Notes under the pieces: generated by a model
What the model was told of the DNA's origin: nothing
Databases searched by the model: none
The model's input: the letters and a program-made list of their open reading frames with translations, nothing else
Shown here: one piece after another, positions 1 through 42,300 of the stretch
Layout: each line of letters begins with the position of its first letter
How positions within the stretch are numbered: position 1 is the stretch's first letter
IMG/VR virus record: IMGVR_UViG_3300028840_003624
Coordinates: 1-42,300 of that record
DNA length: 42,300 bases
Direction: 5' to 3' (one strand)
Origin: a virus
Made by a program: the position numbers and the translations under genes

Positions 1-9
1 CTTGCAGTA

Positions 10-270
10 ATGCCAGACTATGAGATGTGTGAGTATGAGGTAGCCAATGCGACGAAGTTGACCATTCTCGTTGCAGGGATCACCCTCAAACCATACCAAA
101 TAGCCAGCATACAAGTGAATGCCGAGCAAGAGCATGAGATTCTACGGTTGTGCAAAACCGGTCAATTAAAGGTGAAAAAATCAGCACCAGTACTCAGTTC
201 AGACGATTACTTTGAACTACTCCCCGGCCTTATGAAGGCCGCAGGTCAGAAACGAGGAGATCGCGAATGA
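10..270 (+). CDS. Hypothetical protein, possibly 5'-truncated by window edge
   Basis: This is an open frame of 86 aa with no family that I recognise. The frame is still open to the left edge of the window, and no ribosome-binding site is visible in the nine bases before the ATG, so the real start may lie outside. The product is mixed polar/hydrophobic with no signal peptide or membrane segment. Its stop overlaps the next start in a TGA/ATG arrangement (ATGA), which suggests translational coupling with the following 101-aa gene. Being a gene is likely; function is unknown. Confidence 0.6.
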   Translation: MPDYEMCEYEVANATKLTILVAGITLKPYQIASIQVNAEQEHEILRLCKTGQLKVKKSAPVLSSDDYFELLPGLMKAAGQKRGDRE

Positions 271-572
271 TTCCCACAACTACAGTTGCTGCTATTCATC
301 GCGAAGAAAAAGACGATCGAGTCGAGTGGACTTTAACTCTCGATGGTCCAGAGAAGGTTTCTATATCTGGTCTTTTCATAAAAACAAAGGGGCGTATGAT
401 ACAATTGGTGGATAAATCCGGCAATCCACCCGAGCTTCCCAAAGGTTTCCCAGGTGAACTTTTCGACGATTTGGAAGACATGGCTATCATTATGGGGGAG
501 AATATGAGCAAACCATATGGTCGATTACTGTTGGAAGTTAACGACCAGGAATTGAAGAAAAGAATGAAATAA
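267..572 (+). CDS. Hypothetical 101-aa protein
   Basis: The start is supported by a GAGGAG ribosome-binding site just upstream and by the ATGA overlap with the preceding gene. The product is hydrophilic with alternating beta-like stretches in the first half (for example VEWTLTLDG) and an acidic and Lys-rich C-terminus. I see no catalytic motif, signal peptide or membrane segment. It ends a few bases before the tail of the opposite-strand HNH gene, so the two are convergent. Function unknown. Confidence 0.65.
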   Translation: MIPTTTVAAIHREEKDDRVEWTLTLDGPEKVSISGLFIKTKGRMIQLVDKSGNPPELPKGFPGELFDDLEDMAIIMGENMSKPYGRLLLEVNDQELKKRMK

Positions 573-577
573 AGATT

Positions 578-916
578 CTAATCAATAATATCTTTATCGC
601 TTAGTCCGCTGATGCGATCCTCGACCACTAGTTCTCCGGAATCGAATTCCTTGTGATGGTTCGGACAAAGCAAAATTAAGTTGCTCGGGTCGTTAATTTG
701 TGTTATACTAGTTGTAGCTGGGAAATCTGCGATCGGTGTCAAATGGCAGGTTTCCACATGTTTTCTGTAATTGCAGCCAGGAGCCATACATACTTGATGC
801 CAGGTTCGGGTTATGGAACGAGCATGACGACGAATTTCGCGGTAAGGATCGCCCCGACCGGCGTATTTGGCCCGAAAATGGCCTATTGTTAGAGATGCAT
901 CGAAGATCCTGGTCAT
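578..916 (-). CDS. HNH endonuclease (free-standing)
   Basis: The 112-aa product has the HNH/McrA layout: a Cys pair (C43, C48), a CH pair near residues 57-58, then the strand-helix end NLILLCPNHHKEFDSG with C84 and H87-H88. Such proteins bind zinc through the Cys residues and cut DNA with the His/Asn centre. It is the only - strand gene in the first 16 kb and lies between two + strand groups, which is typical of a mobile free-standing homing endonuclease. A TATAAT box on the - strand at 937-942 and an AGGAA ribosome-binding site precede its ATG, so it probably has its own promoter. The family call is good; the target site is unknown. Confidence 0.85.
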   Translation of the reverse strand: MTRIFDASLTIGHFRAKYAGRGDPYREIRRHARSITRTWHQVCMAPGCNYRKHVETCHLTPIADFPATTSITQINDPSNLILLCPNHHKEFDSGELVVEDRISGLSDKDIID

Positions 917-936
917 AATGAGTTCCTAGTTGTTAC

Positions 937-942
937 ATTATA
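937..942 (-). promoter_or_regulatory. Putative promoter -10 box for HNH gene
   Basis: TATAAT on the - strand, 20 bases before the ATG of the HNH gene at 916. Transcription would start near 930 and give a leader of about 14 bases holding an AGGAA ribosome-binding site. I see no -35 hexamer at the usual distance. Confidence 0.4.
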
Positions 943-983
943 CTTTGGCCAGATAGAAGCCTGGTATATTGTAACAGGTAAGC

Positions 984-996
984 TATAAGCAGGATA
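984..996 (+). promoter_or_regulatory. TATAAGCAGGATA box, copy 1
   Basis: This 13-base word occurs again at 5247-5259, each time shortly before a unit that leads into a tRNA-Leu gene. TATAAG may be a -10 box. The AGGA inside it can also act as ribosome-binding site for the 74-aa ORF at 1004. Which role dominates cannot be told from sequence. Confidence 0.35.
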
Positions 997-1003
997 CCGA
1001 CTG

Positions 1004-1228
1004 ATGCTGGAAGAAAACTACATAATCCTAGCTTCTCTTCTGGTTATTTGGGTAGTTGTCGGTTTCGGCTGGATGCTGTTTGCGATGAGCAAGATGGCCA
1101 GGGACCGTCGTTATTCAGAAGCGAGAATTTTCGGAGTAGCTATGCTGAACTGGGTTGTTTGGCCCTTAGCAATGGTCGCGTATGCAATCGCCCGCTATCG
1201 GAAGAAAAACACCCTATTCGGCTGTTAG
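1004..1228 (+). CDS. Small two-segment membrane protein, 74 aa
   Basis: The product has two hydrophobic stretches, about residues 7-28 (ASLLVIWVVVGFGWMLF) and 42-63 (FGVAMLNWVVWPLAMVAYAI), separated by a basic loop (MARDRRYSEAR). The C-terminus is basic (RYRKKN). It is thus likely an inner-membrane protein with a short cytoplasmic loop. An AGGA ribosome-binding site lies about 9 bases before the ATG. The last base of its TAG stop is the first base of tRNA-Leu(UAG), so protein gene and tRNA are probably on one transcript and RNase P must cut right after the stop codon. Function unknown. Confidence 0.65.
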   Translation: MLEENYIILASLLVIWVVVGFGWMLFAMSKMARDRRYSEARIFGVAMLNWVVWPLAMVAYAIARYRKKNTLFGC

Positions 1229-1311
1229 CCTCAGTGGGGGAATTGGCAGACCCGCCAGGTTTAGGTCCTGGTGCCCGCAAGGGCGTGCAGGTTCGAGTCC
1301 TGCCTGAGGCA
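1228..1311 (+). tRNA. tRNA-Leu (anticodon UAG)
   Basis: The cloverleaf can be drawn by eye. The acceptor GCCTCAG (1228-1234) pairs with CTGAGGC (1304-1310), with discriminator A1311. The anticodon stem CCAGG/CCTGG holds the loop TTTAGGT, giving anticodon TAG. There is a long variable arm (GCCCGCAAGGGC), as expected for class II leucine tRNAs. The T-arm is GCAGG-TTCGAGT-CCTGC. CCA is not encoded. It would read CUN codons, mainly CUA/CUG. Confidence 0.95.
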
Positions 1312-1318
1312 TTGTAGG

Positions 1319-1831
1319 ATGAATGGTGGTCACGTACGAGTACGACCAGTAATTGACGAGAGCGTGAGACGCCTTTGTCTACACCCTTATCCCAATCATC
1401 CTAAAGGCTGTCCGAATTATGGCCAGAAGGACGGATGCCCACCTTCGGCCAGTATATTAGGGGATGTTCTAGATTTGGACTCACCTATATACGCTATTTA
1501 TGTGAGGTTTTACCTCGCTGGGCATGTGGGAAAAATGCGAAAGAAACACCCAAACTGGACAGATAGACAACTGCGTTGCCTGCTATATTGGCAGCCCAAA
1601 GTGAATAAGTTTCTGAGGCAAATGGTGGCCGCTTTTTTGGAAGACCACCCGGAAATGGTAACGGAAGTGAATCCCGAAGCAGCAGGAGTGAATGTAACAA
1701 AAACGATGGCTAGGGCAGGCATTCATCTTGAATGGCCACCAAGGCGTTTTGTGTACAAGATCGCCCTAGCAGGAAGGCAGGTGTCCCATGGCAAGATTGG
1801 AGGAAATCGGATTCTACACGCTTTCGGATAG
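1319..1831 (+). CDS. DUF2284-like metal-binding protein, 170 aa
   Basis: The start is set at 1319 because the upstream in-frame ATG lies inside tRNA-Leu(UAG). The N-terminal part has a Cys/His/Pro signature: LCLHPYPNHPKGCPNYGQ followed by KDGCPPSAS, which resembles the predicted metal-binding DUF2284 family (Cys-rich, CPNYG...CPP). Three to four Cys in this stretch could hold an Fe-S cluster or zinc. The rest is helical and basic. The gene overlaps the next one (radical SAM) by 44 bases, so the two are very likely translated together and may work as a pair, for example as partner or electron donor. That pairing is inference; the family call is by motif memory only. Confidence 0.6.
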   Translation: MNGGHVRVRPVIDESVRRLCLHPYPNHPKGCPNYGQKDGCPPSASILGDVLDLDSPIYAIYVRFYLAGHVGKMRKKHPNWTDRQLRCLLYWQPKVNKFLRQMVAAFLEDHPEMVTEVNPEAAGVNVTKTMARAGIHLEWPPRRFVYKIALAGRQVSHGKIGGNRILHAFG

Positions 1832-2822
1832 CAGAGCTTTCAGTGCGTCTACAGAGACGCCACTACAGCGATGCGAACTGATTCTCACGGACACCTGCAA
1901 CTTCAAATGTCGTTATTGCCGAGGACTTCGAAAGGACTGTCGTGGTACGATGCCATTCGAATTGGCCGAACAGACGGTCGGACATTGGTTAGACGAAGGT
2001 CTGAAGAATGTCCGGTTCTCCGGTGGGGAACCTTCGTTATACAAGCGTTTGACGGACTTGGTACGCATGTGTCGTGACGGTGGAGTAGAAAGAATCGCAG
2101 TCTCGACGAATGGTTCAGCAGACATGGACCTGTACTTGGAACTGTTGGATGCTGGAGTAAACGACTTCTCCATCTCGTTAGATGGTGGTTGTTGCTCCAT
2201 CGGCGATAACATGGCGGGCGTCTCTAACTCTTGGGGAGTGGTTGTAGATCGTATCCGAGAATTGTCCAAGAGGACGTACGTAACGGTGGGTATGGTTTTC
2301 ACGGAAGCCAATATCGATCAGTGCGTTGAGGCTGTCTTGTTTGCTGATTCTCTGGGTGTTTCTGACGTTCGAGTAATCCCAGCGGCTCAGTACGACAAGG
2401 CCTTGCTGGCCTTGCAGGATTTGCCTGAAGAGGTTTTGGCGAAATATCCAATCCTGCGATACAGGATTGCTCATTTGCGTGGTGATCGTCACGTTCGTGG
2501 AATGTCTGAAAACGACTGCCGACATTGTTGGCTGATGCTGGATGATATGGCGATTGCCGGGCAGTGGCACTTCCCTTGTATCATCTACTTAAGGGAAGGT
2601 GGAGATCCTGTTGGCCGCATTGGCCCTGACATGAGGGCTGAGCGTTTGAATTGGATCTTGAACCACGATTGTTACGAAGATCCTATTTGTAGGCAGATGT
2701 GTTTGGATGTCTGCGTGGATTATAATAACAAGGCGGCAATGTCGCCTGTACGAGCAAAGGATGAAAACGATGAGTACTGTTCAGGACGATGCTCAGAAGC
2801 AGTTGGAAATGTTGCGTCATGA
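1788..2822 (+). CDS. Radical SAM protein with SPASM-like C-terminus, 344 aa
   Basis: The radical SAM motif CNFKCRYC (C37, C41, C44) binds the [4Fe-4S] cluster that splits S-adenosylmethionine. FSGGEPSLY near residue 95 is the GGE motif for SAM binding, and further barrel motifs (STNGS, SISLDGG) follow. The C-terminal third has many Cys residues (CRHCW, then C near HFPC, then CRQMCLDVC), which fits a SPASM/Twitch-like auxiliary cluster domain used in peptide or protein modification. The ribosome-binding site (GGAAGGCAGG) lies inside the upstream DUF2284-like gene, and its end overlaps ligA by 53 bases. The substrate is unknown. Options are peptide or protein maturation or nucleic-acid modification; none is shown by sequence. 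Confidence 0.85.
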   Translation: MARLEEIGFYTLSDSRAFSASTETPLQRCELILTDTCNFKCRYCRGLRKDCRGTMPFELAEQTVGHWLDEGLKNVRFSGGEPSLYKRLTDLVRMCRDGGVERIAVSTNGSADMDLYLELLDAGVNDFSISLDGGCCSIGDNMAGVSNSWGVVVDRIRELSKRTYVTVGMVFTEANIDQCVEAVLFADSLGVSDVRVIPAAQYDKALLALQDLPEEVLAKYPILRYRIAHLRGDRHVRGMSENDCRHCWLMLDDMAIAGQWHFPCIIYLREGGDPVGRIGPDMRAERLNWILNHDCYEDPICRQMCLDVCVDYNNKAAMSPVRAKDENDEYCSGRCSEAVGNVAS

Positions 2823-4806
2823 AATTCGGCGTAACGACCATCTTTACTATGTCGAAGCGAAGCCTGTAATATCAGATCGTCAATACGATCTGATGATGGA
2901 ACAGCTACGACTTGTAGAAGAAGCTCATCCTGAATGGGTGACGCCCGACTCTCCGACCCAGAGGGTAGGCGGGGAAGTGCTCGACAGCTTCACGGCTGTC
3001 GAGCATGCTTTCCCCATGTTGTCTATAGACAATACGTACAACGCCGAGGAGCTACGCAAGTTCGACGAACGTGTCCGCAAAGCGGCCGAAGGGCAGGCAG
3101 TTCGTTACTGCGTTGATCCGAAAATCGATGGCGTCGCCATCTCTCTTAAGTATGTAAACGGGGAACTTGTACAGGCAGTGACCCGTGGTGATGGCCAGAA
3201 GGGCGACGACGTTACCCAGAACGTCCGGACCATCAAGAGAATCCCTCTATCCATCGGGGCAGGTGAATATCCACACATTAACGTCCCTGCGTTGATGTAC
3301 GTACGTGGCGAAATCTTCTGGCCAGTCCAGAATTTCAAACGATACAACCAGGCAAGAGTGGAAGCTGGAGAAGATGCTTTTGCTAATCCACGGAATGGAG
3401 CGGCGGGAACGATTAGGCAGCTTGATCCCAAGATTGTCGCTGAGCGACAATTGGACTTTGTTGCCCACGGCTTTGTTTGGGGAACAGAAACCTATTGCCG
3501 GGATTCTTACTTTGAGGAAACCGGTGATATTTCGAACTTCGGGATATGGTTTTCCCCGGAACGACGTATCTGCGAGACCATTGACGAGGTCATTAAACTG
3601 CTCGATGAATGGGACCCCAGAAATAAGGATTATCCATACCCCATCGATGGTTTGGTTGTGAAGGTAGACAGCCAGGCCTTGCGAAAGAAACTTGGAGCCC
3701 ACTCAAAGGCTCCGCGATGGTGCGTGGCATACAAGTTTGCCGCTGAACAGGCAGCCTCAAGGCTGCGTAGCGTTGACTATCAAGTTGGCAAACTTGGTAC
3801 GGTTACTCCCGTGGCCAATTTGGCCCCGGTTGAACTGGCCGGAACAACTGTGCAGCGAGCATCGCTGCATAATTTTGATCAGGTTCGACGACTCGGTATT
3901 TGCATTGGTGATGAGGTACTCGTCGAAAAGGCTGGTGAGATTATCCCACAGGTGGTTGGTATCGCAAACAAGGGAATGGAAAGGATCGAAATTCGAGAAC
4001 CAGAAACCTGCCCAAGTTGCGATAGTCCATTAAGTCGCGAAGGACAGAACGTCGCCCTTTGTTGCATGAGTCCCACTTGTCCTGCCCAGGTCAAGGCCAA
4101 GGTTGAGTATTTCTGCGGCAGAGACCAAATGGACATCGATGGCATGGGAACGGCGATCGTAGAGCAGTTGGTTGACGAGGGGTATGTCAGGAACGTTGTT
4201 CATCTGTATAGGCTGCATGAACACCAAGAATCCTTGGTTAAGCTCCCTCGGATGGGCAAAAGGAAGGTAGCAAAGTTGCTCACAGCCATTGAAGACAGTA
4301 AAACTAGAAGCCCTGACCGAATTGTGGCTTCTCTCAACATCCCTCACGTAGGGACAAGGGCATCCAAGAAGCTGATACGAGCCTTCGGAAGTATCGAAGA
4401 GTTGCGTGGAGCAGGTATAGAAGAGCTAGAGGCAGTGGATGAAATTGGGCCTATTATGGCCCAGACGATATGGAATTGGTTCCGCGAGCACGGGCAGATA
4501 TTGGATGACCTAGCTGTTGAAGGGGTTCAGGTCGAGGCGAAGCCAGTGGAGGTAACAGTGAAAGCTGACAATTTGGCCCTAACCGGAAAAGTAGTAGTTG
4601 CTACCGGGAAGATGGAGCACTTTACTCGTAAAGGTATACAAGAGGCCATTGAAGCCCACGGTGGAACGGCGGGCAGTTCAGTTAGTGGAAAAACCGATCT
4701 GCTTGTTGTTGGGGAAAAGGCCGGAAGTAAGTTGGCTAAAGCCCAAAGTCTCGGGATCGAGATTATTGACGAAACCGAATTTCTGCGTAGAATAGGTGGA
4801 GATTAG
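2770..4806 (+). CDS. ligA: NAD-dependent DNA ligase
   Basis: This 678-aa product matches bacterial LigA in length and layout. The N-terminal Ia domain (NDHLYYVEAKPVISDRQYD) binds NAD. The adenylation domain follows, with adenylated Lys in KIDG (K118). After the OB fold comes a four-Cys zinc finger (CPSC...CC...CPAQ) near residues 416-442, then helix-hairpin-helix repeats (RMGKRKVAKLL, VDEIGPIMAQTI) and a C-terminal BRCT domain ending near FLRRIG. It seals nicks during phage DNA replication using NAD. I prefer the ATG at 2770 because AAGGA lies 8 bases before it and it matches the usual LigA start. ATGs at 2707 and 2761 are in frame, but they lie inside the radical SAM gene. Overlap with that gene indicates shared expression. 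Confidence 0.96.
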   Translation: MSTVQDDAQKQLEMLRHEIRRNDHLYYVEAKPVISDRQYDLMMEQLRLVEEAHPEWVTPDSPTQRVGGEVLDSFTAVEHAFPMLSIDNTYNAEELRKFDERVRKAAEGQAVRYCVDPKIDGVAISLKYVNGELVQAVTRGDGQKGDDVTQNVRTIKRIPLSIGAGEYPHINVPALMYVRGEIFWPVQNFKRYNQARVEAGEDAFANPRNGAAGTIRQLDPKIVAERQLDFVAHGFVWGTETYCRDSYFEETGDISNFGIWFSPERRICETIDEVIKLLDEWDPRNKDYPYPIDGLVVKVDSQALRKKLGAHSKAPRWCVAYKFAAEQAASRLRSVDYQVGKLGTVTPVANLAPVELAGTTVQRASLHNFDQVRRLGICIGDEVLVEKAGEIIPQVVGIANKGMERIEIREPETCPSCDSPLSREGQNVALCCMSPTCPAQVKAKVEYFCGRDQMDIDGMGTAIVEQLVDEGYVRNVVHLYRLHEHQESLVKLPRMGKRKVAKLLTAIEDSKTRSPDRIVASLNIPHVGTRASKKLIRAFGSIEELRGAGIEELEAVDEIGPIMAQTIWNWFREHGQILDDLAVEGVQVEAKPVEVTVKADNLALTGKVVVATGKMEHFTRKGIQEAIEAHGGTAGSSVSGKTDLLVVGEKAGSKLAKAQSLGIEIIDETEFLRRIGGD

Positions 4807-4833
4807 CCACTTGGGCTTGTAGGGGAAAGCCTA

Positions 4834-5226
4834 ATGCAGGAAGTGGAATGGCAATCAGTCGAAAAGACCATTATCGAATTTCTGACTGATTCGGGCTGCG
4901 AGGCAGGATTATCAGCCCAAAACTTAGTAACAGATATTACAGAAATAGGTAATGGACAAAGATTTCAAGTCCTTTTGAGTATTGACCAGCCTGTGGCAAA
5001 AAGCAGGCCCGTCGCCGTGGAACTTTTCTGCTCTAAAAAAGGACAATTGGTAAAAATAGAAAGTCGCGTTAGGTGTAGGCGATGCGACAGATCGCTAGCA
5101 GAGGCTAGGCCAGCAGTAGTGGCTGCTGACCTGCCCCGAGTTTTAGCAGCAGTAAGGCTCATACTGTGTGAATTATGCCAAGAGCCGTTACGAACTTATC
5201 TCGCCCATACGGATACGGCGGAATAA
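4834..5226 (+). CDS. Hypothetical 130-aa protein with Cys pairs
   Basis: The gene follows ligA after 27 bases and has a GGGGAAAG ribosome-binding site. The second half has two Cys pairs, CRRCDRS and CELCQEP, about 35 residues apart, which could form one zinc-binding site. The first half looks like a small alpha/beta domain (IIEFLTDSGCEAGL...FQVLLSID). No enzyme motif is visible. Position after ligA and Cys pairs would fit a nucleic-acid-binding role, but that is a guess. Confidence 0.6.
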   Translation: MQEVEWQSVEKTIIEFLTDSGCEAGLSAQNLVTDITEIGNGQRFQVLLSIDQPVAKSRPVAVELFCSKKGQLVKIESRVRCRRCDRSLAEARPAVVAADLPRVLAAVRLILCELCQEPLRTYLAHTDTAE

Positions 5227-5246
5227 GCGAAAAAGCCTAAATGTAG

Positions 5247-5259
5247 TATAAGCAGGATA
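5247..5259 (+). promoter_or_regulatory. TATAAGCAGGATA box, copy 2
   Basis: This is the exact second copy of the 13-base word at 984-996, here 28 bases before tRNA-Leu(GAG). An ATG at 5271 follows at a distance like that in copy 1, but the frame runs straight into the tRNA. The copy may thus be a leftover of a duplicated leader-ORF-tRNA unit, or a tRNA promoter (-10 TATAAG). Confidence 0.35.
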
Positions 5260-5287
5260 GGAAGTAGCTCATGATACCCAGTTTTAA

Positions 5288-5371
5288 GCCCCAGTGGGGG
5301 AATTGGCAGACCCGCCAGAATGAGGTTCTGGTGCCTGAAAAGGCGTGCAGGTTCGAATCCTGCCTGGGGCA
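5288..5371 (+). tRNA. tRNA-Leu (anticodon GAG)
   Basis: The acceptor GCCCCAG (5288-5294) pairs with CTGGGGC (5364-5370), with discriminator A5371. The anticodon stem CCAGA/TCTGG holds the loop ATGAGGT, giving anticodon GAG. The variable arm is long (class II) and the T-arm is GCAGG-TTCGAAT-CCTGC. CCA is not encoded. The 5' part is nearly the same as tRNA-Leu(UAG) at 1228, so the two are probably duplicates that diverged in the anticodon arm. It reads CUC/CUU. Confidence 0.95.
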
Positions 5372-5389
5372 TTCAAGCAGAGGTCGCTC

Positions 5390-6232
5390 GTGCCTAGGGA
5401 TATTTACTCAAATTGCCTGGTATTGTCTCCTGACGATATACCTATGTTCCGCTGTGCCAAGCATCGGGCCGAGTGGTATTTGAACCACGAAGCCCATTTG
5501 GCGGAGGTCGTTGAGTTCGGAGCCGACAATCAGCCAATGGTCATTCGGCTTACTTTTGAGCCCGAAGGGCTAGGTAAGGCCGGGGACGACTTCTATCTAC
5601 AGACCCGTGAAAGCAAATGCGTAGTTTGTGGTACGCGAGAAGATATCACCAAACATCATGTGGTACCACTCTGCTACCGACGACATACTGAAACGGCAGG
5701 TAACAATCATCATGACATCTTGCCTGTTTGTGAGACGTGTCATCGTAAGTACGAAAGAAGATTTGCTTGGCAGCTAAGGCTCCGTATAGCAAAGGAATAT
5801 GATGCTCCTGTAGAAGGAACGATCAATGGAGTTGACAAGAACGAATTCTTCAAGTATAATAAGATAGCACACGCTTTGGTGGCCTATCGAAAGAAGATGC
5901 CGCCAGAACGTATTCGGGAACTTGAGCTTCGTTTAAGTCGCTACCTTGGACATACGCCGGATCGTGAAGAACTCGAAAGACTGAGTCTTGACTATCGCCA
6001 CCAAGGTGGCCTCCGAACCCACGGAGCAATAGTAGCGAAGAAAATCGAGGATATAGACGCTTTCTATGTTCGGTGGCGGCAACATTTTGTAGATACGATG
6101 CAGCCCCAACATTTGCCCGAACACTGGTCGATTACTCGGTCGATAACCGAAGAGATGAGCAGGGACAAACAGGGCCGAGTGGCGGAACGGCAGACGCGGC
6201 GGATTCAAAATCCGTTGCCCGCAAGGGCTTGA
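5390..6232 (+). CDS. HNH endonuclease between two tRNA genes, 280 aa
   Basis: The Cys/His set fits an HNH nuclease: CVVC (C77, C80), KHHVVP (H89, H90), then LPVCETCHRKYERR (C114, C117, H118). The N-terminal part (IYSNCLVLSPDD...MFRCAKHRAEWYL) resembles a short domain common in phage proteins. I place the start at the GTG at 5390, because AGAGG lies 6 bases before it and this keeps that domain whole. The ATG at 5444 is the alternative. The frame starts 19 bases after tRNA-Leu(GAG) and its last 20 codons run into tRNA-Leu(CAA), stopping at a TGA inside that tRNA. A free-standing homing endonuclease that settled between tRNA genes would explain this. The true working C-terminus may be shorter. 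Confidence 0.8.
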   Translation: MPRDIYSNCLVLSPDDIPMFRCAKHRAEWYLNHEAHLAEVVEFGADNQPMVIRLTFEPEGLGKAGDDFYLQTRESKCVVCGTREDITKHHVVPLCYRRHTETAGNNHHDILPVCETCHRKYERRFAWQLRLRIAKEYDAPVEGTINGVDKNEFFKYNKIAHALVAYRKKMPPERIRELELRLSRYLGHTPDREELERLSLDYRHQGGLRTHGAIVAKKIEDIDAFYVRWRQHFVDTMQPQHLPEHWSITRSITEEMSRDKQGRVAERQTRRIQNPLPARA

Positions 6233-6255
6233 GGGTTCGAATCCCTCCTCGGCCA
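6173..6255 (+). tRNA. tRNA-Leu (anticodon CAA)
   Basis: The acceptor GGCCGAG (6173-6179) pairs with CTCGGCC (6248-6254), with discriminator A6255. The anticodon stem GCGGA/TCCGT holds the loop TTCAAAA, giving anticodon CAA. The variable arm is long (GCCCGCAAGGGC) and the T-arm is GAGGG-TTCGAAT-CCCTC. CCA is not encoded. It reads UUG. The upstream HNH reading frame overlaps its first 60 bases. Confidence 0.94.
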
Positions 6256-6298
6256 GTTTGTTGGGAAGAATACGCAGGAAGAACACTGAGTCCTATGG

Positions 6299-6304
6299 TA
6301 TAAT
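6299..6304 (+). promoter_or_regulatory. Putative -10 box
   Basis: TATAAT lies 35 bases before the ATG of the small peptide ORF and upstream of tRNA-Leu(CAG). No -35 hexamer is seen at 16-18 bases upstream. Confidence 0.35.
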
Positions 6305-6333
6305 GCAGTAGGACCACGAAGATACAGGAAGAA

Positions 6334-6408
6334 ATGCAAGGATATACGACGAAAAACAAAATTGGGAGATACGCGATCATGCGATGCTGGTACAATAAGA
6401 TTAACTAA
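6334..6408 (+). CDS. Possible 24-aa basic peptide
   Basis: This short frame has an AGGAAG ribosome-binding site in front and a TATAAT box 30 bases further up. The peptide is basic (MQGYTTKNKIGRYAIM then RCWYNKIN). A T-rich stretch follows the TAA. Without homologues it may be chance; it is listed because the spacing of promoter, ribosome-binding site and ATG is right. Confidence 0.25.
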   Translation: MQGYTTKNKIGRYAIMRCWYNKIN

Positions 6409-6551
6409 AGATTTTTTATTAATGTAGGCTTGCCCTGATGAGCCGACCGAATCATTGGGTAAAAATGTAGTTTTTGGCTTTTCGGGAGCAAACGGCTCCC
6501 GAACTCACCCTCGGAGGGGTGGAAGCACATATTAAAAATTGTGAAGATTTC

Positions 6552-6580
6552 TTTTGGCCACTAAAATTCAGTGGCCAAAA
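6552..6580 (+). other. 11-bp hairpin abutting tRNA-Leu(CAG)
   Basis: TTTTGGCCACT (6552-6562) pairs perfectly with AGTGGCCAAAA (6570-6580) around a 7-base loop. It ends one base before the tRNA acceptor stem. The U-run precedes rather than follows the stem, so it is not a normal terminator. It could be a processing signal for the tRNA 5' end. Confidence 0.5.
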
Positions 6581-6581
6581 C

Positions 6582-6666
6582 GGCTCTGTGGCGGAACTGG
6601 CAGACGCACGGGACTCAGAATCCCGGTCCGCAATGCGGAGTGCAGGTTCGAATCCTGCCGGGGCCA
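6582..6666 (+). tRNA. tRNA-Leu (anticodon CAG)
   Basis: The acceptor GGCTCTG (6582-6588) pairs with CGGGGCC (6659-6665) using two G-U pairs, with discriminator A6666. The anticodon stem CGGGA/TCCCG holds the loop CTCAGAA, giving anticodon CAG. The variable arm is long (GTCCGCAATGCGGA) and the T-arm is GCAGG-TTCGAAT-CCTGC. CCA is not encoded. It reads CUG. Confidence 0.94.
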
Positions 6667-6758
6667 TTCAAAAGTAACAAGAGACCTTTTACAATTGGGT
6701 CATTCGTAACGCAGTATGTCAATCCCAAACCGTTCTGTAAACACAGGAGAAACAGAAC

Positions 6759-7130
6759 ATGCCGTACGGACTAGTATCAACAGCATCGCTCCAAACCTCG
6801 GACATGGTTGCCCCAGGGTTACCGATCTTTATCGCCCTGAACCAGGAAAGCAACCAAATCATCAAGGCCACCATTGCTATGCCCACGACCGACGCCAATG
6901 GCGATAACTTGACCGGGCTAACAAAGCTGACTGTTGCCACATTGGCACAAGTCGGTGGAGATAATCCGTTTGACGGTCTCAGCATGGCTGAAATCTTGGC
7001 CCTACAGGGCGTCCAGGTCCAGAACATCACGCTCAAGGATGAGGACGCAGGGACTGAGAAGCAGGTTGATATGCCGATTGTCAACCTCGGAGGCATGCAG
7101 GCATTCGCAGCCGCCTGTGCAGATGACTAA
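6759..7130 (+). CDS. Hypothetical 123-aa protein
   Basis: An AGGAG ribosome-binding site lies about 9 bases before the ATG. The product is acidic to neutral with hydrophobic beta-like stretches (GLPIFIALN, IIKATIAMP) and repeated Leu/Ala segments, no signal peptide and no Cys cluster. The tail reads NLGGMQAFAAACADD. It starts a run of small genes (6759-8710) that encode mostly membrane or secreted products. Not recognised; a small virion or assembly protein is possible, but nothing in the sequence proves it. Confidence 0.6.
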   Translation: MPYGLVSTASLQTSDMVAPGLPIFIALNQESNQIIKATIAMPTTDANGDNLTGLTKLTVATLAQVGGDNPFDGLSMAEILALQGVQVQNITLKDEDAGTEKQVDMPIVNLGGMQAFAAACADD

Positions 7131-7135
7131 GTTTC

Positions 7136-7252
7136 ATGGCATATGGTCCTGTCGCTTATGAGCAACTAGCCACCAAGCCTTTACCTAAGACTTGGTGGCA
7201 GTTGTTGTTCGAACTCATTGTTGGTCTTTTCACCTGGTGGCGAAAAGACTAG
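7136..7252 (+). CDS. Small amphipathic/membrane peptide, 38 aa
   Basis: This is an ORF of 38 codons with a hydrophobic core TWWQLLFELIVGLFTWW and a basic tail RKD. It resembles small phage membrane peptides. It starts 5 bases after the previous stop, so translation may be by coupling; a strong ribosome-binding site is not seen. Function unknown; a holin-like or membrane-disturbing role is possible but not shown. Confidence 0.5.
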   Translation: MAYGPVAYEQLATKPLPKTWWQLLFELIVGLFTWWRKD

Positions 7253-7267
7253 TAAGGACAGTCTGTC

Positions 7268-7366
7268 ATGGTATTAAGCGAAGCCAGTAAGATAGGTGCT
7301 ATTGCAGGTGGCCTTACAAGTCTGGTGATGTCTATCATCACAGAAGTAATCAAGCTACTAATCTAG
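7268..7366 (+). CDS. Small hydrophobic peptide, 32 aa
   Basis: The ATG has AAGGA 9 bases upstream. The peptide (SKIGAIAGGLTSLVMSII as core, ending KLLI) forms one hydrophobic helix and could sit in a membrane. It is the second of two tiny membrane-type ORFs in a row and is followed, after 30 bases, by the PKD protein. Function unknown. Confidence 0.5.
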   Translation: MVLSEASKIGAIAGGLTSLVMSIITEVIKLLI

Positions 7367-7396
7367 AGACGAAAAGACCAGAAGGGAAGGTCTAAA

Positions 7397-8218
7397 ATGG
7401 CTATGCAGAAGGGTACGAAGATTGGCCTAGCGATCGGCATACCACTGTGCTTGATAGTCTTGGCCTGTATTTTGATACCTCGATATATCTCATTCACATG
7501 GACGGATCAGGCCGGAGAACAGAGAGTCCTGTTTGGGGCCTCGTTCTACGATCCTCCAGAACCCAATGCCCCAACTACCTATATGCAGTCTTTGGGGCAG
7601 GTCCATCGCGATAAAGACGCAGGTTATACCGTCCATGCCATCGCCGCAGATCGGCGTACTTTCTACGACATGTTTCCTGTTATCGCTCGTCAATACGCTC
7701 TTAGCGTAGACCAGCTATGGTTCTGGGGTGACGGAAGCTCTAGCCAGGGAGCAACTGCTGATCATATTTATCGGGACCCAGGGAAGTATGAAGTAACACT
7801 GCGGACCACAGTTGGATTCCGTGGAGGGAATACCAAAGTCATTACCGCCCAAGCCATTATTGAACTCGATAATTGGTCGGGACCCTATGTCTTCAATAAA
7901 ACAACCACCCTACCCACCGAACCGATTGACGTTTCTGATCAAAATCCTCTGACATTCGCAGCAGAGGTCTGGAATACAGGCAGTAGTGAAGTGGTGATAA
8001 TCCCACATGCCATTATCGATAGCAACCCCAGTTTGGATTCGACCTGGGTTGCTTTTGATCCGCCTGTACAATTGCTACTCCCTGATAGCGTTCACGCTAA
8101 TTTCTCCATCACAATAGACCCCAATGGGGTCGAGCCGGGAGCGTATACGATCTCATTGGATTGGGAACAGTTCGCTCTAGTACCGGGGTGGTACATGACT
8201 TACGTCGAACCCAGCTAG
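7397..8218 (+). CDS. Membrane-anchored PKD-domain protein, 273 aa
   Basis: An N-terminal membrane anchor or uncleaved signal (IGLAIGIPLCLIVLACILIP, about residues 9-28) is followed by an outside part. The stretch WFWGDGSSSQG...HIYRDPGKYEVTLR near residues 113-140 is the classic PKD fold signature (WDFGDG ... H.Y...G.Y.V.L). The C-terminal half has an Ig/CARDB-like beta pattern (AEVWNTGSSEVVI...GAYTISLDW). Such domains mediate protein or sugar binding on cell surfaces. It may act at the host envelope, for example superinfection blocking or lysis control; this is inference. Confidence 0.7.
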   Translation: MAMQKGTKIGLAIGIPLCLIVLACILIPRYISFTWTDQAGEQRVLFGASFYDPPEPNAPTTYMQSLGQVHRDKDAGYTVHAIAADRRTFYDMFPVIARQYALSVDQLWFWGDGSSSQGATADHIYRDPGKYEVTLRTTVGFRGGNTKVITAQAIIELDNWSGPYVFNKTTTLPTEPIDVSDQNPLTFAAEVWNTGSSEVVIIPHAIIDSNPSLDSTWVAFDPPVQLLLPDSVHANFSITIDPNGVEPGAYTISLDWEQFALVPGWYMTYVEPS

Positions 8219-8227
8219 GAGAAAGTG

Positions 8228-8710
8228 ATGACGTTCTTTGGAAAAATGATGGCCCTTCTAGTGGTCATCATGCCCAATCTAGCGGTTGCTCCAACCGTTT
8301 TACATCCCACCAGTCAGTCGTACATACCTGACCCGTTGGATGCTTACAACGAGACTTTCGCTGTCACACAGCCCGCTACCACGAACCCAAGCAAGTTTGC
8401 GGCTGCCCCACCAGTGAGCCCGCTAGACAATAAGTTCACTTTGAGGGCATTGGTAGGATCAAACGTCGATGTGTTGCAGTGTATGGTTGCTCCGACTATA
8501 TCCGGTCGGTTTACCGACCCAAATGGAGTAGCAATCAATACCGAAGGTATCGTCCTGCAAGTTCGTGGTCAACTAACCAACGGCTCAGCATATAACATGG
8601 ACGTTTACCTGAATGCCAGTGGTCAGCCTTACCGAATCGTAGCTGTCGAACCTACGCAACCCGAAGATATCAAGCTGTATCCACCCGAAATCATCGACGG
8701 GATGCATTGA
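8228..8710 (+). CDS. Secreted protein with signal peptide, 160 aa
   Basis: I choose the ATG at 8228 over the GTG at 8225 because AGGAG sits 6-7 bases before it. The N-terminus (GKMMALLVVIMPNLAVA, then PTVL) is a typical signal peptide with an AVA-type cleavage site. The mature part has a beta-rich domain (ISGRFTDPNGVAI...IVLQVRGQLTNG) with one Cys. It follows the PKD gene after 9 bases, so both are likely envelope products from one mRNA. Function unknown. Confidence 0.65.
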   Translation: MTFFGKMMALLVVIMPNLAVAPTVLHPTSQSYIPDPLDAYNETFAVTQPATTNPSKFAAAPPVSPLDNKFTLRALVGSNVDVLQCMVAPTISGRFTDPNGVAINTEGIVLQVRGQLTNGSAYNMDVYLNASGQPYRIVAVEPTQPEDIKLYPPEIIDGMH

Positions 8711-8718
8711 GTTTCGAC

Positions 8719-8724
8719 TATAAT
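8719..8724 (+). promoter_or_regulatory. Putative -10 box for 54-aa gene
   Basis: TATAAT with no -35 hexamer. The predicted start site, about 7 bases downstream near 8731, falls directly at the foot of the hairpin at 8734-8778, so the RNA would begin with that hairpin. Confidence 0.45.
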
Positions 8725-8733
8725 CTTGCAGGT

Positions 8734-8778
8734 CCTCCGGACTACTACGACGAACAGACGTATGTAGTAGTTCGGAGG
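8734..8778 (+). promoter_or_regulatory. 5' hairpin that hides a ribosome-binding site
   Basis: CCTCCGGACTACTAC (8734-8748) pairs with GTAGTAGTTCGGAGG (8764-8778): 15 pairs including one G-U, with a 15-base loop. The GGAGG at the 3' end of the stem is the only ribosome-binding site of the GTG-start gene at 8787, so the folded RNA would be poorly translated. This could be a thermosensor, an RNase-controlled switch, or a way to silence read-through transcripts. Confidence 0.6.
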
Positions 8779-8786
8779 CTTGCATA

Positions 8787-8951
8787 GTGAGGGGCTTAAC
8801 TCACGCAGAACGCGAATATCTGCGACGAGCAATCAGAAACTACGAAAACGGACAAAAGGAACGCTGTGCCTCCCGAAATTTGGCAGATGATGATTTAGTC
8901 AGAAGCGTTCTGGATAAGATAGGGATAAAGAGTATACGCGGTGGTAAATAA
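8787..8951 (+). CDS. Small basic protein, 54 aa, GTG start
   Basis: The GTG start is chosen because GGAGG lies 8 bases upstream; that GGAGG is locked in the hairpin before it. The product is charged and helical (HAEREYLRRAIRNYENG...DDDLVRSVLDKIGIKS), without membrane segment. It may be a small regulator or adaptor. About 100 bases without a gene follow, leading to tRNA-Leu(UAA). Function unknown. Confidence 0.55.
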   Translation: MRGLTHAEREYLRRAIRNYENGQKERCASRNLADDDLVRSVLDKIGIKSIRGGK

Positions 8952-9027
8952 AATGAACCCAGTATTTTCAAACCAATTCACTGTTTCAACTGGGGCCGTT
9001 TTCGGACCGTGGATCTTCTTGTTATAG

Positions 9028-9050
9028 TTACGGGGGCCAAAAGGCCGTAA
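9028..9050 (+). other. Hairpin just before tRNA-Leu(UAA)
   Basis: TTAC plus GGCC pair with GGCC plus GTAA around an AAAA loop, with GGG bulged out. The stem ends two bases before the tRNA. A TATAGT box lies at 9023-9028. Placement matches the hairpin in front of tRNA-Leu(CAG). Confidence 0.4.
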
Positions 9051-9052
9051 TA

Positions 9053-9136
9053 GCCCCCGTGGTGGAATCGGCAGACACAGCGGGTTTAAGTCCCGCTGCC
9101 CTTAGGGGCGTACAGGTTCGACTCCTGTCGGGGGTA
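9053..9136 (+). tRNA. tRNA-Leu (anticodon UAA)
   Basis: The acceptor GCCCCCG (9053-9059) pairs with CGGGGGT (9129-9135) with a first G-U pair, and discriminator A9136. The anticodon stem GCGGG/CCCGC holds the loop TTTAAGT, giving anticodon TAA. The variable arm is long (GCCCTTAGGGGC) and the T-arm is ACAGG-TTCGACT-CCTGT. CCA is not encoded. It reads UUA/UUG. Confidence 0.95.
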
Positions 9137-9139
9137 TTA

Positions 9140-9169
9140 GCAAAGTCAAGTTTTTTTGAAGGACTTTGC
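9140..9169 (+). other. Hairpin after tRNA-Leu(UAA)
   Basis: GCAAAGTC (9140-9147) pairs with GACTTTGC (9162-9169); the loop holds a run of seven T. No T-run follows the stem, so termination is doubtful. It may mark the 3' end for tRNA trimming. Confidence 0.35.
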
Positions 9170-9211
9170 ATTTACCATTCTGAATATTTCCTTAGGTAAG
9201 GAGATTTCAGG

Positions 9212-9688
9212 ATGGGAAGACCGTTAAAGTACAGTGTGGAGGATTTCCGGCAGGTAGTTGCGACCTCTTGCTCGATAAGGCAAGTACTCAAAAAGCTTGG
9301 ACTAGCTACATCGGGAGGTAATTATGTCCATGCTAAATCTAGAATAGTTAAACTAGGACTCGATATATCCCACTTTACTGGTCAGTCGCACTTAAAAGGG
9401 AAAACTCATAATTGGGCCAAGAAAAGACCATTAAACGAAATACTGGTAGAACATTCAGACTACCTGAATACCGATAAACTGAAAAAACGGCTTATCGCCG
9501 AAGGTTTACTAGAAAATAGATGTTACGAATGCGGCTTAACTGAATGGAGAAAAAAACCTTTACCCCTTGAACTGGAGCACAAGAACGGTAATAGATTCGA
9601 TAACAGAATTGACAATTTAACAATATTGTGTCCAAATTGTCATTCGCAAACGCCTACTCATCGTGGGAAAAACAAAAAAGATTTTTAG
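9212..9688 (+). CDS. HNH endonuclease ending in a tRNA remnant, 158 aa
   Basis: The N-terminal 50 residues look like a DNA-binding helix-turn-helix (FRQVVATSCSIRQVLKKLG). The HNH core is CYECG (C104, C107), LELEHKNGNRFDNRIDNLTILC with H123, and CPNCHSQT (C140, C143, H144). This is a common phage homing-endonuclease type. Its AT-rich codons differ from the neighbouring genes, which suggests separate origin. The TAG stop (9686-9688) is formed at the start of a tRNA T-arm that continues to 9710. So the gene seems to have replaced the 5' part of a tRNA gene. A GGAG ribosome-binding site precedes the ATG. Confidence 0.88.
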   Translation: MGRPLKYSVEDFRQVVATSCSIRQVLKKLGLATSGGNYVHAKSRIVKLGLDISHFTGQSHLKGKTHNWAKKRPLNEILVEHSDYLNTDKLKKRLIAEGLLENRCYECGLTEWRKKPLPLELEHKNGNRFDNRIDNLTILCPNCHSQTPTHRGKNKKDF

Positions 9689-9710
9689 GGTTCGAATCCC
9701 TCCTGGGGCA
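9687..9710 (+). pseudogene. 3' remnant of a tRNA gene (T-arm and acceptor)
   Basis: AGGG-TTCGAAT-CCCT is a complete T-arm loop with stem, followed by CTGGGGC and A, a tRNA 3' acceptor and discriminator. CTGGGGC equals the acceptor of tRNA-Leu(GAG), and the T-arm equals that of tRNA-Leu(CAA). I find no matching GCCCCAG 5' half within 100 bases upstream, where the HNH gene lies. It is therefore most likely a broken sixth tRNA; an attachment-site role is the alternative. Confidence 0.7.
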
Positions 9711-9740
9711 GTCTGTATATTTCTTTTTGAAAGGTTGAAA

Positions 9741-9935
9741 ATGAGACGATTAGTTTCCATCCTGGTTATTTTCTCGCTTTTGTTTGTGGCCACGAGTGTG
9801 GTTGCCTGTGATGAAGATGACAATAGCTCACAGGATTCGTTTGTACTCTTCAACTTCGAGATTCCACTTCTAAGTAATTGGGTTAGCCAACGAGATGTAC
9901 CGACTGAGAAACCGTTCCATTTATATTGGCGTTAG
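9741..9935 (+). CDS. Small lipoprotein, 64 aa
   Basis: The start at 9741 is chosen over the longer frame (9663) because that one begins inside the HNH gene and tRNA remnant, and AAGG lies before 9741. The N-terminus MRRLVSILVIFSLLFVATSVVAC is a lipoprotein signal with Cys right after VVA, so the mature protein is about 42 aa, acidic at first (DEDDN). Small phage lipoproteins include Rz1 spanins, but this one is not Pro-rich and no Rz partner overlaps it, so a lysis role is not supported. Function unknown. Confidence 0.55.
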   Translation: MRRLVSILVIFSLLFVATSVVACDEDDNSSQDSFVLFNFEIPLLSNWVSQRDVPTEKPFHLYWR

Positions 9936-9950
9936 CCATTGGGGGTATCA

Positions 9951-10136
9951 ATGGTAGTTAAAGAAGGTCCTAAAAAATCTACTTATCTTCCACTTTATCG
10001 CCGAAAGCCCAAAGGTCATCGCAGCATGATGCGAGCGGATCAGGACCCTCTTCAACTATCTACCCCTTTGTTGGCCCAAGCCTTTGCAGAAATGGCAGAG
10101 GCCGGATTTATCATAAAGGATGATGATGAGTTCTAG
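9951..10136 (+). CDS. Hypothetical 61-aa protein
   Basis: I use the ATG at 9951, which has GGGGG 5 bases upstream; an in-frame TTG at 9939 is possible. The product has a basic front (KEGPKKSTYLPLYRRKPKGH) and a helical acidic end (LLAQAFAEMAEAGFIIKDDDEF). The following gene starts inside it at 10126. Function unknown. Confidence 0.5.
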   Translation: MVVKEGPKKSTYLPLYRRKPKGHRSMMRADQDPLQLSTPLLAQAFAEMAEAGFIIKDDDEF

Positions 10137-10296
10137 AAAAGCCTTCATACCACCGATCCGATTGGGTAGAATATGTAGAGGCAAACGCAGTGTGCTGCGT
10201 CCTTGCCATAATGTGGATCAACTTGCTACGCCGATTCAAGCTCGTGGCTTGGCTCGGTTCGTGAAAAAATTGAAGTCACAGGAGATTGAAACATGA
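10126..10296 (+). CDS. Small basic protein, 56 aa
   Basis: The ATG overlaps the end of the previous gene, with AAAGGA 5 bases upstream. The product is strongly basic (SSRKAFIPPIRLGRICRGKR, ending ARFVKKLKSQEIET) with two Cys. Its TGA overlaps the ATG of the 174-aa lipoprotein gene (ATGA), so three genes in a row are linked by overlaps. A nucleic-acid- or membrane-contact role would fit the charge. Function unknown. Confidence 0.5.
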   Translation: MSSRKAFIPPIRLGRICRGKRSVLRPCHNVDQLATPIQARGLARFVKKLKSQEIET

Positions 10297-10817
10297 GAGC
10301 AAGAATTATGTCGTTGTTGCTGGTTTGTTTGTTGGCTGTTCCGATGGTGGGATGTTCTTGGGGTGAAACCGATCTTTGGCCGGTCATTACCCCAGCATTG
10401 CGAACGATCACTACTCAAGGGGCAACGCTCGTTTTCAGTAACGAAACCGTTGCTGCCAAAAAGGCTGAGATCTGTGCGGCTGTGGCCAAGATTTCCACCG
10501 TCCTGGCGAACTACGAAGATCCGAACGCCACTGCTGCTACGTTGCGTGATCTGATTGTAGACTCAATCGCTTCTCTCGATTTGGACCCGCAAGTCAAAAC
10601 AATCGTCACAAAGGTAGTTGACGGAATTGCGACCACCGCCGTGAATTTTCTGAGAGATAACTATAGCGATCTTATCGCAAAGGACGAAGCGAAAGCTGTA
10701 CTCGAAGTCTCTAAGGCAGTCGCTCTCGGCCTTGACGATGCCTGTTCCAAGGATCAGTTGCTGCGTGGGGCATTGCAGGCACCTACCAATAGCTTCTTGC
10801 AGAGAGGCTCATTCTAG
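10293..10817 (+). CDS. Lipoprotein, 174 aa
   Basis: The N-terminus (MRARIMSLLLVCLLAVPMVGC) is a type II signal peptide with lipobox PMVGC, so Cys21 would be lipidated. The mature part is mostly helical and alanine-rich (KKAEICAAVAKISTVLANYE, VLEVSKAVALGLDDAC) with no enzyme motif. The ribosome-binding site is CAGGAG. It is the last gene before a strong terminator, closing the small envelope-protein group. A superinfection-exclusion or envelope role is possible; many phage lipoproteins of this size act so, but this is inference. Confidence 0.65.
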   Translation: MRARIMSLLLVCLLAVPMVGCSWGETDLWPVITPALRTITTQGATLVFSNETVAAKKAEICAAVAKISTVLANYEDPNATAATLRDLIVDSIASLDLDPQVKTIVTKVVDGIATTAVNFLRDNYSDLIAKDEAKAVLEVSKAVALGLDDACSKDQLLRGALQAPTNSFLQRGSF

Positions 10818-10853
10818 AACCAACGACACCCACCAGCGTCTTGGTTTATAGAT

Positions 10854-10893
10854 GGCCCTGGTGGCTTGCGTAAAGCCACCAGGGCCTGTTTTT
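10854..10893 (+). terminator. Rho-independent terminator
   Basis: A perfect 14-bp stem, GGCCCTGGTGGCTT with AAGCCACCAGGGCC, around a 5-base loop, followed by TGTTTTT. It ends the transcript of the lipoprotein group; a TATAAT box follows within 4 bases. Confidence 0.92.
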
Positions 10894-10896
10894 GGC

Positions 10897-10902
10897 TATA
10901 AT
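10897..10902 (+). promoter_or_regulatory. Putative -10 box
   Basis: TATAAT right after the terminator at 10854-10893 and 17 bases before the GTG at 10920. A -35 box would have to lie inside the terminator stem, and none resembles TTGACA. It likely starts the next transcript. Confidence 0.5.
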
Positions 10903-10919
10903 CCCAGGGAGGCAGGGGA

Positions 10920-11108
10920 GTGATTCATTCTGGCCCTCGTCTCAATAATCAACGAAGACGATTCCGATCTTATGGAAGGGTTGAGGATTTTTCTACTCCC
11001 ATAGTAGCCGGAGCATTGAATAGAATCGCCGAACGCAAACGACAAGAAGAAAGGGATGCTATACTAACAGCCCATGGATTGTTTTCCAGAGAAATTGACA
11101 CAGTATAG
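10920..11108 (+). CDS. Small basic protein, 62 aa, GTG start
   Basis: The GTG start is preceded by GGGAGGCAGGGGA, a strong though close ribosome-binding region. The product is Arg-rich (LNNQRRRFRSYGRVEDF, LNRIAERKRQEERDAIL) and likely helical. It is the first gene after the terminator and promoter at 10854-10902. Function unknown. Confidence 0.5.
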   Translation: MIHSGPRLNNQRRRFRSYGRVEDFSTPIVAGALNRIAERKRQEERDAILTAHGLFSREIDTV

Positions 11109-11119
11109 AAAGGCAACTG

Positions 11120-11497
11120 ATGAGCAAGAGAGAGACTCGTAAGACCAACCAAGCCAGGTTCAGGGCATCTATCAAGAGAAAGAAAGCTCGACGCTTTAAG
11201 CAGAATGCAAGCTTGTTAGATCAATTGGTTCAGAAACCTGACGAATCCAAGTGTATTCTCTGCGACAAACCAGCCGATTTAGTTGGCGTCTGGCGTCCAG
11301 ATGAGAAGAAAAATATTGGGACCAAGACCTACCTTGTTTGTAGGTCTTGTTTGAGCAAAGAGAACTTTGAGGCGTCTATCGCCTCGAAATTCGGAGGCGT
11401 AGCATGTCCTGCTCCAGAGGAAATGACGACTACTGGCTCGATTCCAACACTGGTGAACGCTTCGGGGCCTGGCTCGGCGGTCTCATCGACCGACTAG
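11120..11497 (+). CDS. Hypothetical basic protein with zinc-finger-like Cys pairs, 125 aa
   Basis: The first 35 residues are very basic (RETRKTNQARFRASIKRKKARRF), followed by two Cys pairs, CILCDKP and CRSCLSK, about 30 residues apart, which fit one four-Cys zinc site. The last 35 residues are low in complexity (Ser/Thr/Gly/Pro). That tail overlaps the next gene in another frame. AAAGG lies 6 bases before the ATG. A nucleic-acid-binding role is plausible from charge and Cys pairs only. Confidence 0.55.
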   Translation: MSKRETRKTNQARFRASIKRKKARRFKQNASLLDQLVQKPDESKCILCDKPADLVGVWRPDEKKNIGTKTYLVCRSCLSKENFEASIASKFGGVACPAPEEMTTTGSIPTLVNASGPGSAVSSTD

Positions 11498-11592
11498 TTC
11501 CTGTAATATTATTTGTACTAACCGGGGGATTTGTTGCCGTCCTATGTGGTATCGACCGAGAAGAAGTAGAAGACCTATACGAACTATACTAA
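11404..11592 (+). CDS. Small membrane protein, 62 aa
   Basis: The gene starts inside the previous one (94-base overlap) and has its own ribosome-binding site GGAGGCG. One membrane segment is clear (LVPVILFVLTGGFVAVLCGI, about residues 31-50), with an acidic tail (DREEVEDLYELY). The strong ribosome-binding site makes it likely real. It stops directly before the DUF4326 gene. Function unknown. Confidence 0.55.
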   Translation: MSCSRGNDDYWLDSNTGERFGAWLGGLIDRLVPVILFVLTGGFVAVLCGIDREEVEDLYELY

Positions 11593-11877
11593 ATGCATAC
11601 GAAACTCGTTAATCAGCGTAACTCGCCTTGCGATGTCGATATCGGTCGTCCTTCAATTTTCGGAAATCCATTCAGGATAGGACGTGATGGCACTCGGATG
11701 GAGGTTATTCAGAAGTATCGAGATTACTTTCATGCTCGAATCCAATACGACGATAGATTTCGACTGGCGGTCGAAGAACTAAGAGGCAAGACCCTTGGCT
11801 GCTATTGCAGCCCGCTACCGTGTCACGGTGATGTAATCGTGGATTTCTTGGAGGCGTCCGAAGATGAGTTCTCCTAA
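11593..11877 (+). CDS. DUF4326 protein, 94 aa
   Basis: The sequence shows the features of DUF4326: GRPSIFGNPFRIGRDGTR, then KYRDYF, then LRGKTLGCYCSPLPCHGDVI. The C.C....CHGD end is the family mark and could bind a metal. The family is frequent in phages and has no settled function that I know. The ATG follows the previous stop with no gap, and its end overlaps the ATP-grasp gene by 14 bases, so the two are likely translated together. Confidence 0.85.
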   Translation: MHTKLVNQRNSPCDVDIGRPSIFGNPFRIGRDGTRMEVIQKYRDYFHARIQYDDRFRLAVEELRGKTLGCYCSPLPCHGDVIVDFLEASEDEFS

Positions 11878-12748
11878 ATGGATCATCGAGACCGACATAT
11901 TCGAAGATGACCTTGTCGATGCTTTCATCGAAGCTGTTCGTCAACAAGGCCTTGAGGTTCTTTTGCATGACATTAAAAGAACGGATTTGATACCCTTGCT
12001 AGAAGATGATTGCGTCATTTTTCGTGGTTCCTTACAACTGGGGGCCAGAATTCGTCGAGATAAGGCATGGGTACCTGGGGTCTGGTGCGACCTGAAAAAC
12101 TTTGCATGCTCGAAGTACTACGCATACTTTGGAAAATATCTCCTGAATAGCAGCTATGCTATTCTACCCTACGCCGAATTTAAGCGTCTTTGGAAGTGGT
12201 TGTATCACCAATGGAAAGGGCGTGGGACAGGGTCAAGCGTTTTTGTTAGGCCTGATTCCGGTTTCAAGAATTTTACTGGTCAGCTAGTTTATGATGGTGA
12301 ATGGATCGACGATGTATTGTGTGAGGATGCCCTATGTCCTCCTGGAGTCAATTTCAAATCTTTTGTTCAAGACACGGAAGATTTTTATGGAGTCGATCCC
12401 CATAGTCTGGTGGTGGTAAGCCATCCTCAAGTAATCGATCATGAATGGCGTTTTGTTGTATGTGACCATAAAGTTGTCGCCGGGTCGCAATACAAACAAA
12501 ATGGGGAAATTAATATCCAAGCGGGATATTCGGACGAAGCCATCGATCTCGCGAGGAAAATTGCGGCTGAGAAATGGCAACCCGAGCGAGCTTATACCCT
12601 GGATATCTGCGATAACGCCGTGGGGGTATATTTGGTAGAGATTAACAGCTTTAGCTGTTCTGCTTTCTATCACTGTGATCCAAAACCTATTGTGGAAGCC
12701 GCTTCCAGGCTAGCCCATGAGGAATGGAAAGAAGTTAATGAAGACTAG
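11864..12748 (+). CDS. ATP-grasp protein (R2K-like), 294 aa
   Basis: The protein fits the phage ATP-grasp R2K/DUF4343 type: SSVFVRPDSGFKNFTGQ (nucleotide-binding strand), HEWRFVVCDHKVVAGSQY (R/K core) and LVEINSFSCSAFY (metal-binding E and N). ATP-grasp enzymes join a carboxylate to an amine or thiol with ATP, through an acyl-phosphate. The substrate here is unknown; peptide or amino-acid ligation is possible. There is no membrane segment. It overlaps DUF4326 upstream, which suggests a shared pathway (inference). Confidence 0.75.
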   Translation: MSSPKWIIETDIFEDDLVDAFIEAVRQQGLEVLLHDIKRTDLIPLLEDDCVIFRGSLQLGARIRRDKAWVPGVWCDLKNFACSKYYAYFGKYLLNSSYAILPYAEFKRLWKWLYHQWKGRGTGSSVFVRPDSGFKNFTGQLVYDGEWIDDVLCEDALCPPGVNFKSFVQDTEDFYGVDPHSLVVVSHPQVIDHEWRFVVCDHKVVAGSQYKQNGEINIQAGYSDEAIDLARKIAAEKWQPERAYTLDICDNAVGVYLVEINSFSCSAFYHCDPKPIVEAASRLAHEEWKEVNED

Positions 12749-12754
12749 TATAAT
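12749..12754 (+). promoter_or_regulatory. Putative -10 box directly before RNase H gene
   Basis: TATAAT ends 6 bases before the ATG of the RNase H gene, so a transcript from here would start at or next to the ATG and be leaderless. No ribosome-binding site is seen before this ATG. Confidence 0.4.
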
Positions 12755-12760
12755 AGAAAT

Positions 12761-13282
12761 ATGACCGTTGACACAGAACAAACCGAACCGGCAACAACCA
12801 TCTATATCTATACGGATGGTGGGTGCTATTATAAGACAGGGGTAGGGGCCTGGGCTTGGGCCATGTGCGACGCTCCCGACGCTGATCCGCTCATAACAAA
12901 TACGGCCTATGTCGATGGTACCACTAGTAATAGAATGGAGCTACGGGCCGCTATAGAGGCCCTGCGGTACCTCCTGACGCATCAAGTTGGTCCAGAAGGA
13001 AGCTACGAAAAGGTTGTTCTTACTTCCGACAGTCAGTATCTTGTTAATAGTATTCAATACTGGGCGAAAGCTTGGAGGGCACGAGGTTGGCGTAAATCAG
13101 ACGGCAAAGAAGTCCAGAACTCGGATCTTTGGGAAGAATTGTTGGAACTCGTAAAACAGATCGAGATCGAATGGAAGCATGTTCGGGGACATACTGGTAA
13201 CAAGATAAATACTTTATGTGACACAATGGCTACTGATCAAATGCAACTTCTGTATATGCTTAAGTCCAAAAGGTTAGCATGA
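12761..13282 (+). CDS. rnhA: Ribonuclease HI
   Basis: The four acidic catalytic residues are in place: D19 in YTDGGC, E60 in NRMEL, D90 in TSDSQYL and D154 in CDTMA, together with the H144 region VRGHTGN. RNase HI cuts RNA in RNA-DNA hybrids, for example primers of phage DNA replication. Length 173 aa is close to the family norm (about 155) with a short N-terminal extension. No ribosome-binding site precedes the ATG, but a TATAAT box does (see 12749). Its TGA overlaps the dnaJ ATG (ATGA), so the two are coupled. Confidence 0.93.
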
Positions 13283-14406
13283 AAGATCCATACAAAATCT
13301 TAGGGGTAGAACGAGCCGCTTCAGATGAGGATATCAAGAAGGCCTATCGGAAGGCTGCCTTGAAGTGGCATCCGGACCGCAACAAAGACAACCCAGGGGC
13401 AGAAGAAAAGTTTAAGGAAGCTGCTCAAGCTTATGAGACCCTGAGTGATGCCGGTAAACGTCGTCAATTTGATCATTTCGGTAGCGTCGATCCGGGTGGC
13501 GGAACGACTACAAGGACATACACCTATAGATCAGCAGGACCAAGCGGAGGAAACAATCCATGGTCTTCCATATTTTCTGGATTCCATGGACCTAATATCG
13601 ATGAAGTTTTTAATATGGGCGATGGTTTCACGATACACATCAATCCAGCAGCCCAGACTTATGTACGTCAATTTAACCCACACGTAAGAACTGCGACTTG
13701 GGTTAGTCTTGAAGAAGTAGCAACTGGAGCCACGAAAAAGATACGTATACATCGCGAAAAACTCTGCCAAGACTGTAATGGTCTCGGCGGCAGTGGGGAC
13801 AAGACCTGTCCCGAATGTCATGGCTATGGGGCCGTCGAGAAAAAGACAGTATTTCATCAGGTGCGGACCACCTGTCCTCGTTGTGGAGGAAAAGGTTCTA
13901 TCATATCAGATGAATGTAAGTCTTGTCGAGGCTCTGGCACGATTGGCGAAGATATAGACGTTGCCGTGAAAATTCCTTGTGGAATTGAAGATGGGACCAC
14001 CCTCAAAGTACGCGGACAAGGCAACATCAATCCCGATACCAAGGTTAGAGGGGATTTACTCTGTAATGTATCTATTACTCCCCATCGCCAGTTCCGACGC
14101 GAAGGCCCCCACCTGGTACAACAGGTTAGTATCAATTTGGCGGATGCGTGTCTAGGGAAAGAACTTTCCCTCCAGTCAATTTACGGCAAAAAACTAACGA
14201 TCACGACGCCCGCAGGCCTTCAAAGTGGGCAGACTTTCCGACTCAAAAACCACGGTCTTCCTGTGGTAAGTCACAATCTCAGTCAGCCACCTAAAGGCGA
14301 TATGTTCGTTAAGGTCAATATTGATATTCCAAAAGTCCTTTCCAACAAAGCCAAAAAACTAGTACAACAACTCCAGGCAGAAATCGACAAGGGTCAAAAG
14401 AAGTAG
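13279..14406 (+). CDS. dnaJ: DnaJ-type co-chaperone, full length
   Basis: All domains of a class A DnaJ are present: J domain (residues 1-66) with HPD at 31-33; a Gly-rich linker (about 72-105); the zinc domain with four CxxCxGxG-like repeats ([32 protein letters not shown], residues 163-220); and C-terminal substrate domains. It stimulates the host DnaK ATPase and presents substrates. In a phage it may help fold virion proteins or take apart replication complexes, as host DnaJ does for lambda. Whole DnaJ genes are uncommon in phages. Confidence 0.95.
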
Positions 14407-14424
14407 AGTTGAGATTGCTATCGT

Positions 14425-14460
14425 TATAATGACGATGGAGTCATTCAAGGGCAATGACTC
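14425..14460 (+). promoter_or_regulatory. -10 box and leader hairpin before protease gene
   Basis: TATAAT at 14425-14430 is followed by GAGTCATT (14438-14445) pairing with AATGACTC (14453-14460). A start near 14437 would put the hairpin at the very 5' end of the mRNA, similar to the 8719 region, but here the ribosome-binding site GAGGAGG downstream is free. The 5' hairpin may protect the mRNA. Confidence 0.45.
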
Positions 14461-14490
14461 GGGAACTGTTTTCCGAGGAGGAAAGTTATC

Positions 14491-15540
14491 ATGAAACTGA
14501 CAAGACTGTTGATTGTGATTCTGTCTATCGGGGCAATGGCTGCTGGCCCGCCAACAAGTCAATCAACTACTACCCCGGCCAAAGCTCCAGCAAAGGCAAA
14601 GAAGGTCGCCCACAAGGCAAAGAAACCAAGTATTGCATCGTCTCTTCAAGCTGTTTCAGTAACCTTATCCACTGGTATGGGAGAAGGTAGTGGTGTCGTT
14701 GTCAAAAGAGGCCCTACTAACTTCGTATTAACTGCTGGTCACGTTGTGACTAGTCTTAGAAAGACCAGAGAGGTCGTCGATACCAGAACCGGCACCAAGA
14801 GAACGATCGTTGAATTTGACGATGTAAAAGTTATCCAGACGCTCTACGAAGATGGACGTAAAGTCGGCCAGTTAGAGATGTTGGCTGTTGTAGTTTGCTA
14901 CAGCGGGGCCGACCATGGAGAGGATTTGGCCGTTTTGAAAATCCTGAAAAGAGATTTTGTGAATGCTTCCGCGAAATTTTTTCTAGAGGAAGAACCCCCC
15001 GACGTAGGTCTAGAACTTTATCACGTTGGTTCATTACAAGGCCAACTCGGTAGTAATAGTCTAACGACGGGTATCATTAGCCAAATTGGGCGTAGGTATC
15101 AAGGTAAGCTGTATGACCAAACCTCTTGTACGGCGTTCCCTGGTTCTTCGGGAGGCGGAGTGTTTACGAAAGCCGAGGGTGAATACGTCGGAATGTTGGT
15201 CCGAGGGGCCGGTGAAACATTTAATCTGATAGTTCCTATCCGGCGTATCAAGAAATGGATGGATAAGATGAACCTTACGTTTATCCTTGACCCGTCGATA
15301 AAGATTCCGACTGAAGACGAACTGAACAAGGTCCCAATCGAAGACTCAGGAAAGACATGGCCCGTTCCGAGAACGGCTAGTGGTGATAAGAAACCGGCTG
15401 AAGCCGGACCCGGAACCCCAGCCAGGGCAGGTCATGATGATCCAATCTTCATCCTGCCAAAGCGAAGAGGGCAGCCCGATCATATCGATTACTGGCCCAC
15501 GGGGCCCCAGAAAAAGGCTCCGGTACTCAACCCTTATTGA
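14491..15540 (+). CDS. Secreted trypsin-like serine protease, 349 aa
   Basis: A signal peptide (LTRLLIVILSIGAMAAG) is followed by a Lys/Ala/Pro-rich linker (residues 28-47) and a trypsin-like domain with catalytic H84 (TAGHVV), D145 (EDLAVLK) and S220 (FPGSSGGGVF). This is the DegP/trypsin-2 type. The C-terminal 80 residues are Pro-rich and lack a PDZ domain. The enzyme probably acts in the periplasm or outside the cell; a target is not evident. The ribosome-binding site GAGGAGG is strong, and a terminator follows, so the gene is likely a single unit with the promoter at 14425. Confidence 0.88.
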   Translation: MKLTRLLIVILSIGAMAAGPPTSQSTTTPAKAPAKAKKVAHKAKKPSIASSLQAVSVTLSTGMGEGSGVVVKRGPTNFVLTAGHVVTSLRKTREVVDTRTGTKRTIVEFDDVKVIQTLYEDGRKVGQLEMLAVVVCYSGADHGEDLAVLKILKRDFVNASAKFFLEEEPPDVGLELYHVGSLQGQLGSNSLTTGIISQIGRRYQGKLYDQTSCTAFPGSSGGGVFTKAEGEYVGMLVRGAGETFNLIVPIRRIKKWMDKMNLTFILDPSIKIPTEDELNKVPIEDSGKTWPVPRTASGDKKPAEAGPGTPARAGHDDPIFILPKRRGQPDHIDYWPTGPQKKAPVLNPY

Positions 15541-15564
15541 CAATATGTAGCATGGTAAGAATTA

Positions 15565-15592
15565 AAGCCCCCAACTTGTTGGGGGCTTTTTT
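15565..15592 (+). terminator. Rho-independent terminator
   Basis: A 10-bp stem, AAGCCCCCAA with TTGGGGGCTT, loop CTTG, running into a T-tract. It lies 25 bases after the protease stop and separates it from the sigma-factor gene. Confidence 0.93.
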
Positions 15593-15604
15593 CGTGTTTC
15601 CTTC

Positions 15605-15633
15605 TTGACACGAGAACTTTCTTGCTGTATGTT
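15605..15633 (+). promoter_or_regulatory. Sigma70-like promoter for sigma-factor gene
   Basis: TTGACA (15605-15610) and TATGTT (15628-15633) are 17 bases apart. This is the only clear two-box promoter that I see, and it precedes the sigma gene, as expected if the host polymerase must make the phage sigma first. Confidence 0.6.
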
Positions 15634-15661
15634 AAGATAGGTAAGTTGGGGGCAGGAGCCA

Positions 15662-16519
15662 ATGTCTAAATTGTCCGATCCGCTACGCGACCATCTACTT
15701 CAATGCAGCCAAAAATTTAACCATCAGCAAATTGCTGACCCTTCGGAAGGCGTAGCTCATGACTGTTTCAGATGTCTACGCGGCGAAGGCTCATGGGATT
15801 GTCCATGTCTCGTGAAGTTCCGTAAATTCGACAAGGGGGTAGAGTTCTGTGTCTTCGCAGCATTCCATTCCGTTAAATCGCAGATGGACGAACTCCAGAA
15901 GCTTGATCTGCTATTCGAGGAAGAGGCAAAGCCGATCCTCGAAGATTTCTTTAAGATACAAAACATCATAATATCAACGCATGTCGCTCTAGCTTTTCGC
16001 TTTGCGAAACGATTTGCTTCTCGAACAGGACTAGAGGAGAATGAACTGCTGTCTGAAGCCATGCAAGCCTTGTACCGAGCCGCCCTGAGCTTTGATCCAT
16101 GGCGGAACTTCCGCTTCAGCAGTTATGCCAGCAACGCAATCATAAAGGCTATGGCAAGGCAATTGATACGGGCATCTAAAGCGGCATCTCGTGGGTTTCT
16201 TCATCCAGATCCATCCTTGTATATGCATCCTGAGCAACGGCCAGAAAGCGATCGTTCTGATGAGGTTCTGGACCTCCTTATCCAGGTTCTACAGGAGAAT
16301 AAGGGATTCTTGGATGAAACAGAGCAGTTGGTAGTAACTCGATACTACCAACTGCTGAGTACGGAATATCATAAGAAGGCTATTACATTCGCAGACATAG
16401 GAAAGGATATGGACCTTACTGGGTCTAGAATCCATCAGATCAAGGGGGCTGCCCTTAAAAAGCTAAGGGCTGCTATGGATGCTGAATTAGAAGCAGCAGG
16501 AATCTGCTCATCTCAATGA
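15662..16519 (+). CDS. RNA polymerase sigma factor-like protein, 285 aa
   Basis: Residues 125-172 match sigma region 2 (ELLSEAMQALYRAALSFD then FRFSSYASNAIIKAMARQL), which binds core polymerase and melts the -10 box. Residues 242-268 (TFADIGKDMDLTGSRIHQI) are a region 4 helix-turn-helix. The N-terminal 50 residues hold CFRC and CPC, a possible zinc site that is unusual in sigma factors. The ribosome-binding site is AGGAG. It is the last + strand gene, and its end overlaps the LamG gene of the other strand by 12 bases. It probably directs host polymerase to phage promoters, maybe for the late head operon (inference). Confidence 0.82.
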   Translation: MSKLSDPLRDHLLQCSQKFNHQQIADPSEGVAHDCFRCLRGEGSWDCPCLVKFRKFDKGVEFCVFAAFHSVKSQMDELQKLDLLFEEEAKPILEDFFKIQNIIISTHVALAFRFAKRFASRTGLEENELLSEAMQALYRAALSFDPWRNFRFSSYASNAIIKAMARQLIRASKAASRGFLHPDPSLYMHPEQRPESDRSDEVLDLLIQVLQENKGFLDETEQLVVTRYYQLLSTEYHKKAITFADIGKDMDLTGSRIHQIKGAALKKLRAAMDAELEAAGICSSQ

Positions 16520-17698
16520 CGTAGTCATTCTGACTCCGGTTGAAATTCTCTCTGCTGTATGATCCAGAAGCGGCAAGCCGCTTCGGATGAGAGCCCTGTC
16601 GCGAGAACTAACATGGAACTGCGATTCGATCTCGACGGGATCAGTCCAATCCTGAAAATCTGGCATTGATGAGTCGGGTTGGCGAGCACTCACCTTTAAG
16701 GTTTTCCCATTGGGGATCTGTATTGACATAGATGAGAGACCACCTTCTATCAATTCCGGTATTGAACCTACATCATCAGGAGTAGTAATAATGCGAGGAT
16801 AGCCACGATTAACTATATGGAGGCTGGCATCTTCATCAATCACCTGGAACCGCCATTGAGTGTAAGTCGCATTAGGATCATAGTTTTCAAGTTGTATTGT
16901 CGTAGACCTATACTTTAGCGGATTATCCGCCGTGGTGGAATCAGGACTGAATGGAATATTTGCTCCGCCGTAGGCGGCAGTTGTGACGGCCGGGAGTGCT
17001 GTGATTATCCCAGCAGGATGTTGAGATTTTGTCCAAGCATCAGCAGGATTCGCAGGCTGTGCTAGGCCGGGCTGGTCCGATACGCTATTAGGTTCTGGAG
17101 TTTCATTCCCCAAAAGACGCCATGCAGAGATTAATCCATCAGGAATAAGTTCTGGGGTATACCGATCGTTGTAAAGACGAGACCTTTCTCCTGCTGTCAA
17201 TATCCGGTTCCAGATTCCTACCTCAGCCAATGAACTATTATCATGCCCGCCAATACGAACAGAATTTATTATTGATGGATCTTTTATAGGAGGTGGACAG
17301 TTAGTTACCGGTAGAAAAGGAGTAATTAATTCACCATCAACGTATGGATTTGCACTCGCGACCATTCCAAGATCAGAGTCATAAGTCATTAGAAAATGAT
17401 GCCAAATTGTATTAGCTGGTACTAATGGAGTATTTTTCACATAATACCCGTAGGGATTCGCCCTGTGAACCCACCCTGTTAGCAAGCCAGGTAAATAGAC
17501 TTCATATACTTGATATACAACATTTGGACCAGCATTCAAAAATTCCATAAATGAAGATGAATTACCAGGAGGAACATTAGTTAACTGTGTAGGACATTGA
17601 ATCCACATTGAAATAGTGACCCTGGTGAAATCGACTACAGGCGTAAAGTTAGACGACAACGTCATATATGTGTCATCAGTAGTAACTTGTCTTGCCAT
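16508..17698 (-). CDS. LamG-domain virion protein, copy 2 (396 aa)
   Basis: The N-terminal 200 residues look like a concanavalin-like LamG_3 domain (VTISMWIQCP..., TIWHHFLMTYDS..., SLAEVGIWNRILTAGERSRL). From TTAAYGGANIPFSPDS (about residue 240) to the end it is almost the same as the upstream paralogue at 17706. Such proteins are often phage fibres or head decorations that bind sugars. The conserved C-terminus would attach to the virion and the variable N-terminus would bind a ligand (inference). It lies 7 bases after its paralogue's stop, and both follow the capsid terminator. Confidence 0.7.
   Translation of the reverse strand: MARQVTTDDTYMTLSSNFTPVVDFTRVTISMWIQCPTQLTNVPPGNSSSFMEFLNAGPNVVYQVYEVYLPGLLTGWVHRANPYGYYVKNTPLVPANTIWHHFLMTYDSDLGMVASANPYVDGELITPFLPVTNCPPPIKDPSIINSVRIGGHDNSSLAEVGIWNRILTAGERSRLYNDRYTPELIPDGLISAWRLLGNETPEPNSVSDQPGLAQPANPADAWTKSQHPAGIITALPAVTTAAYGGANIPFSPDSTTADNPLKYRSTTIQLENYDPNATYTQWRFQVIDEDASLHIVNRGYPRIITTPDDVGSIPELIEGGLSSMSIQIPNGKTLKVSARQPDSSMPDFQDWTDPVEIESQFHVSSRDRALIRSGLPLLDHTAERISTGVRMTTSLR
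16512..16629. repeat. Direct repeat, copy A (118 bp)
   Basis: This stretch is nearly identical to 17710-17827, with only a few base changes (for example G/A at three sites). It encodes the C-terminal ends of the two LamG paralogues. Each copy holds a perfect 8-bp palindrome GAAGCGGC/GCCGCTTC (here 16567-16584). The near-identity of DNA points to recent duplication or gene conversion. Confidence 0.9.
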
Positions 17699-17705
17699 CT
17701 TATTC

Positions 17706-18935
17706 TCACCTCAATGACGTAGTCATTCTGACTCCGGTTGAAATTCTCTCTGCTGTATGATCCAGAAGCGGCAAGCCGCTTCGGATGAGAGCCCTATCAC
17801 GAGAACTAATATGGAACTGCGATTCGACTACAACGGGAGTTGTCCACGTCTGTAGAGCGGTTATCGAAGAATCTGGTTGCCTGGCACTTACTTTTAGGCT
17901 TTTCCCATTAGGAATCTGTATCGATATAGAATCAAGTCCACCCTCAATGACCTCCGGGATCGAACCAACATCGTCTGGTGTAGTGATAATGCGAGGGTAT
18001 CCCCTATTCACTATATGTAATTCTTCATCCTCATCAACTACCTGGAAGAGCCATTGTGTATATGAAGCATCTGGATCATAGTTGGCTAGCTGTATTGTCG
18101 TAGCCCTGTACTTCAGCGGATTATCCGCTGTAGTAGAATCAGGACTAAATGGAATGTTTGCTCCACCATAGGCGGCAGTAGTTACGACAGGAGTAGATTC
18201 CTCTTCGGTAGGAACGACAAGATCGGCTGGATGGTCGGCCCTCCAGGGCATAGTATAGATACTATTCAAATCTGGACCATCGCCACTCTCATTTGGTTCT
18301 ATGGCAACATCGTTTATCAAACGATAATGTCCAAAAAGAGAATTGGGGATCAACGAAGGTACCCAGCGGTCTGTGGATAGATGTTCTACATCTTCAGTCG
18401 TTAGTATTCTTGTCCAAACTCCTACTTCCGCTATCAAAGTATTGTTACCCGCTCCATCACTAAAGCCCTGTATAACAACCTGATCAAAAGTAGTACTCTT
18501 TATCGTTCCTCCTGGTAAAACTAGTACTCCGGTTAGAACGCTACTTCCATCAAGATAAGACTTTAAGGTATGAGTAGCATCATCATATGTACAAACGAGA
18601 TTATGCCATTGGCCATCATGAGGAACGCAGAATTCGGTAGGATTCGTATACCCATATGCAGGATCTGTGACTGTATAGTTTATCAATAATGCACTATATA
18701 CGGCTATTCCATAATCTGCTGCCGCCAGGGAATATCGAAAATTATCGCCACCATCAGTAGAATTATTAATCCCTAATATATTGATTATGTTAGTATTTGG
18801 GTCGATATCGAGACCAACTGGAACCTTCAACCACATCGAGAAACTGACTTTATCCGAAGAGGTAGTTGAAGGGTTGGCACCGGTCATGTAACCGACATCA
18901 GCGGGATATGCAGTTTGTTGATATTCTCTACTCAT
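17706..18935 (-). CDS. LamG-domain virion protein, copy 1 (409 aa)
   Basis: The N-terminal domain carries LamG_3 marks: SFSMWLKVPVGLD, then GQWHNLVCTYDDATHTLKSY with the DG turn, and IAEVGVWTRILTTEDVEHL. The last 160 residues match copy 2 almost throughout, whereas the first 235 residues differ widely. Its start at 18935 is just after the capsid terminator at 18946-18985, so it needs its own promoter or read-through. A role in surface binding is likely by family; the exact virion site is unknown. Confidence 0.7.
   Translation of the reverse strand: MSREYQQTAYPADVGYMTGANPSTTSSDKVSFSMWLKVPVGLDIDPNTNIINILGINNSTDGGDNFRYSLAAADYGIAVYSALLINYTVTDPAYGYTNPTEFCVPHDGQWHNLVCTYDDATHTLKSYLDGSSVLTGVLVLPGGTIKSTTFDQVVIQGFSDGAGNNTLIAEVGVWTRILTTEDVEHLSTDRWVPSLIPNSLFGHYRLINDVAIEPNESGDGPDLNSIYTMPWRADHPADLVVPTEEESTPVVTTAAYGGANIPFSPDSTTADNPLKYRATTIQLANYDPDASYTQWLFQVVDEDEELHIVNRGYPRIITTPDDVGSIPEVIEGGLDSISIQIPNGKSLKVSARQPDSSITALQTWTTPVVVESQFHISSRDRALIRSGLPLLDHTAERISTGVRMTTSLR
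17710..17827. repeat. Direct repeat, copy B (118 bp)
   Basis: Second copy of the repeat at 16512-16629, offset by 1198 bases. Similarity continues at a lower level through the rest of the C-terminal coding region. Confidence 0.9.
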
Positions 18936-18945
18936 ATCTTAGATA

Positions 18946-18985
18946 CCAAAAAGAAAGCGGGCAGACCTGTCTGGTCTGCCCGCTT
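18946..18985 (-). terminator. Rho-independent terminator of capsid gene
   Basis: Read on the - strand, AAGCGGGCAGACC pairs with GGTCTGCCCGCTT (13 bp, 5-base loop), followed by TTCTTTTT. It lies 30 bases after the major-capsid stop, a common way to cut off a highly expressed gene. Confidence 0.93.
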
Positions 18986-19014
18986 GTACGCCATTTCTTG
19001 TTCTCGGGTACGGC

Positions 19015-19893
19015 TTACAGCCCGTCCGTCGAACCGCTCAGATCGACCTTGGAGATCGCGTAGTCGTTAATCACGGCGACGCCGATTTCCTCGTAGATCA
19101 CCCAGCCCAATCTTAGAGCTTTCGGATCATCAGCAGGAAGAACCGTAATATCCTGCCTAATTGGGAAAACGCCAACCGTATCAGGCGAGGCGACGACTAG
19201 GACGCTGTCAACATCCATACGAGACGACACATGGATATCGGCGGTCCATAGGTGTCCGAATAGTCCTGATGTCAGGATTTCACGGACGGTTGCCTGATCG
19301 TAGAATTCATGGCCGAAGCCACGAACGTACATGTAGTTGTTCGGGTGCATGATGATTCTGGTGGCGACCAGGTCATGCTGCTCGATAAGGGCGAAGCATT
19401 CGTTAAGAGCTTCGTGCGAAAGGGTCGAGGAGCCGCTAACGATCTGCGTGTTGCGGGTATCGACGGCGGACATCAGAGTTCTGAAGATAACCGTATCTTC
19501 TTCCTTCTGAATAGCTTCTTTCGCTTTGATCTGGGCTCTATCGACGATATAAAATCTTCGGGCCCTAATCTCGCTTAATCGGACCTGCGGGTTCGCGGCG
19601 ATCTCGAACGTCGGAACCAGCAGTTCTTCACCTTCAGCGATCTGATCGGGTACTCTACCCCGACGACCGAGAATGTGTGCGATTGCGGCAACGTCACGCT
19701 CGTACCGAGCGTACGCACCTTGTGGCAACTCGTCTACCAACAGTAGTTTACGCCCAACAGCCTGGTATTCCAGAGATCTGCGGATGGGCTCCACCATGGC
19801 CTGAGCGAGAGCTACTCTACCCTCTGGAGATTCCAAAGCTTGAGCAACGATCCACTCTTTTTGTTCGTTAGTAAGGTTTGCCTTCTCAAACAT
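19015..19893 (-). CDS. Major capsid protein (HK97-fold type)
   Basis: The 292-aa product has the look of a HK97-type capsid protein: a helical N-terminal part (TNEQKEWIVAQALESPEGRVALAQAMVEPIRRSLEYQ), the P-domain-like segment with DLVATRIIMHPNNYMYVRG, then an A-domain end (VDSVLVVASPDTVGVFPI, RLGWVIYEEIGVAVIND). It forms the icosahedral shell. A GGAG ribosome-binding site precedes the ATG, and a strong terminator follows the gene. The position after portal, protease and the 1662-aa gene supports the call. There is no long N-terminal scaffold domain, so scaffolding must come from another gene. Confidence 0.85.
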   Translation of the reverse strand: MFEKANLTNEQKEWIVAQALESPEGRVALAQAMVEPIRRSLEYQAVGRKLLLVDELPQGAYARYERDVAAIAHILGRRGRVPDQIAEGEELLVPTFEIAANPQVRLSEIRARRFYIVDRAQIKAKEAIQKEEDTVIFRTLMSAVDTRNTQIVSGSSTLSHEALNECFALIEQHDLVATRIIMHPNNYMYVRGFGHEFYDQATVREILTSGLFGHLWTADIHVSSRMDVDSVLVVASPDTVGVFPIRQDITVLPADDPKALRLGWVIYEEIGVAVINDYAISKVDLSGSTDGL

Positions 19894-19980
19894 CTCTTGC
19901 TCCTTGGTAAATCCTAGATAGTATATATCCAGAATATTATCAGTTGTACAGCTACGACAAATCGCTACATGAATAAGCTA

Positions 19981-20694
19981 TTACAGGGTCAGCTTAACAT
20001 GCAGGAGAGTACCCCATGCCAACGAGTTGGCACCTTCTGGAAGCTGCGGGTCCCAACCCCAGTCAACCGCCGTGGTGTCCGTAGTGCTCGTAGGAACGCC
20101 TGGAACGCCAGATGGGTACGCAGTAGGTGGCGTCAAAACAATACCGCAGAGGAGGCTGTGGGCCCCACCTGGATCGGTACAGGTGAACTTTCCACCGTTG
20201 CTTGCCACGTCCGTAGTATCGCCATCGACTTGAGCAGCTTGGGCTGGCGAGGTATAGAGCAAATCGCCCCAATTAAACTCGCAAGCATTTCCGCTAGCAT
20301 CGATAGTCTCATACTGATCTGTCCAGAATTCGCCGCCGGAGTGGTAAACCGACATCTTACCGGCTGCAAAAACTTCATTGTAGTTATCTGGTACGCGGAC
20401 CTGAGTGAATCTCGACTGCCCATCAAAAGCACCAGCGATCAGTGCCCCTGTGAGCGAAGTCTTCGGGTTACGACTAAGGGCCGAACCGGACCCTAGCGTA
20501 TACGACGTGACGCCCGACGAACGAGAATCAGCGGCGATTCCAATCGGGGTAATCGTATCTGTGTCAGCAGCAAGGACGCAGTAACCGTCCGTAGGATCTA
20601 GCCCAACGATACTACCCTGAGGAATGTCCGGGGTTTCGGAGGGGTTGATCATAATGTTGCTAGCGACAACGAAATGAACAGGTTGAACAGCCAT
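19981..20694 (-). CDS. Probable head decoration or stabilising protein, 237 aa
   Basis: This is a beta-rich, acidic protein (PQGSIVGLDPTDGYCVLAAD, TPIGIAADSRSSGVTSYTL, EFNWGDLLYTSPAQAAQVDG). The opening part resembles the small barrel found in phage head decoration proteins of the DUF2190/gpD-like kind, which often sit directly before the capsid gene as here. No signal peptide and no enzyme motif. The ribosome-binding site is AGGAG. The role is inferred from position and overall look, not from a firm motif. Confidence 0.5.
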   Translation of the reverse strand: MAVQPVHFVVASNIMINPSETPDIPQGSIVGLDPTDGYCVLAADTDTITPIGIAADSRSSGVTSYTLGSGSALSRNPKTSLTGALIAGAFDGQSRFTQVRVPDNYNEVFAAGKMSVYHSGGEFWTDQYETIDASGNACEFNWGDLLYTSPAQAAQVDGDTTDVASNGGKFTCTDPGGAHSLLCGIVLTPPTAYPSGVPGVPTSTTDTTAVDWGWDPQLPEGANSLAWGTLLHVKLTL

Positions 20695-20760
20695 CTTATA
20701 TCTCCTATGGCTCTAACCGAAAGGAAAACGCTTCCCTCGGGATACTTCTATTCTTTTTTG

Positions 20761-20789
20761 GCCTACCCGGTACTACTTACGGGTTAGGC
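20761..20789 (-). other. Hairpin after the 1662-aa gene
   Basis: Read on the - strand, GCCTA plus CCCG pair with their complements (9 bp, one bulge), directly after the stop of the 1662-aa gene. An A-run, not a T-run, follows on this strand, so it is not a standard terminator. It may protect or process the mRNA between the 1662-aa and 237-aa genes. Confidence 0.4.
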
Positions 20790-20791
20790 TC

Positions 20792-23700
20792 TTATCGGAA
20801 CATCCTATCTACCGGATGTTCTTGGCTGAATCGCTCATAGTCTCGATTCCGTTTATCCAACGTAAATGCCTGTTGGATCTGACCTGTAAGATCGTCGCCA
20901 GGAACTTCGACGGGTCGGGTCGCTGCGGATGCTGTCGTCAACGCTGCTAGCACCTCGCTTGCTCCTGGAGTGCCTTGTTTCTGCATACCTGGTTGCGTCT
21001 GGGCTGCGGTTTTAGCTTCCTGATCTGAAGCTGCTTTCGCAACGATTGATTGTTCGACTACCTTCAGAGTTTCAGGGGTTAATCTCGACAGTTCTTCGAT
21101 TTTTGCTACTAGATCGACGCCTTCAATCATTCCGGCTTTCAACATTTCCCCTGCCACCTGGGCTGCGTATTTCTGATCCGTATTCGTCGATGCAGTGGCT
21201 GAAATATCGTTTCGCTTGCCTAGAGTTTCATCAATCTTCTCTGGATGGATGCTCTCGTTTTGATCGTATTTTGGATTCACGCCACCACCCATTGCTACTG
21301 GAGGATGTTCTTCTGCTTTACCAGAATCCTCTTCCTTAGAGATCCGTCCATCGTTGGGAGCTTTCGGAGTATCAAACTCTTCTACCCCATCATTCGGCTT
21401 TTGCTCGTCTTCGGCACGCTCATGTGTCTTATTCGCTCTGACGTTACCCGTATCCGGGTCATCCGCCAGTTCGTCTTTCTTATTCAAACTTTTTGTCGTA
21501 ACTCCTTCTTGTTTCTCGATTTTTTGTTGCTCTTCTTGCTTAACTTTAGCCAGAACTAGCTTATCTGTCCCTTCGGGCTTCACGTCATAAGTATTGCCGT
21601 CGTTCAATGTGACAGTATGTACGCCCTCTGCTAGCTTGGCTAGAAGTTTCGGATAAAGAGCATGAGTTTTGCTTACTGAGTAACTGGCGACCTTAGTTTC
21701 GGCCTCGTCACTCGCTTGACGCTCGTTGCTACCTTGATTTCCGTCTACCATTGTCTGTTTCTCCGGTCGAATGGTCTCACCACTCATGGCAGGAGAACCC
21801 TGTGGAATCGACGGTTGATCACCTGTTTCGCTGACCGTATTTTCCGCAGTTTCTTTGCCGATAGTAGCTTGGGCTCTCGGAGCGTCAAAACCATCCTCTA
21901 CATTGGTTTTGAAAGACTCTTCATCACCCATTTTGCCGCCATCCTGAACCTTGCCTGCGGTATCCTGGGCTGGAGTCTCATTGACTTTCTTTTGCTTAAC
22001 TGACTTGTACTCAATCTTCTGTTGAGAATCTTGAGACTTGGCTGTTTTGACCGTTCCTTCGGCCTCGGCCGTTTTCTGTTGGCCGGGTTGCTCAGCAGCC
22101 GCTTTAGCGGCTTGCTGCTTTGCCAACTGCTCTACCAATCCGTTAAAGACATTATCTAGACCTGATTGCTGGCTGCCAATCGATCCCGTCTTCATCTTGA
22201 TCAGCATAGAATTCAATCTTGCTGCTTCTGCTTGACGGTTCTGTTCTGTAGTCACGTTTGAGGCCTCCTTTTGTATCACTTCAGCAGGGGCCGCTGGCTT
22301 TGAAGCCTCTTTGACTTCGCCAGTCGTTTCTTCTGCTACCTCTGCTGTCGTTTCTTTCTCGGAGTTAGGTTGCTCGCCTTCAGGTTTCGCTTGCGGTTCA
22401 GGCTCCTTCTTCTCAACAGGTTTCGAGCAAGGTTTTGGAGTTGAACATTCCTTGTCCTCTTCCTCTCCACCTTCTTCTTCGGGTTCGCTTTCCTTAACAA
22501 TATCCCCTTCGGCCCCTACCTCTTCCGTTTCTTCCTCGCCTTTCAAACCAGGAATTTCTTCAGTACCCTCTTCTTCTGGACTCTCAACGGTTTCCTCGGT
22601 AACCTCGGAAACGTCGAGATCTGGAGCGGCTTCTTCGCCCTCCATAACATCAATGCTTGGCTCGACTTCCACCAGTGAATCATCGATGTCGCCGTTACTC
22701 ATTTGCATCAAGACATCGACAAGCTGGTCCAGTTTGTCAAGCAGCGTATCGAGTTTAAGACTTACTGTGTCGCCTTCAATACCGAGATCAAGCTTATCAC
22801 CACCGAGCGGTCCCATATCTTCAGGACCTTCTTCAAGGCCGACTGGCTCGGGCTCGCTAGTCATTTCACCACCAGGAAGTTCCGGCTCTTCAGGCGATAC
22901 GGGAACATCGAGCGGGCCTTCCATTGGTTCTTCTTCATCGAACAAGCCAGCAGTCTGAATGATGCCCTCGATAATCAAGTCTTCCTCGGGGGCAAATGCG
23001 GCTCGCAAGCCATCGGTTGCGATCTTGGCATCTGTTAGGCTGTAACCTGCCTTAACCAACATTGTTTGGCAGGTCTCAATCGGGTTGTAAACCCGTGGAT
23101 CATTACTGGCCATATGCGAAGCGACCTTTGCGGCGACGCCATCTGTATAGATCCCAAGGCGTTCAAGCTGGTCACAAACGCAATCCGCCAATTTGGCTCC
23201 CTCGCAAGGTCCGGACATGGCCGTTGCGTTTTCTCCCCAACGTCTCTTTAAGAGTTCACGACAGGATGCAGACGGGAACTTATCGAACTGAGCCCGGTCA
23301 TCCCAACGCTTACTCGCGGCGCATTTTTCGAGTGGGAGAGGAGCGAGTAACCCATTGGCAATATCCAATGAGCCAGCCTTCGCAATCTTGAGAACCATAT
23401 CCGCCTGGGCCTTGGTGCCTGGTAGGCTACGGAACTCATCCCACGTCATGCCGTAGTTAGCGAGTGACTCGATAAAGGCCTTCTTGAGCGGAGTCACGCA
23501 ACCATCGCATTTGGCTGGATTTGGGTTCCACAAGAACTGAGCGAATACTTGATGCTTCTTATCCTTGCCACCACGGATCTGGAAGTTGTATTCCTGGCCG
23601 CATGTCCAGCAGTAGCCATCCAATCCGTCGCTAGCCGCTGCTTTATGCAGATCAGTTTCTGAACTACCACATCGTGGACAAATCTTACCGATTTTGATCT

Positions 23701-25780
23701 TCTTTTCGGCGATCTTTTCGAGAGTACGCGGCGTTAGTCTTGCGGACGCCCCGACTGGAACGGATGGCATTACGCTGCCTTCTGGAGCAGGTTCAGCCCC
23801 TGCCATCTCCTCGGTTCCGGCAACAGCTTCTTCCGCCGAAACTCCTTCTTCGCCTTCACCTTCGGTTTCCTGGATAACGTCAGGCCATTTCTTAATGTTC
23901 ATATCGACCTCAATCGTGCCCTCACCACCACAGTTGTTGCAGCGGAAATCACCGTTATCTACGTCTACATCTGTACTGCCACAAACTGGGCATAAAGATC
24001 CAGGCGGCTTTGGTTCACCAGTGGGCTCTTCGCCCCCTTCACCTGGAGCCATATCCTGCGTTAGGCTTTCGGTAGGCGGAACGCCTCCCATGTCGCCTGC
24101 CCCCGGAGGAGCTTCCGGATTCATCATGTCCGGGCCTGCTCCAGGCCCACCGGCTCCCATTTGGCCACCAGCAGGCATTTGGGCTTCTTTAGTAGTTGCA
24201 TTGCTTGATGCTACTTTCCCTAAGGCTTTGTCCGCCATTTCCTGCCGACGAGCCGCTCTTTTGTCGATCTCGTCCTGACTGAGTTTGGTTTCATTGCCAG
24301 CCTTAGCATCTCTCATAATGGCCGTGAAACACTTGTTTTCCTCGTCCACGTTTAGGCTGAGACCTTGAAGTTCCGTATCTGGTTCTGATTTGCTGATTTT
24401 GGCGATCGAATGGGCCATTGCAGCTTCTGCGAAGACCTCTCTGTTCCGTGGGTCGGCGTCGATTTCAGCGAAATGGCCGTCATAAGAATACAGTCCATCC
24501 TTTGCCTCGCCTTCAGCAGTTGGGTCATCAAATTCGCCAGCAGCAACTCGTTTGAAGATGTCGAATTCATCCTGTGGAGTTGGCTCGACTTGCTCGGCCG
24601 TCAAGAGTAGATCTGTTTGCTTTTCAATGCGATCTTGTAGATCTTGACGTGAAGTAATGCCCACCAAACTTCCCACAATGGCTTTCGCGGGAGCTTTGAT
24701 AGAAGCTAGAACGCGAATCAAGGCATCAGCAGTCTGGGATGGCGACCAGTTTTCATGAGCACTAGCCGACTTACCCCAATATCTCGCCTTAGCAACCTTT
24801 TCCTCGATATCTTCAGTAGATACATTCACCTTCTGATAGGTACCGATCATATTCGCCAGAACAGCATACTTACTCGGATGAGAAACTAGTCGCCCAGCAA
24901 CAGTTAGAAGCTGCTTGGGTACAACACCACTAGCCAAGAGTATCTTTGCTAGTGCTTTTTCAGCCTGTTTCATGGTTTCCTGAGCATCAGCCGCTGTCAT
25001 GCGGCTCAATTCGCCGTCCTGCGACTCAAGCTGATCTTTGCCTTCCGTAATGGTTTCTGGATCGGTCCATTCGTGGTGGCTGAGAAGTTCCTGAATTTGC
25101 TTATGCATAATTTGCTGCCACTGCGAATCCAGCCCACCATCGAAAACCGCCCCTACTTCGCCACGATTCAGGCCACCGACAGGGGCATTGAATCGGCTCT
25201 TGTCATCATCTAACTGCTTCTCTGTGACTTGGTTACGATCTTCATCCCGGTCCTTGCCTGAATCACGAGACTTATTGTAGAAGGTCGAGCCTTCATTACG
25301 CAATTGACGCTCAGTAATCTCATCATAGGTTCCTGGACGCTGACCTTGCGGGTACCCTGGGGACGGATCTGGGATCTGTTTTTCTGTGATCTGTTCCGGG
25401 GATTCCTCGGTACGCGGATGCAGATCAACCCTTTGTCGATCAAGCTGTTTTTCTTGAATGGTATTCCAGGTCGTAGAATCCTGAGTGGCATGGGCTGCTT
25501 CTTTCTCAAAATCTTCCATGAAGCAGTTGCATAGGTCTTCCGCTACCTTGTCAGGATTTTGATTGATCTTATCGATAATTTCGTCATCCAGGTCTGTGAC
25601 AGCAACGCTGTCATACTCAGCACCTTTGTAAAATCTGGTGACTTGATCACGAGCAAGAACCACTCTGAAATCGCCATTAATGGCTTCTGTGCGAGTCCCA
25701 ACTGAAGTACTCACTCGATTGGCACTTTCGCTGAGACGTGAAATTAGACTAATTCGAGACTTAGGGTCCATCGAAGACAT
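20792..25780 (-). CDS. Giant 1662-aa head protein in scaffold position
   Basis: No known family is evident. Residues 107-251 hold a repeated short motif: IQEKQL, ITEKQI, ITERQL, VTEKQL and ITEGKDQL, about 25-60 residues apart in polar, likely unfolded sequence. Two zinc ribbons follow: CPVC...CNNC (C597, C600, C614, C617) and CPRC...CWTC (C701, C704, C724, C727). A Cys-rich helical part spans about 755-935. A very acidic stretch comes next (about 946-1150, many EE and PE), then long Gln/Lys/Glu-rich coiled-coil-like segments to the end. It lies between the protease and capsid genes, where a scaffold or prohead core usually lies. Acidic, low-complexity content fits a scaffold, but 1662 aa is very large for one. 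GGAGA precedes the ATG. Confidence 0.6.
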   Translation of the reverse strand: MSSMDPKSRISLISRLSESANRVSTSVGTRTEAINGDFRVVLARDQVTRFYKGAEYDSVAVTDLDDEIIDKINQNPDKVAEDLCNCFMEDFEKEAAHATQDSTTWNTIQEKQLDRQRVDLHPRTEESPEQITEKQIPDPSPGYPQGQRPGTYDEITERQLRNEGSTFYNKSRDSGKDRDEDRNQVTEKQLDDDKSRFNAPVGGLNRGEVGAVFDGGLDSQWQQIMHKQIQELLSHHEWTDPETITEGKDQLESQDGELSRMTAADAQETMKQAEKALAKILLASGVVPKQLLTVAGRLVSHPSKYAVLANMIGTYQKVNVSTEDIEEKVAKARYWGKSASAHENWSPSQTADALIRVLASIKAPAKAIVGSLVGITSRQDLQDRIEKQTDLLLTAEQVEPTPQDEFDIFKRVAAGEFDDPTAEGEAKDGLYSYDGHFAEIDADPRNREVFAEAAMAHSIAKISKSEPDTELQGLSLNVDEENKCFTAIMRDAKAGNETKLSQDEIDKRAARRQEMADKALGKVASSNATTKEAQMPAGGQMGAGGPGAGPDMMNPEAPPGAGDMGGVPPTESLTQDMAPGEGGEEPTGEPKPPGSLCPVCGSTDVDVDNGDFRCNNCGGEGTIEVDMNIKKWPDVIQETEGEGEEGVSAEEAVAGTEEMAGAEPAPEGSVMPSVPVGASARLTPRTLEKIAEKKIKIGKICPRCGSSETDLHKAAASDGLDGYCWTCGQEYNFQIRGGKDKKHQVFAQFLWNPNPAKCDGCVTPLKKAFIESLANYGMTWDEFRSLPGTKAQADMVLKIAKAGSLDIANGLLAPLPLEKCAASKRWDDRAQFDKFPSASCRELLKRRWGENATAMSGPCEGAKLADCVCDQLERLGIYTDGVAAKVASHMASNDPRVYNPIETCQTMLVKAGYSLTDAKIATDGLRAAFAPEEDLIIEGIIQTAGLFDEEEPMEGPLDVPVSPEEPELPGGEMTSEPEPVGLEEGPEDMGPLGGDKLDLGIEGDTVSLKLDTLLDKLDQLVDVLMQMSNGDIDDSLVEVEPSIDVMEGEEAAPDLDVSEVTEETVESPEEEGTEEIPGLKGEEETEEVGAEGDIVKESEPEEEGGEEEDKECSTPKPCSKPVEKKEPEPQAKPEGEQPNSEKETTAEVAEETTGEVKEASKPAAPAEVIQKEASNVTTEQNRQAEAARLNSMLIKMKTGSIGSQQSGLDNVFNGLVEQLAKQQAAKAAAEQPGQQKTAEAEGTVKTAKSQDSQQKIEYKSVKQKKVNETPAQDTAGKVQDGGKMGDEESFKTNVEDGFDAPRAQATIGKETAENTVSETGDQPSIPQGSPAMSGETIRPEKQTMVDGNQGSNERQASDEAETKVASYSVSKTHALYPKLLAKLAEGVHTVTLNDGNTYDVKPEGTDKLVLAKVKQEEQQKIEKQEGVTTKSLNKKDELADDPDTGNVRANKTHERAEDEQKPNDGVEEFDTPKAPNDGRISKEEDSGKAEEHPPVAMGGGVNPKYDQNESIHPEKIDETLGKRNDISATASTNTDQKYAAQVAGEMLKAGMIEGVDLVAKIEELSRLTPETLKVVEQSIVAKAASDQEAKTAAQTQPGMQKQGTPGASEVLAALTTASAATRPVEVPGDDLTGQIQQAFTLDKRNRDYERFSQEHPVDRMFR

Positions 25781-25883
25781 GTGCGTATCTCCTATTACAC
25801 GGCCACGATACCGGTTACGACCTAATTCCTACTGTTGTGCGTTTTCGAGCAGAGTCCTGCCTTTTTCTGAGAAAAATTCCGTC

Positions 25884-27296
25884 TTAAAGCTTTCTCATAT
25901 CTAGCTTGAGGGCAAGACACCGCTTTTCATCCGTGTCCTTGACAGACCGGATCAGACGCCTAGCTAGATCAAGTGAGCGTCTGTTTGTCCCTTGGAGAAT
26001 TGCAGATTTGTTCATTCTGTAGCCTATATCGGATGCAATTGGTCCAGTTACAGTCCCGGCCCCGCCAGCGGGGCCTGCTTGTACATTCGACGTTGGGGCC
26101 GGAGTAGGACTAACAGGAGTCATACCTTGTGACTGGGGAGGAAATTGAGACTGTCCGCCACCAGCCGCCGGACCACCTGAAGGAGCACCGGTAGTAGAAA
26201 GTTGACCAAAGCCCTGCTGGGTTAGCTCATCCGTGACTCCCTGAAGATCAGCAAGTACCTTTGCTAAATCACTTAAATATTCAAGATCTACTTTTTCTTT
26301 TTGGTCTAAAATATTCTTAGATACATCTGTAAGCAATTCCATCGCCTGATGGAGAGAATCTATATCTTGCTGGCTGGCATAACGAACGCATTTTTGGTCA
26401 TCACACACAAGATTCTGCTGGGATGCGACCTTAAGTAAGCCAGGCAATCTTTGGCTGATATCAGCCACTTTGGCAATAAACTTAGAAGTATCAATTACTT
26501 CTGTGACGCCGCAGCTATGACATGCCGGATTTACTACAAATGAGTTCTCTATAAACTCAACACCAAAGTTATGTTCGTATGCCTTATGGTTGACACTGAA
26601 GGTCTTAATATCGTCTTTTGTCGAACCACAAATTGGACAAGGGCCATGGCCCTTTTCTGGGAATCTGCATCTAACATTGCGACTGGAGATATGACGAGTT
26701 TTTCTTTCCCGTATATGCTCACAATAGTCTTTGGGGGTTTCGGCATAGTGGTGACAGATGGAGCAAACACTGTAGGCAACTTTGCATCCCATGCTCGTTC
26801 CGACGATGTACTCTTCTTTAATACCACGAGCTAACTGTGGGTATGCCTCTGAATCTACGCGGGCAATAATCATAATGCCATCGCGGTCTGGATCATACCA
26901 ACTATGAACTACTTTCCCCCTTGCCTGATTTATGTCAGAGTTTTGATGATTGGTAAAGACTGGGACCCCAACGAATGTTGACGTTGCTTTTCTCAATTCT
27001 TGCGTAGAAAACCAATCTCCATTATCGTTCATTTCATTTGCTTTAATAGCAAAAACTTTGACATACAAGCTATCGGGATGTTTCTTAACTTCGGCCTCTA
27101 TATCAAAAACCTGGTCATTACTGCTAAGATCCCCATCCTTTGTTCTAGCCTCTTTAATCTGACAGGAAGCCACATGAATGGCGTCTGGTGAAGCTGAAAG
27201 ACCCTGGGGTTTGACAATGGAGTCACTTAAGACTGGAACGTGAAGTGGAGATATTTCACATACGGTAAAGTAATTTCTCGCAACTTTAATTAGCAT
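25884..27296 (-). CDS. Prohead maturation protease-like protein, 470 aa
   Basis: Residues 79-175 show the pattern of phage prohead proteases: VKVFAIKANEMNDNGDWFS, then VGVPVFTNHQ with likely catalytic H117, then ARGKVVHSWYDPDRDGIMIIARVD, then the Ser in GTSMG (S168). These enzymes cleave scaffold and capsid proteins inside the prohead. Unusually, a Cys-rich insert follows (CSICHH...CEHI, CPICGS, CHSCG, residues 178-262), like two zinc sites. The last 150 residues have a helical part and a Pro/Gly/Gln-rich stretch. Its start overlaps the end of the 1522-aa gene by 11 bases. I did not identify the third catalytic residue. Confidence 0.65.
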   Translation of the reverse strand: MLIKVARNYFTVCEISPLHVPVLSDSIVKPQGLSASPDAIHVASCQIKEARTKDGDLSSNDQVFDIEAEVKKHPDSLYVKVFAIKANEMNDNGDWFSTQELRKATSTFVGVPVFTNHQNSDINQARGKVVHSWYDPDRDGIMIIARVDSEAYPQLARGIKEEYIVGTSMGCKVAYSVCSICHHYAETPKDYCEHIRERKTRHISSRNVRCRFPEKGHGPCPICGSTKDDIKTFSVNHKAYEHNFGVEFIENSFVVNPACHSCGVTEVIDTSKFIAKVADISQRLPGLLKVASQQNLVCDDQKCVRYASQQDIDSLHQAMELLTDVSKNILDQKEKVDLEYLSDLAKVLADLQGVTDELTQQGFGQLSTTGAPSGGPAAGGGQSQFPPQSQGMTPVSPTPAPTSNVQAGPAGGAGTVTGPIASDIGYRMNKSAILQGTNRRSLDLARRLIRSVKDTDEKRCLALKLDMRKL

Positions 27297-30200
27297 CGCT
27301 AGTTATCTCCGAAACCAACTCATCGATTTTGTTGGATATCCCGAACTCACATTTTGAATCCAAAATATCAGCGGCAGTGAGCAATCTCTGGATAGCGACA
27401 GAAGCTCTACTCACCATACGCTTACCTTTACGACCTTTCTGTGCCTTTGACCTTCTTGTAACAAAGAAAGAATTGGCAGGAGCTTCCATCGCTTTCGGAG
27501 GCTCTTTGGGCTGCTCTTCAGGTGGCTGTTCGGTCTGTTCTGGGACTGGTTCGGCAGCAGGCTGTACCACCTCTTGAGTAGGCTGGGCTGGTTCCTGTAT
27601 TTCAGGCTGTTCAGCAACCGGAGGCATATTTACGCCTTGCGGTTGTCCCATGATATTGGTTGGGGCCGCATCGGGTTCTTCTTCACTTGGAGGGCCTTCA
27701 GCAGGTTCTAAATCCTGATCAACCTGCTTTTGTTGATTACCTAAGTCAGTAAACTGTTGGGCCATACCAGACGTTCTTTGACCAGTTGGATCGACATCCC
27801 AATTCTCATCCGCTACATCTTTCTCGAATGTATTGACATCCTCATTCCGATTTACGGACTGGTCAGTAAGAAATTCAGCCCCGCCAATCGAGCCGATGTA
27901 TAGGACCTCAAGTCCAGGGGTTTGTGTTTCCTTCGCGATCTTAACATCTTCCTGGCTGGAAGCATTAGGATTGATCTGCTGGATTCGTTCCTGGTTTTCT
28001 GGAGACATCAACGCAGCATTGTTGGTAGCCGCCTGATCCCGAGCCATGGCTACAGCTTTCTTGACGTGACCATACAGACTCTTTAAGTTGATAGAGAATG
28101 GCTCGATGAAAATCTGCGTCTGATCAAAAGAATCTGCATAGTGAGTATATAGATAGTTCAACGAATCTCTGAAATTCATACTGTGATGCAGAGTCTTGTG
28201 AAAATGTTTATTTGATGTAGCTATACCAACAAAGTATTCAACATTTTCTACTACTACAAAACCACCACGCCGAGCAGCTTGTTGGCTATACTCCAATGTA
28301 TCCGGTAACCAGTCTCCCTGCTCGAAATTACGAGTACGTGCCGTTAAAACGTCGCCTGTACGAATATGACGCTTACCCAAAGCACGTCTAAGAGTACTGA
28401 AATAGCTATCAAGATGGCCTGTCACATCAGCCTCTCTATTCGCGGGACTAACAAAGTAGTCTTTGTAATCTGAAGCTCGATAGGCATACCGAACCCCAAG
28501 CATTACTTCACCACCACCAGCTTTACCTGATGCCGTTGAATACCCAACTCCATAGGCTTTTGCCCCTCCCGAATACGAACGTTGTTGGGCACAAGCCCTG
28601 ACGGATATAGCTGATATTAGGTCCATTATCTTTGAAAGCTTGTAACCATATTGCTTCCATGCCTTAAAACCATCAGCAGTGATGCGACTGTTTACATTTG
28701 CAGGGGCTCCTGTAGAGATCAGCTTCCGATTGCCGTAACGAGCCGGTAATGTTGCCAAAGAGCGACCACCAACTTGTACATCGGTGAGACGAGTCAGGCA
28801 TTTGGTCAGCCAATCCCAAGCTGATAACTCGTCATTCTCCCGACCGGCCATGCTGCCAAACTTGCCATTGCGATACATCTGGACCAGTTCGCTAGCCATC
28901 CTCTGCAAGTCTTTTGTATACTTGGAGAAGATTTCATTAGGAATGTCAGTCAAAGCTTGGTTCGCTGACCTAAAGGCTTCCGTATTAAACCAGTCTAAAT
29001 TGCTCATATAGGCTTGACGAGGATCATTCTCACTTTCGATAACCGAACCTGCTAATTCTGGACCTCGCTCTAGTAGAGCCGCCAGTTGTGCTCTTAACTG
29101 GACCCATTTTTGTGGTCTGCGAGGTTTGCGAGGCTTGCGTAGACCTGCTTGTCTAGCTTGCTCGACCTTGGAGGCATATTGTGAGTCCTGTTCTTTTTCG
29201 ATCTGACGCATTTCGTCGATTAGCGTTCTGATAGTTGTTTCGAACCCACTCTCGCCCGCCTTATCACGAAGAGCTTGAAGGTTGCTCTTTTCTGGATCAT
29301 CGCTTTGGCCAAGAGCGTAGTTCAAAAACCAATTGCCCGAAATATCTCGTTGCAATTGTTCCTGCAAATCAGATACAATAAGATGTACCTTATAAAACAA
29401 ATCTCTTCCAGTGGCTGGATTCCCCAACTGGACTACTGGCTCGCCCTGCTCGCCATGTACTGAGTACTTACCCTGCTTGAATTCATCACTTTCTAGATGT
29501 CTCAACAGTTGATTCACACTCTTGATGGCAGAAGGTAGGCTAGGCCGGACAAAACTATCCATAAAGTTAGTGGTCAGATCCCCATCGCCGAATAATTCGG
29601 GGTCTGCCTGCTGTTCCGGGCTCAATGTTGAATCGAATGCAGAAGTCCCATACTTACCGATCGCGAAACCAACATTATCAGCATTTGTGCGACCATTGAT
29701 AATGGCTGCAATAATCGAGCGAACATCATTTTCCACATCTTTGTCCGGGCTGCGAACAGACCCGACACTGATTCTATTAAGAGCGTCATACCATCGATCT
29801 ACAAGTCCACTCATACAGTACTTTTCAATGATATTGGCTAGCCCCACTTCCTCTCCTCGATCAGAGAACTGCCAATAACGCAGTAGATGCTTTCTACCCA
29901 AGTTGCCATCATCAATATTCTCTACCAGGTTCTCACCTGGCAAAAGCTCCTCTTGTGGCATAGGAACCTGTCGAATAGAGGGAAAGGCATGCATAGTTAA
30001 ATGACGAGGCATTTCTGGCATTTGAGCCGCCAAGGCCGGATTGATCTGCTTCAGCAGATCTTGGACCATATTGACGTAACGAACCAGAGTTGGGTCTACT
30101 CGCATAGTATCAAAACCATTTGCGTAGTAGTATACCGGGGTATCGGGAACAACAAAGTGGCCCTCTAGAGCATCAAATGCTTGTGGTGATTTTTTGGTAA

Positions 30201-31854
30201 TAGACTGAGCCAGCAATTGCAATTCTTCAGTGGTCAGCTTCGGGCAGTAGAACGTGGCCTTAATTTCTGGCTTTCGAGACCGGGCTCGTTTTATCCCTGC
30301 TGCTCGTTCTTCCGGAGAGCGAGCAGCTTGCTTCTCATATTCTGCCACAATCTCAAATGATAAACGGCTAACATCCAAGCCGCCTCGTTGTAGAGTAATC
30401 CGACCGTATCCTGGTTTCTGGGGGAATTCTTGCCACTGAGGACGGCTCCACATATACGGGCCGTATATAGGTTCAAATGAAAGCATAAAGCGATTAAAAT
30501 CTGCTTCATTGATTAGAGCGTAACCCCATCCTGCACGAAATTCCTGCCACGCAGGCCGTGACCAGTGGTCTCTGGGATGCTCACGCATAAAGTCCTCTTT
30601 CCGGATTAAGCGAGAACCATCACGAGCCAGACGCATAAAGCGAACATTATCATAAGGGCGTTCATCTCCTATCGATAGAAGAATGTCATCTTCTGGTTGG
30701 TTAGCAAGGAAACGATCAAACCAGTTATTACGTCCTCTTCCAGCGTTGTTTGCGGATTTATACGCATTGGTAATGTTCTGAATCATCTGCTCGTAATGAT
30801 GTTCTATGTTACGACGAGACCCCTCATCGACATCACCACGTGAGATAAGACGATCCTCTTTCAACTTGTAGACTAATTTACGAAGTTGTTTCTCATCCAG
30901 ACTGTAACCACGAGCAATAAGATTGGATATACCCCTCATCAAGTAGCCGGGTTCTTTGATTGTCGGAATCTCATCTACCGGTACCGACATTCGCTCTTTC
31001 CGGTTAGTCGAAGTCGAAACAGTTGGCAAATTCTCGGCCTTGGCTCGGATATACCGCTTAATATCAGTTGCTCTGCGTCTTACATCTCGGCTCGGAGCAC
31101 GGCGTGAAAGCATATCCGACCAATGTAGAGCGAACTCAATGGCCTGATCAAACTTCTCCATTTGTTCTCGATGTGGCTGATATGCGGCCCTGTTACGATC
31201 TAGAGACAGAAAACTTCGTAGATTGTTACTATCAATGCCACCCCTGTCCCCCTTGCCTAATACCGAAGAGTCGTAATGAGGCATAACTGGTATCAGGTTC
31301 ATTTCTAGATCATGAATTAAGTCATGAATTCCTACTCCGTCTGGGATATTAGGGTCTTGCTGCTTAATCAGTTCATTGATTAACTCAATGATATCCATTG
31401 ACCGGACTCGGGCTTCATCGTTGTTGATAGGCAGGATGGTACGCCTGTAACGTAGACGGAAACAAACATGAGCCAATGGACTCTGTTCGCCCCCGCGACT
31501 AATGTTTTGAATCCGTTCTGCCCCATCGATTGGTATATCTTTGAAGCCTTCCCCATCGACTTCTGTCCAACCCTGCCAACCTTCAGGCTGTAATTTGAAG
31601 GCTCCGGGAGTGAATGGGACTCTTTCTTGACCCATTCTGCTCACGAAGTACTTGCTAAAGGTATCACGAATGTTTGTAGATGTACGCTCGATCTGATCGG
31701 TAGCCGGGACCCAACTCCAAAGAATGTTTGAGAAAGAGTTCGAGGCAGTCCTAACGCCCTGCAATTGAGACATTGCTTCACGTATAAGCTCCGCATTACC
31801 TTCATAGAGATCATCAAGCGGAACAATTTGGACTTTTCTCTTTTGGTCGGACAT
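27286..31854 (-). CDS. 1522-aa protein of unknown function, head module
   Basis: I recognise no family. The protein is basic and helical over most of its length. Residues 431-439 and 469-477 carry a repeated WSRPxWQEF motif, each followed by a GYG/GYA turn. A basic Pro-rich patch (GLRKPRKPRRPQKW) lies in the middle. The C-terminal 140 residues are Pro/Glu/Gln-rich and then turn basic (RRSKAQKGRKGKR). It lies between the portal-side 135-aa gene and the protease. Candidates are an internal head protein injected with the DNA, a core protein, or an enzyme in the virion; none is proven. It is the second-largest gene here. Confidence 0.6.
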   Translation of the reverse strand: MSDQKRKVQIVPLDDLYEGNAELIREAMSQLQGVRTASNSFSNILWSWVPATDQIERTSTNIRDTFSKYFVSRMGQERVPFTPGAFKLQPEGWQGWTEVDGEGFKDIPIDGAERIQNISRGGEQSPLAHVCFRLRYRRTILPINNDEARVRSMDIIELINELIKQQDPNIPDGVGIHDLIHDLEMNLIPVMPHYDSSVLGKGDRGGIDSNNLRSFLSLDRNRAAYQPHREQMEKFDQAIEFALHWSDMLSRRAPSRDVRRRATDIKRYIRAKAENLPTVSTSTNRKERMSVPVDEIPTIKEPGYLMRGISNLIARGYSLDEKQLRKLVYKLKEDRLISRGDVDEGSRRNIEHHYEQMIQNITNAYKSANNAGRGRNNWFDRFLANQPEDDILLSIGDERPYDNVRFMRLARDGSRLIRKEDFMREHPRDHWSRPAWQEFRAGWGYALINEADFNRFMLSFEPIYGPYMWSRPQWQEFPQKPGYGRITLQRGGLDVSRLSFEIVAEYEKQAARSPEERAAGIKRARSRKPEIKATFYCPKLTTEELQLLAQSITKKSPQAFDALEGHFVVPDTPVYYYANGFDTMRVDPTLVRYVNMVQDLLKQINPALAAQMPEMPRHLTMHAFPSIRQVPMPQEELLPGENLVENIDDGNLGRKHLLRYWQFSDRGEEVGLANIIEKYCMSGLVDRWYDALNRISVGSVRSPDKDVENDVRSIIAAIINGRTNADNVGFAIGKYGTSAFDSTLSPEQQADPELFGDGDLTTNFMDSFVRPSLPSAIKSVNQLLRHLESDEFKQGKYSVHGEQGEPVVQLGNPATGRDLFYKVHLIVSDLQEQLQRDISGNWFLNYALGQSDDPEKSNLQALRDKAGESGFETTIRTLIDEMRQIEKEQDSQYASKVEQARQAGLRKPRKPRRPQKWVQLRAQLAALLERGPELAGSVIESENDPRQAYMSNLDWFNTEAFRSANQALTDIPNEIFSKYTKDLQRMASELVQMYRNGKFGSMAGRENDELSAWDWLTKCLTRLTDVQVGGRSLATLPARYGNRKLISTGAPANVNSRITADGFKAWKQYGYKLSKIMDLISAISVRACAQQRSYSGGAKAYGVGYSTASGKAGGGEVMLGVRYAYRASDYKDYFVSPANREADVTGHLDSYFSTLRRALGKRHIRTGDVLTARTRNFEQGDWLPDTLEYSQQAARRGGFVVVENVEYFVGIATSNKHFHKTLHHSMNFRDSLNYLYTHYADSFDQTQIFIEPFSINLKSLYGHVKKAVAMARDQAATNNAALMSPENQERIQQINPNASSQEDVKIAKETQTPGLEVLYIGSIGGAEFLTDQSVNRNEDVNTFEKDVADENWDVDPTGQRTSGMAQQFTDLGNQQKQVDQDLEPAEGPPSEEEPDAAPTNIMGQPQGVNMPPVAEQPEIQEPAQPTQEVVQPAAEPVPEQTEQPPEEQPKEPPKAMEAPANSFFVTRRSKAQKGRKGKRMVSRASVAIQRLLTAADILDSKCEFGISNKIDELVSEITSDAN

Positions 31855-31857
31855 CTA

Positions 31858-32265
31858 TCATCCCTTAATATGTTTTGGGATATCCACAGCAGCTAGATCT
31901 TCTTTGCGGTAGGCCCCCCGGTTGGGCGGCATGGGAGTGCCCCACATTTCGGCAGCATGAGATAAAGCCCCAGCCAAAGTGGGAAAATATTTCCCACTTG
32001 GACTATAGGCTTTCTTCTTGGGGTTCTTAGGGAGCTTTTTTACTCCGGCAAAGAACATCTTGCCATATTTTTTGGAAATAGCCGGGCCAACAACGACGTA
32101 GTAAGGATGGCCTGTTTCATAGTCATATCCTTCCCAGCGGAAATAAGAGCCGGGTAACATCGATTCAAACTTCTTTTTAGCCTGAACAGATCTTTCACCA
32201 TACTCTTCTTTCCAACGGATATGTCTGTCTCGCAGCCTCCTTCTACCCGCCTCAACCGTTATCAT
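31858..32265 (-). CDS. Hypothetical 135-aa basic protein
   Basis: The start ATG at 32265 has an AAGGATAG ribosome-binding region just upstream. The product is very basic at both ends (RRRLRDRHIRWKEEYGERS, LPKNPKKKAYSPSGK) with an aromatic beta-like middle (FRWEGYDYETGHPYYVVVGP). It sits between portal and the 1522-aa gene in the head operon, with gaps of 3 and 17 bases, so it probably is a virion or assembly protein. Not recognised. Confidence 0.6.
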   Translation of the reverse strand: MITVEAGRRRLRDRHIRWKEEYGERSVQAKKKFESMLPGSYFRWEGYDYETGHPYYVVVGPAISKKYGKMFFAGVKKLPKNPKKKAYSPSGKYFPTLAGALSHAAEMWGTPMPPNRGAYRKEDLAAVDIPKHIKG

Positions 32266-32282
32266 TAGGCTATCCTTCTAAA

Positions 32283-34622
32283 TCACAGACCTAGCATTTC
32301 GAACGGATCGTTATCTTCAATTTTAAGGCTATATCTAACCTTAACTATCCTGATGTAGTCATCGTATTTACCAGACATCTCCTTTACCTCTCCCTTGCTC
32401 ATGGTAAAGAGATGAATACCATTACCGTCCTTCTTGCTCCCAGTTTTTACACCCGGCTTAGGATGTTGCTTCAACTTACCAATATACGTACTAATAGTCT
32501 TCCTAACCTCGTGCGGAGCATCATTTATCACTTTATCGTCGAATCTAAGGACGGTCCAGCCTCGCTGGGCGAGCAAATAATCACGCTCTTTGTCTGATTC
32601 TGCTTGTTTAGGAGTACTATGCCAGATCTCTCCGTCGCATTCGACGGCAAGTTTAATATTGGGAATAGCGAAATCGAGGGTATACGGCTTTCCACCATGA
32701 GGATTCGGAACATCCCTAACAGGATGTTGAGCTAAAACATGTTGAGAGGCAATGCCTTGGCTATTGGCCACCTCGGTCAACATTTGAGCCATTTTCATTT
32801 CAATTGAAGTAAGTTTTATCGGAAACGTTTGTGGGACCAATGCTTGCTGATCTCCACCCTTCCCCTTTCCCGGCTTAACCACTTTGCCGCCAGAAGCGGC
32901 TAGGGCTTGAGCCCCACCGCCCATTTCTCCACCAGGGGCTGCTCCCATTTCGCCGCCACCCATCGGAGCCCCGCCTTCTGGACCGCCCATTGGTGGTGGA
33001 GCCCCCCCGGCTCCACCCATGGGAGCACCTCCGCCCATCGGAGCCCCGCCACCCATAGGGGCTCCTGCTCCAGCGGTCCCCTGGGCCTGCTCCCAACGCA
33101 TACGCTTGACTTCCTGGTCGTAATTGAGATCCAATTCCGAGCAGAGGGTCTGTGTACTAATGATTTGACGTTCATGAAGCTGCAAAAGAATCTGCCAGAA
33201 ATTGCTCTTGTCCTTCAAATTTAGATCGTTCCACTTGATCTCTGGGTACTGATATACAGTTTCACCTATGTCTTCCGACTCTTCTGGGTCGATGAAATTC
33301 TGCATTTCAGCGATTGGACGGAAAATACGTTCTTCTGCCCATTCTTTAAGATCCAACCTCCAAGATTCGATTCTGCGAATCAGGGTTTCAACACCGACTT
33401 GGGCAGATGAGTAACCACTCATTTCGCCGTTGAGAAGAGCCTGGTTCAACATAAACCCATCGAGGATTTCCTTCCCGATGTATTCCATTTCGTTGGTAAC
33501 TTGTAAGATTTTACCACTTGCACCATACCATTCATAATCAAAATTATGATGAGTTACAATAGTAACATTAGGATCATTTGAGACTGCTGCAAGCTGCTGT
33601 TGCAAATCAGCAATGTCAGCAGTAGATGCTGGACGATTATCGCTTCCAAGTTTAACAACTCGAACCGGCAGAATAAGACGCTCAGCCACAATCCAGTTGG
33701 CCGTCATAATTTTTGTCTTATATGCCAAAGTTGTAAACAACCTTCTAATAAGACTTGTTCCATACGTTCCATATGGTACAGGCATATGTTTTAAGTGAGA
33801 AACAGTTCTATTGGAAAGAGGTATAGGTCTCTTTTGAGCTATGAAAGCTTTTATTTGCTCAGGAATGCGATCATAGATTTTCTTCGGTCGTCTCTGTTGA
33901 ACAATGCGACGCATTTCTTCATCAGGAACTAGGACAATATCTGCCTCTTCCGCGAGCAGCGGCTGGCGTACCTCGATCCAATCGGGATTGAGAATCTGCA
34001 CTCGCTTGATATGTCCGCCCGGATGATTACAATATTCACCCGTATTCGGGTCATATGCTTGACCATGACAGACAGGGCAGAATATATCTGTGTGGATAAA
34101 TACATCGCCCAGCATGAAATATTCGCTGCTTATCTGTTTGAAAGTATCATTAAGCTTGAGTGGTTTAACGACTTTGTTTTCGAACCATTTTAGGATTTTC
34201 GTATTTGGGCATTCTAAATCGAAACCATTCATGGGGAAGCGACTATAGAAATCGATTGCCGCAGCTACCTTTGGTTCATTGGAGTAGAAGAATCTACACC
34301 AATTATAAATCTCTCTCCGTTTACTCGCAATTTGCCAGGCTTGTGGGGTGTGGAGTGGTGAAAACCACATTGGTTGCGTCATTACATTATTGACGCCACC
34401 AACTGCTTGAGCCATTCTCAGCCAATGCTCTGGATAAGACGCAGCGGCTGATCGGCCATACTTGAATGTCCCTTGATCGGCCCCGAGTTTCTCTACTGCT
34501 TCCTTGATGAAATTGTCCCGACGACTTTGAGGAGTTAGGCCCTGCTCATAGGGATCACCCATGATTAGGGGTTCATAAAACCGAGGGTCGTCGGGGAAGA
34601 CCAAACCAACGTTTGAAGGCAT
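32283..34622 (-). CDS. Portal protein with C-terminal DUF559/Vsr-like nuclease domain
   Basis: Residues 1-512 look like a phage portal: the YNWCRFFYSNEPKVAAAIDF start helix, PMNGFDLECPN, the YFMLGDVFIHTD segment, KRVQILNPDWIEV, and the long helical C-part with NEMEYIGKEILDGFMLN. Portals form the 12-mer ring through which DNA enters. Residues 182-204 hold CPVC...CNHPGGH, a zinc-knuckle-like insert. A Gly/Pro/Met/Ala linker (513-595) with repeated GGGAPMG units follows. Residues about 605-715 fit DUF559/Vsr-type PD-(D/E)xK nucleases: YTLDFAIPN (D650), LAVECDGEIWH (E661, D663, H668), DKERDYLLAQRGWTVLRF. The reading frame is open throughout. The nuclease role is inferred from motif; a packaging or DNA-end role is possible. 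Confidence 0.8.
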   Translation of the reverse strand: MPSNVGLVFPDDPRFYEPLIMGDPYEQGLTPQSRRDNFIKEAVEKLGADQGTFKYGRSAAASYPEHWLRMAQAVGGVNNVMTQPMWFSPLHTPQAWQIASKRREIYNWCRFFYSNEPKVAAAIDFYSRFPMNGFDLECPNTKILKWFENKVVKPLKLNDTFKQISSEYFMLGDVFIHTDIFCPVCHGQAYDPNTGEYCNHPGGHIKRVQILNPDWIEVRQPLLAEEADIVLVPDEEMRRIVQQRRPKKIYDRIPEQIKAFIAQKRPIPLSNRTVSHLKHMPVPYGTYGTSLIRRLFTTLAYKTKIMTANWIVAERLILPVRVVKLGSDNRPASTADIADLQQQLAAVSNDPNVTIVTHHNFDYEWYGASGKILQVTNEMEYIGKEILDGFMLNQALLNGEMSGYSSAQVGVETLIRRIESWRLDLKEWAEERIFRPIAEMQNFIDPEESEDIGETVYQYPEIKWNDLNLKDKSNFWQILLQLHERQIISTQTLCSELDLNYDQEVKRMRWEQAQGTAGAGAPMGGGAPMGGGAPMGGAGGAPPPMGGPEGGAPMGGGEMGAAPGGEMGGGAQALAASGGKVVKPGKGKGGDQQALVPQTFPIKLTSIEMKMAQMLTEVANSQGIASQHVLAQHPVRDVPNPHGGKPYTLDFAIPNIKLAVECDGEIWHSTPKQAESDKERDYLLAQRGWTVLRFDDKVINDAPHEVRKTISTYIGKLKQHPKPGVKTGSKKDGNGIHLFTMSKGEVKEMSGKYDDYIRIVKVRYSLKIEDNDPFEMLGL

Positions 34623-34645
34623 AATATCTTCCTCCGAATAAAAGA

Positions 34646-34993
34646 TTAACCATCTATCGCGAGAGCCTTACTACTCTCGTCTGAATCAGAGTCGTCCTCC
34701 TCCTTAAGCCGAAGAAGGGTGGCGACATCAGATAGACTCCTTCTCATTATATCTAGCTTATCGTCTTCAAGATTTGACAACCAAAGATCCAAAGCCTCTT
34801 CGTCCACCTGCTGACTATCTTCATCTGCAAATTGAGCCAATATTTCCTTGGGAAGTCGCAGACGAATTTCACTCAAAGCCAGTCCGCTTGGAAGTGGTTG
34901 AAGCTTCTGCCGTCTTAAGTTAAAAACGCCCACATCTGCTTTCTTGGCAGAGTGGGCGTCATTATTTTCTACTATTTTAGACTCTTCAGTCAA
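34646..34993 (-). CDS. Hypothetical 115-aa acidic protein
   Basis: The start overlaps the stop of the upstream 649-aa gene (ATGA), so translation is coupled. The product is acidic, most of all near the end (LKEEDDSDSDESS), and mainly helical. It directly precedes the portal gene in the transcript. A small acidic protein at this place could assist portal assembly, but there is no motif to support it. Not recognised. Confidence 0.6.
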   Translation of the reverse strand: MTEESKIVENNDAHSAKKADVGVFNLRRQKLQPLPSGLALSEIRLRLPKEILAQFADEDSQQVDEEALDLWLSNLEDDKLDIMRRSLSDVATLLRLKEEDDSDSDESSKALAIDG

Positions 34994-36939
34994 ATTTTTT
35001 TTTTAGAATCTTCGCACTCTGACTCTTCCTGACTTGCCATTACGGGCATTTCTTTACGCTTTTTACGACTTGGGTGGCTAAAATCTACTCCGCAGTATCT
35101 ACAGCGATAATGCATAAGGTTCCCTAGCCCACCTAGCTCTGCTTCTGCGGCCGACTGTACAGAACCACATCCAGGACATTCTACCATCTTAACATCTTCG
35201 CCAGGCTCATCATCAAATTGTGCAGTTTTATCTGGTTCTCCGCCAGATACAAATGACGACAGCCCTGGGCGTCCAGTCGGTGCATCCGGAGAAGGCTGGG
35301 ACCACTTTTTACGACATCTTTTGCACTGGAAATCCGCAAAGCGACCATCATCATCTACACAACAATCTGCTGCCCACTGGCTTTGGCCACAATTAGGACA
35401 TTTCACTTCTTTCCCTTCTGACTCAAATCCGGTTCTAGTTGTCGGCCCGTCATCAATTTGGGCAGTTTTGGTAACTTCGGACAGGTTGAAAGCAGCCTTT
35501 CGAGGACGATTCTCTGCTGGAGCTTTTGGTACTTCTACGTTATTGCGGTCATAATCCCTATTGTAATTGAAGGGCGGCGTTGTATCAGTGGTAGGTCTGT
35601 AGCCTCGTTTTTCACCTTCTGCTTCTCTCATAGCTTGCATTCTAGCTTCTGTACTCCCCCAAGAAGCTGGTCGGGGTTTGCGTGTTTCACCCGGCTTAAG
35701 CCGCATTTTATTCTCTTCTGGTACCTGGCGATTTTGCTCGAAACGCTTATTGAGATACCCACCAACTAGATTTCCATCTGCATCGACGAAATCTCTAGAA
35801 AACTTGTCCATTAGGTGGGCTCTGAAGATAGCCTGGCCACAAACCACTTTATTGTCGTCAATGACGATCCCATCCAAACAGTGATAACGACATGTTGATT
35901 CAGAAACGATGTCGCCCATTTGTTTTCCTGTTAACTTAGGACAAATCCTCTTTTCACTCGGGCCATACATAACATATTCGGCACCAAAGTGTTGAGAGGC
36001 CGAGGCCTGTTTTTGCATCCTATCACGCTTGCAAGATTCGCAATCAGCCTCTTTATTGGACTTAACTTCATCAGCAAGATTATGTTTTATGATACCTGGT
36101 ATTTGGTCACTTGCCATGGTTTCCGGCTCCATTTCTAGAGTTTCCTGGCCTGCCGGGTTAGTTGCCATCGGGGCAACCCATCGGCGATAAACCTCTCTTA
36201 GTATTTCTTCGGCTCGCTCTCTGCCAATAGCAGCATCTAGTTCTTGGACAGCTTCAAGAGAGCTATTGGCTTCCTCTTCAGCGGCCGGGCTAACGGATTC
36301 CAATACAGCCTGCCTGGCCCTTTCTGCCCTTAAATCATTTTCACCTTTTTCTCCATCATATGACATTAATTCGTCTGCTAGACGAGCAACGAACTCGTCT
36401 TCTCCTTGTACCGGGAAAAAATCAGTTTGACCTGTCTTGATTCGTAGAGAACTTGCAAATAAGAGTTTGTCATCTCGATAGGCTAAAATTTCACTCGCTA
36501 CAGCAGCAATTGCGTCTGGATCACCCGTTCTAAGGCGGGCCATAGTTTGATCATACATTTCTCGCTTGAAAGGTTCTAACCTTTCATGATCGAATACTGT
36601 ATCGTAGTTGTCTACGCGATCAAGACGTTCAGGAGTGATCTTCTGCCTAAAATCATTCCACTTATCTGGCCCAGTGGGGTCACGTCCGCTTGCATAAAAA
36701 TCCCGTATAGCTAGGATTTTCTCCGCATCACGAAGTTCTTGGACTTGAATATCAATGGGCGAATCAGAATTCTCCTCCATATCGCCTCGTAATTCATCCA
36801 TTTGTTGTTGGGTAAGCTGATTGGAAAGATCGTCACTAGTATCTAAAACGATAGTATTAGAATCAAAAGCCCCCGCATCAGCGTCGGGGGCTTCACCTGT
36901 TTCTACTTGGGATTGCCTAGTAAGATTAAAAGCAACCAC
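34990..36939 (-). CDS. 649-aa protein with tandem zinc ribbons, head module
   Basis: The first 300 residues are acidic and helical. The middle has a Cys-rich stretch (CESCKRDR, ICPKL, CRYHCLDG, VVCGQ) that could bind a metal or cluster. Two C-terminal zinc ribbons are seen: CPNCGQ...CKRC (C514, C517, C539, C542) and CPGCGS...CRYC (C588, C591, C613, C616). Each is preceded by a matching word, KTAQIDDGP and KTAQFDDEP, so this part is an internal duplication. Zinc ribbons suggest contact with nucleic acid or protein. Place in the portal transcript suggests a head or packaging role. Family unknown. Confidence 0.6.
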   Translation of the reverse strand: MVAFNLTRQSQVETGEAPDADAGAFDSNTIVLDTSDDLSNQLTQQQMDELRGDMEENSDSPIDIQVQELRDAEKILAIRDFYASGRDPTGPDKWNDFRQKITPERLDRVDNYDTVFDHERLEPFKREMYDQTMARLRTGDPDAIAAVASEILAYRDDKLLFASSLRIKTGQTDFFPVQGEDEFVARLADELMSYDGEKGENDLRAERARQAVLESVSPAAEEEANSSLEAVQELDAAIGRERAEEILREVYRRWVAPMATNPAGQETLEMEPETMASDQIPGIIKHNLADEVKSNKEADCESCKRDRMQKQASASQHFGAEYVMYGPSEKRICPKLTGKQMGDIVSESTCRYHCLDGIVIDDNKVVCGQAIFRAHLMDKFSRDFVDADGNLVGGYLNKRFEQNRQVPEENKMRLKPGETRKPRPASWGSTEARMQAMREAEGEKRGYRPTTDTTPPFNYNRDYDRNNVEVPKAPAENRPRKAAFNLSEVTKTAQIDDGPTTRTGFESEGKEVKCPNCGQSQWAADCCVDDDGRFADFQCKRCRKKWSQPSPDAPTGRPGLSSFVSGGEPDKTAQFDDEPGEDVKMVECPGCGSVQSAAEAELGGLGNLMHYRCRYCGVDFSHPSRKKRKEMPVMASQEESECEDSKKKI

Positions 36940-36971
36940 CTGCCACTCCTTAGAACCATGGTTACACCCAT

Positions 36972-37982
36972 TTATTGTGATGTAAATCCTTCAAAAAGCT
37001 TATCTAAGGCTGATCTCTGCTGGCTCGTCTGAGTATTCTGAGGAGGCGGTGGAGTACCGAAAATACTGTTTGGACCAGACATGCTTGCAGCCTTCATTGG
37101 TCCCTTGAGTCTATCCCAGTCGGCACGATGATCTTCCACTTCTCTCTCACGAAGCTCTCTCTGGTCGGCTAGCTTCTCGCCGTCAGTACGAGCAGGAAGA
37201 CCTCCGAAATCACGATCACCGGAGAACATACTCAGATCTGACGTTCTCATGGGTGGATTATGAGCCGCATGCTCTTTTGGTCCGCCGTCGCTAGTTGGCT
37301 GAATGCCCTTGGAAAGAGCAGGACCATTTTCAGTCAGCTTGGCATGGATCTCCTGCCACATACGCTGACGCTCTTGCTCCATATGTTGTCGCTTTGCTTC
37401 GATGCTTTCTCGAATAAGTTCATCACCTTGCTTTTCAGATGCCTTTTTGTCTAGGGCATGCGGGTCCCAAATACTATTAGGGTTTTGGGTTCCATGAAAT
37501 CTGCCAATTTCATTGGCTGTATTCATATCGCTGACTGGACTAGAGGCTCCCGTGATAGTATGGCGACTCGTTGGCATGTCCATTACATGGCCTTCCTTTG
37601 GGACGCGAGTCAATCCGGAAGTCATCTCCTCATCACGGCCTACACGATGGCTACAGAATTTGCGAGCTTCTCTTTCCAGTTTGCGTCCTCGCAACTTCTT
37701 CTCTCTGGCGACTGCCACAAACTCACCTAGATCAGATGCAGTGATGGTGACGCCCGCCCGGTCAGCAGCCCACTGAAGTTCTTTAAGAACATCGTCCAAA
37801 TCTTCTTGCTGGGCGATCTTCATATCTTCTTCAGTCATGCTACTGAATATATCCATTCCCTCCGGAAAAGCACTGGCTGTTTTAACCTGCTGAGGGATAG
37901 TAATCCCGGCTCCTTCCAGGTTATTAACAAGGCTGTCAAAAACCTGACTATTCTGCATGGAATGACCTGTGATTTTTGCCAT
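36972..37982 (-). CDS. Hypothetical 336-aa head-module protein
   Basis: The product is hydrophilic, Met/Gln/Glu-rich and helical in the middle (ESIEAKRQHMEQERQRMWQE) and Pro/Gln-rich near the end (TPPPPQNTQTSQQ). It has the VKTAS word near residue 40 that recurs in neighbouring head proteins. No membrane segment or Cys cluster. Such composition fits a scaffold, chaperone or internal virion protein, but no family is recognised. The final FEGFTSQ lies 32 bases before the next gene. Confidence 0.6.
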   Translation of the reverse strand: MAKITGHSMQNSQVFDSLVNNLEGAGITIPQQVKTASAFPEGMDIFSSMTEEDMKIAQQEDLDDVLKELQWAADRAGVTITASDLGEFVAVAREKKLRGRKLEREARKFCSHRVGRDEEMTSGLTRVPKEGHVMDMPTSRHTITGASSPVSDMNTANEIGRFHGTQNPNSIWDPHALDKKASEKQGDELIRESIEAKRQHMEQERQRMWQEIHAKLTENGPALSKGIQPTSDGGPKEHAAHNPPMRTSDLSMFSGDRDFGGLPARTDGEKLADQRELREREVEDHRADWDRLKGPMKAASMSGPNSIFGTPPPPQNTQTSQQRSALDKLFEGFTSQ

Positions 37983-38000
37983 GATTAGTCCTCTCGCAAT

Positions 38001-38636
38001 TTATTTACTAGCTCTTGCTTTCGGAACAACTAATCCTGTCTGTTCCGTTGTTTCTTTCTTATCTTTGTTCGGAGAAAGCGTCACTTGCCAGGGTTCCGTC
38101 TGTGGTTGTTGGCCAGTATAACCTTGTCCGGTCGTACCCTGCGTTCTAATCTCAACTTTCAAACCTAAAGAGTTCTCAAGGTTGTAGTCGTTGAGCATCT
38201 TCCATACTGTAACAGCCGTTTGTCCCTGTACATTCGGACCCTTGGCCACAAGAGTCCATTCAGCATTGGGATCGCCCTCTAGCAAAACTTCAGCCGAAAT
38301 AGGAGGATTCTGGTTATTAAGGAATCCCATCAAGTCATTGTTAAGCTCGATGACATCCTCACCCGTTATTCCCTTCGGAGGAGCGTTTTCATCGGCTACG
38401 CTTTGCTGGATAGCCGCATTCATGCCCTGATCGGATGTACCCATCATGGCAGCATCAAGATCACCAAACTGCCTGGTTCCAGGCTGGTCTTGGGCACCCT
38501 GGGGAATGGTTTCACCCGCTCCGTCTGGCATGAGTAAAGCAAGCTTCTTGAAAAAATCGCCATCGTAAAACGAGGCGTTCTGGAACGGACCTTGCCCCAC
38601 CTGCTCGCGTCGGCGACCTACTGGAACAATTGGCAT
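38001..38636 (-). CDS. Hypothetical 211-aa head-module protein
   Basis: I set the start at 38636, because AAGGAGGGA lies 6 bases upstream; the longer frame from 38666 would include that site. The product is polar with Gly/Gln-rich parts (GTTGQGYTGQQPQTEP) and a small compact-looking domain in the middle (VIELNNDLMGFLNNQNPPISAEVLLEG, TAVTVWKMLNDYNLENSLGLKVEI). It ends in a basic tail. No family recognised; likely virion or assembly protein from operon context. Confidence 0.6.
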   Translation of the reverse strand: MPIVPVGRRREQVGQGPFQNASFYDGDFFKKLALLMPDGAGETIPQGAQDQPGTRQFGDLDAAMMGTSDQGMNAAIQQSVADENAPPKGITGEDVIELNNDLMGFLNNQNPPISAEVLLEGDPNAEWTLVAKGPNVQGQTAVTVWKMLNDYNLENSLGLKVEIRTQGTTGQGYTGQQPQTEPWQVTLSPNKDKKETTEQTGLVVPKARASK

Positions 38637-38672
38637 ATCACATCCCTCCTTGAGGACGAAGAACAAGACGAC

Positions 38673-39293
38673 TTATCTATCAGCCGTCATCTTCTCAACG
38701 AAATCCTCGGGATGTACGGTTCGCCAGAATGACTTAAACCATTCCTTCTCTTCTGGAGTGAAGTTTGCAAACTTCTCGTTGGTCATGCCTTCGACATAAC
38801 TCAACGGGTTGTTATTCTTATCATTCCAGATCAAGTTCGAAGCATTCGAACTTAGGGCAGCAAAAAGCTTCAGTCTTTCCGGTCGCTCCAAAGAGGCAAT
38901 CTTGATATAACCGTTTGGATCGGCAACGGCCGTCTTCACGGTGTCTTCCGCCTCGGCAATCGTAACTGAGGCATCTAGTTCAGGCGTTTCCTCAGTTGCA
39001 GGAGCTTCTGCCACCTTGACTTCAACGTCCGAACTGGCAACCTTTTCCGCTTCCGGTTGCTGTTCAGAAGTCTCTTCCGCCGGGGCTTCTGCCGGAGTTT
39101 CTGTCTCGGCTGCCTTTACCGGGGTTTCTGGAGCAGCAGCTTGGGGTTCCACCGGAGCTTCCGCTGGAGCTTCTGCCTCCGCCGACTTCGCCATCTGCTC
39201 AGCGATTAGACCTTCAACAAACTCTGGCCAGGTCGGACCGCCACTAACAGGGTAGGCAATAGTCGAACCAACATTAAATGGATTCTGCATCAT
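38673..39293 (-). CDS. Hypothetical 206-aa protein with Ala/Pro/Glu-rich middle
   Basis: After a short front (SGGPTWPEFVEGLIAEQMAK) comes a 90-residue disordered stretch of EAPAEAP-type repeats, then a folded end (IKIASLERPERLKLFAALSS, FTPEEKEWFKSFWRTVHPEDF). Repeats of APAE/ETPA are easy to see. The ATG has AAAAGGAGAG upstream. Words VKTAV and KVASSD link it with the neighbouring head proteins. A long disordered linker between two ordered ends fits a scaffold or tether. No family recognised. Confidence 0.6.
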   Translation of the reverse strand: MMQNPFNVGSTIAYPVSGGPTWPEFVEGLIAEQMAKSAEAEAPAEAPVEPQAAAPETPVKAAETETPAEAPAEETSEQQPEAEKVASSDVEVKVAEAPATEETPELDASVTIAEAEDTVKTAVADPNGYIKIASLERPERLKLFAALSSNASNLIWNDKNNNPLSYVEGMTNEKFANFTPEEKEWFKSFWRTVHPEDFVEKMTADR

Positions 39294-39389
39294 GACGCTC
39301 TCCTTTTAGAACGCTAGTTCTCCGTTCCTATTTGTTACACCTATCTACCAAAATACCTTCGTCAAAATCTTTTCTTTTCTAAATGTAGC

Positions 39390-41171
39390 CTAGTCTTTTA
39401 CAACTCTACTTACTGCTGGCGTCTGGATCTTATCTAGCTCGTCGATAGACATTCCTTCCATTATATTGTCTAGTTCATCTGCTAGTTCCTTGTTGACTTG
39501 ATCCAATCCTTTGGCTAGCTTCATATAAGATTCGAAAAATCTTTTAACATCAGATTCTTTTGTCATATCGAATCTGGCCGATGCCATCGGCATTGGATTG
39601 CTAGGTCCACCGCCAGTTCCACCACCCATTGCTGCTGGAGCGGGCTGGCCAGTAAGTGTCTGGTACTGCTGACTTAATGCGTTAAAGAAAGCACCCAGAA
39701 TATCAACAACCTGTTGATCTAGACCAGGAATTAGACTTATTGGTCCAATCGTATCCATTATATCTCTTATTTCATTTTCATCTGTTAAACTTTGGGCATA
39801 TGATTCGGCCTGTTGCCCAAGTTGACTCATGTCTACACTAGATGTAGCCCCTCCGGCTCCACCACCGGCTCCCGCTCCAGCCCCACCACCTCCAGCACCT
39901 GTTCCGGCTCCGGTTCCATTACCGGCTCCTGCCGGACTAGCACCACGAGGAAGGCTTTCGGGAGTTTCAGTACTCCACTGCTGGCGACGACCCTCGGCCG
40001 TATTCAAAACGTTGGCTACAGCCCGTTCTGTACGCTTGTACGCTTCCATGTCGAATGGTGAATTAGTCACGTCCTGAAGGGCAGTGGCGAGATTTTCTCT
40101 CACGTTTATATTGTTTTCGATAGCTGGACGTTGTGTCAAGTCCTGGAAAATCTGCCACATCTCATTAACTTGTCCATCCATCTCGTTTGCAACTTGTTGC
40201 ATACCAGCGACTTGATTCTTAATCTCACCTAAAACGGCTGTGATAGGACCACCAGCGACTAGGTTCGGATTTTGTTGAACGGATTTGAGGCTTTGACCCA
40301 ATGCCAAAATGGCATCGTTAATATTGGTCCCGGCTTCAATCTGGGCAAGACTATTGTAAATTTGTTGCATGTCCTGCTGGGCAGCCGGATCAAGATTTTT
40401 GCCCCTCAACATAGCAGATTGGGTCTGAGTTTTTAACTTTGCAATGGTCGAATACTGCCTTTGTGCTGTAACCCTCATCTCCTGAAGGAGTTTCTGTAAT
40501 TTTTCGGCATCATAACGCAGATCCTTCTTTTGTCCTCGTTCTCGATGTGACTGCCACCAACTTAACGGATTCCACCAGGTTGTCTCACTTGGTGACCAGA
40601 ATTGTGACCAATTGCCACGAGGAGAATCAGGCCTGTTATACTGAGCCGTTTTGGTGAAACCGATCGACTCGGCCTCTTGTACTAACATTCCGCCGAGGGC
40701 CTCTAGGGTACTAGCTAGATTATCGAGATATTCGTCAGTCTGGCCTGCTTCACGCAATATCTCCCTAACTTGCATCACATTATGGATGTCCTGCCCTATT
40801 TCATTGGCTTCATCAACGGCTTCAATAAACGCCAGGTGGGCCATGTCGAACAATTCTGGTCTTTGTTGGATCACTTCAGCATACTTCTTTGTCCAGTCAG
40901 TGTCAGCATAATCTTGGGAATCTTGGTATTCTTTGAGACAAGATAGAACAATGTCTTGCATCGGCTGGTTCGAGCCGACTCTCTTACGCCGCAAGCAGTT
41001 AGCCATAGCTCGATGTTGCTTCAAGACATAGCCAATTGCTCCAACATATTGGCTAACCTTATCAAATGATGCTGTTTTTAGAAGTTGGAGATCGATAGCC
41101 TCGGCGGCAACCACTTGTCCATTTCTGTCACAACTACCCGCTAAATCAATAAAATGTTGTTTAGGGTCCAT
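39390..41171 (-). CDS. Hypothetical 593-aa head-module protein with Gly hinge
   Basis: Residues 1-400 are helical with Gln-rich coiled-coil-like parts (YDAEKLQKLLQEMRV, QQIYNSLAQIEAGTN). Two words LKTAS (31-35) and TKTAQ (173-177) recur in other proteins of this operon. A Trp-rich patch (WSQFWSPSETTWWNPLSWWQ, residues 188-207) could contact membranes or partners. A Gly/Ala-only hinge (about 412-442) leads to a helical end. About 95 bases without a gene follow its stop. Not recognised; virion or assembly role inferred from operon. Confidence 0.6.
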   Translation of the reverse strand: MDPKQHFIDLAGSCDRNGQVVAAEAIDLQLLKTASFDKVSQYVGAIGYVLKQHRAMANCLRRKRVGSNQPMQDIVLSCLKEYQDSQDYADTDWTKKYAEVIQQRPELFDMAHLAFIEAVDEANEIGQDIHNVMQVREILREAGQTDEYLDNLASTLEALGGMLVQEAESIGFTKTAQYNRPDSPRGNWSQFWSPSETTWWNPLSWWQSHRERGQKKDLRYDAEKLQKLLQEMRVTAQRQYSTIAKLKTQTQSAMLRGKNLDPAAQQDMQQIYNSLAQIEAGTNINDAILALGQSLKSVQQNPNLVAGGPITAVLGEIKNQVAGMQQVANEMDGQVNEMWQIFQDLTQRPAIENNINVRENLATALQDVTNSPFDMEAYKRTERAVANVLNTAEGRRQQWSTETPESLPRGASPAGAGNGTGAGTGAGGGGAGAGAGGGAGGATSSVDMSQLGQQAESYAQSLTDENEIRDIMDTIGPISLIPGLDQQVVDILGAFFNALSQQYQTLTGQPAPAAMGGGTGGGPSNPMPMASARFDMTKESDVKRFFESYMKLAKGLDQVNKELADELDNIMEGMSIDELDKIQTPAVSRVVKD

Positions 41172-41194
41172 TATTGTCTCCAGGGAATCGACTT

Positions 41195-41698
41195 TTACGC
41201 CCCACCCATAATCTCATTTCGAGGCTGGAACGTGGCTCCTGTGTAAAGTACCCCCGTATACATCCTGTTACCTACGACAAATGCACGAATATCTCCTGCC
41301 GTTCGATCAAAAGTTACCAAGATCTTATTTCCCGTCCCCTCAGCTATAAATACATAGTGTGGTTCGACTATCCTAAAACCTACAAAAATACCGTCTAACG
41401 TAATGTAATGGAAGCCGATGAGTGATTTGGTCCTTATGCCGACATCAATAAGGGATTCGATATCTGCCATCGGTTGTTTTTCGACCTCAGGAGATAAGCC
41501 TTGTTGGGTTTCCTCAGAGGTAATTGCCTCATCTGTTTCGCGTGGCTGTTCGCCCTCAACTACTGGAGTATTTGGAGTATTATCTGGAATATTAGAATCT
41601 AATAGATATTCCGGAAGGTTATCTTCCACTACAATCCCATCTGGCGTGTAGCTTTTAATGAGGTCATCCATCAATAATTGACTAACCAGCCTCTTCAT
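41195..41698 (-). CDS. WYL-like SH3-barrel domain protein, 167 aa (tentative)
   Basis: Residues 80-160 resemble a WYL-type domain: SLIGFHYITLDGIFVGFRIVEPHYVFI, then a beta strand pair, then TFDRTAGDIRAFVVGNR, matching the usual Y..LDG, R.V.P and D..A..IR.F pattern. WYL domains bind ligands or nucleic acid and often act as regulators. The N-terminal 75 residues are acidic and Pro/Glu-rich, with no helix-turn-helix. It lies between DUF192 and the 593-aa gene. The domain call is from pattern memory and is uncertain. Confidence 0.5.
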   Translation of the reverse strand: MKRLVSQLLMDDLIKSYTPDGIVVEDNLPEYLLDSNIPDNTPNTPVVEGEQPRETDEAITSEETQQGLSPEVEKQPMADIESLIDVGIRTKSLIGFHYITLDGIFVGFRIVEPHYVFIAEGTGNKILVTFDRTAGDIRAFVVGNRMYTGVLYTGATFQPRNEIMGGA

Positions 41699-41699
41699 T

Positions 41700-42068
41700 C
41701 TACGATTCTTTCCTAAAATTAGCTATACACACTCCATCTACCACATCGATTTCGACTCGGTCCCCTGGTTTTATCTGATGCTCTTCAAAGAAGCCAACAT
41801 TAGCTTCGATTGCCATCGAAGACGGAAAATTACTCCTAATATGTTTTGTACTGTGTGGGGTTATTCGGTCGATTTGAAGTATCCTGTTATCGTGACCTAT
41901 AAAAGCCAAATCTAGTGGTATATATGTATTTCTTCCCCAGAATGAATGACCAATACTCTGCTCAAACTTAAACAGCATACCTCGATCTGAAGGCAAACTA
42001 TGACGAAACATCAGACCTTTCATTTGCTTATCGGCTGTGTCAGCTATTTCCAGTTTGAGATGAGCCAT
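41700..42068 (-). CDS. DUF192 (UPF0127) protein, 122 aa
   Basis: The sequence follows DUF192: KGLMFRHSLPSDRGMLFKF, then FWGRNTYIPLDLAFIGHDNRIL, IDRITPHST, and near the end IKPGDRVEI. Cellular members are often exported; this one lacks a signal peptide, so it stays in the cytoplasm or virion. Its function is not known; it is a single small domain. The usual FWM is FWG here. It ends one base before the next gene's start, and its ATG abuts the partial gene upstream, so all are one operon. Confidence 0.85.
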   Translation of the reverse strand: MAHLKLEIADTADKQMKGLMFRHSLPSDRGMLFKFEQSIGHSFWGRNTYIPLDLAFIGHDNRILQIDRITPHSTKHIRSNFPSSMAIEANVGFFEEHQIKPGDRVEIDVVDGVCIANFRKES

Positions 42069-42300
42069 TTAGAACCACCTATCTTGCTTAGGGCTCCACG
42101 TATCTGCCGGGACTTGTCCCGATCGCCACGGGTCTTTTCCTGAGGAATATGAGTCCTTTTGCTTAACCCACATCCCGTCCTTCTTTGTTTTCTGTTCACG
42201 GTGGTCAGATTCATACACTTCACGATCTGTCATTGATTCATAGAGGATTCTCTCTTTACGCAGTTCGGCTTCCAAGCGAGCCCAATGAACGTCATCAATA
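42069..42300 (-). CDS. Partial hypothetical protein, 5' end outside window
   Basis: The frame is open from the stop at 42069 to the right window edge. The visible part is very polar and charged (MTDREVYESDHREQKTKKDG, WSPKQDRW). An in-frame TTG at 42275 exists, but the frame continues upstream without stop, so the real start is most likely outside. Function unknown. Confidence 0.55.
   Translation of the reverse strand, partial: IDDVHWARLEAELRKERILYESMTDREVYESDHREQKTKKDGMWVKQKDSYSSGKDPWRSGQVPADTWSPKQDRWF

Follow-up and report, generated by a model that had tools for sequence, protein, structure and literature searches.

PBECR, 2H or toxin domains fused to MuF or portal proteins have been described, as have nuclease domains on MuF proteins, and it has been suggested that such domains are packaged and then injected (PMC5512222, PMC5576092). 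Behind most MuF toxin genes lies a small ORF (PMC5576092). The portal of T4 has a stem, a wing and a crown inside the capsid (PMC9958956), and when GFP was placed at the C-terminus of the T4 portal protein gp20, the GFP was found inside the prohead and DNA was still packaged (PMC10893049).

The window analysed here, the whole 42.3-kb stretch of an IMG/VR virus record, contains a gene at 32283..34622 on the minus strand in which family, fold and comparative evidence support a portal, a flexible linker and a Vsr/DUF559-type PD-(D/E)xK nuclease following one another. The single open frame that an earlier note had placed at these positions, with no strand named, is present on the minus strand: it starts with ATG and runs unbroken for 779 aa, with 18 stops on the plus strand across the same interval. 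The fusion is confirmed as real and in one frame. The window itself is probably a fragment of a larger genome, because relatives reach several hundred kb (clade contigs in IMG/VR extend up to 547,943 bases).

Relatives were collected from IMG/VR scans with alignments A1 and A3, and duplicates were removed. The earlier note had proposed searching phage portals for a C-terminal DUF559, and the nuclease was found in 74/74 distinct complete clade portals, the window's own included. The joining of two genes through a sequencing error, which it had raised against its own reading, or through an assembly error is ruled out at next to zero probability because the identical join occurs in 74 distinct ORFs, 73 of them outside the window, and nothing in the window favours such an error. 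The clade portals lacking the nuclease were either cut by a contig end or came from L070, where the frame is broken and the nuclease lies in another frame. Internal stops interrupt both the portal and TerL of this 187-kb record, each of which is spread over several frames; this has the look of sequencing error.

The nearest cultured relatives are portals of the phage G type, and the nuclease was present in 0/8 distinct ones; on the portal tree a long branch separates them from the fused clade. None of the 50,697 records of a cultured phage collection covered 80% of the fusion protein, and a profile scan of genome contigs with alignment A1 gave no relative. The statement that no standard portal carries such a domain therefore stands for the cultured phages searched but not for the uncultured clade, where the fusion is the rule. 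Being conserved throughout the clade, the fusion is a core trait of this lineage of huge phages, of which no member occurs in the cultured phage collection searched.

The portal domain was assigned to residues 1-512 (33087..34622, minus strand; conserved core about 61-512), as had been suggested from the letters of the sequence. Residues 100-446 match PHROG 16240 (E 1.4e-39), and Pfam Portal_Mu scored 31.1 bits, above its cut-off of 23.9 bits. The AlphaFold model of the whole protein is poor (pLDDT 51.6), therefore the assignment comes mainly from sequence. Within this low-confidence model, residues ~127-520 align to many portals, among them those of lambda, T4, HFTV1 and G20c (Z 5-7), and the alignments with solved portals extend up to residues about 499-520, which corresponds to the crown end in those portals. 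A BFVD fold search named no portal among the 50 matches listed.

A zinc-knuckle-like insert, CPVC-x12-CNH (residues 182-200; 34023..34079, minus strand), lies within the portal domain. It had been noticed in the window, and the motif is largely conserved among intein-free relatives, with the three cysteines (C182, C185, C198) in 16/19 and both H200 and G187 in 19/19; a search of phage G-type portals did not find it. One phage G-type portal of 1016 aa (L186:3995-7042) has a C-terminal extension of ~400 aa with a CPIC motif. This extension gave no Pfam match above cut-off, and a MuF-like domain was rejected for this portal as Pfam gave no MuF match.

The low-complexity Gly/Pro/Met/Ala linker (residues 513-595; 32838..33086, minus strand), described before as repetitive, has the same character in relatives, being 68-124 aa long with a median of 74% G/M/P/A in 19 intein-free proteins. 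Near its end is a basic motif, KVVKPGKGK (residues 580-588; 32859..32885, minus strand), and a comparable motif was found in 57/74 relatives, starting mostly 23-26 residues ahead of the nuclease. That a free nuclease might be made from an internal translation start was considered and rejected; SD-like sites do precede ATGs in the linker, with no conserved position.

For the nuclease domain (residues 600-725; 32448..32825, minus strand), Pfam DUF559 matched residues 647-712 with 35.6 bits (cut-off 20.6). An AlphaFold model of residues 592-779, made from an alignment of 19 sequences, had a core pLDDT of mostly 75-93 and could be superposed on Vsr (1cw0; Z 12.5, 2.2 A over 114 residues), 3hrl (Z 11.2) and the catalytic domain of the homing endonuclease I-Bth0305I (3r3p; Z 10.8), the last ranking top both in Foldseek and in a profile search of PDB sequences. 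The PD-(D/E)xK fold on which the earlier reading of residues 600-720 depended was thus recovered, and D650, E661, D663 and H668 lie where they had been placed. Further invariant residues are E608, D677, R680, D681 and R693. E608, D650, E661 and H668 were retained in 74/74 portals (H668 shifted in two) and D663 in 71/74, supporting a predicted DUF559/Vsr-like nuclease with intact active-site residues. It was rejected as Vsr proper: the Vsr model TIGR00632 was unlisted for the window and scored ~17 bits in two relatives against a cut-off of 97.85.

Large in-frame insertions, 1-4 each, were present in 51/74 portals. Pfam scans of seven portals with such insertions found intein-splicing or LAGLIDADG domains in every one. 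In mycobacteriophages, inteins are known in functional motifs and also in a portal (PMC5050341). The active-site motif E661-C-D-G-E-I-W-H668 (32619..32642, minus strand) contains an intein site that is empty in the window, and in seven relatives an intein lies exactly between E661 and C662. Because an intein sits in it, the active site is likely to be needed, and this position can be regarded as an independent natural sign of its importance. Other insertions precede C109 (L002, L003, L004 and other portal loci); their first residue is often Ser, with single cases of Asp, Gln, Glu and Thr, and His-Gln takes the place of Asn at the end of several, an unusual pattern for inteins. Several clade TerL genes (e.g. 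L099-L106) encode 1000-1200 aa with matches in pieces broken near residue 125; this break adjoins the Walker A region and looks like an intein site.

The nuclease domain is under purifying selection as judged from codon comparisons: over the core (~604-694), dN/dS was mostly 0.02-0.08 in the closest pairs, with a median of 0.15 over 75 pairs. Portal and nuclease identities were correlated (Mantel r 0.69, against at most 0.14 in 999 permutations). The nuclease was a single copy per genome, in the portal only, in 12/12 fused-clade records searched, with no free-standing copies elsewhere in those 12 records, and there was none in four phage G-type records.

A 135-aa gene lies directly downstream of the fusion (31858..32265, minus strand) and adjoins it throughout the clade, following it in 141/143 loci with a complete fusion. 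The exceptions are L161 and L050; in L050 the locus ends no more than about 60 bases from the portal gene, too close for the 135-aa gene to be seen. The gene was not found beside phage G-type portals. Also on the minus strand are a probable prohead (head maturation) protease at 25884..27296 (PHROG 18299, E 9.5e-12) and the major head protein at 19015..19893 (PHROG 2522, E 9e-66). These head genes, like the TerL present in most of the records searched, fit the neighbourhood of a tailed-phage portal. The head gene region further encodes two very long proteins with no Pfam matches (20792-25780 and 27286-31854; 1662 and 1522 aa), and the regions 1788-2822, 2707-4806, 11864-14406 and 14491-15540 of the window gave radical SAM, NAD-dependent DNA ligase, ATP-grasp R2K, RNase H, DnaJ and trypsin-like protease.

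By homology to T4, where the portal C-terminus is inside the head, the C-terminus of the fusion is expected to be inside the head with the nuclease facing the lumen, presumably as a dodecameric ring. The trimming or processing at an outer DNA gate that had been proposed for the domain conflicts with this expected location. Action on terminase products had been suggested too; standing in for the terminase is unlikely because TerL retains its own nuclease motifs in the genes read (the middle motif was unmatched by the search pattern in L098), and TerL was in the same record in 21/23 records searched; a replacement for a lost terminase nuclease was rejected on these grounds. The third suggestion, the destruction of non-self DNA, is possible. 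A predicted DNA-cutting domain is surprising here, as it would sit in the head beside the phage's own genome, and this in very large uncultured phages. Few phage machines are as conserved as portals, and a predicted DNase fixed to one and facing the packaged genome raises the questions of self-protection and target.

The domain could most likely be a virion-carried DNase that is restrained from the phage's own DNA, a function to which we give a probability of roughly 0.35. The tether would leave the crown and, as in known portals, up to twelve nuclease domains per ring would be in the head, loaded there through their attachment to the portal. The nuclease could be kept off the phage's genome by its choice of substrate, by modification of the DNA or by an inhibitor, for which the 135-aa neighbour is a candidate. 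It might then be released, possibly through cutting of the linker by the prohead protease, and the freed nuclease would accompany the genome into the host and there cut the DNA of the host or of rivals. The presence of the fusion throughout the clade but not in phage G-type portals is consistent with this, as are the retained catalytic residues with low dN/dS, the Vsr/I-Bth0305I fold in one copy per genome within the portal, the alignment of the low-confidence portal model with solved portals to the presumed crown end, and the head protease encoded nearby. A GFP domain was tolerated in the same place on T4 gp20 (PMC10893049). There is also a precedent in the RNase (PBECR) and 2H domains carried on MuF or portal proteins and the nuclease domains on MuF, and the small ORF behind the fusion resembles what follows most MuF toxin genes. 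However, effectors of the MuF kind are polymorphic, whereas one domain type is kept clade-wide under purifying selection here, and a core role fits better with such a single conserved domain. A DNase beside the packaged genome would need a safeguard, and simple removal of the domain would not call for a tether of 68-124 aa.

The domain could alternatively serve as a checkpoint at the crown, at which the attached nuclease would cut mismatched, unmodified or host DNA entering the head so that wrong DNA is not closed in. This alternative, which we hold to be only slightly less probable, agrees with the core-type conservation and low dN/dS, with the tether being retained in all intein-free relatives measured, and with fold relatives that are specific for mismatches (Vsr) or modifications (PvuRts1I, AbaSI). 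However, no precedent for it was found, cutting within the head would waste the particle, and among 11 large records three had QueC matches and one matched a thymidylate synthase family, which is no consistent sign of DNA modification. That the portal is a bifunctional gate, whose permanently tethered ring of lumen nucleases inspects each packaged genome and cuts non-self DNA, is rather unlikely.

Debranching linked to packaging was also considered, since T4 endonuclease VII, in association with the portal protein gp20, resolves the branched DNA on which the motor stalls (PMC10893049), and the Vsr fold includes a mismatch endonuclease. Phage G, in which the portal has no nuclease, has a RuvC resolvase, and resolvase matches were missing from the fused-clade records searched (RuvC or RusA in 10 records, RuvX in 8 tested), although this contrast comes from few genomes, mostly fragments. 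A branch would stall outside the portal, however, whereas the C-terminus is expected inside, and Endonuclease VII was matched in one genome of the fused clade; we regard this role as improbable. Slightly more improbable still is an action before packaging, in which the nuclease on unassembled portals or nascent proheads would clear DNA or cut host DNA in the infected cell and be removed by the protease before genome entry. This would solve the problem of self-damage, and a head protease is encoded nearby, but it would leave the phage's own DNA open to attack during replication. A homing endonuclease fused to the portal and persisting as a selfish element is very improbable: the nearest solved structure by sequence is I-Bth0305I and the clade portals are rich in intein-like insertions, but this reading is largely contradicted by the lack of a separate DNA-binding domain in our searches, the single copy in the portal in every record searched, the absence of any complete clade portal without the domain, the joint divergence of portal and nuclease, and the inteins inserted into the nuclease itself.

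Compared with known systems, the domain shares its catalytic fold and the stretch surrounding the active-site Glu with I-Bth0305I (an EDxHD homing endonuclease), and differs in belonging to a single-copy core gene, with no homing context and no extra DNA-binding domain found. The fold is also that of Vsr (1cw0, 1vsr), with TIGR00632 scores in relatives far below the cut-off. T4 endonuclease VII is likewise a DNA nuclease linked to a portal, a comparison of working only, as it is a separate protein of a different nuclease family. The nearest cultured portal, Bacillus phage G gp14, has 32% identity over residues 69-516 and a Gly/Pro-rich tail, but no nuclease domain. In the phage records and open-access literature searched, no portal-DUF559/Vsr fusion was noticed. 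Enzyme domains attached to head-vertex proteins are already known, while a Vsr/DUF559 domain fixed in the portals of a whole clade was not found in that literature. A MuF polymorphic toxin was rejected as an identity for the fusion protein, in which Pfam gave no MuF match and the C-terminal type is invariant in 74/74. The fusion does resemble the MuF and portal effector fusions in that a head-vertex protein ends in an enzymatic domain, with a small ORF directly downstream, and it differs from them in that the Vsr-type domain is on the portal itself and is kept as one type clade-wide under purifying selection.
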